Below are positions 1 to 42,357 of a stretch of DNA of 42,357 nucleotides, one piece after another. The notes under the pieces are model-generated. The model saw only the letters and a program-made list of their open reading frames with translations, was not told where the DNA came from and searched no databases. The first letter of the stretch is position 1. Each line of letters begins with the position of its first letter. Location: NCBI GenBank assembly GCA_020723255.1, contig DYJH01000005.1:2437-44793 (forward strand), in the 5' to 3' direction. The translations under genes were made by a program, and so were the position numbers. This stretch comes from Desulfonema limicola (GTDB taxonomy: Bacteria; Desulfobacterota; Desulfobacteria; Desulfobacterales; RPRI01).

Positions 1-1124
1 ATAGAGATTTTACTCTAAATGCAATCGGCTATGATCTTTGCTCTAAAATGATTATAGACCCTTTAGGCGGCAGAAAAGATCTTTCGGAAAAAAAAATCAG
101 GATGGTTTCAAAAGAAGTATTTAAAAATGATCCGGTCCGGCTTATCAGAGCTTACAGAATAGGCGCAACATTTGATTTTGAGATAGAGCCTGATACCGAA
201 AAGGCCATTTCAGAATGCGCAACGTTAATTGTAAAGTCAGCAGGCGAAAGAGTAAAAGCCGAACTTTTCAAAATTTTTTCAAGTCCGAAATCATATAGGC
301 ACATTAATAAAATGTCTGATACCGGACTTCTTTTTCAAATCTTTCCTGAGTTATCCGCTTTAGCTGGATGCCGCCAAAACAAGTATCATGCGCTTGATGT
401 TTTAAATCATTCCATTTTAGCTTATAATCAGCTTGAAAAGCTGCTAAATGGCTGCCACGCCAATACTGAAATATCGGATTTTGTAAAATATGAAATGGAT
501 AATAAAAAGTCTGCGCTGTTAAAATGTTCAATACTTCTGCATGATACAGGCAAACCATCTTCTATTACAGTTAATAATGCTGATGTTCACTTTTTCGGGC
601 ATGAAAAAGTGAGCGCTGCTATGACAGAACGGATAGCCAAAAGACTGAAACTTTCAAATTATGAAACAAATTATACGAATTTTATTGTAAAGAATCATAT
701 GAAACCGCTTCATCTATATGAATCTTTTAAGATAAGCCCTTTGTCTGATAAAAGTATTACCCGTTTTTTTGTTAAATGCGGAGACAATACCCCCGATTTG
801 CTTCTTCATGCCATTGCTGATATGGAAAGCAAGAGAAATATTGATAATACAGATAATAGAAATTTTATTAATTTTATAATTTTTTTAATAAATAGATATA
901 ATCAGATTTATAAAATCAAAACGAAAGAACCTCCCTTGATCACAGGCTACGATTTGATTGAAGAATTTGGCCTTTCTCCCTCGCCTTTATTTAAAAAGAT
1001 TTTATCTTTTGTTGAAGAATCAAGACTTTCTGATAGTATAAATAACCGTGGCGATGCAATTTTACTTGTAAAAGAATTTTTAAAGAATAAAGGATTCTAT
1101 GCGTTACCGGATTCTTGTAATTGA
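1..1124 (+). CDS. CCA-adding enzyme / tRNA nucleotidyltransferase, 3' part (partial)
   Basis: The reading frame is already open at base 3 and encodes RDFTLNAIGYDL, then IIDPLGGRKDL, which is the conserved end of the nucleotidyltransferase head domain of class II CCA-adding enzymes and poly(A) polymerases. The true start therefore lies upstream of the window. An RNA-binding helical region follows (around DPVRLIRAYRIG), then an HD phosphohydrolase domain with the LLHDTGKP motif at about bases 534-557. The family adds or repairs the 3' CCA of tRNA in the cytoplasm. A C-terminal HD domain is found in the enterobacterial type, where it carries phosphohydrolase activity. The last 26 bases overlap the start of the response regulator gene, so the two are probably co-transcribed. 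Poly(A) polymerase or an A-adding enzyme cannot be excluded from this fragment. Confidence 0.88.
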   Translation, partial: RDFTLNAIGYDLCSKMIIDPLGGRKDLSEKKIRMVSKEVFKNDPVRLIRAYRIGATFDFEIEPDTEKAISECATLIVKSAGERVKAELFKIFSSPKSYRHINKMSDTGLLFQIFPELSALAGCRQNKYHALDVLNHSILAYNQLEKLLNGCHANTEISDFVKYEMDNKKSALLKCSILLHDTGKPSSITVNNADVHFFGHEKVSAAMTERIAKRLKLSNYETNYTNFIVKNHMKPLHLYESFKISPLSDKSITRFFVKCGDNTPDLLLHAIADMESKRNIDNTDNRNFINFIIFLINRYNQIYKIKTKEPPLITGYDLIEEFGLSPSPLFKKILSFVEESRLSDSINNRGDAILLVKEFLKNKGFYALPDSCN

Positions 1125-2418
1125 TGATGATTTAGTGGCATGTGAGGTTTTGCAGGAAACTCTTTTGAGGGCGGAATATGATGTAGATATATGTACTTCC
1201 GCCAAAGAAGCGCTCGGGAAAGACTTATCTTCGTATGATCTTTTAATCAGCGATATTCGTATGCCGGATATAGACGGCCTTATTTTGCTGAATCAGGTTC
1301 AGAAGCAATGGCCGGAATTGCCTGTAATCATGGTAACTGCATACGGGTCTTTAGAAACCACTATGGAGGCTTTGCGCCTGGGCGCTTCGGATTATATCAG
1401 CAAACCATTTTCGCCGGAAGCTATCCGTTCCAAGGTTAAGAAGGTTCTTGATGTAAGGGATCTCAAACAACGGCGTATTTTTGGTCATACTGAAACTTCA
1501 GAAGAACCACAATTTATCGGTTCTTCCGCCAGTATGGTGGAATTTTATAAGCAGCTTGCACGTGTAGCCAATGCAGGGGACAGTGTTTTGATTGAAGGTG
1601 AGAGTGGAACAGGGAAAGAACTGGCAGCTAGAGCCCTTCATCAGCTAAGCGAACGCCGTGGGAGCCCTTTTGTGGCACTGAATTGCGGTGCTATTCCTGA
1701 AAACCTTCTGGAATCGGAACTATTCGGCTATGAAAAAGGCGCTTTTACAGGAGCGGATAAATCCCGTGAAGGTTTGCTTGCTTCCGCCCAGGGAGGAACA
1801 TTTTTTTTAGATGAAATTACCGAAATGTCAACCGCGCTTCAGGGAAAGCTTTTGCGTTTCATGCAAAACAGAGAAGTAAGGCGGCTCGGTGGTAATGAGG
1901 TAAAGCATGTTGTTGTTCGGGTGGTAGCTGCCGCAAATCGGGACATCGATGAGGAAATAAAAAAAGGCCGCTTTAGATCTGATCTGCTCTATCGCTTTGT
2001 AGTTCGTCTGCATACTCCGCCGCTAAGGCAACACAATGAAGATTTGCCGCAGCTTATTGAATATTTTTTAAAAAAATGGGGCTACACTTCTATTAATATT
2101 TCAGATGAAGCTATGGAATGCATGATAGCATACGACTGGCCGGGCAATGTCCGAGAACTGGAAAATGTACTTCGCCAGACCTTGTTAATGTCGCCTTTTT
2201 CGATGATTTTCCCGGAGAACTTACCGGAGAGATTCCGTATCGGCAAAGATACAAAACAATCTCAATTGACGCCTCTTGAGGAAGCTGAAAAAAAGCAGAT
2301 TCTTCAGATGCTAAAGACGACTTCATGGAATCAAACACGGACTTCTCAGTTACTTGGTATTGACAGAAAGACACTTCGAGTAAAAATCCAGCGTTATGGG
2401 TTAGCCAAAGACAAATGA
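1099..2418 (+). CDS. NtrC-family sigma-54-dependent response regulator
   Basis: This 439-residue protein has the three domains of a bacterial enhancer-binding protein. Residues 1-120 are a receiver with acidic D9-D11, phospho-acceptor D52 (ISDIRMPD), T80 and K102. Residues about 137-370 are an AAA+ domain with Walker A GESGTGKE (167-174), the sigma-54 contact loop GAFTGA (214-219), Walker B GGTFFLDE (232-239) and WPGNVREL (347-354). Residues about 395-435 are a Fis-type helix-turn-helix. All motifs are intact, so it should activate sigma-54 promoters after phosphorylation. The likely partner is the histidine kinase encoded convergently just downstream, with a 25-base 3' overlap. A strong sigma-54 promoter match lies 2.5 kb away at 4940-4955 and is a plausible target, by inference. 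The start overlaps the preceding gene by 26 bases. Confidence 0.95.
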   Translation: MRYRILVIDDDLVACEVLQETLLRAEYDVDICTSAKEALGKDLSSYDLLISDIRMPDIDGLILLNQVQKQWPELPVIMVTAYGSLETTMEALRLGASDYISKPFSPEAIRSKVKKVLDVRDLKQRRIFGHTETSEEPQFIGSSASMVEFYKQLARVANAGDSVLIEGESGTGKELAARALHQLSERRGSPFVALNCGAIPENLLESELFGYEKGAFTGADKSREGLLASAQGGTFFLDEITEMSTALQGKLLRFMQNREVRRLGGNEVKHVVVRVVAAANRDIDEEIKKGRFRSDLLYRFVVRLHTPPLRQHNEDLPQLIEYFLKKWGYTSINISDEAMECMIAYDWPGNVRELENVLRQTLLMSPFSMIFPENLPERFRIGKDTKQSQLTPLEEAEKKQILQMLKTTSWNQTRTSQLLGIDRKTLRVKIQRYGLAKDK

Positions 2419-3938
2419 TCTGAAGAAATCTTTCCTGATATTACATCTACAACAGGAAAATAAAGGATTACTTCGGTTCCTATATCCGGACGGCTTTTTA
2501 TCTCCAGACGGCCTCCGTGCACCTTGGCAGCAATGCCGTTTACTATGGTAAGTCCCAGACCGCGCATCCTTTCATCGTTATGGGTGCTGAAAAAAGGCTC
2601 ACAGACTTTTTCTATCAATTCGGGTGGAATGCCGTAACCGTTATCTTTTACTGATATTGTAATGAATTTTTTGTCCTGCTGCACGGATGCGGAAATAATT
2701 ATTTCACCATTTTGGGGTATCGCTTCCACGGCATTTTCTATAAGATTGAGTAAAGCTACCTGAAAACGATAACGATCAACATAAAGAGGGGGTATATTTT
2801 CCTGCACATTAACATTTAGCCTGATATCCGATTTCAGTATAAGGGGTTCAACCAGAGGAAGCGTTTCATTTAAAAGCTCTGAAATAGATATAATCTCGAA
2901 ATGTGGTTCCGGCAGACGAGTTGCGCGTCGAACATTCTGAATTACCATATCCAGCCTTTGTGTCTGCTGTACAATAAGTTCCAGTTTACGGCCCACATCA
3001 GGCGGCCAGTTGCCTCTTTCCAAAAGAAGTCTTGTCATTCCTGCTATTGAATGAAGTGGCGTGCCAAGGTCATGTGCCAGATTGGCAGTCAAATATCCGA
3101 GCGCTGTAAGCTGCTGAAGCTGGTTGACCTCCTTCTGCAACTGAACGACATTATGTGTGGCATCCTGTATTTTCTTTTCCAGTGAAAGGTTAAGTTCATG
3201 ATACTGAGCAAGCACCTGTTCAATTTTATCGGCCATCAAATTGAAATGATTCGCCAGTTGTTTCCATTCATCTTTTCGGCTAAGATTAAAGCGCTTGTTA
3301 TACTGTCCAGCCTGAAAGTCATCAATTGCGACGATAATTCTTCTCAGCGGACGCCGGATAATCCAGCCATGACTTAGATACAGGACAAGCAAAATGAAAA
3401 ATAAAAGTCCTGCACTGCTGTAAATGAGCAAGTGCTTAGCACGATTCAATATTTCCGTACCGGACTGAGAGAAGGCAATCACGCCGACAACAACACGATT
3501 TTTCTTATTTTTCCCGGGCAGTATGTCAGAAGCTAAAAAACCCAGAGCCGGTCCACCCTCAGTATTTAATTTAATATGAAGAGGTTTTTGTTCCTTAGCA
3601 ACCGATTCTACTAAAGTTTCAGACCAGTTATACTGAACACGGGTTGCTCCGGCAATATAATCGCTGTCATCATTTACAACAGAAAAAATATCTATTCTGG
3701 CCAACTGGACATCACTTTCTACCTGTTCCTTTAACGCCTTATCCAGGACTGATAAACCGTGGCGACTAGGAAAACTTTGATAATACATAATAACCGTTTC
3801 CGCAACATCGCTGAGCCTTTTGATCTGTTGGTCAGTCAATATTTTGTCCAGTGCCCTTACCTGGATCCAGCCCCAGACAGCCATAGTAACAGCCAGTCCT
3901 AATATGGTAACCATCATAAGGCGAGTACGAACGGTCAT
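2394..3938 (-). CDS. Membrane sensor histidine kinase (periplasmic sensor, HAMP, HisKA, HATPase)
   Basis: This is a 514-residue kinase. It has a membrane segment at about 6-25, a periplasmic sensing region of about 140 residues (26-168), a second membrane segment at about 169-189, a HAMP linker (190-242), a coiled coil (245-278) and a dimerisation/phosphotransfer domain with H289 in LAHDLGTPLHSI. The ATP-binding domain has the N box around N402 (NLIENAVEA), G1 box DNGYGIP (432-438) and G2 box GLGLTI (460-465). The ligand is unknown; the periplasmic part looks like a Cache-type sensor, but that is a guess. The start is supported by an AGAAAGGG ribosome site. It converges on the sigma-54 response regulator and their 3' ends overlap, an arrangement less common than co-directional pairs. 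Its gene lies downstream of the two small secreted-protein genes but beyond a clear terminator. Confidence 0.94.
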   Translation of the reverse strand: MTVRTRLMMVTILGLAVTMAVWGWIQVRALDKILTDQQIKRLSDVAETVIMYYQSFPSRHGLSVLDKALKEQVESDVQLARIDIFSVVNDDSDYIAGATRVQYNWSETLVESVAKEQKPLHIKLNTEGGPALGFLASDILPGKNKKNRVVVGVIAFSQSGTEILNRAKHLLIYSSAGLLFFILLVLYLSHGWIIRRPLRRIIVAIDDFQAGQYNKRFNLSRKDEWKQLANHFNLMADKIEQVLAQYHELNLSLEKKIQDATHNVVQLQKEVNQLQQLTALGYLTANLAHDLGTPLHSIAGMTRLLLERGNWPPDVGRKLELIVQQTQRLDMVIQNVRRATRLPEPHFEIISISELLNETLPLVEPLILKSDIRLNVNVQENIPPLYVDRYRFQVALLNLIENAVEAIPQNGEIIISASVQQDKKFITISVKDNGYGIPPELIEKVCEPFFSTHNDERMRGLGLTIVNGIAAKVHGGRLEIKSRPDIGTEVILYFPVVDVISGKISSDHLSLANP

Positions 3939-4033
3939 TTGACACCCTTTCTCTTTTACAAAGGTCTTAATTTTAGCTTACCTGAAACAAGATTGCAATT
4001 CGATTCGGCATTCGATTCGACAAACAATCCGAA

Positions 4034-4076
4034 CAAAAAAACGGGGTACAAAGATAATCTCTGTACCCCGAAAAAA
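4034..4076 (-). terminator. Rho-independent terminator downstream of the small secreted-protein gene
   Basis: A perfect 9-bp stem (CGGGGTACA at 4042-4050 with TGTACCCCG at 4062-4070, 11-base loop) is followed, in the minus-strand direction, by seven T residues (complement of 4035-4041). It ends transcription of the minus-strand small-protein genes before the histidine kinase gene. Confidence 0.85.
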
Positions 4077-4118
4077 TATGGTCTGGGAAAGCTATTTATT
4101 TGGAAATAAAAATAGTTA

Positions 4119-4157
4119 TTATTTTTCAGCAGCTGGTGCAGCTTCTTCGGCAGGCTA
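4119..4157 (-). other. Post-amber remnant of the small secreted-protein reading frame
   Basis: From the TAG at 4155-4157 the frame reads 11 further sense codons (PAEEAAPAAEK) and ends at TAA 4119-4121, just before the terminator hairpin. It aligns with the C-terminus of the neighbouring paralogue. A single A-to-T change of AAG to TAG would explain it. Readthrough cannot be judged from sequence, but TAG is used as an ordinary final stop by several neighbouring genes. Confidence 0.6.
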
Positions 4158-4385
4158 TGCTGCTTCTGCTTTTGCAGCAGCTTTCTTTTTGTGGTGTTTC
4201 TTTGCTTTCTTAACTTTGGGGGTCTCTGCTTTGGCAGGTGCAGCAGCCGGTTCCGACGGAGCAGCCGGTTCAGTTGCAACAGCCGGTTCCGCCTTGGCCG
4301 GAGCAGCTTTGGTTGCTTCAGTTGCAAACACAGAGCTGCAGAAAATAAAAGATGTTGCGATAATTAACGCTAACAAACGTTTCAT
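4155..4385 (-). CDS. Small secreted Ala/Lys-rich protein, apparently truncated by an in-frame TAG
   Basis: This 76-residue protein has a signal peptide (MKRLLALIIATSFIFCSSVFA) followed by a Pro/Ala/Glu region and a Lys/His cluster (KKAKKHHKKKAAAKAEAA). An AGGAGGT ribosome site supports the start. The reading frame stops at TAG (4155-4157). The same frame then continues for 11 sense codons, PAEEAAPAAEK, to TAA at 4119-4121. That tail matches the end of the upstream paralogue at 4482-4904 (KPAEEPAKVAEK), with TAG standing where the paralogue has Lys. The ancestral product was therefore probably 88 residues. It lacks the central beta-rich domain of the paralogue. Function is unknown; the composition suggests an envelope-associated, low-complexity protein. 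Confidence 0.75.
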   Translation of the reverse strand: MKRLLALIIATSFIFCSSVFATEATKAAPAKAEPAVATEPAAPSEPAAAPAKAETPKVKKAKKHHKKKAAAKAEAA

Positions 4386-4481
4386 GATAAACCTCCTGGT
4401 ATAAAAATTAAAATGAATGTTTTGGTTTTATGGTTAGATTATCAGCTATATTTTTGCAATCCTTGTAAATAAATACAGTTT

Positions 4482-4904
4482 CTACTTTTCAGCAACTTTT
4501 GCCGGTTCTTCGGCAGGCTTTACAGCTTTTTCTTTTGCAGCAGCTTCCTTTTTGGCTTGATGTTTCTTCACTTTGTCGGGCATTTTAATTACTTTGGTAG
4601 CCACATTCTTACCATCTTTATTTACATAACTGACTTTTACTTTATCTCCGGCAGAGATGTTTGAAGATGTTTTTTCTAAAGAAAATTCCATTACCTCAGT
4701 ACTTTCTTTTACAGGCCGATCAATCTTCAGCATGGTATCGGAAAGTTCGGTAACTTTTCCTGTGGCGCTCATTCTGGTCTCTTTCCTCACCACTTTGGCT
4801 GGCACGGCAGCCGGTTCCGGAACGGCCTTGGTTGCATCTCTTGCGAACACGAACCCGCATAAAAAAAAACAACCCCCTAATATTAACATTATTAAACGTC
4901 TCAT
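4482..4904 (-). CDS. Small secreted protein with central beta-rich domain and Lys/Ala-rich tail
   Basis: This 140-residue protein starts with a signal peptide ending near CGFVFA. Residues about 44-108 form a compact domain with alternating beta pattern (SATGKVTELSDTMLKIDR, then GDKVKVSYVNKDGKNVATKV) resembling DUF5666/OB-like secreted domains that read as a gene-regulated additive module. A Lys/Ala/Glu tail (about 109-140) is shared with the 76-residue paralogue downstream. The ribosome site AAAGGAGATGA supports the start. A near-consensus sigma-54 promoter (4940-4955) lies about 40 bases upstream and a Fur-like palindrome lies at 5123-5139. No function is known to me; the regulation suggests an inducible envelope protein, possibly controlled by the nearby two-component system. 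Signal peptide and paralogy are visible; the domain assignment is tentative. Confidence 0.82.
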   Translation of the reverse strand: MRRLIMLILGGCFFLCGFVFARDATKAVPEPAAVPAKVVRKETRMSATGKVTELSDTMLKIDRPVKESTEVMEFSLEKTSSNISAGDKVKVSYVNKDGKNVATKVIKMPDKVKKHQAKKEAAAKEKAVKPAEEPAKVAEK

Positions 4905-4939
4905 GCCAAATCATCTCCTTTCATAAGTATCTGGTAATT

Positions 4940-4955
4940 TGCAACTGGTATGCCA
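4940..4955 (-). promoter_or_regulatory. Sigma-54 (-24/-12) promoter for the 140-residue secreted protein
   Basis: On the minus strand the sequence reads TGGCATACCAGTTGCA, with GG and GC exactly 10 bases apart as required for -24/-12 elements (consensus TGGCAC-N5-TTGCA; one mismatch, C to T). The predicted transcript would start near 4929, giving a leader of about 25 bases. A sigma-54 activator is encoded at 1099-2418. Confidence 0.72.
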
Positions 4956-5122
4956 AAAAGAGAAAAATCTAAAACTATTATGCTAATAATTTGGAAATAC
5001 TAATAAAGATTGCAGACAAATAAAAAAACAGGTAAAAGGGGGGGCTTTATTACTCAAGTGCTGGGGAATTTCTCACCTCAAAAACCTCGATTAGTTCACA
5101 ATTGGCATGTAACATGTTTCGC

Positions 5123-5139
5123 ATAATAATGATTATTAT
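5123..5139. promoter_or_regulatory. Fur-box-like palindrome
   Basis: ATAATAATGATTATTAT is a perfect 8-1-8 palindrome and matches the 7-1-7 Fur consensus TGATAATnATTATCA at 13 of 15 positions by eye. It lies 219 bases upstream of the 140-residue secreted-protein gene and 43 bases beyond the asnS stop. The AT-rich context weakens the call. Confidence 0.3.
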
Positions 5140-5181
5140 GATTTCATGTCTCAATAATTTACAGAACTTATTATGATTTAA

Positions 5182-6576
5182 TTAAAATTCAATGTTTCCC
5201 GGTGTCCTCGGGAAAGGTAACACATCGCGTATGTTTTTAATACCTGTTACAAGCATAAGAAGTCGTTCAAATCCAAGTCCGAAACCACTGTGCGGAACAG
5301 TTCCAAAGCGGCGAGAATCAAGATACCACCAGTAATTTTCTTTAAGCAATCCGCACTCATCCATTCGTAATTCAAGCATTTCCAGGCGCTCTTCTCTCTG
5401 ACTGCCGCCTATTAATTCTCCTATGCCCGGGACGAGAATATCCATTGCAGCAACAGTGTTATTATCTTCGTTTACCCTCATATAAAATGGTTTTATGTTT
5501 TTCGGATAATTATACAAAATAACCGGTTTTTTAAAATATTGCCCGGCAAGATAATTCTCATGCTCTGACTGAAGGTCTTTACCGAAAGAAATTTCATATT
5601 CGAATTTCTCTTCCGATTTTGTTAATATTTTTACTGCTTCCTCGTATGGCAACCTTATAAAATCCGACGAAGATATATTTTCCAGATTGCCAATAAGCTC
5701 CTTATCAACATATTTTCCAAACAATTCCAGATCTTCTTTACACTCTTTAAGAGCATAGCTTATCAAATATTTAATCGTTTCCTCACCAAGATCCATATCG
5801 CCCTTTATATCACAAAAAACCATCTCAGGTTCTATCATCCAGAATTCAGCGGCATGTCTTCTTGTGTTCGAGTTTTCCGCTCTAAACGTTGGCCCGAATG
5901 TATAGACATCTCCAAGAGCAAGCGCAAACATCTCGGCAGACAACTGGCCTGATACAGTCAGGTTTGCAGGTTTTCCGAAAAAATCCTGCGAATAGTCAAA
6001 CTGACCGTTTGTTTTTATCGCCTTTTCTGTATTTATGGCTGTAACCTTAAACATCTCGCCTGCACCTTCACAGTCTGAACCCGTGATAATAGGCGTATGA
6101 ATATATTTAAAGCCTTTATCCCTGAAGAATTTATGTATGGCAAAAGATAATTCAGATCTTATACGAAATACAGCTCCGTATTTATTTGTACGCGGTCTCA
6201 GATGTGCTATTGTACGAAGATATTCATCCGTATGGCGTTTTTTCTGCAAAGGATACGAATCGGGAGCAATGCTTATTATATCAACTTTTTTTGCAGAAAT
6301 TTCCCATTTCTGACCGCTTCCTTTTGATTCTATAAGATCTCCACATATTGTTACGGCCGAACCTGTTGTAATTTTTTTTAAATCATTATAATTACTTAGA
6401 TTATTCTCAGCAATTATCTGAATATTTTTCAAGCATGAACCATCATTTACTTCAATAAATGAAAAATCAGAAGAATCACGTTTTGTTCTGACCCACCCAT
6501 TAACAATTACACCTTCAAGCGGAACGTCTGAGTCCAATAATGATAAAATCTTGTATTTTTTCATAATAGTATCCAT
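5182..6576 (-). CDS. asnS: Asparagine--tRNA ligase
   Basis: This 464-residue class II aminoacyl-tRNA synthetase is close to the usual 466 of E. coli AsnRS. An N-terminal OB-fold anticodon-binding domain (VIVNGWVRTKRDSSDFSFIEVNDGS) is followed by the catalytic core with the AsnRS-type motifs SDCEGAGEMF, FFGKPANLTVSGQL, FGPTFRAENSNTRRHAAEFWMIEPE (in part), AAMDILVPGIGELIGGSQREER and the C-terminal motif 3 SGFGLGFERLLMLVTG. It charges tRNA-Asn in the cytoplasm. Two start codons are possible, ATG at 6576 and ATG at 6564 (MKKYK); neither has a clear Shine-Dalgarno sequence, so the exact N-terminus is open. It is transcribed alone. Its presence implies direct asparaginylation rather than sole reliance on the tRNA-dependent amidation route. 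Confidence 0.97.
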   Translation of the reverse strand: MDTIMKKYKILSLLDSDVPLEGVIVNGWVRTKRDSSDFSFIEVNDGSCLKNIQIIAENNLSNYNDLKKITTGSAVTICGDLIESKGSGQKWEISAKKVDIISIAPDSYPLQKKRHTDEYLRTIAHLRPRTNKYGAVFRIRSELSFAIHKFFRDKGFKYIHTPIITGSDCEGAGEMFKVTAINTEKAIKTNGQFDYSQDFFGKPANLTVSGQLSAEMFALALGDVYTFGPTFRAENSNTRRHAAEFWMIEPEMVFCDIKGDMDLGEETIKYLISYALKECKEDLELFGKYVDKELIGNLENISSSDFIRLPYEEAVKILTKSEEKFEYEISFGKDLQSEHENYLAGQYFKKPVILYNYPKNIKPFYMRVNEDNNTVAAMDILVPGIGELIGGSQREERLEMLELRMDECGLLKENYWWYLDSRRFGTVPHSGFGLGFERLLMLVTGIKNIRDVLPFPRTPGNIEF

Positions 6577-6686
6577 TTAAAATATTTATTCAACAAATGT
6601 TTCTTTTTTGTTTATTCAGTGTCATATATATATTATTTATTATTATTTTTCCATTTATAAATCATAAGGCTATTTAGATAATTAAT

Positions 6687-9188
6687 ATGTCAGTAAATAT
6701 AGATAGTTTTTTGCCACATGTTGAACAACCCAGCCGTTATCTGGGTTCTGAAATAAATGCGGTAAAAAAAGATTTCAAAGAATTGTTGTTTTCCGTTGCT
6801 CTTGCATTTCCTGATTTATATGAAGTTGGCACTTCTCATTTCGGGCTTCAAATTTTATATCATATACTAAACAGTTACAAAACTATTGCTGCTGAAAGAG
6901 TTTTTACTCCTGCTGAAGATCTTGAATCATATCTTAGGGTTTCAAGTACTCCTCTGTTTTCTCTTGAAACCCGCAAACCTCTCAATGAATTTAATATGAT
7001 AGGCTTTAGCCTGCTTTATGAGCTTAATTTTACAAATGTACTTACAATGCTTGATCTTGCAAATATCCCCTTTTATTCGAAACAAAGAGATATTTCTTAT
7101 CCTTTAATAATTGCAGGCGGACCCTGTACATGTAATCCGGAAAGCGTAGCTGAAATTTTTGATGCCATTGTGATAGGAGACGGTGAGAATGTAATTGTTG
7201 AAATGTCTCATGCATGGATAATTTGGAAACAGGATTCAGGCAAAGATAAGCATGATCTCTTAAAAGCCTGGTCTCAAATAGAAGGAGTTTATATACCTTC
7301 TTTTTTTAAAGAAAAATTTGATGAAAATAAATTTCAGATATTAACTCCGAGATTTTCAAACTATTCAAAAATTACCCGAAGCATAGTAAGCGATCTTGAT
7401 AAAGCGCCTTTTCCTGACAAACCGGTAATACCATTCGGCAGACCGGTTCATGATCGGCTTCGGCTTGAAATCGCAAGAGGATGTTCACATGGATGCAGAT
7501 TCTGCCAGGCAGGAATGATTTATCGGCCGGTTCGTGAGCGCTCTTTGAAAAACATTATTGATATTTCAGATAAATCAATTGCATCAACCGGATATGAGGA
7601 TGTTTCGTTGTTATCCTTGAGCACGGGAGATTACTGCACATTAACTACTCTTCTTGAGCGCTTGATGGTTACATACGAATCGCAGCATATCGCCGTTTCT
7701 TTTCCGTCTCTTCGGGCAGGAGCATTGACTCCAGAACTTATTAACCATATAAAAAAAGTGCGAAAAACCGGTTTTACAATAGCGCCCGAAGCCGGAAGCC
7801 AGCGTTTAAGAGATGTTATTAATAAAAATATTTATGAAGACGATATCATAAATTCGGTAAATACTGCATTGAGCATGGGATGGCAGTCTATAAAAGTTTA
7901 TTTTATGATAGGCCTTCCCACTGAAAATGACGATGATATAAAAGAGCTTATTGAACTCGTTTATAAGCTTCGAAAAAGCAGGATCAGAAAAAGCAGTGCA
8001 ATCAATGTAAGTGTTTCAACCTTTATTCCAAAAGCTCACACTCCGTTTCAGTGGTGTCCTCAGATATCATTGGAAGAATCGGAAGATAAGATCAGGCGGA
8101 TCAAAACCAGCCTTAATATTTCCGGAATCAATTTCAAATGGCAGAATCCCAAGACAAGTCTGCTCGAAGGATTATGGGCACGCGGAGACAGAAAACTTAA
8201 CAGACTGCTTGTCGCAGCCTATGAAAAAGGATGCAAATTTGACGGCTGGAGCGACAGATTCAGGTATGGCTTGTGGGAAGAAGCTCTATCGTTTACAGGT
8301 ATTGATCCCGCCTTTTATCTTTTTAGAAAAAGAAACATATCAGAGCCTTTACCCTGGGATCATATCAATGTGAGGGTTGCCAGGGATTTTTTAATAAGTG
8401 AATTCGATAAAGCTTTGTCTGCACAAATTTCCGATGATTGCAGAAATACCTGCAACAGTTGCGGTGTATGTGATTTTAAAAATATTGAGCCAAAATATTC
8501 TAAAAACAATAGTGAAGCAAAAGAAATAAATCCTGATAAAAATACACCCGTAAACAGCGTCTCTAAAAACCTGAAGATTACTTTTCATAAAAAAGATACT
8601 GCAAAATTCTTTGGGCATCTGGAGATGGTAAATATATTCTTGAGGGCAATCAGACGAAGCGGAATTGATGCTGCTTATTCTCAGGGTTTTCATCCCATGC
8701 CTAAAATTTCTTTTGAAGACACTCTTCCCATTGGCATGGAAAGCCTTTGCGAAACACTATATCTGACTGTTGCTGCTGACACACAGAAGTCTATAATCAT
8801 TGATAAGCTAAATGAAAAGCTTCCTGATGGATTATCTGTTTTGGACTGCGCGGAAGAGCGAAATTGTAAAGACAAGCAGCATAAACATTCTAAATATTTG
8901 TATGAAGTGATATTGCAGTCCGGAAATTTTGATAAAAACTGTCTGGAACTATTTGAAAAAGAACCAAAGACCGTTATTGAGCGTACAAACAAAAATGGAG
9001 TAATAAGAAAAATTGATTTAAAAGAAGTTATAAGCGGTATTGATCTGATATCTCCTGTCAGGCTTAAAATGTTATTATCGTCCGATTCAGGAATAACTGT
9101 AAGGCCTGTCGAGATAATTAATAAAATATTTTCTATATCCAAGCAAAACTTAAAAACGGCGCGTATATTAAAAATCTCCGTTATATGA
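6687..9188 (+). CDS. Fused radical SAM protein (TIGR03960-type) with C-terminal DUF2344 domain
   Basis: This 833-residue protein starts with a B12-binding-like region (about 35-170; contains AGGPCTCNPE), continues with a radical SAM core carrying C266, C270 and C273 (GCSHGCRFC) and later FTIAPEAGSQRLR and YFMIGLPTE, and has a cysteine cluster C585/C589/C592/C595. The C-terminal DUF2344 domain starts near KITFHKKDTAKFFGHLEM (about residue 630) with QGFHPMPKISF. In many bacteria the two parts are separate adjacent genes; here they are one polypeptide. Substrate is unknown; the recurrent linkage to ribonuclease G, repeated here 33 bases downstream, suggests a role in RNA or ribosome modification (inference). 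The ribosome site is weak, but no better start was seen. Confidence 0.9.
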   Translation: MSVNIDSFLPHVEQPSRYLGSEINAVKKDFKELLFSVALAFPDLYEVGTSHFGLQILYHILNSYKTIAAERVFTPAEDLESYLRVSSTPLFSLETRKPLNEFNMIGFSLLYELNFTNVLTMLDLANIPFYSKQRDISYPLIIAGGPCTCNPESVAEIFDAIVIGDGENVIVEMSHAWIIWKQDSGKDKHDLLKAWSQIEGVYIPSFFKEKFDENKFQILTPRFSNYSKITRSIVSDLDKAPFPDKPVIPFGRPVHDRLRLEIARGCSHGCRFCQAGMIYRPVRERSLKNIIDISDKSIASTGYEDVSLLSLSTGDYCTLTTLLERLMVTYESQHIAVSFPSLRAGALTPELINHIKKVRKTGFTIAPEAGSQRLRDVINKNIYEDDIINSVNTALSMGWQSIKVYFMIGLPTENDDDIKELIELVYKLRKSRIRKSSAINVSVSTFIPKAHTPFQWCPQISLEESEDKIRRIKTSLNISGINFKWQNPKTSLLEGLWARGDRKLNRLLVAAYEKGCKFDGWSDRFRYGLWEEALSFTGIDPAFYLFRKRNISEPLPWDHINVRVARDFLISEFDKALSAQISDDCRNTCNSCGVCDFKNIEPKYSKNNSEAKEINPDKNTPVNSVSKNLKITFHKKDTAKFFGHLEMVNIFLRAIRRSGIDAAYSQGFHPMPKISFEDTLPIGMESLCETLYLTVAADTQKSIIIDKLNEKLPDGLSVLDCAEERNCKDKQHKHSKYLYEVILQSGNFDKNCLELFEKEPKTVIERTNKNGVIRKIDLKEVISGIDLISPVRLKMLLSSDSGITVRPVEIINKIFSISKQNLKTARILKISVI

Positions 9189-9221
9189 TATAGTATTTTA
9201 AACTACTAACAAGGGGTCATT

Positions 9222-10751
9222 ATGTACAAGAAGATAGTTGTGAATGTCTGTGAACATGAAACAAGAGTGGCTCTTCTTGAAGACGGAACCATAGCAGAAT
9301 TTTTTATAGAACGTGGAAACATTTCCGATATAGCAGGAAATATATATAAAGGAAAGGTACAAAGGGTGCTTCCGGGAATGCAGGCCGCTTTTATTGATAT
9401 AGGCATTAATCAGGCAGCTTTTATATATGTAGATGACCTTAATCCGGGTGGTTTTAATGAACTGAACACTTTTAATTCAGATACAGCCCAACCAGGTGAT
9501 ACTGCAAATTTATATCATGAACAAATACATTCACCCAAAAAAAATCATGCCACAAAAATCGGAGATATTATTACCGAGGGTCAGGAACTGCTGGTTCAGG
9601 TGGCAAAACCGCCTATCGGAACTAAAGGCGCACGGGTTACTTCCTATGCTACTCTTCCGGGAAGATTTATAGTGCTTATGCCGAATTCTGATCATATTGG
9701 CGTATCGAGGCGTATTGAGAATGAAACTGAAAGAACCCGATTGAAAGAAATGGTCATTTCTTTGAGAAAACAAAACTACGGGTATATCGTAAGAACCGCT
9801 GCTGAAGGAATTCAGGAACAAACTCTTGAAAATGAAATGAACTTTCTTATAAACTTATGGAAGAACATTCAGGATAAATGCAAAACATCCTCAGCTCCTT
9901 TTTTGCTTCATAAGGAACTTACAGTTTGCCTGCGCGCCGCAAGAGACCTTCTTATGCACGAAGCGGAAAAAATGATAATTGATTCACGCCCCGATTATGA
10001 ATCAGTTCTATCCTTTCTCGATACTTTTATGCCCAGCCTTAAAAGCTCGGTTGAATTTTATGAAGGATATGAACCTATTTTTGATGCATATAACCTCGAA
10101 GGAGATATTTCCCGCGCTTTAAAAAGAAAAATATGGTTAAAATCAGGAGGTTATATAGTAATAGAGCACACTGAGGCTCTTGTTGCAATTGATGTTAACA
10201 CAGGTCGTTATGTAGGCAAGCATAATCTGGAAGAAACTATATTAAAAACCAACCTTGAAGCAGTCAAAGAAATTGCATACCAGATCAGGCTAAGGGATAT
10301 CGGCGGTATAATAATAATTGACTTTATAGACATGGAAAAAAAGCAGAACCAGGAAAAAGTTTTTAATGCTCTTAAGGACGCTCTGGCTAAAGATAAAAGT
10401 AAAACCAATATTCTCCCCATTTCTGAAATGGGTTTGATACAAATGACCAGAAAAAGGATAAGATCGCCGTTGATACAGGCGCTATGCGAACCGTGTTTCT
10501 ATTGCGAGGGTGAAGGAAAACTTTTATCCAAACAAACTATTTGCTATAATATTTACCGAGAAATTCAACGGGAATCCCTTGATATGGCAGGAAATAAAGT
10601 TGCCTTGCATGTTCACCCTGAAATAGCCGAGCTTTTTCATGTTGAGGAAAATCATCTTATAAGTTCTCTTGAAAAAATGATAGGAAGACAGATTGTTATT
10701 TATCCTGAATCGGAATATCATTTGCCGGAATTTGAGATAATTGAAACATAA
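9222..10751 (+). CDS. rng: Ribonuclease G (Rne/Rng family)
   Basis: This 509-residue endoribonuclease lacks the long C-terminal scaffold of RNase E, as expected for RNase G. It has an S1 domain with an inserted segment (IYKGKVQRVLPGMQAAFIDIG through about residue 130), then the RNase H-like/DNase I-like catalytic region with D324 (IDVNTGRYVG) and D367 (IIIIDFIDM), equivalent to the metal-binding Asp pair of RNase E. The zinc-link region CEPCFYC (C422, C425, C428) contains the conserved CxxC. It processes rRNA 5' ends and mRNA in the cytoplasm. An AAGGGG ribosome site precedes the ATG. It is probably co-transcribed with the radical SAM gene upstream. Confidence 0.95.
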   Translation: MYKKIVVNVCEHETRVALLEDGTIAEFFIERGNISDIAGNIYKGKVQRVLPGMQAAFIDIGINQAAFIYVDDLNPGGFNELNTFNSDTAQPGDTANLYHEQIHSPKKNHATKIGDIITEGQELLVQVAKPPIGTKGARVTSYATLPGRFIVLMPNSDHIGVSRRIENETERTRLKEMVISLRKQNYGYIVRTAAEGIQEQTLENEMNFLINLWKNIQDKCKTSSAPFLLHKELTVCLRAARDLLMHEAEKMIIDSRPDYESVLSFLDTFMPSLKSSVEFYEGYEPIFDAYNLEGDISRALKRKIWLKSGGYIVIEHTEALVAIDVNTGRYVGKHNLEETILKTNLEAVKEIAYQIRLRDIGGIIIIDFIDMEKKQNQEKVFNALKDALAKDKSKTNILPISEMGLIQMTRKRIRSPLIQALCEPCFYCEGEGKLLSKQTICYNIYREIQRESLDMAGNKVALHVHPEIAELFHVEENHLISSLEKMIGRQIVIYPESEYHLPEFEIIET

Positions 10752-10838
10752 CTGACAACGTATATCTAAAGCTGAAGACTGCATTTTTATATCAAATATT
10801 AATATCCACCGGGAATTGCTGTTTAATTCTCATTTCTA

Positions 10839-10855
10839 TTGACATATCCCTTGCT
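10839..10855 (+). promoter_or_regulatory. Possible sigma-54-like promoter upstream of the EtfD-like gene
   Basis: TTGACATATCCCTTGCT has a -12 TTGCT and the correct 10-base spacing, but carries GA instead of the normally invariant GG at -24. TTGACA could instead be a sigma-70 -35 box, although no good -10 follows. It lies about 100 bases upstream of the ATG at 10956. Confidence 0.25.
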
Positions 10856-10955
10856 TAGATGTTAGAGCAAAAGACCTTCTTAATGGTTATTCCGATACAT
10901 CACAGGTGTTTTGAAATCTTAGATATAAGTTAGTTATAATGAAGGAGATTTTTTC

Positions 10956-12941
10956 ATGAAACCTTGGCTTGTTGCAATTATTCTTACCATAGCGGTAGTT
11001 TATTTTATCCGTCGCGTTATATACCTTATAAAACTTCTTAGACTTGGAAAACCTGAAAACAGGTTTGACAGGATTGATGAGCGCATATGGATTGCGATCA
11101 AACAGAGCATATTGCAATTTTCAATGTTCAAAGTACCAAAAGGCGACTATACATATGCCGGAATCATGCATATTTTTATTATTTCAGGCTTTTTGATGCT
11201 ATTGCCCGGAGAAATTGAGTTTATTGCTGGCGGACTGGCGCCTGGTTTTGATTTTGCTTTTTTGGGTAATACAGCATTCAATTTGTTTCTGCTCTCTCAG
11301 GATTTGTTTATCGCTTTGGTTTTAGTAGGAATAATCATGTCTTTTCTGAGAAGGTTTATTGCAAAACCTCCTCAGATCAACTATCATTTGACAGCGTACG
11401 TGATTCTGGGCTGTATCGGTATTCTGATGTTAACCCTGCTGATAATGAATTCTCTCCGTCTTGTTGATCCTAAAGAGATTGAATTTGCCGCTGCCGCAAG
11501 CACATGGATGCCTATAACAGCTTTTGTTGTGAAAGCAACCGGGTTAAGCGTTATGAATCATGTATTATTTGAGTTTTGCTGGTGGTTGCATTTTGTTATA
11601 TTAATGTTTTTTCTTGATTACATACCAAACAGCAAACATCTTCATGTGTTTTCAGCAATACCAGCAAATTTTTTTAGACATTTTCCGCCGCCTCTTGTTA
11701 CTCTTTCAGATATTAATTTCGAGGCTGAAGAAATTGGCGCTATGGGAGTATCAAAGGTTGAGGATTTGACATGGAAACAGCTTTTTGACGGTTATGCATG
11801 CACGGAGTGCGGGCGATGCACGGATCAGTGCCCTGCAAACAGTACAGGTAAGGTGCTTTCGCCCCGTGAGATAGTTTTATCTATTAAAGAAAACCTTTTT
11901 GCAAATGCTGATAAGCTTCTTTCAACCCCCAAAGAGAAATGGAGAGAAATGGAGCGGCTTGAGCTGATCGGAGGCAATATAACCGAAGTTGAATTATGGC
12001 AATGCACTACATGCGGGGCATGTGCAAATGTTTGTCCAGTCGGCAATGAGCATCTTAGAGATATTATTGAAATGAGGCGTCATCTGACAATGGAACAGGC
12101 AGCAGCGCCGGATCTGATGGGCAAGGCAATGAAGAGCATTGAAAACCGAAATCATCCGTTTTTCGGCACCGGCTTAGGTCCGCTGGATTGGATTCAGGAT
12201 ATGGATGTTAAAGTTTTTATCCCCGGTGAAACAGAATACCTGCTCTGGATCGGATGTTCCGTTGCTTATGGGGAGCGCGCACAAAAAATTGCAAGGGCTA
12301 TGGTTAAGATTCTCATTGCTGCAAATGTAAATTTCGGTATTATTGAAGATCCGCGCTGCACCGGCGATCCGGCAAAACAAATGGGTGATGAGTTGCTTTT
12401 TACAGAAATGGCGCAGCAAAATATTATGGAATTTTCCGAAATGGAAATTAACAAAATTATAACATTGTGCCCTCACTGCTATAATAGCTTTACTCATCAT
12501 TATCCCAAGCTGGGCGGCAACTATGAAGTTATTCCGCATGCAAAGTTTATTCTCGATCTTATAATTTCCGGAAAATTAAATCTTTCCAAAACATCTGAAA
12601 CCATCTGTTATCATGACCCATGCTATTTCGGAAGACATAACGATATAATAGATGAACCGCGCAAAGTCATATCGAGCATAGGAGAACTTGTCGAGATGCC
12701 GAGAAATAAAAAAGCGAGCTTCTGCTGCGGCGCCGGCGGCGGCAATTACTGGGCGGAAGAAACCGGAACCAGGATCAACCAGGTGAGGGCAGGTGAGGCT
12801 TTTGAAACAAAAGCGCAAAAAATTGCAACAGCCTGTCCTTTCTGTCTCAGAATGTTAAATGACGGTTTGAAAAAATATACAGATGAACAAAAAACCTTTG
12901 ATATAGCCGAACTGGTTGAATTACATCTTACAAAAGGATAA
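10956..12941 (+). CDS. Membrane-anchored FeS oxidoreductase, EtfD/EMO type (ETF:quinone oxidoreductase)
   Basis: The 661-residue protein has an N-terminal NarI-like membrane domain of about six segments (residues 5-230), then two 4Fe-4S motifs, C282-x2-C285-x2-C288-x3-C292 and C350-x2-C353-x2-C356-x3-C360. The C-terminal half carries paired CCG-type cysteine motifs ([42 protein letters not shown]), as in heterodisulfide reductase HdrB-like and former DUF224 proteins. In Geobacter, Syntrophus and sulfate reducers this family passes electrons between electron-transfer flavoprotein and menaquinone during acyl-CoA oxidation. Here no etfAB lies in the window, so the partner must be elsewhere. An AAGGAG site supports the start. 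The dtd gene follows after 13 bases. Function by family is well supported; direction of electron flow is not visible. Confidence 0.88.
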
Positions 12942-12954
12942 CCGATCCTTAGCA

Positions 12955-13395
12955 ATGCGTGCAGTTGTCCAAAGAGTAAAAGAAAGCTCGGTTGAAGTTG
13001 CCGGAAAAACAATAGGCAGGATAGGCGCCGGTCTTCTGGTTCTTCTTGGGGTGGCTAAACAAGATACAAAACATGATGCCGATTTTCTTGCAGATAAAAT
13101 ATTAAATCTTAGAATTTTTGAAGATGAACAGGGTAAAATGAACCGGTCTCTTCTTGATATAAAAGGAGAAATGCTTGTTGTTTCACAGTTTACTCTACTC
13201 GGCGACTGCCGTAAAGGAAGGCGTCCTTCATTTATAAATGCTGCCGGGCCTGAAATTGCAAACGAAATTTATGAATACTTTTCCGCAAAAGTAAAGAGCA
13301 ATAATATTGATGTTAAAACAGGGCAGTTTCGTGCAATGATGGATGTACATCTTATTAATGACGGGCCTGTTACCTTAATAGTTGAAAGCAGGTAA
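12955..13395 (+). CDS. dtd: D-aminoacyl-tRNA deacylase
   Basis: The protein starting [15 protein letters not shown] has 146 residues, matching the family's usual 145-150, so the start at 12955 is preferred over an upstream alternative at 12916 that adds 13 unrelated residues and overlaps the EtfD-like gene. Both active-site motifs are present: SQFTLLGDC and [11 protein letters not shown] (cis-GP type). The enzyme hydrolyses D-amino acids and glycine from mischarged tRNAs, acting as a homodimer in the cytoplasm. The ribosome site is weak; translation may be coupled to the preceding gene 13 bases upstream. Confidence 0.95.
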
Positions 13396-13512
13396 AAAAC
13401 TCTATCAAAACCGGTTTTAAAAATAACTAAAGACCCCATAGGAGCGACCGAAAAAAACTTAACCATCCACACTTTGTCGACATTGAGTTAGCCATTAACG
13501 GATGTTAATTTT

Positions 13513-13557
13513 GATGAAATCGCAAAAAGTCGTTTTTTGACTTTTTACAATTTCATC
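13513..13557. repeat. Large imperfect inverted repeat between convergent dtd and elbB
   Basis: Arms of 19 bases (13513-13531 and 13539-13557) separated by seven bases pair with two mismatches, which become G-U pairs in a minus-strand transcript. It could end transcription from elbB or both genes, although no clear U-tract follows. Its core (AAAAAGTC) resembles elements near 18617 and 32070, suggesting a dispersed palindromic repeat family. Confidence 0.55.
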
Positions 13558-13561
13558 ATTA

Positions 13562-14233
13562 TTAAGCGGACACAATTAAAGAAAGCATTCCTGCAACCAG
13601 TTTTTCCGCACCTTCATATATCTGACCGATCTTTGCGTTCAGCATGTAGCATGGCGTGGTAACTACTCTATGCTCATAATCCACAACAATTTCTCCGTGC
13701 TTAGTATTTACAGTTTCGGCTCCCATTTGTCTGGCTTTGCTGTTTACATCTTCGTCTTGACCGAATGTAATTTTGACATCTGGGATCAGTTTGGCCAGAA
13801 TTACAGGTGCAATGCATAAAGCGCCTACCGGTTTCTTCTGCCTGACCATTTCAAGCACTGCAAGTTCAACATCGGCATTTACACTCATCTTATCCCCGTC
13901 AACACCAAATGTGCAGAGGCTCAATGCCGCACCGCCAAATCCGCCAGGCATAACCAGAGCATCAAACTCATTTGCAATAAAGTCTTTGAGATTTCTGATA
14001 TTGCCGCGGGCTATGCGCGCAGACTCGATCAGAACATTTCTCTTTTCTGCCATTGGTTCACCTGTAATATGGTTTAGCACAACATACTGAAAAATATCCG
14101 GCGCGAAACAGCTGTACTTTGCACCGGCACGGTCAATGGCAAGCAGTGTCGAAACGGATTCATGAATTTCCGAGCCGTCTCTGTTTCCGCATCCGGCAAG
14201 AATCACTGCGAAATGATAGGGTGTTTCAGACAT
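13562..14233 (-). CDS. elbB: ElbB-type DJ-1/PfpI family glyoxalase-like protein
   Basis: This 223-residue protein is close in length and sequence pattern to E. coli ElbB (SCP-27A/YhbL): ILAGCGNRDGSEIHES, FAPDIFQYVVLNHITGEPM, RNVLIESARIARGNI and the MPGGFGGA loop. The nucleophile-elbow cysteine is C140 (GALCIAP). The family belongs to the DJ-1/PfpI superfamily, and ElbB has reported glyoxalase activity and an unclear link to isoprenoid production. It sits 30 bases downstream of the short-chain dehydrogenase gene and is probably in the same operon. AAGGAGGAGC supports the start. Sequence assignment is strong; the physiological substrate is not known. Confidence 0.92.
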   Translation of the reverse strand: MSETPYHFAVILAGCGNRDGSEIHESVSTLLAIDRAGAKYSCFAPDIFQYVVLNHITGEPMAEKRNVLIESARIARGNIRNLKDFIANEFDALVMPGGFGGAALSLCTFGVDGDKMSVNADVELAVLEMVRQKKPVGALCIAPVILAKLIPDVKITFGQDEDVNSKARQMGAETVNTKHGEIVVDYEHRVVTTPCYMLNAKIGQIYEGAEKLVAGMLSLIVSA

Positions 14234-14263
14234 CTTATGCTCCTCCTTATGCCTGTTATAAAT

Positions 14264-15022
14264 TTATGCCATTCTCAATGCACCAGTAAGTTTGAAAACT
14301 TCTCCGTTAAGATATGTATTTTCGATAAGGTGCTGCGCTAAGAAGGCATATTCTGAGGGTTTCCCCAGTCTTTTCGGAAAAGGTATAGACTTGGCCAATG
14401 CTTCACGCGCTTTTTCCGGAACTCTGGCAAGCATTGGCGTATCAATTGTTCCGGGTGCTATAGTTACAACGCGGATTCCGTGACGACCCAGTTCTCTTGC
14501 CACAGGAAGCATCAAGCCTTCAACTCCTCCTTTGGAAGCACTGTAAGCTGCCTGCCCGATCTGCCCCTGTGATGCAGCAACTGATGAGGTATTTATAATG
14601 ATTCCACGCTCACCGTCTTCGCCGGGCGTATTTTCAGCCATTTTTGCTGCCGAGCTTATGAGAATTCTCATAGTGCCGATAAGATTAACCTGAATCCTTG
14701 CTTCGAAAAAATCCATCGGCATAGGTCCCTTTTCTGCATCCAGTATCTTGCATGGGCCGCCTATTCCAGCGCAGTTAATCGCTGCGTTTATGCCGCCCAT
14801 CTTTTCAGCAGCCGTGTTGATAGCCTGATTTACGCTGTCATTTTTCGTAACATCAGTTTTAATAAAAACAGCCCATAGCTCTTCCGCGAGGCTTTTGCCT
14901 TTATCTTCCTGCAAGTCAAGAATTGCAACTTTGCCGCCGCCGCTCACGATCTGACGTGCGCATGCTTCGCCGATACCGGAAGCGCCTCCGCTTATTACCG
15001 CTTTGCACTCACTGATTTTCAT
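14264..15022 (-). CDS. Short-chain dehydrogenase, type II 3-hydroxyacyl-CoA dehydrogenase-like
   Basis: The protein starting MKISECKAVISGG has 252 residues. A GGGGAG ribosome site eight bases upstream decides this start over one 22 codons earlier. It has the classical SDR elements: nucleotide-binding GGASGIG (12-18), D36 after the second strand suggesting NAD(H) preference, NCAG (83-86), catalytic S147, Y160 and K164 (YSASK), and PGTIDTP near the C-terminal substrate loop. The pattern INTSSVAASQGQIGQAAYSASKGG (in part) is typical of mitochondrial HSD10-like 3-hydroxyacyl-CoA dehydrogenases, so a beta-oxidation role is plausible. This would fit the EtfD-like gene nearby, although the two are not in one operon. 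Other alcohols or steroids remain possible. Confidence 0.85.
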   Translation of the reverse strand: MKISECKAVISGGASGIGEACARQIVSGGGKVAILDLQEDKGKSLAEELWAVFIKTDVTKNDSVNQAINTAAEKMGGINAAINCAGIGGPCKILDAEKGPMPMDFFEARIQVNLIGTMRILISSAAKMAENTPGEDGERGIIINTSSVAASQGQIGQAAYSASKGGVEGLMLPVARELGRHGIRVVTIAPGTIDTPMLARVPEKAREALAKSIPFPKRLGKPSEYAFLAQHLIENTYLNGEVFKLTGALRMA

Positions 15023-15296
15023 AATATATTCTCCCCTATTAAAATAATAATTTTTTTTCATTAATAACAGTAATGCTTTTCCGACCATAAGATATATAGT
15101 ATAATTTACTTCATTGTATTTCTGCTATCAGCAACATTAAATTCTGTCAAGATAAAATAAATGGCTGATCGGCAGTTAACTTCATGATAATATAGTTATT
15201 TATGCTCTGTTTGCCCTGTTTAATATTTTATTGACAAATTTTGCAATATATGAACAAATAATCAATATTTCAAAATGTTATAATGGAGCCGGAAAA

Positions 15297-15644
15297 ATGA
15301 AAAAATTACCTATATATGTTTTTCTGATGATATTATTATCAGGTTTAGGAGCAAACCCGGCAATTGCTCTTAGATGCGGAAACAATTTGATTCGGGAAGG
15401 TGACAGTGCTTCGGAAGTCAGAATCATTTTAAAAAATAATGGCGGGGAAATTATTGAAAAGACACATTCAGGCGCAAGAGGAAGCAAGGCCGTCAATTCA
15501 AAAACGAAGGTGCATAGTGCGTCGCATTCAGTTGAAAAATGGTTTGTCAGGGCGCCAAGCGGTTATGGCAGGCCTTATTGCTATGAATTAACTTTTGTTG
15601 GTTCAATTTTAGAAGAAATCGGAACCGGCATTGAATGTAAATAG
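15297..15644 (+). CDS. Secreted DUF2845 family protein
   Basis: The ATG at 15297, with GGAG upstream, gives 115 residues; an alternative start 22 codons earlier is out of place before the signal peptide. A signal peptide (about 1-25, ending near NPAIA) precedes RCGNNLIREGDSASEV, the hallmark of DUF2845. The family usually has a second cysteine in a CGxP element; here the corresponding part reads ILKNNGG, so that cysteine is missing. The rest (EKWFVRAPSGYGRPYCYELTFVGSILEEI) fits the family's beta-rich end. Function is unknown. It converges on the diguanylate cyclase gene with only seven bases between them. Confidence 0.8.
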   Translation: MKKLPIYVFLMILLSGLGANPAIALRCGNNLIREGDSASEVRIILKNNGGEIIEKTHSGARGSKAVNSKTKVHSASHSVEKWFVRAPSGYGRPYCYELTFVGSILEEIGTGIECK

Positions 15645-15651
15645 TGACACA

Positions 15652-17082
15652 CTATATAACATCGCAAACAACTCTGTTTTTTCCATCTTTTTTGGCGCAA
15701 TACATATGCTGGTCAGCTCTAGTGACAAAGTCATGCTGATCCTCACCAGAGACATATTGGGTTGCCCCGATACTCAAAGTTACGATAATCCTCTCAGAGG
15801 AATTCACAGGAAAGGTTAGAGAAGCGCAAGACCGCCTGATCCTTTCTGCGACGTTAGCGCTTTCCCCGATCGAAGTTTCAGGCAGTATTACGACGAGTTC
15901 CTCACCTCCATACCGGAAGGCCATATCGGATTTTCTCTTACAGATCATCACCATCTTGGCCAAACCCGCCAAAACCTGATCGCCCTGGCTATGCCCGAAG
16001 GTATCATTGATGTGTTTGAAGTTATCTATGTCCATCAGGAGGAGGGATAGCGGCCTGCCATGCCTGAGCGCTCTCAATATTTCCACTTCAAGTTGTACAT
16101 TGAGATGCCTTTTGTTGAAAAGCCCGGTAAGGTCATCCACAATACTCAATTGTCTGTATTTTTCCTCACTTATCCGCAAAGCCTCTTTAGTTTCCATAAG
16201 GGATCTTTCGGCCTTAACCCGTTCCGTAATATCTGTCAGGGACGTAACTATTCCCATGAATTCAGGACCGAAAGTGCGTAAAGGAGTTGCAGTAATAACA
16301 TAGTATGCTATTTCTCCGTTTGAAAGCGCCTTCTGCACTTCAATTTCAACACGCGTTTCGCCTCCTTTTATTCTGGAAAAAGGGCATTCCGATGTATGGC
16401 AACAGCCGCAAAGAGAGCTCTCAAAGCATTTCTTTCCCTGAATTTCGCTGCTCATCAAGCCAGTGAGTTTTGAAACCGCATCATTGGCTCGAATCACATT
16501 ATTGTCTTTATCAATAAGTATGATGCATCCTGCCACGGTCTTAAATATCTGATCCAGCTCCAGTCGCGAAATTTCAGAGGTAACGGTTAGTGCGTTTGCC
16601 CTTGAAAATGCTTCTTCATATTGCTGCTCCATCAAAGACAGCTCCCTGCCGTATGATGTGACTTTTTTCTGGGTTGCTATCAGTTCAGACAGTTCTAATC
16701 TATGCTTATCTGCTGCCAAGAGCTGTATCCGGAGTAATTGTGGATTTAAGGGCTTGATTAGAAAAAAATCTGGTTTGAATGCAGAAACTTTTTCAAATTG
16801 ATGATCTTCATTGCCATATGCCAGGATAACAGTTTGATGCCTGCGGGTAAAAAATTCCTGGATTATCCTGAAGAGTTCAGAATCTGCTTTAATAAAAGAG
16901 TCAAGATCAATGATTATAAGAGGCGCAGACTTTTTATCTAATGATTCAGATAAGGCGCCAGATGGATATTCTTCTACTGTAACTCTGTATCCAAGTTCGC
17001 CCAGGCCTGGAGTCAGCAACTCACGAAAATCTGAATCATTAGTGATAACAACTGCTAGTTTTTCTTGTTCATATTTTATCAT
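15652..17082 (-). CDS. Diguanylate cyclase with receiver-like and Cys-rich PAS domains
   Basis: Two ATG codons are possible; the one at 17082 (MIKYEQ, 476 residues) has AAAAGG at proper spacing, while that site nearly abuts the ATG at 17088. Residue numbers here count from 17088. Residues about 10-125 form a receiver-like domain with D61, followed by a coiled coil (about 130-182) and a PAS domain (about 183-292) containing the cluster C221, C227, C229, C230 and C235. The GGDEF domain has DDLTGLFNKRHL, the signature GGEEL (394-398) and an RxxD product-inhibition site (RKSD, 385-388) five residues before it. It should make cyclic di-GMP. The Cys cluster hints at metal, FeS or redox sensing. Confidence 0.92.
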   Translation of the reverse strand: MIKYEQEKLAVVITNDSDFRELLTPGLGELGYRVTVEEYPSGALSESLDKKSAPLIIIDLDSFIKADSELFRIIQEFFTRRHQTVILAYGNEDHQFEKVSAFKPDFFLIKPLNPQLLRIQLLAADKHRLELSELIATQKKVTSYGRELSLMEQQYEEAFSRANALTVTSEISRLELDQIFKTVAGCIILIDKDNNVIRANDAVSKLTGLMSSEIQGKKCFESSLCGCCHTSECPFSRIKGGETRVEIEVQKALSNGEIAYYVITATPLRTFGPEFMGIVTSLTDITERVKAERSLMETKEALRISEEKYRQLSIVDDLTGLFNKRHLNVQLEVEILRALRHGRPLSLLLMDIDNFKHINDTFGHSQGDQVLAGLAKMVMICKRKSDMAFRYGGEELVVILPETSIGESANVAERIRRSCASLTFPVNSSERIIVTLSIGATQYVSGEDQHDFVTRADQHMYCAKKDGKNRVVCDVI

Positions 17083-17133
17083 AGCCATCCTTTTGTTAGT
17101 TATCGTATGCCGGTAACTGTATAATTTTATTAA

Positions 17134-17988
17134 TTATGGAATTAAGGTACTATGAACGCCAAAAAGTTCTCTTATTCCTATTAGTGGAATAACAGCGAAA
17201 ACCAGGTGAAATAGGTTCATCACAAGAATCCACACACCAATTTTGGCAATCCCCCGAAAAAAAGGACTTCGGATGAGCTCGATACCGAACCAGGACTCAA
17301 AGACAGCGTTTCCGTTTGGGCCCCGTAATGACAGAAACCAGACTGCTCCGGCAGCCCATAATACGATGAATAGAATGGGATATAACAAAGGAAAGTTGCC
17401 CTTGCTCATGACGATTGCCGGTCCGAAGCACTTCACGTAACTATACCAACCGGCGCTGACTGCGCCTGCTTCGAAAACAAGATCCCATAAGTAAAAAAAT
17501 GGCACAGCAACTATTAAAACAGCAGAGGTACGCCCCAACTTTGGAAAGCGTGTGCGCAGCTTTGTGATCATTTCCAACACCAGTAGGAACATTATAGCCC
17601 AAAAAAAGGCATATGACGGGATTACCCACCACGGCTTATATGGAGAAGTCCACAATGTTGCACCCCATGGCATGAGATTGAATTTCGGGTTATGGAGTAA
17701 ACACATTCCCCAGTTAACGTATGTGTCTTGCCAGGAAAATGCTGTGGTGGAAATCAGCAGAAGCAGACCGAATGTCATTGCTTTGGCACGGATCGATTGC
17801 CGGATGAAGAACATCAGCATGCATGCCCAGATGATGAAACTTCCTATCTCAACAAATAAAGTGCCTGAAGGGTTCAAGAATCCAGGGGAGAGATCTTCCG
17901 TCTGGCCGGAAGAAGCAAAAAAAAGCATAGTAAATGTAATTGCCAAAAATAACCGAGGAATCTTTTTTACCCTGAGATATGGTGTCAT
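17134..17988 (-). CDS. Polytopic membrane protein, AveC-like (tentative)
   Basis: The ATG at 17988 has AAGGAGACC upstream and gives 284 residues; a TTG six codons earlier would lie within that ribosome site. There is a cleavable-looking N-terminal hydrophobic stretch (about 12-34) and then roughly six further membrane segments. Conserved-looking polar motifs between segments include DTYVNWGMCLLHNPKFN, LMPWGATLW, DLVFEAG and CFGPAI. The topology, length and the aspartate/asparagine/tryptophan motifs resemble AveC-like proteins, the family named after a protein involved in avermectin spiroketal formation, but I assign this from memory of the pattern only. It lies 46 bases upstream of the diguanylate cyclase gene and could be co-transcribed with it. 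Function is unknown. Confidence 0.6.
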   Translation of the reverse strand: MTPYLRVKKIPRLFLAITFTMLFFASSGQTEDLSPGFLNPSGTLFVEIGSFIIWACMLMFFIRQSIRAKAMTFGLLLLISTTAFSWQDTYVNWGMCLLHNPKFNLMPWGATLWTSPYKPWWVIPSYAFFWAIMFLLVLEMITKLRTRFPKLGRTSAVLIVAVPFFYLWDLVFEAGAVSAGWYSYVKCFGPAIVMSKGNFPLLYPILFIVLWAAGAVWFLSLRGPNGNAVFESWFGIELIRSPFFRGIAKIGVWILVMNLFHLVFAVIPLIGIRELFGVHSTLIP

Positions 17989-18181
17989 CAATGGTCTCCT
18001 TGCCAAATGAAGTTTGAAGGGAGCCTATTTAATTCCTAATATATTATATGTATTATAGCAATTGTCGGGAATTTGTCCCGTTTGGTCATAACAAGATGCA
18101 ATCGGAGCATTGTTACACTCGCTATATAGTATACTTTTATTATACATGCAATACCTTAAAAAAATTGCCTATATTTTTTTA
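17989..18181. other. Non-coding region between divergent genes with promoter-like elements
   Basis: No credible gene is visible. On the minus strand a TATAAT (complement of 18052-18057) is preceded, 16 bases away, by GGGACA, which could drive the AveC-like gene. The -35 overlaps a perfect palindrome CGGGAATTTGTCCCG (18066-18080) that could be an operator. The rest is AT-rich and leads into the plus-strand promoter at 18182. Confidence 0.4.
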
Positions 18182-18209
18182 TTGACAATACAAATATTTT
18201 GATTATATT
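18182..18209 (+). promoter_or_regulatory. Strong sigma-70 promoter for the PxxKW gene leader
   Basis: TTGACA (18182-18187) and TATATT (18204-18209) are separated by 16 bases, a near-consensus housekeeping promoter. Transcription would begin near 18216. Confidence 0.7.
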
Positions 18210-18215
18210 AAGCCG

Positions 18216-18298
18216 CAAATATTGATGGACTTTTTGTCTTTTAAAAATTAAAGCTTTTTGAAAAAGGCCTAGAGCTTTTTAGCTAGGTCTTTTTTTGT
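18216..18298 (+). ncRNA. Terminator-like leader or small RNA upstream of the PxxKW gene
   Basis: From the predicted start near 18216 the transcript runs about 80 nucleotides to an intrinsic-terminator-like hairpin: left arm 18261-18276, loop 18277-18280, right arm 18281-18296, ending in seven T residues. An alternative pairing of 18250-18255 (AAAGCT) with 18273-18278 (AGCTTT) would disrupt the top of that stem. The gene at 18333 lies 35 bases downstream, so this may be an attenuator or a separate small RNA. No known riboswitch consensus was recognised. Confidence 0.45.
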
Positions 18299-18332
18299 GG
18301 TTATTATTATTTTATTAAAGGTGGTGATAAAA

Positions 18333-18611
18333 ATGGTTTGTACAACAGCAAAAAACGGCAGGGAGTGTCCATTTATGACGGCCAAGGGCTGTTCATATAA
18401 TGGCGGAACATGCCATGAAATAGTTGATCAGTGCAAAGGTTGCAGTAAAAGCATTGAGACCTCTTCCGGCTGGTATTGCGCTTCCTACCCTGAACCTTCC
18501 TTGAAATGGAAAAACGGAAATTGCAATTTCGCAACTCACATTGCAGCCGCTGCCGAAGCAAAAGCCAAAGTTAATCCTCTGAAAGCATCCAAAAGGGGAA
18601 ACAAAAGATAA
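18333..18611 (+). CDS. PxxKW family cysteine-rich protein
   Basis: This 92-residue protein starts at an ATG with AAAGGTGGTGA upstream. It has nine cysteines in a regular pattern (MVCTTA, ECPF, GCSYNGGTCH, DQCKGCSK, WYCASYPEPSLKW, GNCNFATH) and the defining PSLKW motif, followed by a basic tail ending NPLKASKRGNKR. The family is a short, widely conserved protein of sulfate- and metal-reducing Desulfobacterota. The cysteines suggest metal or FeS binding, but no function is established to my knowledge. A strong promoter and a terminator-like leader precede it, so its expression may be conditional. It appears to be transcribed alone, with a hairpin after the stop codon. Confidence 0.88.
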   Translation: MVCTTAKNGRECPFMTAKGCSYNGGTCHEIVDQCKGCSKSIETSSGWYCASYPEPSLKWKNGNCNFATHIAAAAEAKAKVNPLKASKRGNKR

Positions 18612-18616
18612 TATTT

Positions 18617-18664
18617 ACGGCTTCGTAAAAAGCTCAATTTCAGGAGACCTCTTTACGAAGCCGT
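18617..18664. repeat. Perfect 13-bp inverted repeat after the PxxKW gene
   Basis: ACGGCTTCGTAAA (18617-18629) is perfectly repeated in inverse orientation at 18652-18664, with a 22-base loop. It begins six bases after the stop codon and may end transcription, but no T-run follows. The left side, AATATTTACGGCTTCGTAAAAAG, resembles 32062-32087, which supports a dispersed palindromic element. Confidence 0.6.
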
Positions 18665-18785
18665 TATTATCTAAATCATAACGGGATATTATTTCAGAAT
18701 CAAAACTGCCGAATATCTTGTCTGAATCCATCGATTTACATCTCATTTTCATTTTTGGTTGCTTTTAACCATGGTCAACTTATAA

Positions 18786-19841
18786 TTGTCCATCCACATA
18801 TATGATTATCACGGAATCACTAACTTGGAACATCTTAATTATAAAAAATATTCGGATTGGCATGACCTTTTGCAAAACTGCATTTCAAGACCGGAAGATC
18901 TATCAATGATATTGCCGCTTGATAAAAGCAGAATTGAAAGAATAATAAACTTTTACCCGATGCGTATAAATCCTTACTATCTTTCCCTGATCAAACATGC
19001 AAACTGCCCTATCGGAAAACAGGCTATCCCGGATATAAGAGAAATTGATGATGTTAATATTGCAGGCAATCCCGATCCGCTTTGTGAGGAGATTCAGTCC
19101 CCGGTTACGAATTTGATTCATCGTTATCCCGACAGAGTACTCTTCATGGTTTCAGCAGAATGTGCAATGTATTGCCGCTTCTGTATGAGAAAAAGAAAAG
19201 TAGGATACCCTTCTGTTGTAACAGATGAAACAAGAAATATAGGTATCGAATACATAAAAAATAACAAACACATACAAGAAGTTGTAATTTCAGGCGGCGA
19301 TCCTTTGCTTTTAGAAGATCAGATCTTGGACTATATTTTAAAAGGCCTAAGATCAATTGACCATATTGAAATACTCCGGATTCACTCAAGGGTTCCATGC
19401 ACGCTTCCTCAAAGAATTACAAAAGATCTTGTTGATATGTTGCGCCAATATCATCCTCTTTTTATAAATATTCATTTTAATCATCCTGACGAAATAACCA
19501 AAGAAGCATCTCTTGCATGCGGCGCTCTTTCTGATGCCGGAATTCCGCTCGGCTGCCAGACAGTGCTTCTAAACGGTGTTAATAATGAACAGAATATAAT
19601 CAAAACTCTTATGAAAAAGCTTCTTACGATTAGGGTTAGACCATACTATATCCACCAGCTGGACGTTGTCAGAGGAAACCATCATTTTAAAACAACTATC
19701 GAAGATGGTTTGGATATAATGCAATCCCTTTACGGAATATCCGGACTTTGTGTGCCACAATACATGATAGATCTTCCGGGAGGAGGAGGAAAAGTGCCTC
19801 TGTTGCCGCAATATTTAAAATATGATGCGGTTAACATATGA
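18786..19841 (+). CDS. kamA: Lysine 2,3-aminomutase family radical SAM enzyme
   Basis: This 351-residue enzyme has the radical SAM cysteines C126, C130 and C133 (CAMYCRFC), the SAM-binding GGDPLLL (170-176) and the PLP lysine K336 in LPGGGGKVPL. Asp residues at about 293 (QLDVV) and 329 (MIDLPGG) match the pair that binds the lysine side-chain amine in clostridial lysine 2,3-aminomutase; EpmB proteins lack this pair, so lysine to beta-lysine conversion is the better guess. The protein is shorter than the clostridial enzyme (about 416), lacking the C-terminal extension. The start is uncertain: the frame is closed by TAA at 18783-18785 and the first possible start is TTG at 18786 without a ribosome site. 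No beta-lysine acetyltransferase gene (ablB) is adjacent. The stop overlaps the pnp start. Confidence 0.85.
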   Translation: MSIHIYDYHGITNLEHLNYKKYSDWHDLLQNCISRPEDLSMILPLDKSRIERIINFYPMRINPYYLSLIKHANCPIGKQAIPDIREIDDVNIAGNPDPLCEEIQSPVTNLIHRYPDRVLFMVSAECAMYCRFCMRKRKVGYPSVVTDETRNIGIEYIKNNKHIQEVVISGGDPLLLEDQILDYILKGLRSIDHIEILRIHSRVPCTLPQRITKDLVDMLRQYHPLFINIHFNHPDEITKEASLACGALSDAGIPLGCQTVLLNGVNNEQNIIKTLMKKLLTIRVRPYYIHQLDVVRGNHHFKTTIEDGLDIMQSLYGISGLCVPQYMIDLPGGGGKVPLLPQYLKYDAVNI

Positions 19842-20665
19842 TGACTATAGGCAATACAGTAAAAAATACCGCTGCATTCATAAGAACATATATAAAAAGT
19901 TCTCCGGAAATAGGTGTTCTTTCCGGCACCGGTCTGGGTGAAAGCATGAAATCAATGGATATTTCTTTTTCATGCCGATACGAGGATATCCCTAATTTTC
20001 CGCTTTCGACAGTAAAAAGCCATATCGGCAATCTTCTTATGGGCAGTTTTGAAGGACATGAGGTTATGGCCCTTCAGGGGCGTTTTCATCTTTATGAAGG
20101 ATATTCTCCTCTTCAGGTAACTTTCCCTATCAGGGTTATGCAGGAGCTTGGGATAAAAATCTTGATTTTAACAAATGCCGCGGGCGGCCTTAATCAATCG
20201 TTTCTCCCGGGCGATATAATGTTAATAACAGACCATATTAACCTGACCGGCCAGAATCCTCTTTTAGGCATCAATGACGACAGTCTGGGTATAAGGTTCC
20301 CTGATATGAGCGCGGTATATGATAAAAAATTAATTGAATCTGCCGTAAATGCCGCAAAAGAAGAGGAACTGCCTATTCAGAAAGGAGTTTATGCGGGGCT
20401 TTTGGGGCCTTCTCTTGAAACTCCTGCAGAAGTTCGGTTCTTAAAAACAATAGGCGCTGATGCAGTTGGCTTTTCAACGGTACAGGAAGTAATTGCCGGT
20501 GTTCATGCCGGTATGAGGATTCTTGGTCTTTCGGCAATAACAAATATCCATAATCCGGATAATCCTTCCCCATCAACAATTGATAAAATAATTGATACGG
20601 CGAAAAATATAATGCCAAATATAGAACTAATCATAAAAAAAGTTATAAGAAGTATTTATGAATGA
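19838..20665 (+). CDS. Purine nucleoside phosphorylase family (probable methylthioinosine/purine nucleoside phosphorylase)
   Basis: This 275-residue protein belongs to the trimeric PNP/MTAP family: phosphate loop SGTGLG (29-34), QGRFHLYEGY (80-89), LTNAAGGLN (111-119), LITDHINLTGQNPL and GLLGPSLETPAE. E194 and N236 match human PNP E201 and N243, which favour 6-oxopurines (inosine, guanosine) over adenine nucleosides. At the position of human M219 there is F212 (VGFSTVQE), an unusual change beside the ribose pocket. The gene overlaps kamA by four bases and the next deaminase by eight. With the MtaD-type deaminases downstream, a role in phosphorolysis of methylthioinosine or 5'-deoxyinosine is likely (inference). 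Confidence 0.88.
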   Translation: MMTIGNTVKNTAAFIRTYIKSSPEIGVLSGTGLGESMKSMDISFSCRYEDIPNFPLSTVKSHIGNLLMGSFEGHEVMALQGRFHLYEGYSPLQVTFPIRVMQELGIKILILTNAAGGLNQSFLPGDIMLITDHINLTGQNPLLGINDDSLGIRFPDMSAVYDKKLIESAVNAAKEEELPIQKGVYAGLLGPSLETPAEVRFLKTIGADAVGFSTVQEVIAGVHAGMRILGLSAITNIHNPDNPSPSTIDKIIDTAKNIMPNIELIIKKVIRSIYE

Positions 20666-21968
20666 TTCTTCCGTGGATCTTCTGATATCAAACGGCACAG
20701 TTGTTTTAATGGACTGTGAAAATACCATAATAGAAAACGGCGCTGTTGCTATAAAAGAAGATATTATAGCAGCTACCGGAAAAGCTGACGAGCTTTCCGG
20801 ATATAAGGCTGCAAGAACCATAGATGCAAATGGCGGCATAATAATGCCGGGTCTTGTAAATGCCCATACACATGCGTCAATGTCTATATTCAGAGGCATT
20901 GCTGACGATTTACCTCTTATGGCATGGCTCAATGAGCATATTTTCCCGGCAGAATCAAAACTCACGCCTGAAAGAGTTTACGACGGCGCTCTTCTTGCCT
21001 GTGCAGAAATGATACAAGCCGGAATCACTTGCTTTTGCGACATGTATCTTTTTGAAGACTTTGTCGCGAAGGCCGCTTCGGATGCGGGCCTGAGGGCTGT
21101 TGTCGGCGAGGTCCTTTATGACTTTCCTTCGCCAAATTACGGGCCTATAGAAAAGGGTTTCGAATACACGGAACGGCTTATTGAAAAATACCTCAATGAC
21201 CCTTTGATAAAAATTGCCGTCGAACCTCATTCCACATACCTTTGCGCACCGGAGCTACTTAAAAAAGCGTCTTTGATATCAAAAAAAAATAATCTTTTAC
21301 TGGTTATTCATGTTTCTGAAACGAAAAACGAATTATCACAGATAAAAGAAAGATATGGGCTAACGCCTGTAGAGTTTCTGGAAGATATAGGCGTATTATC
21401 TTCAAATCTTCTTGCCTGCCACTGTGTTCATCTGACCGATAACGACATTTCGCTTCTGAAAAAATATGATGTAAAAATTGCACATAACCCCGAAAGCAAC
21501 ATGAAACTTGCGTCAGGCATTGCTCCGGTTCCAAAATTACTGGAACAGGGAATATGCATTGGCATCGGAACAGATGGATGCGCAAGCAACAACAATCTTG
21601 ATATTTTCCACGAGATGAGCATGGCTGCAAAGCTCGGTAAAGTCAGCACTCTTGATCCTACGGTTATGGATGCCGGATCCGTTTTAAAAATGGCAACCAT
21701 AGATGGCGCAAGGGCTCTTGGCATATCCGATATAACCGGATCCATAGAAGCCGGTAAAAAAGCCGATATAATAATAATTGATATTCGAAAACCCCACCTC
21801 ACTCCCATGTTTAACCCGCTATCTCTTCTGGTATACGCCGCAAGAGGAAGCGATGTGATAACATCTGTTATAAACGGCAGGGTAGTTATGGAAAACGGTA
21901 ATCTGCTCACAATAAATGTTAAAAAAACAACGGAAAAAGTCAGAAGTATTGCCCTGGATATGATTTGA
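20658..21968 (+). CDS. mtaD: 5-methylthioadenosine/S-adenosylhomocysteine deaminase, paralogue 1
   Basis: This 436-residue amidohydrolase has an N-terminal beta domain, metal ligands H70 and H72 (NAHTHASM), a further His in VIHVSETKNE, the CHCVH segment, SNMKLASGIAPVP and the catalytic D306 in GTDGCASNN. These are the marks of MtaD/SsnA-type deaminases acting on methylthioadenosine, S-adenosylhomocysteine, adenosine or 5'-deoxyadenosine. The substrate segment reads EPHSTYLC rather than the more usual HSPYTC present in the next gene. The start overlaps pnp by eight bases, and its TGA overlaps the ATG of paralogue 2. Deaminase assignment is firm; exact nucleoside preference is not. Confidence 0.92.
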   Translation: MNDSSVDLLISNGTVVLMDCENTIIENGAVAIKEDIIAATGKADELSGYKAARTIDANGGIIMPGLVNAHTHASMSIFRGIADDLPLMAWLNEHIFPAESKLTPERVYDGALLACAEMIQAGITCFCDMYLFEDFVAKAASDAGLRAVVGEVLYDFPSPNYGPIEKGFEYTERLIEKYLNDPLIKIAVEPHSTYLCAPELLKKASLISKKNNLLLVIHVSETKNELSQIKERYGLTPVEFLEDIGVLSSNLLACHCVHLTDNDISLLKKYDVKIAHNPESNMKLASGIAPVPKLLEQGICIGIGTDGCASNNNLDIFHEMSMAAKLGKVSTLDPTVMDAGSVLKMATIDGARALGISDITGSIEAGKKADIIIIDIRKPHLTPMFNPLSLLVYAARGSDVITSVINGRVVMENGNLLTINVKKTTEKVRSIALDMI

Positions 21969-23299
21969 TGATGAAATACGATATAATTATTCATAACGGA
22001 ATAATCGTAACGGTCAATGAAGATTTTGACATCATAAGAGACGGCATTGTCTTTATCAGCGACGGAAAGATAGCAGAAGTATCATCAAAGCCCGATAATT
22101 ATAAGTATTTTGAAGCAAAAGAAATAATTGACGCGGCAGGCGGCATAATAATGCCGGGGCTGGTTAATGCCCATACACATCTTCCGATGACTATCTTAAG
22201 AGGGATAGGCGATGACCTCTTGCTTTCCGAATGGCTGAATAAATATATTTTCCCTTTGGAAGCAAAGTATATGAATCCTGAAACTGTAAGAATTGCTTCC
22301 TATCTTGGCTGTGCCGAAATGCTGCTTTCCGGCACAACAACCTGCTGTGACGGATATTTTTATGAAGAAGAAACAGCGCAGGCTGTGCTTGAATCCGGAA
22401 TGCGGGCTGTTCTCGGACAAGGGGTGATAGATTTTCCGGCGCCTGGAATACCTGATCCGGCAGACAACATAAAAGCGGCCATACGTTTTGTGGAAAAATT
22501 GCATAACCTATCTTCCCTGATCAAACCTTCTGTTTTCTGCCATTCACCTTATACCTGTTCCGAAGATACCCTGAAGAAAGCAAAACGAATTGCTTCGGCT
22601 GAAAAAATACTTTTTCAGATTCATGCGGCCGAAACAAAGAATGAATATGACATTATCATGTCAAGACATTCGGTTTCACCTATAAGATATCTTGAGCAAA
22701 CAGAAGTTCTTGATGAAAAGACGCTTCTTATTCATGCTGTATGGGTTGATGAAAAAGACATAAAAATTGTATCGAAGCATAACTCAAAAATTTCACATAA
22801 TCCCCAGAGCAATATGAAACTTGCATCTGGTATTTCGCCTGTGCCGGAATTTTTAAAAGAAAAAATCACAGTTGGGCTTGGAACTGATGGCTGTGCAAGC
22901 AATAATGATCCTGATATGTTCAAGGAGATGGATGCTGCAGCAAAACTGCACAAAGTTAATATTCTTGATCCTACAGTTATGGATGCCAAAACCGTAGTTC
23001 AAATGGCAACTGTTAAAGGAGCAAAAGCTATAGGTCTCGGCGATGAAACAGGAAGCATTGAAAAAGGAAAAGAGGCGGATATCATTATAATAGATACGGA
23101 TTCTCCTCATTTAATTCCTATGTATAACCCTGTTTCCCACATAGTGTATTCGGCCAGGGGCTCTGATGTAAGAGATGTGCTTGTTTCCGGAAAAATTATT
23201 GTAAGGAATAAAAGACTTTTGACCCTGGATGCAGAAGATATTATCAATAAAATTAATCTTATTGCTGCCGGGATAAAAAAAGATGTGATAATGTCATGA
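21968..23299 (+). CDS. mtaD: 5-methylthioadenosine/S-adenosylhomocysteine deaminase, paralogue 2
   Basis: This 443-residue second copy aligns end to end with the preceding protein and has the same catalytic set: H69 and H71 (NAHTHLPM), QIHAAETKNE, LIHAVW, SNMKLASGISPVP and GTDGCASNN. It retains the HSPYTCSE segment typical of characterised MtaD. ATG codons at 21968 and 21971 are both possible; the first overlaps the upstream stop as TGATG, which favours translational coupling. Its stop overlaps the ade start (ATGTCATGAG). Both copies look active, so they probably divide substrates, for example methylthioadenosine versus 5'-deoxyadenosine or S-adenosylhomocysteine (inference). Confidence 0.92.
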   Translation: MMKYDIIIHNGIIVTVNEDFDIIRDGIVFISDGKIAEVSSKPDNYKYFEAKEIIDAAGGIIMPGLVNAHTHLPMTILRGIGDDLLLSEWLNKYIFPLEAKYMNPETVRIASYLGCAEMLLSGTTTCCDGYFYEEETAQAVLESGMRAVLGQGVIDFPAPGIPDPADNIKAAIRFVEKLHNLSSLIKPSVFCHSPYTCSEDTLKKAKRIASAEKILFQIHAAETKNEYDIIMSRHSVSPIRYLEQTEVLDEKTLLIHAVWVDEKDIKIVSKHNSKISHNPQSNMKLASGISPVPEFLKEKITVGLGTDGCASNNDPDMFKEMDAAAKLHKVNILDPTVMDAKTVVQMATVKGAKAIGLGDETGSIEKGKEADIIIIDTDSPHLIPMYNPVSHIVYSARGSDVRDVLVSGKIIVRNKRLLTLDAEDIINKINLIAAGIKKDVIMS

Positions 23300-25008
23300 G
23301 CCTTGTCTCAAAAATAAAAGCTTCTCTCGGAAGTTCCGAAGCAGACATTCTTTTTACAAATGCCCGTCTTATAAATGTGTTTAACGGCGAAATTATGCCC
23401 GGTAACTTTGCCGTCAGCAAAGGCTTTTTTTCTGGTTTCGGATCTTATAATGCAAAGAAGATTATCGATCTCAAAAACTGCTTTGTTGCTCCCGGTTTTA
23501 TTGACGCTCATGTTCATATAGAAAGTTCCATGTCCTGTGTAACTGAGTTTGCAAGAGTAGTTTTTCCAAGAGGTACAACTTGCGTTATAGCCGATCCGCA
23601 TGAGATTGCAAATGTTTTAGGAAAAGCCGGAATAGACTATATGCTTGAATCAGGCAAAAACCAGCCGATTGACATATACTTCTCTTTGCCTTCGTGCGTT
23701 CCGGCAAGCGATATGGAAACATCGGGCGCAATACTTTGCGCTAAAGATCTTCTTCCTTACATAAATAACGAACGCATTGCTTCGCTTGCTGAAGTAATGA
23801 ATTTTCCCGGTGTCATTTCCTGCAATCAGGATATCCTTGCCAAAATAGAATATTCAAAAAAATATAAAAAACCAATCGATGGCCATGCGCCATATTTATC
23901 AGGTAAAAATCTTTATGCATATTTAGCGGCAGGTATTTCAAGCGACCATGAATGCACAACAGTTGAAGAAGCCACAGAGAAATTATCAGCAGGAATGCAC
24001 ATAATGATAAGGGAAGGCACTGCTGCAAAAAACCTACCCGATTTGCTTCCTATTATAAATGAAAAGAATTTTCACCGGATTATGTGGTGCACGGATGACC
24101 GCCATACTGATGATATTATCAATAATGGCCACATAGACTCAATGGTAGCAGAAGCTATAAAATACGGTATTGATCCGGTTATTGCTATACAGATGGCAAC
24201 TGTAAACCCTGCAAACTATTTCAGCCTTTATGAAAAAGGCGCTATCGCTCCAGGAAGGCATGCTGATTTTTTGGTATTTAAGGATCTATACAATCCTGTG
24301 ATTGAGCGGGTGTATTCTAAGGGAATCCTTTTGGCGCAAAATGGGATTATAGAAAATGAAGTCGAAAAGCCCGAACCTGTCTCAGTTCCCTCTGCAATGA
24401 ATGTAAAAATTAATGATATAAATTTTTCAATTCCAAGCGAATCAACCAGGATAAAAGTAATAGAAATTATTCCGGATCAGATTATAACCCGGCATATCGT
24501 AGCAAGGGCAAATATTGTAAATGGCATGGCCGTTTCGGATATATCAAGTGATATGTTAAAAATATGTGTTATCGAAAGACATCACGGCTCCGGGAATATC
24601 GGTAAAGGTTTTGTCAAAGGATTAAACCTGAAAAAAGGGGCGATTGCATCAACGGTTGCCCATGATTCCCATAATATAATTGTTGCCGGAACAAACGATG
24701 AAGATATGAAAGCCGCCGTGAACGCGGTTATTCAAATGGGGGGCGGACTTTCGGCTGCGACTGATGGCAATGTTTGCGGAACGCTTTCTCTTCCTATTGC
24801 AGGCCTGATGTCAAATGAAACTGTTTGTGATATTAATAAAGATATGAAGAATCTTATTTCAATTACACAATCTTTAGGTTCATCACTATCTGATCCATAT
24901 ATGGCGCTTTCATTTCTTGCTCTTCCGGTAATTCCGGAACTTAAAATTACCGATAAAGGGCTTGTTGATGTTGCTAAGTTTTGTATTGTGCCGCTTTTTG
25001 AACCGTGA
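23296..25008 (+). CDS. ade: Adenine deaminase
   Basis: This 570-residue amidohydrolase is close to the family's usual 570-590. It carries AHVHIESS (H72, H74), FPRGTTCVIADPHEIANV, the DGHAPYLSGKNLYAYLAAG segment, HECTTVEEA, TDDRHTDD and a C-terminal domain with IGKGFVKGLNLKKGAIASTVAHDSHN (in part), all typical of bacterial adenine deaminases that use Fe or Mn. It converts adenine to hypoxanthine plus ammonia in the cytoplasm. The start overlaps the preceding stop by four bases. Within this operon it would handle adenine, suggesting that phosphorolysis can occur before as well as after deamination. Confidence 0.95.
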   Translation: MSLVSKIKASLGSSEADILFTNARLINVFNGEIMPGNFAVSKGFFSGFGSYNAKKIIDLKNCFVAPGFIDAHVHIESSMSCVTEFARVVFPRGTTCVIADPHEIANVLGKAGIDYMLESGKNQPIDIYFSLPSCVPASDMETSGAILCAKDLLPYINNERIASLAEVMNFPGVISCNQDILAKIEYSKKYKKPIDGHAPYLSGKNLYAYLAAGISSDHECTTVEEATEKLSAGMHIMIREGTAAKNLPDLLPIINEKNFHRIMWCTDDRHTDDIINNGHIDSMVAEAIKYGIDPVIAIQMATVNPANYFSLYEKGAIAPGRHADFLVFKDLYNPVIERVYSKGILLAQNGIIENEVEKPEPVSVPSAMNVKINDINFSIPSESTRIKVIEIIPDQIITRHIVARANIVNGMAVSDISSDMLKICVIERHHGSGNIGKGFVKGLNLKKGAIASTVAHDSHNIIVAGTNDEDMKAAVNAVIQMGGGLSAATDGNVCGTLSLPIAGLMSNETVCDINKDMKNLISITQSLGSSLSDPYMALSFLALPVIPELKITDKGLVDVAKFCIVPLFEP

Positions 25009-25039
25009 GGGTGAATATGCCGTTAAAAGGAAAAAGCCA

Positions 25040-26146
25040 ATGTTAGATTTAAGATCTTCCAAAAAACGATCTCTTAGGCCAATATGGCTTGATGACAAAC
25101 AGGATACAGTCAAAATCATTGATCAGAGGCTTCTTCCGCATAAGCTTGTAATTGTTGATCTTAAAACCGTAGATGACGTTATAACTGCGATCAAAGATAT
25201 GTACGTAAGGGGAGCTCCTCTTATAGGAGTAACGGCAGCATACGGGGTTTATCTTTGTGTATTAAGCCTTTTAAAAAATCCGGCCGGAGATGATTTTATT
25301 ATCAGCGAGTGCGACAGAATAAAATCAACAAGACCGACAGCCATAAATCTTGCATGGGCAACCGATAGAGTTTTGAAAAAAGTTCTTTCCTCAACAGGCA
25401 TTCAAGGGAAAATATTGGCAGCACGTGATGAAGCCGGAACAATAACTGAAGAAGAAGTTAAAAACTGCAGAGATATAGGCATTCATGGCCTCGAAATAAT
25501 AGAAAAAATAAGCCGAAATAAAAAAAATAATACAGTAAATATTTTGACTCACTGCAATGCAGGCTGGCTCGCCTGCATTGAATACGGTACGGCAACCGCT
25601 CCAATATATGCTGCGCATGAAATAGGGCTGGATGTCCACGTATGGGTTGACGAAACGAGACCGCTTAACCAGGGAGCAAGATTAACAGCCTGGGAATTGG
25701 GAAAACGCGGTGTAAAACACACAATAATAACCGATAATGCCGGCGGGCACCTTATGCAAAACGGCATGGTTGACATAGTAATTGTCGGAACAGACAGAAC
25801 GACATATAAGGGGGATGTCGCCAACAAAATAGGAACTTATTTGAAAGCGCTTGCTGCAAAAGATAATAATATACCATTTTATGTAGCCCTTCCATCAAGC
25901 ACTTTTGATTGGGATACCGGGACCATAAAAGATATGCCTATTGAGTTGCGCAACCCTGACGAAGTTCGCTTTGTTCAGGGGCTTGATAGTGATCTTATAA
26001 AAAGCGTTCTTATTGCCCCAAAAGAAAGCCCTGCTGCGAATTTTGCATTTGATGTTACCCCTTCAAGACTTGTCACAGGTTTTATTACTGAAAGGGGAAT
26101 ATGCAATGCCGCAGATATCAGCAAGCTTTTTCCGGAAAAGATTTGA
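25040..26146 (+). CDS. mtnA: S-methyl-5-thioribose-1-phosphate isomerase
   Basis: Starting at ATG 25040, with AAAAGGAAAAAG upstream, the protein has 368 residues; upstream extension to 24962 would run deep into ade and is rejected. Family motifs are YVRGAPLIGVTAAYG (55-69), STRPTAINLAWA, catalytic C172 in THCNAGWLAC, ETRPLNQGARLTAWEL, catalytic D252 in VIVGTDRTT and NKIGTY. It isomerises methylthioribose-1-phosphate to methylthioribulose-1-phosphate and, in some organisms, deoxyribose-1-phosphate analogues. It differs from eIF2B alpha-like relatives by retaining both catalytic residues. It closes the salvage block; no mtnB aldolase or later mtn gene is in the window, so the fate of the ketose phosphate is not shown here. 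Confidence 0.94.
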   Translation: MLDLRSSKKRSLRPIWLDDKQDTVKIIDQRLLPHKLVIVDLKTVDDVITAIKDMYVRGAPLIGVTAAYGVYLCVLSLLKNPAGDDFIISECDRIKSTRPTAINLAWATDRVLKKVLSSTGIQGKILAARDEAGTITEEEVKNCRDIGIHGLEIIEKISRNKKNNTVNILTHCNAGWLACIEYGTATAPIYAAHEIGLDVHVWVDETRPLNQGARLTAWELGKRGVKHTIITDNAGGHLMQNGMVDIVIVGTDRTTYKGDVANKIGTYLKALAAKDNNIPFYVALPSSTFDWDTGTIKDMPIELRNPDEVRFVQGLDSDLIKSVLIAPKESPAANFAFDVTPSRLVTGFITERGICNAADISKLFPEKI

Positions 26147-26279
26147 ATTGCAATTTGCTTGACAACGCAATTTTCTTGAAATAGTTTCTAATATCTTTAA
26201 ATGGGCAATTCGGAAGTTATACAAAGGTCTCGCGCTGCTATCCCGGTTTAGGAACATGAAATAAAAAGGAATGGAACTG

Positions 26280-27716
26280 ATGAAGATTAACAGAGTTATA
26301 CTTTTCGGTTTGTTTTTGTTATCTGTTGTGTCGCCTACTGTGGCTTTCGGGGGCGGTGAGTGTAAACCGGCATATCTCAGCCTGGGTGTAATGCTTCCTC
26401 TTTGGAGCTGTATTCCGTTTTGGTGTATGCTTTTTTCAATAGCTCTTTTTCCTCTTTTTGCCCCTGACTTCTGGCATCATCATTTCGGCAAAATTTCTTT
26501 TTTCTGGGCAGCCTCTTTAGCCGTTCCTTGCCTTATTGTTTACCGGGGGTTGGCGTTATATGAAATTCTTCATATAATTATTATAGATTACATACCCTTT
26601 ATTATCCTGCTCTGGTCGCTTTATGCCGTATCGGGCGGCATTTTACTGCGCGGCACACTGGTTGGAACTCCTCTTGTAAATACCTGTATGCTTGTTGTCG
26701 GGACGCTGCTGGCTTCATGGATGGGCACAACAGGAGCGGCCATGCTTATGATTCGTCCTTTTTTAAGGGCAAACAGTCACAGAAAACACCGTGCTTTTAT
26801 GGTGGTGTTTTTCATATTTTTAATCGCGAACGTGGGGGGTGGCCTCACACCTCTTGGCGATCCCCCGCTATTTTTGGGATTTTTGCATGGCGTGCCGTTT
26901 TTCTGGACATTTAATATTGCCCCCCACCTTATTTTGGTGGCAGGCCTTCTTCTTGTTTGTTATTTTTTTATGGATGCCTATCATTATCGCCATGAAAAGC
27001 ATAAAAAAATTGATCCCAAAGATAAAGTGCCCCTTGGACTGGAGGGGAAACATAATTTCCTTTTCATTGCCGCAATTGTAGGAGCAGTTTTTATGAGCGG
27101 CATGGTTGACTGGGGAGAGGTTTCTGTATTCGGGGTGCATACCTCTGTGCAGGATCTGGTCAGAAATGGACTTTTGCTTATGATTGGGACTCTTTCAATA
27201 GTAACCACACCAATAACTGTTTATGAAGAAAATAATTTTACATGGGCGCCGATCGTTGAAGTTGCTTATCTTTTTATCGGCATTTTCATTACAATGATTC
27301 CCTGCTTGCTGATTCTGAAAGCAGGCAGCAATGGAGCCCTGTCTTTTTTTATTAATTCGGTGCAGCAACCGGCGCATTATTTCTGGAGCACTGGGATATT
27401 TTCGAGCTTTCTCGACAATGCGCCGACTTACCTTACTTATTTCAACACAGCCCTGGGGAAATTTTACTCATCCTGTCCGGAACCTGATGCTGTGTCCCGT
27501 CTCATTGCTGAAAACCCGATATATCTTAAAGCCATTTCCGCTGGGTCGGTTTTCTTTGGGGCATGCAGCTATATCGGCAATGCTCCAAACTTCATGGTAC
27601 GTTCCATAGCCGAAGAAGCCGGAACCCCTATGCCAAGCTTTTTCGGCTATATTTTAAAATATACGTTTGTATTTCTTATTCCGATCTTTGCAATAGTAAC
27701 TTTTATCTTTTTCTAG
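26280..27716 (+). CDS. Sodium:proton antiporter of the citrate/arsenite (IT) transporter superfamily
   Basis: The ATG at 26280 is preferred because AAAAAGGA lies nine bases upstream; it is two bases from an earlier ATG at 26271. The product has 478 residues, an N-terminal hydrophobic segment and about eleven membrane spans. Superfamily motifs are the first re-entrant loop NVGGGLTPLGDPPLFLGF and the second, GACSYIGNAPNFMV, near the C-terminus, with LDNAPTYLTYFN between. The pattern is that of NhaD-like/CitMHS_2 proteins, generally annotated as sodium:proton antiporters. A universal stress protein follows after 12 bases, as is common for ion transporters. Transport of an organic anion rather than Na+/H+ cannot be excluded. 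Confidence 0.85.
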   Translation: MKINRVILFGLFLLSVVSPTVAFGGGECKPAYLSLGVMLPLWSCIPFWCMLFSIALFPLFAPDFWHHHFGKISFFWAASLAVPCLIVYRGLALYEILHIIIIDYIPFIILLWSLYAVSGGILLRGTLVGTPLVNTCMLVVGTLLASWMGTTGAAMLMIRPFLRANSHRKHRAFMVVFFIFLIANVGGGLTPLGDPPLFLGFLHGVPFFWTFNIAPHLILVAGLLLVCYFFMDAYHYRHEKHKKIDPKDKVPLGLEGKHNFLFIAAIVGAVFMSGMVDWGEVSVFGVHTSVQDLVRNGLLLMIGTLSIVTTPITVYEENNFTWAPIVEVAYLFIGIFITMIPCLLILKAGSNGALSFFINSVQQPAHYFWSTGIFSSFLDNAPTYLTYFNTALGKFYSSCPEPDAVSRLIAENPIYLKAISAGSVFFGACSYIGNAPNFMVRSIAEEAGTPMPSFFGYILKYTFVFLIPIFAIVTFIFF

Positions 27717-27728
27717 GGAAGGTGAAAT

Positions 27729-28616
27729 ATGAAATTTGAAAAAATTTTGTTTAATACACGTTTCAGAGATAAGGCAGTCAACGCTCTTGAAGAAATGCTG
27801 GATCTGACGGCAGTAGGTCTTAAAGAAATTATCCTGGTTTATGTTATCCCGAGAGAAAAAGTGGCCTTTGTACCTTACGGAGGTTATCAGAAAGAAAAAG
27901 AATTGGAAATAAAGAAAAAAGTTTCTGATAAATTTGAAAAATGGGGTGCAGTTCTCGCAAAAAAGGGTGTTAAAAGTAAAATACGCATTGAAGTCGGTAT
28001 GCCTAATGCCATTATTCTTTCAATAGCTGAAAAAGAAAAAGTGGATATAATCGTTGCCGGAAGCAAGAAGCGTACATTGCTTGAAAAAGTCTATGTCGGC
28101 ACTCACTTGCTGGATCTTACACGCCGCAGCCCGGTTCCCATACTGATGAATAAGTACATAGCCGAATATGAACAAGACGGTAAAATAATAACACGTGTTA
28201 ATGAACATATCTTTAACCGTCCCATGCTTGCCACGGACTGGTCCTGCCCATCCTCTAATGCGCTTGACGCTTTGATATCACTTAAAGGGCTGGCTACTAA
28301 AGTGATAGTAGCTCATAACATAGGCCTTAAAATAACCAAGGCTATGAGTCCGGCTCAGTTTCAGGAAATAAAAAAGGAAAGCCGAAAGAGGCTTAATGAA
28401 TACAGGCACCGTTTAACTGATGCAGGTCTTTATGTGGAAACAAGCCTGACCTCCGGAAGGACTGTGCCTGAGCTAATTAAAGTTTCGCGCAAACATAATG
28501 CTTCTATGATTGTTATGGGCAGAACCGGCAAAGACTGGCTCAGCCAGTATTGGTTGGGCGGGGTATCCCACAGGGTTGCAGAAATTTCAGAATTGCCTGT
28601 ATTGCTTATTCCGTGA
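27729..28616 (+). CDS. Universal stress protein with two Usp domains
   Basis: This 295-residue protein has two tandem Usp domains, about 1-145 and 160-295. The C-terminal domain ends in the ATP-binding pattern G-x2-G-x9-G (MGRTGKDWLSQYWLGG) followed by SHRVAE and PVLLIP; the N-terminal copy has VAGSKKRTLLEKVYVGTH with a more degenerate glycine pattern. An AGGGAAGGTG ribosome site supports the start. It lies 12 bases after the antiporter gene, so it probably senses energy or nucleotide state for that transporter (inference). Confidence 0.92.
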   Translation: MKFEKILFNTRFRDKAVNALEEMLDLTAVGLKEIILVYVIPREKVAFVPYGGYQKEKELEIKKKVSDKFEKWGAVLAKKGVKSKIRIEVGMPNAIILSIAEKEKVDIIVAGSKKRTLLEKVYVGTHLLDLTRRSPVPILMNKYIAEYEQDGKIITRVNEHIFNRPMLATDWSCPSSNALDALISLKGLATKVIVAHNIGLKITKAMSPAQFQEIKKESRKRLNEYRHRLTDAGLYVETSLTSGRTVPELIKVSRKHNASMIVMGRTGKDWLSQYWLGGVSHRVAEISELPVLLIP

Positions 28617-28719
28617 AGCCGAATTATTTGTCGTCATAATCATGCCTTATGGGGTCGCCTTTTCAGTACCAAACGGAACAGATTTATAGCAATTACTTAC
28701 TAGTGATGAAAGTATTCTT

Positions 28720-29058
28720 TTGAAACAGCTAAAAGGTTATCAGAAAAAGTATTTAAGAGGCCTTGCACACAGGCTTAAACCATATGTTTTTATAGGTCAA
28801 AAGGGATTAACGGACTCCCTTTTAAAATCTGTTTCCGAAGCTCTTGAAAAACACGAACTTGTAAAAATTAAATTTCTGGATTTTAAAGAGACGGACACGA
28901 AAAAGGAATTGACAGCAGAAATAGAAAAAATAACTAAATGCGAGCTTGTCGGAATAATAGGACATATGGCAATATTTTATAAACAGCACAAAAATCCTGA
29001 AAATAGGTTGCTTATACTCCCTGAAAAAAAGAAGGATAGTGAAGAACCGAAAGTATAA
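28720..29058 (+). CDS. yhbY: YhbY-type CRM-domain RNA-binding protein
   Basis: This 112-residue protein has the CRM fold pattern: LKGYQKKYLRGLAHRLKPYVFIGQKG with the GxxG loop (IGQKG), ALEKHELVKIKF and VGIIGHMAIFYK. E. coli YhbY binds pre-50S ribosomal particles. The start is a TTG; no in-frame ATG lies upstream within the open frame, and the ribosome site (GATGAAAG) is weak. A 15-residue lysine/glutamate-rich tail follows the domain. The tpx gene follows after 15 bases. Confidence 0.9.
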   Translation: MKQLKGYQKKYLRGLAHRLKPYVFIGQKGLTDSLLKSVSEALEKHELVKIKFLDFKETDTKKELTAEIEKITKCELVGIIGHMAIFYKQHKNPENRLLILPEKKKDSEEPKV

Positions 29059-29073
29059 AATTAGGAGGCCAAA

Positions 29074-29592
29074 ATGTATGAGGAAAGATCCGGATTAGTT
29101 ACAATGAGGGGAAATCCCCTGACTCTTATTGGCAACAGCCTGAAAGTCGGAGATAAAGCTCCGGATTTTGAAGTGACAGGTAATGACATGAAACCTGCAG
29201 GATTGTCATCTTTTCAAGGCAAGGTTTGTGTTATATCATCTGTCCCTTCGCTTGATACACCGGTTTGCGATATGGAGACAAGGCGGTTCAATACGGAAGC
29301 CGCTATGCTTGGCAATGATGTTGTTATTTTAACAATAAGCATGGATCTGCCGTTTGCGCAGAAACGCTGGTGTGGCGCTGCCGGTGTCGATAAGGTGATT
29401 ACGCTTTCGGATTATAAGACCGCTTCCTTTGGAGCAGCTTACGGAGTTTTGATAAAAGAGCTGAGGTTGCTTGCCAGGGCTGTTTTTGTAATAGATAGAA
29501 AGGGGATTGTTCAGTATATACAGGTAGTAAAAGAAATTGCTGATGAGCCCGATTACAGCGCTGTAATTAAAGCTGTAAAAGGGCTTGTTTGA
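29074..29592 (+). CDS. tpx: Thiol peroxidase (Tpx, atypical 2-Cys peroxiredoxin)
   Basis: This 172-residue protein matches the Tpx length of about 168. It has the peroxidatic cysteine C65 within SVPSLDTPVCDMETRRFN (T62 preceding), the resolving cysteine C100 in KRWCGAAG, and the YGV..LLARAVFVIDRKG strand region. It reduces hydrogen peroxide and alkyl peroxides through thioredoxin. It begins MYEERSGLVTMRGNPLTLIG, as in many Tpx proteins. AGGAGG supports the start. It fits oxygen defence in an anaerobe. It converges on the GDT1-like gene with 22 bases between. Confidence 0.95.
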   Translation: MYEERSGLVTMRGNPLTLIGNSLKVGDKAPDFEVTGNDMKPAGLSSFQGKVCVISSVPSLDTPVCDMETRRFNTEAAMLGNDVVILTISMDLPFAQKRWCGAAGVDKVITLSDYKTASFGAAYGVLIKELRLLARAVFVIDRKGIVQYIQVVKEIADEPDYSAVIKAVKGLV

Positions 29593-29614
29593 TATTTGTA
29601 ATTCATTTTAATAA

Positions 29615-29896
29615 TCATGTAGGTTTTACAGCAGTATAGACAGTCCATGCGCCTACAGCGATAAAAAAAATGCCTGCGGCTATCTTGATATAGTTTACAG
29701 GTATTAATTTGCTTAAACCAGCTCCGCATAGAACGGCTATTAGCGAACTTAAGACAAGCGCACCTGCAGAGCCAAAAAATACTGAAAGCTTTGAGCCGTT
29801 TTCTGCAGACAGGCAGAATGTGGCAAGTTGGGTCTTGTCTCCGAGTTCTGCAAGAAAAACCATCAAAAATGTAGTTGCCAATAACTTGTAATCCAT
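29615..29896 (-). CDS. TMEM165/GDT1 (UPF0016) family protein, single-repeat form
   Basis: This 93-residue protein has three membrane segments and the hallmark AELGDKTQLATF near the N-terminus (residues about 16-27), where Glu and Asp bind the cation. Full-length family members carry two such repeats in about 190-230 residues; this protein has only one and ends cleanly, so it would have to act as a dimer, as small prokaryotic relatives are thought to do. Relatives export Mn2+ or Ca2+. AAAGGATT lies ten bases before the ATG. It is 15 bases downstream of the transketolase stop codon in the opposite sense of reading order, so the operon order is tkt then this gene. Confidence 0.85.
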   Translation of the reverse strand: MDYKLLATTFLMVFLAELGDKTQLATFCLSAENGSKLSVFFGSAGALVLSSLIAVLCGAGLSKLIPVNYIKIAAGIFFIAVGAWTVYTAVKPT

Positions 29897-29911
29897 AAAT
29901 ATGATAATCCT

Positions 29912-31933
29912 TTATTTTACCATTTTCATGCCTTTTTGTACTATATTGTCTGAAGTAAAGCCGTAATTTTTCATAAGCGTGCCGCCGGGAGCAGAAGCTC
30001 CGAATAGGTCAATGCCTATTATTTCTCCCTTATCGCCGGCATAATGCTCCCAGCCCATAGTTACTCCTGCTTCAACTACTATACGATTCGATACGTTCTG
30101 CGGAAGAACTTTTTCTTTATATTCTTTGGGGGATTTTTCAAAAAGCTCTCTGCTTGGCATGCTGACTACTCTTACCGGAATTCCATTTTGCTCCAAGGTT
30201 TTTGCAGCATCAATCGCCAAATGAACTTCCGAACCCGTGGCTATTATTATCAAAGATGGATTTTGACCGGAATCGTAAATTATGTATGCTCCGTTTTCAA
30301 GAAGACTTTCGGAATTTGATTCAGTCCGTTCAATTATCGGAAGATTCTGCCGGCTTAGTATAAGAGCAACAGGTCCTTTTGTGTTTTTCACCGCTAAGCG
30401 CCAGGCTTCTTTTGTTTCGTTGGCGTCACAGGGTCTGATAACCGTTAATCCGGGAATAACGCGTAAACTGCAAATATGTTCTACAGGCTGATGAGTTGGC
30501 CCATCTTCTCCAACTGCTATGCTGTCATGAGTAAATACATATATGACGGGTATTTTCATCAGAGCGGCCAGTCGGATGGAAGGACGCATATAGTCGGAAA
30601 ATACGAGAAAAGTGCCGCCGAACGGACGTATTCCTTTGTGAAGAGCCATGCCGGATAATATCGCGCCCATAGCGTGCTCTCTTACTCCGAAACGAATATT
30701 TCTGCCGTTATAGCTATCTTTCTGGAAATCCAAAGAGCCTTTAATTATTGTATTGTTTGAAGGGGCAAGATCGGCGGAACCGCCTATAAGATTGGCAACT
30801 TTTTTGGCAATGGTGTTTAATACTTTGCCTGATGCAGATCTAGTTGCAATCGGGCCGTCATTTTTTGAAAAGGGAGAAAGACCGCTGTCCCAGCCTTCAG
30901 GCAAGATGCCGTTTATTGCATCTTTTAATTCAGGGGCAAGCACAGGAAAATCATTTTCATAGGATTTCATTTGCTTTTGCCATTTCAATTCGGCGTTTTT
31001 ACCTTTATCAAGGCATTTGCGGCAGAACTGAAGCACTTCGTCCGAAACGCAAAAGGGAGCATCATCCGGACAGCACAGGTTTTTCTTTGTAAGACGGATT
31101 TCTTCTTCACCCAAAGGTGAGCCGTGAGCATCCGCAGTATCCTGCTTGTTGGGGCTGCCGTATGCTATATGAGTGCGAAGCATGATTAAAGAAGGCTTGT
31201 TATTCTCGGCTTTTGCTTTTTTCAGCGCTTTTAGGATTGCATCAACATCATTCCCATCTTCAACTTTTTGCACATGCCAGTTGTAGGACTTGAATCGCGC
31301 GCATACATCTTCGGTAAATGCGATATCCGTTGTTCCTTCTATTGATATTTTATTGTCATCATAAATACATATAAGTTTTGAAAGGCCAAGATGCCCTGCA
31401 AGAGATGCAGCTTCAGCGGTGATCCCTTCCATAAGATCGCCGTCGCCGCAAACCACAAAAGTGTGGTGGTCGATAATCCCGCACTCTTTAGTGTTGTAAC
31501 ATGCTGCAAGATGTCTTTCTGCCATTGCCATTCCCACAGCATTAGCGAATCCCTGGCCGAGAGGACCCGTGGTTGTCTCAACACCAGGTGTATGGCCATA
31601 TTCCGGATGCCCTGGGGTTTTGCTTTGCCATTGTCTGAAACTTTTTATGTCTTCAAGTGAAATATCATAACCTGTCAGATACAATATACTGTAAAGAAGT
31701 ATGGATGCATGACCGCCGGATAATATAAACCTGTCTCTGTTAAACCAGATGGGATTAGCCGGATTATGTTTTAATATGCGGGTCCAGAGAGTATAAGCCA
31801 AAGGTGCAAGCCCCATAGGCGCCCCGGGATGGCCGGAATTAGCCTTCTGGACAGCATCCATTGAAAGTGCGCGTATTGTGTTTATGCAAAGCTGATCTAA
31901 ATCCTTTCGTTTCTCAGGCGAGTCTTTACCCAT
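29912..31933 (-). CDS. tkt: Transketolase
   Basis: The ATG at 31933, with AAGGAG upstream, gives 673 residues; an earlier ATG eight codons upstream overlaps that site. All transketolase motifs are present: H35 in [23 protein letters not shown], thiamine-pyrophosphate motif GDGDLMEG (163-170) with [10 protein letters not shown] (191-200), the transketolase signature around [43 protein letters not shown] and the C-terminal [14 protein letters not shown]. It transfers two-carbon units in the non-oxidative pentose phosphate pathway. The promoter region upstream contains a dispersed repeat (31995-32060). Confidence 0.97.
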
Positions 31934-31994
31934 TTTTTTCTCCTTAAATTTAAGCAATGTTTTTCAGCTTATTAATAAATGCCCAAATCGCCAT

Positions 31995-32060
31995 GCCGGA
32001 CTTGGCATCCAGAACAGAATGAATTTGCCGGGTTCCGGCTTTCGCCGGAATGACGGAAAA
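31995..32060. repeat. Dispersed palindromic repeat of the VIPAKAG-coding type
   Basis: The segment contains TTCCGGC-TTTC-GCCGGAA (32033-32050), a perfect 7-bp hairpin followed by TGACGG, and a second small hairpin ATGCC-GGACTT-GGCAT nearby. Read on the minus strand it encodes SVIPAKAGTRQ, the familiar false peptide of a very widespread REP-like element. It lies between the transketolase and radical SAM genes. Confidence 0.75.
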
Positions 32061-32187
32061 TAATATTTTACGGCTTTTTACAAAAAGTTTGATATACTTG
32101 TTTATTGTCATACGCAAGAAATTAATAAAATCAGATAATATCAGATTAATTATCAAATAGTTATGAAACAAACCGGCACGATTCCGG

Positions 32188-33057
32188 CTACATTGCTCTG
32201 AGATATTCAGGCCTTAATGAAATATCTCCCGATAGAGCCCTGTCTATAAGCTGTAATGCAGACTCCTTGTCTCTTGGCAGTCGCGCTCTTATCGACAGAT
32301 AGTTTGATGCGTGATTGGCGTGAAACTGCCCTTTTGAAACATTTGTAGCCTCTATCATAGCACGCAGCTCTTTTAACATTTCAAGCGGTGTGATCAACTC
32401 AAATTTTCCAGATTCGTAATCTTCATACAAAGGAGTTCCGGGTATAAGCATGAGGCTTAAAGCGCCAATATATTCCGGACTGATTGCTGAAAGCACCCTT
32501 CCTGTTTCCCTGGCGTGTATAAGGGAACGCTCCCTTCCGGCTATACCCAGAAGAACGGTAATTGAGATTTTAAGCCCTGACTCTTTGGCTTTTTTGCCCA
32601 TTTCTATCATCTGCTGCGAAGTTGCTCCCTTTGTAATATTTTTTAAAGTAACGTCGTCACCTGATTCAAGACCCATATATACAATACTCAAACCGAGAGC
32701 TTTCAGTTCCTTGAGCTGATCTATAGTTTTTGTATTTAGGCTCTTGGCATTTGCATATGTGCCCACTCTTGTGACCCAGGGAAGCTGTTTTTTTATTTCG
32801 GCAAGAATTGCAATAAGTCTTTTTTGAGGAATTATAAGCGCATCTCCATCGCACAGAAATACACGCAGCTGGCGTTTGCAGTATTTTGCCGCAAATGCAA
32901 TGTCCTCCATTATAATAGAATCGGGTTTGATACGAAAGCGTTCGCCCTTATAAGTGCCGCAAAAAGCGCATTTATTTCTTGAGCATCCTACAGTGACCTG
33001 AAGAAGGATGCTGTTGGCTTCACTTGGCGGTCTTATGATATTGCCCTCATAATGCAT
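32188..33057 (-). CDS. Radical SAM protein of unknown substrate
   Basis: This 289-residue protein carries C25, C30 and C33 in GCSRNKCAFC, a C-x4-C-x2-C spacing used by this subfamily instead of the classical C-x3-C-x2-C. The core continues with FLCDGDALIIP, MGLESGDDVTLKNITKG and LIPGTPLYEDYESGKFE, typical of COG1032-like enzymes annotated simply as radical SAM. Length covers the barrel only, with a short helical C-terminus. CAGGAGAT lies ten bases before the ATG. It reads in the same direction as transketolase, but a repeat-rich gap of about 250 bases separates them. No substrate can be inferred. Confidence 0.85.
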   Translation of the reverse strand: MHYEGNIIRPPSEANSILLQVTVGCSRNKCAFCGTYKGERFRIKPDSIIMEDIAFAAKYCKRQLRVFLCDGDALIIPQKRLIAILAEIKKQLPWVTRVGTYANAKSLNTKTIDQLKELKALGLSIVYMGLESGDDVTLKNITKGATSQQMIEMGKKAKESGLKISITVLLGIAGRERSLIHARETGRVLSAISPEYIGALSLMLIPGTPLYEDYESGKFELITPLEMLKELRAMIEATNVSKGQFHANHASNYLSIRARLPRDKESALQLIDRALSGDISLRPEYLRAM

Positions 33058-33350
33058 ACGCTATTATCTCCTGTAATAAAAATTGTTATTAGCAAATAAA
33101 TAACTAACAAAAAAACATATAAAGGTCAAAGGTGTAAAAAACAACAAAATCAAAAATATCCCATCGAATACATAAGCTGCAAATTCATTTGATAATTCAT
33201 AAAGAATAATATATAAAACTTACCCTTGCCATTACCTGTATTTTTTATTTAAAGAGCATTAATATTGGAGGCGTATAAGGAGTGTTATATAAGGTTCTTA
33301 AAGATAAGAAGAGATGATGTCAAACGTTTCTATGAAAAGAGGAGGTAAAA
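33058..33350. other. Intergenic region without recognised gene
   Basis: AT-rich divergent spacer between the radical SAM gene and the lysine-rich small gene. I see no gene, RNA or strong promoter; only the ribosome site of the next gene at its end. Confidence 0.5.
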
Positions 33351-33452
33351 ATGGGAAAATCAATGGATATCAAAAAAGAAGGCAAAAAGAAACCGGCTAA
33401 AACAATAAAGGAAAAAAAGCAGGAAAAAAAAGAGAAGAAAAAAGAAAAATAA
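33351..33452 (+). CDS. Small lysine-rich protein (33 residues)
   Basis: ATG at 33351 follows a strong AGGAGGT at proper spacing and opens a 33-codon frame ending TAA at 33450-33452. The product begins MGKSMDIKKEGKKKPAKTIK and continues with Lys/Glu/Gln only; about half of its residues are lysine. I recall similar annotated hypotheticals beginning MGKSxDxKK in other Desulfobacterota, so it is likely real, but that memory is not a search. Its charge suggests nucleic acid binding or an unstructured peptide. The amidohydrolase gene starts 27 bases downstream. Confidence 0.65.
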   Translation: MGKSMDIKKEGKKKPAKTIKEKKQEKKEKKKEK

Positions 33453-33479
33453 AAAAATGTTGTTTTAGGAGATATGTAA

Positions 33480-34385
33480 TTGAATGAATTGTATGGTGTA
33501 AGACCGAAGCACATTGTAGATACTCATACCCACATTTTTGAAGAGGAATACCGTGAAAGATATATTGAAGAAACCTTTTCCATAGATTTTTCAATCGAGT
33601 TAAACTTCAAGCGCGGAGCCGACGGAACATTGGATGGCCTTTCAAAATCTGCTGATGTGAATGGCATATCAAAATACTTCATTCTCCCTGTTGTAAAAGA
33701 TCCGAGAAAAATAGAACACATAAATGATTATTACTACAGGGAGAGTAAAAGAGATCAGCGTGCTGTTTTTTGCGGAACGCTGCATCCGGATCATCCGCGC
33801 TTGGATGAAATACTGGCTGACCTTAAGTCAAAAAATGCAAAGATGATAAAGCTTCACAGCGTTTTCCAGCGTTTTAATATTACTGCCCGCCAGTCTCTGA
33901 AGTTTTTTGAAAAAATTGTTAAGGCAGACTTTCCCGTAATATTTGACACTTCCCGGGTACCTCCGAAATATCTTACAAATGATGATTTGCCGGAATATTA
34001 TGCCAATCCAAGCAAATTGCTTAAGCTGCACGATATATTGCCCGAGTTGAAAATTGTTGCCGCTCACGGCGGGGGCCTTTTTGTTTACGATTTTGAACGC
34101 AAGAATTTAATCGACAGCGGTATTTATATCGAACTGTCCAGCAGTTACTATAATTGCGACTGGCCGCGAAATGATTATGAGGTCAGTCTCGAAAATTTCA
34201 TTTACATGTTGAATAATCATAATCAGGATAAACTACTCTTCGGTACAGATTCTCCGTGGCAGGACCAGAAAGCTGATATAGAAAAAATCATTAAATTGCA
34301 TGAAACGGGTAAAATTACAAAAGAACAGCTTGAAAACATCTTTTGGAAAAACGCCAATAGTCTTTTTGACCTTGGATTGGAATAA
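33480..34385 (+). CDS. Amidohydrolase family protein (COG2159-like)
   Basis: This 301-residue protein starts at TTG, with TTAGGAGAT nine bases upstream; an overlapping ATG at 33484 is out of frame and closes at once. Metal-binding elements of amidohydrolase-2 proteins are present: HTHIF near residue 16, KLHSVFQRF in the middle, VAAHGGG near 199 and GTDSPW near 256. Relatives include decarboxylases such as ACMSD and many uncharacterised hydrolases. It may be co-transcribed with the lysine-rich small gene. Substrate unknown. Confidence 0.85.
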   Translation: MNELYGVRPKHIVDTHTHIFEEEYRERYIEETFSIDFSIELNFKRGADGTLDGLSKSADVNGISKYFILPVVKDPRKIEHINDYYYRESKRDQRAVFCGTLHPDHPRLDEILADLKSKNAKMIKLHSVFQRFNITARQSLKFFEKIVKADFPVIFDTSRVPPKYLTNDDLPEYYANPSKLLKLHDILPELKIVAAHGGGLFVYDFERKNLIDSGIYIELSSSYYNCDWPRNDYEVSLENFIYMLNNHNQDKLLFGTDSPWQDQKADIEKIIKLHETGKITKEQLENIFWKNANSLFDLGLE

Positions 34386-34390
34386 CAGAG

Positions 34391-34439
34391 CGAATAGCGT
34401 ACTCCGATTCCCTCCGTTTGCTATTTGATAATATTTTTT
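34391..34439 (+). terminator. Possible terminator after the amidohydrolase gene
   Basis: CGAATAGC (34391-34398) can pair with GCTATTTG (34420-34427, one G-U), followed by six T residues at 34434-34439. The loop is long (21 bases), so the call is weak. Confidence 0.35.
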
Positions 34440-35768
34440 CTAATATTCCTGCAGTGAACCATAGCCGTGTTCCCCGTGGATGGATTGATCAAGCCCAATC
34501 ACCTCTGAATCGGCAGCGATTCTGAAACCAACAGTTTTTTCGACAAGAAAACAAATTACCAGGGTGCCTACTACAACAAACAAAATTGTAGCACCGATGC
34601 CCATCAACTGGATTGCAAGCTGGTTCCAGGCAGTCCAGATTTTATGGGTGACAGCAGAAGCATTCTGCATCCAGCTATCGCGGATAAAAAAGGAAAGCAT
34701 AATTACTCCCAGACCGCTTCCGACACCGTGTATTCCGAAACAATCCAGACTGTCATCGTAACCTAACTTCCCTTTTACGGAAAGAGCATAAAAACATACA
34801 ATAGATGATAGGGCTCCCAATACAATTGCGCCAAACGGCAGTACCGCGCCTGCAGCAGGAGTTATTGCAACAAGCCCGGCAAGTATGCCTGAAGCAAATC
34901 CGAGGGCTGTGGCCTTGCGGAACTTAATGACCTCTATGATGAGCCACATCAAGGCGCCGCTTGCGGCAGAAACCTGTGTCATGGTCAGCGCTCGGGCAGT
35001 ATCCAGCCCGCTGTGTACTGTCGAACCGGCATTGAAGCCAAACCAGCCAACCCATAAAAGTCCGGCGCCTGTCAAGGTCATTACCAGATTATTAGGGGCC
35101 ATTGGTGTTTTTGGATATCCTTGCCTGGGTCCCAGAAATATTGCTACTATAAGGGCGCTGAATCCGGCGGAAACGTGTATCACAAGACCTCCTGCAAGGT
35201 CTATAACACCGGTTGCTCCTGCATTATAAAGCCATCCGTCCGAGGCCCATACCCAGTGGCACAACGGACAGTAAATAAAAAGCATCCACAGGATTATAAA
35301 TGCGATGTAGCCGCGAAAATATACACGTTCAGCCAGCGCCCCGCTGATCAAAGCAGGAGCAATGATTGCGAACTTGCCCTGGAACATGGCAAGCACATAT
35401 TCAGGCACCCCTTTTACAATTACGTCATCAATGCCTTTGAGTAAAAAATATTTATTGTCCCATCCGGCAAAGCCGCCAAGGATATTAGAACCGAATGCGA
35501 TACTGTAACCGCACACTACCCAGAGAACGCCGATAACAGCCATTGATACAAAACTGTGCATCATGGTGCTAAGCACGTTTTTTGTTCTCACCAGCCCCCC
35601 GTAAAACATAGCGAGGCCTGGAACCATCAGAAGCACGAGTGCGGTTGAAGTTAGCATCCATGCGGTTGTGCCTGTATCCACAGGCATATTCTCGGATGCA
35701 TAACTAATTTGTGGAGTTAAAGCAAAAAAAAGTGAAACGACAGCGGTCTGAAAGTATTTCTTATTCAT
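34440..35768 (-). CDS. amt: Ammonium transporter
   Basis: This 442-residue protein has a signal-like N-terminus (MNKKYFQTAVVSLFFALTPQISYA) as in E. coli AmtB, followed by eleven membrane segments. Family motifs include MLTSTALVLLMVPGLAMFYGGLVR, CPLCHWVWASDGWL, GGLVIHVSAGFSALIVA (first of the twin histidines) and CFGIHGVGSGLGV (second). It conducts ammonium across the inner membrane. No glnK (PII) gene is adjacent, unlike the common glnK-amt pair. A good sigma-54 promoter lies upstream (35831-35846), which fits nitrogen control by an NtrC-type activator. AGGAATAAG precedes the ATG. Confidence 0.95.
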   Translation of the reverse strand: MNKKYFQTAVVSLFFALTPQISYASENMPVDTGTTAWMLTSTALVLLMVPGLAMFYGGLVRTKNVLSTMMHSFVSMAVIGVLWVVCGYSIAFGSNILGGFAGWDNKYFLLKGIDDVIVKGVPEYVLAMFQGKFAIIAPALISGALAERVYFRGYIAFIILWMLFIYCPLCHWVWASDGWLYNAGATGVIDLAGGLVIHVSAGFSALIVAIFLGPRQGYPKTPMAPNNLVMTLTGAGLLWVGWFGFNAGSTVHSGLDTARALTMTQVSAASGALMWLIIEVIKFRKATALGFASGILAGLVAITPAAGAVLPFGAIVLGALSSIVCFYALSVKGKLGYDDSLDCFGIHGVGSGLGVIMLSFFIRDSWMQNASAVTHKIWTAWNQLAIQLMGIGATILFVVVGTLVICFLVEKTVGFRIAADSEVIGLDQSIHGEHGYGSLQEY

Positions 35769-35830
35769 AATCTTATTCCTATCGTTGCATTTTGTTATAT
35801 TAAATACGAAAAAAATAAATAAAGAAATAG

Positions 35831-35846
35831 AGCAAGTAACGTACCA
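35831..35846 (-). promoter_or_regulatory. Sigma-54 promoter for amt
   Basis: On the minus strand TGGTACGTTACTTGCT has GG and GC separated by ten bases and one mismatch to TGGCAC-N5-TTGCW. The predicted start near 35820 leaves a leader of about 50 bases before the amt ATG. Sigma-54 control of amt is well established in proteobacteria. Confidence 0.75.
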
Positions 35847-36090
35847 TGAGCTTTACAAAAAATAAGATAAAATTATAATAAATAGTTATGCTGTTATTGT
35901 ATGAAAATACAGGCTGGAAATCTCATGAAATAATTACAACTATGTATAGTAATCAGAGGATATATTTTCAATATTGTAATAATTGACGTGCTTTTTGCAT
36001 TTTCAAAAATAATTTGATATAAGAACCTCAAGTGTTGCGTAGCTGAACAGAAAACTAGAAATCAACAGCAGATGTTTTAAGGAGGCATTA
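35847..36090. other. Divergent spacer between amt and the dehydratase-like operon
   Basis: With the amt promoter, this makes up the 322-base gap 35769-36090. It is AT-rich with no gene visible. The only promoter-like signal for the plus strand is the sigma-54-like site at 35983-35999, and AAGGAGG precedes the ATG at 36091. Confidence 0.5.
35983..35999 (+). promoter_or_regulatory. Possible sigma-54-like promoter of the dehydratase-like operon
   Basis: TTGACGTGCTTTTTGCA has TTGCA at -12 and the right ten-base spacing, but GA instead of GG at -24. The start would be about 80 bases before the first ATG. No better sigma-70 promoter was seen. Confidence 0.3.
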
Positions 36091-37230
36091 ATGGAAGCAA
36101 TCAACAAAATCAAAGCACACATTATGTCCGGGTTAAATGATTTAATACAGGCAAAAGAACGGGGAATTAAAATTATTGGTTATTTGCCCGGGGGTTATTT
36201 TCCGGAAGAGCTTGCAATAGCTGCCGGAGCAATGCCTGTATGCATGATCCGTGGCGGAAATCATGCTTGTGTTGAAGCTTCTATAGCCTATATAGACCGA
36301 TGGCTGGATACCTTTTATCGCGCCCAGATAGGTTCCGGTGTTTCAGGTACGGATCCGTATTATAATATAATTGATGTCCTGATCGCTCCGATAACTGATA
36401 GTAACAACAGGGCGCTTTCCGATACTCTCGATTATCATACGGATATAGATATATTCCCCTTTGGTGTTCCCCATAAAAAAGAAGAATCAGGTTACCTGTA
36501 CTATCTTCATGGCTTAAAAAGAGTTAAGATAAAATTAGAACAGTTAACAGGGGTGGAGATTACTAAAGAGCGGCTCAAGGAAGCCATTTTGCTATGTAAT
36601 AAAGAAAGGGAGCTTTTAAAAAAGATAAGTCTGATGCGAAAAACAGAGACCGTGCCAATAACCTCCAAAGACTTTGTGATGATTAATCATGCCGCTATGA
36701 TAATTGATAAAAAGGTGCTTATAAGATACCTGGAATCACTTATTCAGGAATTGCAGGAAGCGGATTCAGTCAATTCAAAGGGACCCCGGCTCCTACTGAC
36801 AGGATCGACTCTTGCAATGGGCGATGGCAAGATACTGGATCTGATTGAAGAGGCGGGCGGAAAGGTGGTTATTGAAGAATTTGCTGAGGGGATCAAGTTT
36901 TATTGGCAAAATGTAAAAACTACCGGCGATCCAATAGAGGCTCTGGCTCAGGCTTATTTTACGGACCGTATTGTACCGGCCTGGTTCAGGCCGGCCGGTG
37001 AGCGGCTGAACCATTTGGTTCAACTGGCAAAGGATTTTTCCGTAGATGGCGTTATCTGGTACCAGTTAATGTACAGAGAGTCTTATAAAATTGAGTCTTA
37101 TTATTTTCCCGAAATACTTGAGAAAGAAACAGGCCTTTCCATGCTTACATTAGAATCCGATTATGACCCCTCCGAAATCGGGCAGATGCGGACACGCATT
37201 GAAACCTATCTTGAAAGCATAAGGGGGTGA
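36091..37230 (+). CDS. HgdB/BcrC-like (beta-type) subunit lacking the cluster cysteines
   Basis: At 379 residues it matches the length of HgdB of 2-hydroxyglutaryl-CoA dehydratase and aligns along its length: IGYLPGGYFPEELAIAAGAMP (29-49), the region VLIAPITDSNNRALSD (96-111), a helical middle and the C-terminal EIGQMRTRIETYLESI. HgdB has cysteines in FYCTIAQQ, TPVLCDT and MQFCDPE; here the aligned stretches read DTFYRAQ, APITDS and YQLMYRES. The only cysteines are C51, C60 and C169. It therefore probably cannot bind the usual 4Fe-4S cluster and may be structural or substrate-binding. AAGGAGG precedes the ATG. First gene of a five-gene block. Alignment is by eye against remembered sequences. 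Confidence 0.85.
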   Translation: MEAINKIKAHIMSGLNDLIQAKERGIKIIGYLPGGYFPEELAIAAGAMPVCMIRGGNHACVEASIAYIDRWLDTFYRAQIGSGVSGTDPYYNIIDVLIAPITDSNNRALSDTLDYHTDIDIFPFGVPHKKEESGYLYYLHGLKRVKIKLEQLTGVEITKERLKEAILLCNKERELLKKISLMRKTETVPITSKDFVMINHAAMIIDKKVLIRYLESLIQELQEADSVNSKGPRLLLTGSTLAMGDGKILDLIEEAGGKVVIEEFAEGIKFYWQNVKTTGDPIEALAQAYFTDRIVPAWFRPAGERLNHLVQLAKDFSVDGVIWYQLMYRESYKIESYYFPEILEKETGLSMLTLESDYDPSEIGQMRTRIETYLESIRG

Positions 37231-37235
37231 TTATA

Positions 37236-38660
37236 ATGGCTTATTATCATGAACTTCTTAAGCTTTGTGCATTTGATGAAACTGAAATAGTCAGCCAAAA
37301 GGAAAGGATTGAAAGAACCTTTCAAATACTGGAATTAGGTCCAGCCGATATGGAAAAAGCCGTGGCACGGATCCAAAAATATTTTGACACCCGACTTATG
37401 GGCGTACGAAAAGCTATTGGCGTATGGTTTAAAGAACTTTTTGATCTTATTCTTTGCCGTTATGAGGGTAAAAAAATCATATACTATGGATATCCCCCGT
37501 TCCAATATATTGGTCTGGCAATTAAGGCTGCGGCAAAGTCAAAAAACGATTTTTACGTGGGTTGCCCTGAAGCTATTGTGTCTCAAACACTAGGTCAATT
37601 CTTCCATAAACTTGTGCCTGTGCTGGAGGCTGGAGAAGGGGCGGGATTGCCGCCCGGGCATGCCATGTGCTCACTGCTGCAGGTGAAGGTAGGAGCTCTT
37701 GAAAAAGGGATTATACCGATTCCGGATCTTTCTATTGCAACCAGTTATTTCTGTGATATGGGGCCTAAGGCCGATGAACTCATGCAATATAAGTACGGTT
37801 ATCCTGTCGAATATATCGATAGCTGTCTGGATTCGCCGTGGGGATTGTGGCCTGAGTATGATCATGAGACTGTCAGATATTTGGGCGCACAACTCGATAA
37901 ATTGTTTTGTACGCTAAAAAATATGTTCGGAATAGAAATAAACGATTATGTATGGCAGCAGGGAAGACTCATAGCCGGAAGGCTCTATAAGGCCATAAAC
38001 AAATTGACCAGGTATTTAACAGCCGATCCGGTGCCTCTGGGTGTGGCTGATTCTGAATTGATATTGAATTTCCCGATAGGCTGTACAGGAAGCGTAATGG
38101 ACGAAGGCGCAGAAGCCATTGAGATACTGGCTGATGAAATAGGAAAGCGTGTGCAAAAAGGGATCGGTGTTGTTTCGAAAGGAAGCCCAAGAGTTCTTAT
38201 AGTCTTACAGAGCATATCAGATCCCGCTGTTAATCGCCTTATAGAAGATGTGGGCCTTGCGGTACCGACTACAATGGCTTTATTGCCGCCTCCTCCTGAG
38301 CCTGAGTCATATCCTTTTTCCACCCTTGGTGAAAAAAGGGCGGAGAAAGCTATGTTCGGCGGCGCCTATCACAGCACCTACGGCATGGTTAAAAGAATTG
38401 AAGCGAGCTTAAAATATGCTCATGTAGATGGAATTATTTACAATTATCCATTCAGTTGCCGTCCCTTTGTGTGCAGCAACAAACTTACAAAACTTCATAT
38501 AGAAAAAGAAACCGGACTGCCGACGCTCCTTTTAGATATGGATCCTCAAGATGAGCGGAATTACTCTCAAGGATCGATGCGAACACGTCTTGAAGCATTT
38601 GCCGAAATGCTAAAGCAAGAAAAGTTGCGGCATAAAAAATCAGACATTAAATCATTATAG
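37236..38660 (+). CDS. HgdA/BcrB-like (alpha-type) 2-hydroxyacyl-CoA dehydratase/benzoyl-CoA reductase subunit 1
   Basis: The ATG at 37236 is chosen because AAGGGGGTGA lies seven bases upstream; a GTG at 37227 lies inside that site. The 474 residues match HgdA (about 477). Predicted 4Fe-4S ligands are C145 (GHAMCSLL), C173 (SYFCDMGPKA) and C408 (YPFSCRPFVC), the last aligning with HYNRSCKPW of HgdA. The end NYSQGSMRTRLEAFAEML aligns with NFNAAQYETRVQGLVEAM. Extra cysteines C11, C110, C283 and C413 are also shared with the second copy. The family uses ATP-driven electron injection from an activator to make a ketyl radical (dehydratases) or reduce an aromatic ring. The substrate is not visible. 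Confidence 0.88.
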   Translation: MAYYHELLKLCAFDETEIVSQKERIERTFQILELGPADMEKAVARIQKYFDTRLMGVRKAIGVWFKELFDLILCRYEGKKIIYYGYPPFQYIGLAIKAAAKSKNDFYVGCPEAIVSQTLGQFFHKLVPVLEAGEGAGLPPGHAMCSLLQVKVGALEKGIIPIPDLSIATSYFCDMGPKADELMQYKYGYPVEYIDSCLDSPWGLWPEYDHETVRYLGAQLDKLFCTLKNMFGIEINDYVWQQGRLIAGRLYKAINKLTRYLTADPVPLGVADSELILNFPIGCTGSVMDEGAEAIEILADEIGKRVQKGIGVVSKGSPRVLIVLQSISDPAVNRLIEDVGLAVPTTMALLPPPPEPESYPFSTLGEKRAEKAMFGGAYHSTYGMVKRIEASLKYAHVDGIIYNYPFSCRPFVCSNKLTKLHIEKETGLPTLLLDMDPQDERNYSQGSMRTRLEAFAEMLKQEKLRHKKSDIKSL

Positions 38661-38767
38661 CTTATTGCCGATTTTTTTGAGAGGTTTTTGATATATATTT
38701 TGTTGGAAATAGAGTTTCAAGTAAACCTTAATACTGCCAATCATTAAAGGAGGGTATAACCATAACA

Positions 38768-39826
38768 ATGGAAACAAAACGAGAAGCCAAAAGCGATGTG
38801 CAGTTATTCGAAGACATGAGCCATTCAGACAAACTACCCGGAAACACTGATTTCATGGAGGATTACGCAAATCTTATCATGGGTGAGTCAGAAGGTTACG
38901 ATTTTTGTTTAGTCCCTAATTTCTGGCACATCGGGGGAGGAAAGAAGGGTAAATGGCGGGTAGACGATGCTTTAATGGTTCAAACCACTTTTTTGATGTT
39001 GCCAAAGAACCAACGAGGCAGGATGAAAGATAATAACTTCATCGGTAACCGCCTGGATCCTACAGAATGGACAGGCGATTATTCAATCAAGCAGGAGAAT
39101 GATAAAATAATCTGGCAGAGGGATAACATCCGATATATTTCTCGTCCTCCCTACTGGGAAATTAAAGGAAATCATATGGGTGTTGCCTACGATCTGATTA
39201 TTGGAGGTATGGGTAATGCTACCCGTACTTTCGGAGCATGGTCAGACCTTGCTAAAACAGGCCGGGCCGGTTATGATCAGCGCTGCTGGGCAGAAGGCAC
39301 TATAACTGTTGGGGGCAAGACATATAAGCTTGAAAAGGGCTATGCCATTCATGAAAGGCTGACTTTTGGCGAACACTATGACCCCATGGAATCCATGCTT
39401 ACGCCCTACTACTGGGTAGTGGGCATGAACGAGTCGTTGCAGATATATTTCTTTACCCTGCCTGGCGAGGGAATAAGTTTCGGCCGGATATATATGGATG
39501 GAAAAGAAATTCCCTTTGGACAGGGCGAGATCACAATAGATGAGCTGGAATTGTGGACAGACCCTAAAACCAGCATGCAAGTTCCCATACGCTGGCATGT
39601 TAATATGAACTCGGCAGGTGGTATTGTGGACATGTATATGGCCGCAGGAGGAAGGGGAATCTTTTGTTTCTTATCTCGCACGGGCTATACCGTGCGTTAC
39701 CCGTTCATGGCGCAAACTAATGTCCGCATCTTTGTCCCTGATGGAAATAACCTTCTAATAAATGATATGATAACCTATGTGGAGTGGGGCAGAGCAGCCA
39801 TGCCATTGGAGGGAGGAGTTCCTTAA
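38768..39826 (+). CDS. Uncharacterised beta-rich protein, possibly CrtC/AttH lipocalin-like
   Basis: I do not recognise this 352-residue protein with confidence. It has no signal peptide or membrane segment, is rich in Trp, Gly and Tyr, and shows a two-part beta pattern. Possible hallmarks are LVPNFWHIGGGKKGKWRVDD (26-residue region near 45-70), ISRPPYWEIKG, a GYAIHERLTFG element near 198-208 that recalls the GxGYxxHxWG stretch of carotenoid 1,2-hydratase/AttH proteins, and WHVNMNSAGGIVDMYM. If right, it is a cytoplasmic double-lipocalin fold that may bind or hydrate a hydrophobic substrate. A GGAGGG site lies 13 bases before the ATG, longer than ideal. It sits between the two alpha-type subunit genes, 107 bases after the first and 20 before the second, implying a role in the same pathway. 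Confidence 0.7.
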   Translation: METKREAKSDVQLFEDMSHSDKLPGNTDFMEDYANLIMGESEGYDFCLVPNFWHIGGGKKGKWRVDDALMVQTTFLMLPKNQRGRMKDNNFIGNRLDPTEWTGDYSIKQENDKIIWQRDNIRYISRPPYWEIKGNHMGVAYDLIIGGMGNATRTFGAWSDLAKTGRAGYDQRCWAEGTITVGGKTYKLEKGYAIHERLTFGEHYDPMESMLTPYYWVVGMNESLQIYFFTLPGEGISFGRIYMDGKEIPFGQGEITIDELELWTDPKTSMQVPIRWHVNMNSAGGIVDMYMAAGGRGIFCFLSRTGYTVRYPFMAQTNVRIFVPDGNNLLINDMITYVEWGRAAMPLEGGVP

Positions 39827-39846
39827 ATCTGTAGGAGATAAATAAA

Positions 39847-41265
39847 ATGACTTACTATAATGATCTGCTTAAGTTATGTGCATTTGACGAGTCCGAAATA
39901 CTCAGTCAAAAAGACCGGCTTGAAAGAACCTTCCAGATACTTGGATTAGGCCCTGCCGACTTTGAAAAAGCTGAGGCACGTGTCAATGAAAGTTTTGATA
40001 TTGAGCTTATGGGTATCAGAAAGGTTCTTGGCATATGGCTCAAAGAGCTGTTTGATGCCGTCCTTGCCAGGGAAGAAGGTAAAAAAATTATATATTTTGG
40101 ATACCCGCCTTTTCAATATACCGGTTCTGTAATCAAGACTGCCGCAGGATCAAAAAATGATTTTTATGTGGGTTGTCCCGAAATAGTTATCTGCCAGACG
40201 CTTGGCCAGATATTTGATAAACTTATACCGTTGCTTGAAGCTGGAGAAACAGCGGGATTACCGCCCGGGCATGCTATGTGCTCCTTGCTCCAGATAAAAC
40301 TTGGCGCCATAGAGAAAGGTTTTATACCTGTCCCAGACCTGTCTATCGCAACCAGTTATTTCTGCGATATGGGCCCTAAGGCAGAAGAACTGATGCAGAA
40401 TAGATATGGTTATCCTGTCGAATATGTCGATGGCAGCCTTGATTCACCCTGGGGGGCATGGCCTGATTACGACCGTGAGACTGTTTATTATCTGGGAGGA
40501 CAGGTTAACCGGCTTTTTGGAACCCTTAAAGACAAATTCGGGCTTGAAATCAACGAGAAGGTATGGGAAAAGGCCGGACTGGTTTGCGGAAAGCTTTACA
40601 TGTCCATAAATGAACTGGGCAAGTATTTAACAGCCGATCCCGTTCCGCTTAGCGTGGCTGATACTGAATTGATATTGGGCATTCCTACGGCTTGTACTGG
40701 TATTGCTGTGGAAGAAGGTCCGGAAGCCATTAGGATCCTTGCTGAAGAAGTAGGGAAAAGAGTTGAAAAAGGAACAGGGGTTGTTCCCAAAGGAAGTCCC
40801 AGAGTCGTCATCCTCTTGCAAAGCTTATCCGATACTGCCGTTAACCACCTGATTGAGGAAGCGGGCATGGCAGTGCCCCTTACCATGGTTATGTTGCCTC
40901 CTGTGCGGCCTCCCGAACCATATCCTTATCCGACCCTTGGTGAAAAAAGAGCTGAACAGGCTATGTTTACCGGCGCTTACCATAGTACTTACGGCTGGAT
41001 TAAGCGGAATATTGATAGTTTGAAGCTTGTTGATTTAGACGGTGTAATCTATTCTTATCCATTCAGTTGCCGTCCGATAGTATGTACAAGCAAGCTGACA
41101 AAACTGGAAATTGAAAAAGAGACAGGACTTCCTACTCTTTTGTTGGAACTGGATATTTATGACAAGCGGAATTATTCCATAGCTTCATTGCGAACACGTC
41201 TTGAAGCATTTGCCGAAATGCTGAAGGCAAAAAAAGCTCAGGTTAATAAGGAAAAGGCCAAATGA
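39847..41265 (+). CDS. HgdA/BcrB-like (alpha-type) subunit 2, close paralogue of subunit 1
   Basis: This 472-residue protein aligns with the product of 37236-38660 without a single gap; about three quarters of the first 200 residues are identical by my count. C145, C173 and C408, the predicted cluster ligands, are conserved, as are C11, C110, C283 and C413; C74, C197 and C225 of copy 1 are not. AGGAG lies ten bases before the ATG. The stop overlaps the activator start (ATGA). The paralogues may form an alpha-alpha' heterodimer in which one copy replaces the electron-relay role lost by the beta-type subunit, or two isoenzymes sharing the other parts (both inference). Confidence 0.88.
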   Translation: MTYYNDLLKLCAFDESEILSQKDRLERTFQILGLGPADFEKAEARVNESFDIELMGIRKVLGIWLKELFDAVLAREEGKKIIYFGYPPFQYTGSVIKTAAGSKNDFYVGCPEIVICQTLGQIFDKLIPLLEAGETAGLPPGHAMCSLLQIKLGAIEKGFIPVPDLSIATSYFCDMGPKAEELMQNRYGYPVEYVDGSLDSPWGAWPDYDRETVYYLGGQVNRLFGTLKDKFGLEINEKVWEKAGLVCGKLYMSINELGKYLTADPVPLSVADTELILGIPTACTGIAVEEGPEAIRILAEEVGKRVEKGTGVVPKGSPRVVILLQSLSDTAVNHLIEEAGMAVPLTMVMLPPVRPPEPYPYPTLGEKRAEQAMFTGAYHSTYGWIKRNIDSLKLVDLDGVIYSYPFSCRPIVCTSKLTKLEIEKETGLPTLLLELDIYDKRNYSIASLRTRLEAFAEMLKAKKAQVNKEKAK

Positions 41266-42053
41266 CAGAGCAATCTTCGATTGTGGCCGGAATAGATATT
41301 GGGGCCGCAACTGCAAAGGCAGTGGTTTTAAATGGCATCAAACTGATATCGTCTTATGTTATGCCGACCGGAGAAAATGTCAAGAAAGCTGCGTGGTTGG
41401 TAATGAAGCAGGCACTTGGGGAGGTTGGCATGACCATAGACGATATTGGGTATATCATTGCAACCGGTTATGGAAGAAGAAAGGTGGAATTTGCCAATGA
41501 AGTTATAACCGAAGTTTCCTGTCATGCAAAGGGCGTCAACTCGCTTCTGCCTGAGGCAAGGACTGTAATAGATATCGGCGGGCAGGACAGTAAGGTTATA
41601 ACGGTTGATAATAAAGGAAACATTATCAATTTTGCGATGAATGACAAATGTGCGGCCGGCACCGGAAGATTTCTTGAAGTCATGGCCAGAGCGCTGAATG
41701 CAGAGATAGAAGATATCGGGCAGATTTCTTTAAATGGACTTTTGCCGTGCCAGATCAGCAATACCTGCACCGTGTTTGCTGAGTCGGAAATGGTGACTTT
41801 AAGAGCTGAAGGTGAAAGCCGTGAAAATATTCTTGCCGGAATTCATGATGCGATGGCACATAGAGTTGTTATTATGGGTAAAAGTATTGGTTTTAAAAAC
41901 CAGATTGTTTTTACGGGTGGAGTTGCCAGAAACACAGGGATGAAAAAGGCCCTGGAGAAAAGAATAGGAGAAGGTATAACAGTTCCTGAAAAGCCACAAA
42001 TAATCGGTGCTCTTGGAGCCGCAATAATTGCAAGAGGTAAAGTTTTACTTTAA
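41262..42053 (+). CDS. ATP-dependent activator (HgdC/BcrD-like) of the dehydratase/reductase
   Basis: This 263-residue ASKHA-fold ATPase matches HgdC (about 260). It has phosphate 1 DIGAATAK (12-19), ATGYGRR (67-73), phosphate 2 DIGGQDSK (104-111), the cluster-ligand cysteines C130 in NDKCAAGTGRF and C169 in SNTCTVF, and adenosine motif TGGVARN. Homodimers of this family share one 4Fe-4S cluster at the interface and drive ATP-dependent low-potential electron transfer into the partner enzyme. A single activator gene fits the homodimeric dehydratase type better than the BcrA/BcrD heterodimer of class I benzoyl-CoA reductase. The start overlaps the previous stop; AAGGAAAAGG lies upstream. Confidence 0.93.
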   Translation: MTEQSSIVAGIDIGAATAKAVVLNGIKLISSYVMPTGENVKKAAWLVMKQALGEVGMTIDDIGYIIATGYGRRKVEFANEVITEVSCHAKGVNSLLPEARTVIDIGGQDSKVITVDNKGNIINFAMNDKCAAGTGRFLEVMARALNAEIEDIGQISLNGLLPCQISNTCTVFAESEMVTLRAEGESRENILAGIHDAMAHRVVIMGKSIGFKNQIVFTGGVARNTGMKKALEKRIGEGITVPEKPQIIGALGAAIIARGKVLL

Positions 42054-42357
42054 TATTTTCCCAATTTATTTTTTTCAGATGATTTTCCCATTCCATAGTT
42101 TTTCCAGAAAGACTTTCCATGGGAATATGGCAATGTCGTCTTGCGTTCTTCTTTCATGTTGGTCGCAACTGACAATGGCAAAATTCTGAATATTTTCTTC
42201 TTCCTTTAATATGCTGAGTAAGATAGAGATATCCTTAAAATCAGTAATAGAGTTTCTTTATTTAATACAACTTTCTAAATTTTTAACTATATTAATATAT
42301 CCGGGTCTGCGACATAAATATGGGTAAAAACTTAACAAGGCGGGATATTCCTCCTAT
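42054..42357. other. Downstream non-coding region to window end
   Basis: About 300 bases after the activator stop. I see no credible open frame with a ribosome site, no convincing terminator and no RNA gene; composition is AT-rich. A gene could begin just beyond the window. Confidence 0.5.

Follow-up and report, generated by a model that had tools for sequence, protein, structure and literature searches.

A candidate branch of the BCR/HAD radical enzymes with a predicted single-cluster alpha-beta pair in Desulfonema limicola

The window, a stretch of 42,357 nucleotides of Desulfonema limicola DNA (contig DYJH01000005.1), ends in an operon that by its domain families encodes an enzyme of the BCR/HAD superfamily, with a beta-type subunit that has Asp, Asp and Arg where its relatives have cluster-binding cysteines. 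We give even chances to the reading, drawn from sequence, that this is an ATP-activated radical enzyme running on one catalytic [4Fe-4S] cluster for each alpha-beta pair. Related ATP-driven radical enzymes dearomatise benzoyl-CoA or take water from hydroxy acids, and the enzyme proposed here would be a radical dehydratase of CoA thioesters, a reductase being less likely.

The role of the second cluster in BCR/HAD enzymes is hard to test. According to Fuchs et al. (PMC11971306), one-cluster variants of BzdNO would be needed to assign EPR signals, and Cys-to-Ala variants failed because they were unstable. If our reading is right, evolution would have supplied a one-cluster variant as a strongly conserved family, and with it a natural test of the second cluster. 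ATP-driven electron injection would then occur without a relay cluster in the partner subunit, a simpler enzyme would be at hand for the study of CoA ester radical activation, and a gene cassette found in several phyla would be marked as a distinct enzyme.

Operon layout and enzyme family

Five co-directional open reading frames occupy positions 36091-42053:

36091..37230, forward strand: beta, 379 aa, HGD-D, BzdN/HadC/DCCP-like, without cluster ligands
37227..38660, forward strand: alpha1, 477 aa from GTG or 474 aa from the ATG at 37236, HadB/BzdO-like
38661..38767, forward strand: gap of 107 bases between alpha1 and the lipocalin gene
38768..39826, forward strand: lipocalin-like protein, 352 aa, predicted AttH / kievitone hydratase / 25-phosphosteroid lyase fold
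39847..41265, forward strand: alpha2, 472 aa, paralogue of alpha1
41262..42053, forward strand: activator, 263 aa, ATP-dependent, HadI/MbdQ-like ATPase

A sequence-only reading had described these five genes, all in one direction with a 107-base break, and the coordinates of every frame confirm it. Its naming of one beta, two alphas and an activator is borne out as well: beta matches HGD-D (PF06050) at 1.9e-72 (245.2 bits, cut-off 28.4), alpha1 and alpha2 match the same family at 4.8e-28 and 5.1e-27 (99.2 and 95.8 bits, cut-off 28.4), and the activator matches BcrAD_BadFG (PF01869) at 1.3e-62 (212.2 bits, cut-off 31.5). With both families over their curated cut-offs and the alpha cysteines kept, the operon is placed by sequence in the BCR/HAD superfamily, and the earlier idea of an ATP-driven radical dehydratase or reductase is well supported at the level of families, fold and ligands. 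Two parts of the description fell: the alphas, called nearly identical, share 69% identity, and the 352-residue protein, called unrelated, has relatives, being lipocalin-like by predicted fold and having copies elsewhere in the genome.

The operon proteins are not chance reading frames, because beta, alpha1, the lipocalin-like protein and alpha2 have dN/dS values of 0.09-0.13 against their counterparts in the congeneric genome G072, and because the order of these four genes is the same there (88, 86, 84 and 83% identity). The 107-base gap can be aligned with a 103-base gap of the congeneric locus, and AAAGGAG occurs in both as a putative ribosome-binding-site-like motif. The window ends where the contig ends, and the operon may run on beyond this point, because the contig stops 304 bases after the activator.

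The beta subunit and its cluster site

BzdN binds its [8Fe-9S] cluster through six cysteines, and none of the six (0/6) is a cysteine in the window beta, whose only cysteines are residues 51, 60 and 169; G34, for example, is aligned to BzdN Cys36. Three of the replaced positions stand out:

36307-36309, forward strand: beta D73, Cys in relatives, BzdN Cys73
36397-36399, forward strand: beta D103, Cys in relatives, BzdN Cys100
37075-37077, forward strand: beta R329, Cys in relatives, BzdN Cys327

In the beta profile alignment, D73, D103 and R329 fall on cysteines of BzdN, DCCP and HadC, and their positions are the three ligand cysteines common to BzdN and HadC. The HadC cluster is described as [4Fe-5S] (PMC11971306), and unlike HadC, which keeps these three cysteines as 2-hydroxyacyl-CoA dehydratases do, the window beta has Asp, Asp and Arg. 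Here lies the main reason why the set matches neither textbook enzyme, as the sequence-only reading had correctly claimed without being able to see the missing cysteines. No description of a cluster-free beta was found in the literature searched, which consisted mostly of titles and abstract openings.

Among the 29 family betas covering all three positions, the triplet is Asp-Asp-Arg in 24, Cys-Asp-Arg in 2 (L050 and L051) and Cys-Cys-Cys in 3 (L092 among them). The family counts take in betas and alphas that score above 150 bits against the window proteins, and the partial betas of L052 and L084 cover position 329 only. Cysteine stands in all of the genome's own nine beta-type paralogues wherever they cover the positions (8/8, 9/9 and 9/9). 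Since three outlying members keep Cys-Cys-Cys, a single loss of the ligands within the family is probable. A decaying beta was considered and rejected (dN/dS 0.094).

What now fills the pocket can be read in two ways. In the preferred reading, beta would be the structural half of the enzyme, with an Asp-Asp-Arg network filling the cluster pocket, a picture drawn from sequence rather than from a model of beta. It is also conceivable, if unlikely, that the site is occupied, the two Asp, with or without Arg, binding a cluster, a mononuclear metal, or a substrate carboxylate or phosphate as a second active site. A mere empty pocket would be expected to drift, and the triplet defines a group of 24 members in which the nearby F75, Q79 and T102 are invariant too; against occupation, the Cys-Asp-Arg members show that one of the positions can change.

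The same data bear on whether the operon encodes an ordinary, merely duplicated 2-hydroxyacyl-CoA dehydratase or class I benzoyl-CoA reductase, as shared Pfam families and fold might suggest. This seems highly improbable, given a beta that by its sequence lacks the cluster ligands and whose NCBIfam equivalog scores are far under the cut-offs: 226.4 of 350 bits for the double cubane model NF040772, 101.6 of 453.8 for BzdN and 101.4 of 700 for HadC. DCCP, a reductase of small molecules with DCCP-R as its partner (6eno, 7yyl), gives the best profile match of beta (5.5e-69); unlike DCCP, the window has two subunit types, one of them without ligands. DCCP itself is reported to be homodimeric, each subunit carrying a double cubane (PMC11971306).

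Alpha subunits, activator and electron path

Four cysteines, C11, C145, C173 and C408 (alpha1 numbered from the ATG at 37236), are present in both alphas. The last three are aligned to cysteines of HadB in the profile alignment, and against BzdO C145 lies on Cys95 and C408 on Cys380, and C173 is shifted by one column from the ligand Cys128, onto Cys129; BzdO Cys95, Cys128 and Cys380 are described as holding the catalytic [4Fe-4S]-OH2 cluster (PMC11971306). They are invariant among the alphas covering them (43/43, 43/43 and 42/42), counts from which the alphas of L070 and L071 (the latter the same place as L054) are missing, lying behind longer opposite-strand frames. As judged by these alignments, alpha1 and alpha2 keep three ligands of the open-site catalytic [4Fe-4S] cluster. 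The alpha model (pLDDT 86.9) matches HadB (3o3m chains A and C; TM 0.70, rmsd 3.7), DCCP, BzdO and MbdO, the top Foldseek match by E-value being DCCP, not HadB.

The window activator has both cysteines for the bridging cluster, C130 (DKCAAGTG) and C169 (NTCTVFAESE), as do all 23 activators of a set that had been selected by the first motif. HadI is the nearest of its solved relatives (239.6 bits), and the reductase activator MbdQ scores almost as high (229.8 bits). One activator gene is present before the contig ends 304 bases later, and a one-gene activator with two cluster cysteines is a feature of 2-hydroxyacyl-CoA dehydratases; class I benzoyl-CoA reductase, in contrast, has two different activator subunits. 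One activator lies directly 3' of alpha in long-flanked relatives such as L067, L072, L081 and L094. Some 0.8 kb farther along in L096 lies a 1375-aa protein that has a 34% activator match. Alpha2 of the congeneric genome has no activator 3' of it. A single, HadI-nearest activator gene mildly favours the dehydratase type.

The 2-hydroxyisocaproyl-CoA dehydratase HadBC with HadI (3o3m, 4eht) is one close comparison, sharing the alpha fold, the aligned alpha cysteines and the one activator gene seen, but in the window alphas some 75 additional residues form a helical extension at the N terminus, which carries the nearly invariant C11. The class I benzoyl-CoA reductase BzdNO (8s02) and the 3-methylbenzoyl-CoA reductase MbdONPQ (9gai) are another: alpha matches BzdO, beta matches BzdN at 3.2e-50 and the activator is close to MbdQ.

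These likenesses leave some room, though the case is somewhat doubtful, for a net two-electron reductase of enoyl-, dienoyl- or aryl-CoA, in which the activator would fire for each electron and a BzdO-like alpha would use iron-bound water as hydrogen donor. The nearest matches of beta, DCCP and BzdN, are reductase proteins; DCCP is also the best match of alpha by Foldseek E-value, with BzdO and MbdO among its other matches; the activator resembles MbdQ almost as much as HadI; and the genome has 26 PF06050 and 15 PF01869 matches. Weighing against it, the BzdN double cubane is thought to collect electrons in BzdNO (PMC11971306) and its ligands are absent from the window beta, and a second activator gene was not found, within the limit set by the contig end. 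BzdO His131 was dropped as a reductase marker, MbdO having no His there in the alignment.

For the preferred dehydratase, the activator dimer from one gene would hydrolyse ATP and pass one electron straight into the alpha cluster, where a bound CoA thioester would be reduced to a radical of the ketyl type; the loss of water, or of a different leaving group, would follow and the electron would be recycled, as in 2-hydroxyacyl-CoA dehydratases. Alpha1-beta and alpha2-beta may be alternative enzymes for related substrates, sharing beta and activator.

The recurring cassette and the lipocalin-like protein

The enzyme family given in the earlier interpretation is well supported, but its architecture of one beta and two alphas plus a further protein does not define the set: the recurring unit is the three genes beta-alpha-activator, found in metagenome-assembled genomes labelled Desulfobacterota, Dehalococcoidia and other phyla. 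A beta lies within 1.6 kb of 31 of 43 alphas, and at least 17 of the 43 have both beta and activator nearby; even as a lower bound this low figure, like the lack of an activator 3' of alpha2 in the congeneric genome, weighs against the preferred reading. These neighbour counts exclude ten loci that are copies of others and, again, the alphas of L070 and L071. The proposed alpha-X-alpha' order, and with it the 352-residue gene beside the subunits, was recovered in one other genome, the congeneric G072, and not at the other loci searched, some of which are short. The check set by the sequence-only reading, whether this gene stays next to the subunits in other genomes, has a mixed outcome.

Two-alpha loci recur (alpha-beta-alpha-activator in L088, alpha-alpha-activator in L061), all cluster ligands are kept in both window alphas, and no beta lies within 1.6 kb of 12 of the 43 alphas, some of these at contig or locus ends. 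Together these could point to alpha1 and alpha2 forming a two-cluster catalytic heterodimer of the HAD kind, with a role in assembly or regulation left to beta. We consider this quite improbable, in that beta is the usual partner of alpha, as its presence near 31 of 43 alphas and the small number of two-alpha loci indicate, and in that alpha1 and alpha2 split in the alpha tree only within the lineage of the source genus. A plasmid search found no alpha homologues.

The lipocalin gene is a genus-level addition to the cassette. The model of its protein (pLDDT 92.5) has an AttH / kievitone hydratase-type lipocalin fold, with Foldseek E values from 1e-10 to 1e-8, query TM of 0.47-0.59 and rmsd of about 7 to 12, kievitone hydratase and AttH being the top matches (TM 0.48-0.59). 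The fold is shared with AttH (2ich), kievitone hydratase (7a0t), 25-phosphosteroid lyase (9fzn) and a fungal Diels-Alderase (6kaw), but rmsd values are large, the match to Lipocalin_9 (PF17186) is weak (22.3 bits, under the gathering cut-off of 26.2), and an 18-member sequence profile, searched at E up to 1, matched none of the solved structures. Identity with 25-phosphosteroid lyase was rejected, there being no match to 9fzn and the real homologue in the genome lying at L022:7583-8671.

Elsewhere in the same genome there are seven further full-length lipocalin copies and one fragment (at E <= 1e-30, 8 copies in its own genome and 10 in G072), mostly adjoining other catabolic genes. The idea that the protein is a constant third component of the enzyme loses weight, because its copies mostly have such neighbours and because it was not seen beside the cassette outside the genus. 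It might catalyse an adjacent step, as a lyase, hydratase or isomerase, or present a hydrophobic substrate, and the context suggests that the substrate is hydrophobic, perhaps isoprenoid. More speculatively, and rather unlikely as a whole, the BCR/HAD branch with its conserved Asp-Asp-Arg site would combine one-cluster chemistry with, in this genus, a coupled lipocalin lyase or isomerase, opening a hitherto unknown anaerobic route for hydrophobic, isoprenoid or polycyclic CoA esters.

The conserved W263-x-D265 of the lipocalin-like protein is a tentative lead toward the catalytic His/Trp/Tyr/Asp set described for CrtC (PMC4717167). The plasmid search with this protein gave a single distant hit, a Novosphingobium gene (24.9% identity) whose surroundings include genes for SDR, acyl-CoA dehydrogenase, MaoC and phosphotransferase proteins.

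Layout and family of the operon

The five co-directional ORFs that the sequence-only reading had grouped as an operon were all confirmed:

36091-37230, + strand, beta subunit (Pfam HGD-D)
37227-38660, + strand, alpha1 subunit (Pfam HGD-D)
38768-39826, + strand, lipocalin-like 352-residue protein
39847-41265, + strand, alpha2 subunit (Pfam HGD-D)
41262-42053, + strand, activator (Pfam BcrAD_BadFG)

With a GTG as its start codon, alpha1 overlaps beta; alpha2 shares four bases with the activator gene. Window and contig end together, 304 bases 3' of the activator (source genome: 87% complete, 217 contigs, 3.67 Mb). The two alphas had been described as nearly identical; they share 69% identity, and in both the HGD-D match starts only at about residue 145. 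The enzyme is a member of the benzoyl-CoA reductase/2-hydroxyacyl-CoA dehydratase (BCR/HAD) superfamily. Beta and both alphas fall below all NCBIfam equivalog cut-offs, and the enzyme lacks one defining feature of each named superfamily member tested, so the operon is filed as a variant of its own. Its unexpected feature lies in beta, which lacks cluster ligands and carries a conserved Asp-Asp-Arg, and not in the extra gene. The same genome holds 26 PF06050 and 15 PF01869 matches in 3.67 Mb (loci L009-L020, L029-L040), and thus several more BCR/HAD-type systems besides that of the window.

A beta subunit without cluster ligands

According to Fuchs et al. (PMC11971306), Cys36, 73, 100, 263, 293 and 327 of the benzoyl-CoA reductase subunit BzdN are the ligands of an [8Fe-9S] cluster, Cys95, 128 and 380 of BzdO those of the catalytic [4Fe-4S]-OH2 cluster, and the second HAD subunit carries a [4Fe-5S] cluster. 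A profile of 21 betas was aligned to BzdN, the double-cubane cluster protein (DCCP) and HadC of 2-hydroxyisocaproyl-CoA dehydratase, positions being counted by hand on the alignments. D73, D103 and R329 of the window beta fall on cysteines of these proteins (Cys73, Cys100 and Cys327 in BzdN), and the remaining three BzdN positions are occupied by G34, an Ala and a Pro. Unlike BzdN, the window beta therefore keeps none of the six; its only cysteines (51, 60 and 169) all lie away from ligand positions.

The family, defined by a score above 150 bits against the window beta, comprises 31 betas, 29 of which extend over positions 73 and 103. The combination at 73, 103 and 329 is D-D-R in 24/29, C-D-R in two (L050 and L051, both from the congeneric genome G072) and C-C-C in three (L053, L092 and L097_3730), and the two partial family betas have R at 329. 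Nine beta-type paralogues encoded elsewhere in this genome served as a control; chosen with BLAST within 11 loci rather than from all 26 PF06050 matches, they have Cys at every covered position (8/8, 9/9 and 9/9). In a quick tree with no bootstrap, from which the three ligand columns were left out and which was rooted on the controls (one of them long-branched), the other 26 betas form a clade that excludes the C-C-C ones (SH-aLRT 97), which points to a probable single loss of the ligands. The minimum number of ligand-state changes is three, one of them artefactual because a partial control row was scored as its own state, and C-D-R is nested within D-D-R. The beta gene shows no decay (dN/dS 0.094 against G072).

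Alpha, activator and the most likely mechanism

Numbered from the ATG at 37236, C145 and C173 are Cys in 43/43 alphas and C408 in all 42 that cover it. All three align to cysteines of the dehydratase subunit HadB in the profile alignment. On BzdO, C145 falls on Cys95, C408 on Cys380 and C173 on Cys129, one column from ligand Cys128 at a gapped place in the alignment. A fourth cysteine, C11, is found in 40/41 alphas, the exception from Lokiarchaeota (L092) being the only full-length alpha without an N-terminal Cys. The AlphaFold2 model of alpha (pLDDT 86.9, pTM 0.89) matches DCCP (E 4e-18), HadB (query TM 0.70, rmsd 3.7), BzdO and MbdO of 3-methylbenzoyl-CoA reductase; residues 1-73 are predicted to be mostly helical, with C11 right after the first helix. 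Alpha shares its fold and three cluster-type cysteines with HadB; it keeps the catalytic cluster ligands and adds an N-terminal extension that contains C11.

The nearest solved relative of the activator is HadI (4eht; 3.1e-70, 239.6 bits), followed by MbdQ (3.1e-67, 229.8 bits), with HgdC (1hux) and the DCCP activase as further relatives; the nearest is thus a dehydratase activator, and a reductase activator is a close second. Both cluster cysteines, C130 and C169, are there, as in 23/23 activators of a set picked by the first motif.

Families, alpha fold, ligands, gene order and selection were established directly, whereas the mechanism is inferred. One electron would pass from the activator straight to the alpha cluster, which would activate the CoA thioester as a ketyl-type radical, while beta would support alpha with no cluster of its own. 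In homodimeric relatives the activator cluster lies above the axis of the dimer, and with such an arrangement beta would not strictly need a relay cluster. A redox-neutral dehydratase needs just one, recycled, electron; one cluster with a single activator gene would fit such an enzyme better than a two-electron reductase.

Distribution and genomic context

At E <= 1e-60, alpha1 matched 4/146 genomes of the order and 7/395 of the phylum, own genome counted. G072 has beta-alpha1-lipocalin-alpha2 in identical order (88, 86, 84 and 83% identity, respectively), with no activator directly after it. A contig scan with an alignment of 19 alphas gave 94 stretches encoding a relative, of which 80 were retained, the first 33 loci (L065-L097) forming the close family. 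By record titles alone, these MAGs are from Proteobacteria, Desulfobacterales, Deltaproteobacteria, Syntrophaceae, Dehalococcoidia/Chloroflexi, Acidobacteria, Spirochaetes, Bacteroides and Lokiarchaeota. Beta, alpha and activator occur together at 16/30 close-family loci (three loci repeating G072 stretches excluded); at L097 they are arranged as alpha-activator-beta. For 43 alpha genes, each locus taken once, a beta lies within 1.6 kb of at least 31, a same-strand activator within 3 kb of at least 24, and both close to at least 17; these are lower bounds, several loci ending nearby. The Lokiarchaeota MAG (L092) has an archaeal beta-alpha-activator unit with a C-C-C beta. In G218:C23 and G350:C84, one in-frame stop (TAA/TAG) is listed within three alpha matches; alpha ORFs of 460-494 aa without interruption are present there nonetheless (L063, L059, L062), so the stop may sit where the match ends.

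Two-alpha loci occur elsewhere as alpha-beta-alpha-activator (L088) and alpha-alpha-activator (L061). In a quick alpha tree, again with no bootstrap, the alpha1 pair (SH-aLRT 99) and the alpha2 pair (100) join each other at 97, with the single alphas from L066 and L067 as neighbours, which places the duplication within the lineage of this genus. SDR genes lie near other cassettes at five loci (3 kb or less between gene centres), and an HMPTM-type radical SAM gene together with a CoA-ligase-like gene at four (L050, L085, L088 and L090; grouped by BLAST, with Pfam on L085 and L090 members only), joined at L090 by a MaoC-type gene. SDR, CoA-ligase-like and radical SAM neighbours fit general CoA-ester chemistry, and the latter two together may hint at the substrate.

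The lipocalin gene was observed beside the cassette only in the window and at its G072 counterpart (L049). At the second G072 cassette (L051) it is further away, about 4.6 kb between gene centres, and it was not seen beside the cassette at the other loci examined, several of which end close by. Seven full-length paralogues and one fragment are found elsewhere in the own genome. At E <= 1e-30, matches among 146 genomes of the order are confined to the own genome, with 8 copies, and G072, with 10; at E <= 1e-5, a 395-genome phylum sample gave the own genome only, G072, absent among the matches listed, probably not having been drawn. Sequence searches with the protein found no solved relative. 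Its model, from an 18-row alignment, is almost all-beta (pLDDT 92.5) and matches kievitone hydratase, AttH, 25-phosphosteroid lyase and the fungal Diels-Alderases Phm7, CghA and Fsa2 (query TM 0.47-0.59, large rmsd).

The paralogues adjoin molybdenum hydroxylases, molybdopterin oxidoreductases (PF00384), aldehyde:ferredoxin oxidoreductases (AFOR), SDRs, FAD oxidoreductases, and USP, MMPL, YCF48-like, DUF1302 and DUF1329 genes. DUF1329, USP, YCF48 and MMPL are likewise among the components of the 'Nanopod' cluster described in a strain of Desulfobacterota that degrades benzene (PMC13101534). On contig C168 of the own genome, a 25-phosphosteroid lyase homologue (5.5e-35; L022:7583-8671) adjoins an APH-type kinase (L022:8671-9747), a possible ATP-dependent pair for tertiary-alcohol dehydration. 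In Sterolibacterium, a 25-hydroxysteroid kinase and a lyase, then still putative, are described as acting jointly to dehydrate a tertiary alcohol in the steroid side chain (PMC8449060, PMC11061730). From the paralogue neighbourhoods and this lyase/kinase pair, the genus probably degrades hydrophobic, perhaps isoprenoid, compounds, which for the window operon is context, not proof. A long catabolic region of G072 (contig C143, ~65-135 kb; L155, L156, L157 and L051) holds four lipocalin-like genes, SDRs, molybdenum enzymes, AFOR, nanopod-like genes and the second beta-alpha cassette, of C-D-R type; it is partly syntenic with C168, on which no beta-alpha cassette was seen.

Elsewhere in the window, a gene run at 18786-28616 encodes a LAM-like radical SAM protein, a nucleoside phosphorylase, two amidohydrolases, an adenine deaminase, an IF-2B-type isomerase, a CitMHS-type transporter and a USP, and looks like nucleoside or methylthioadenosine salvage.
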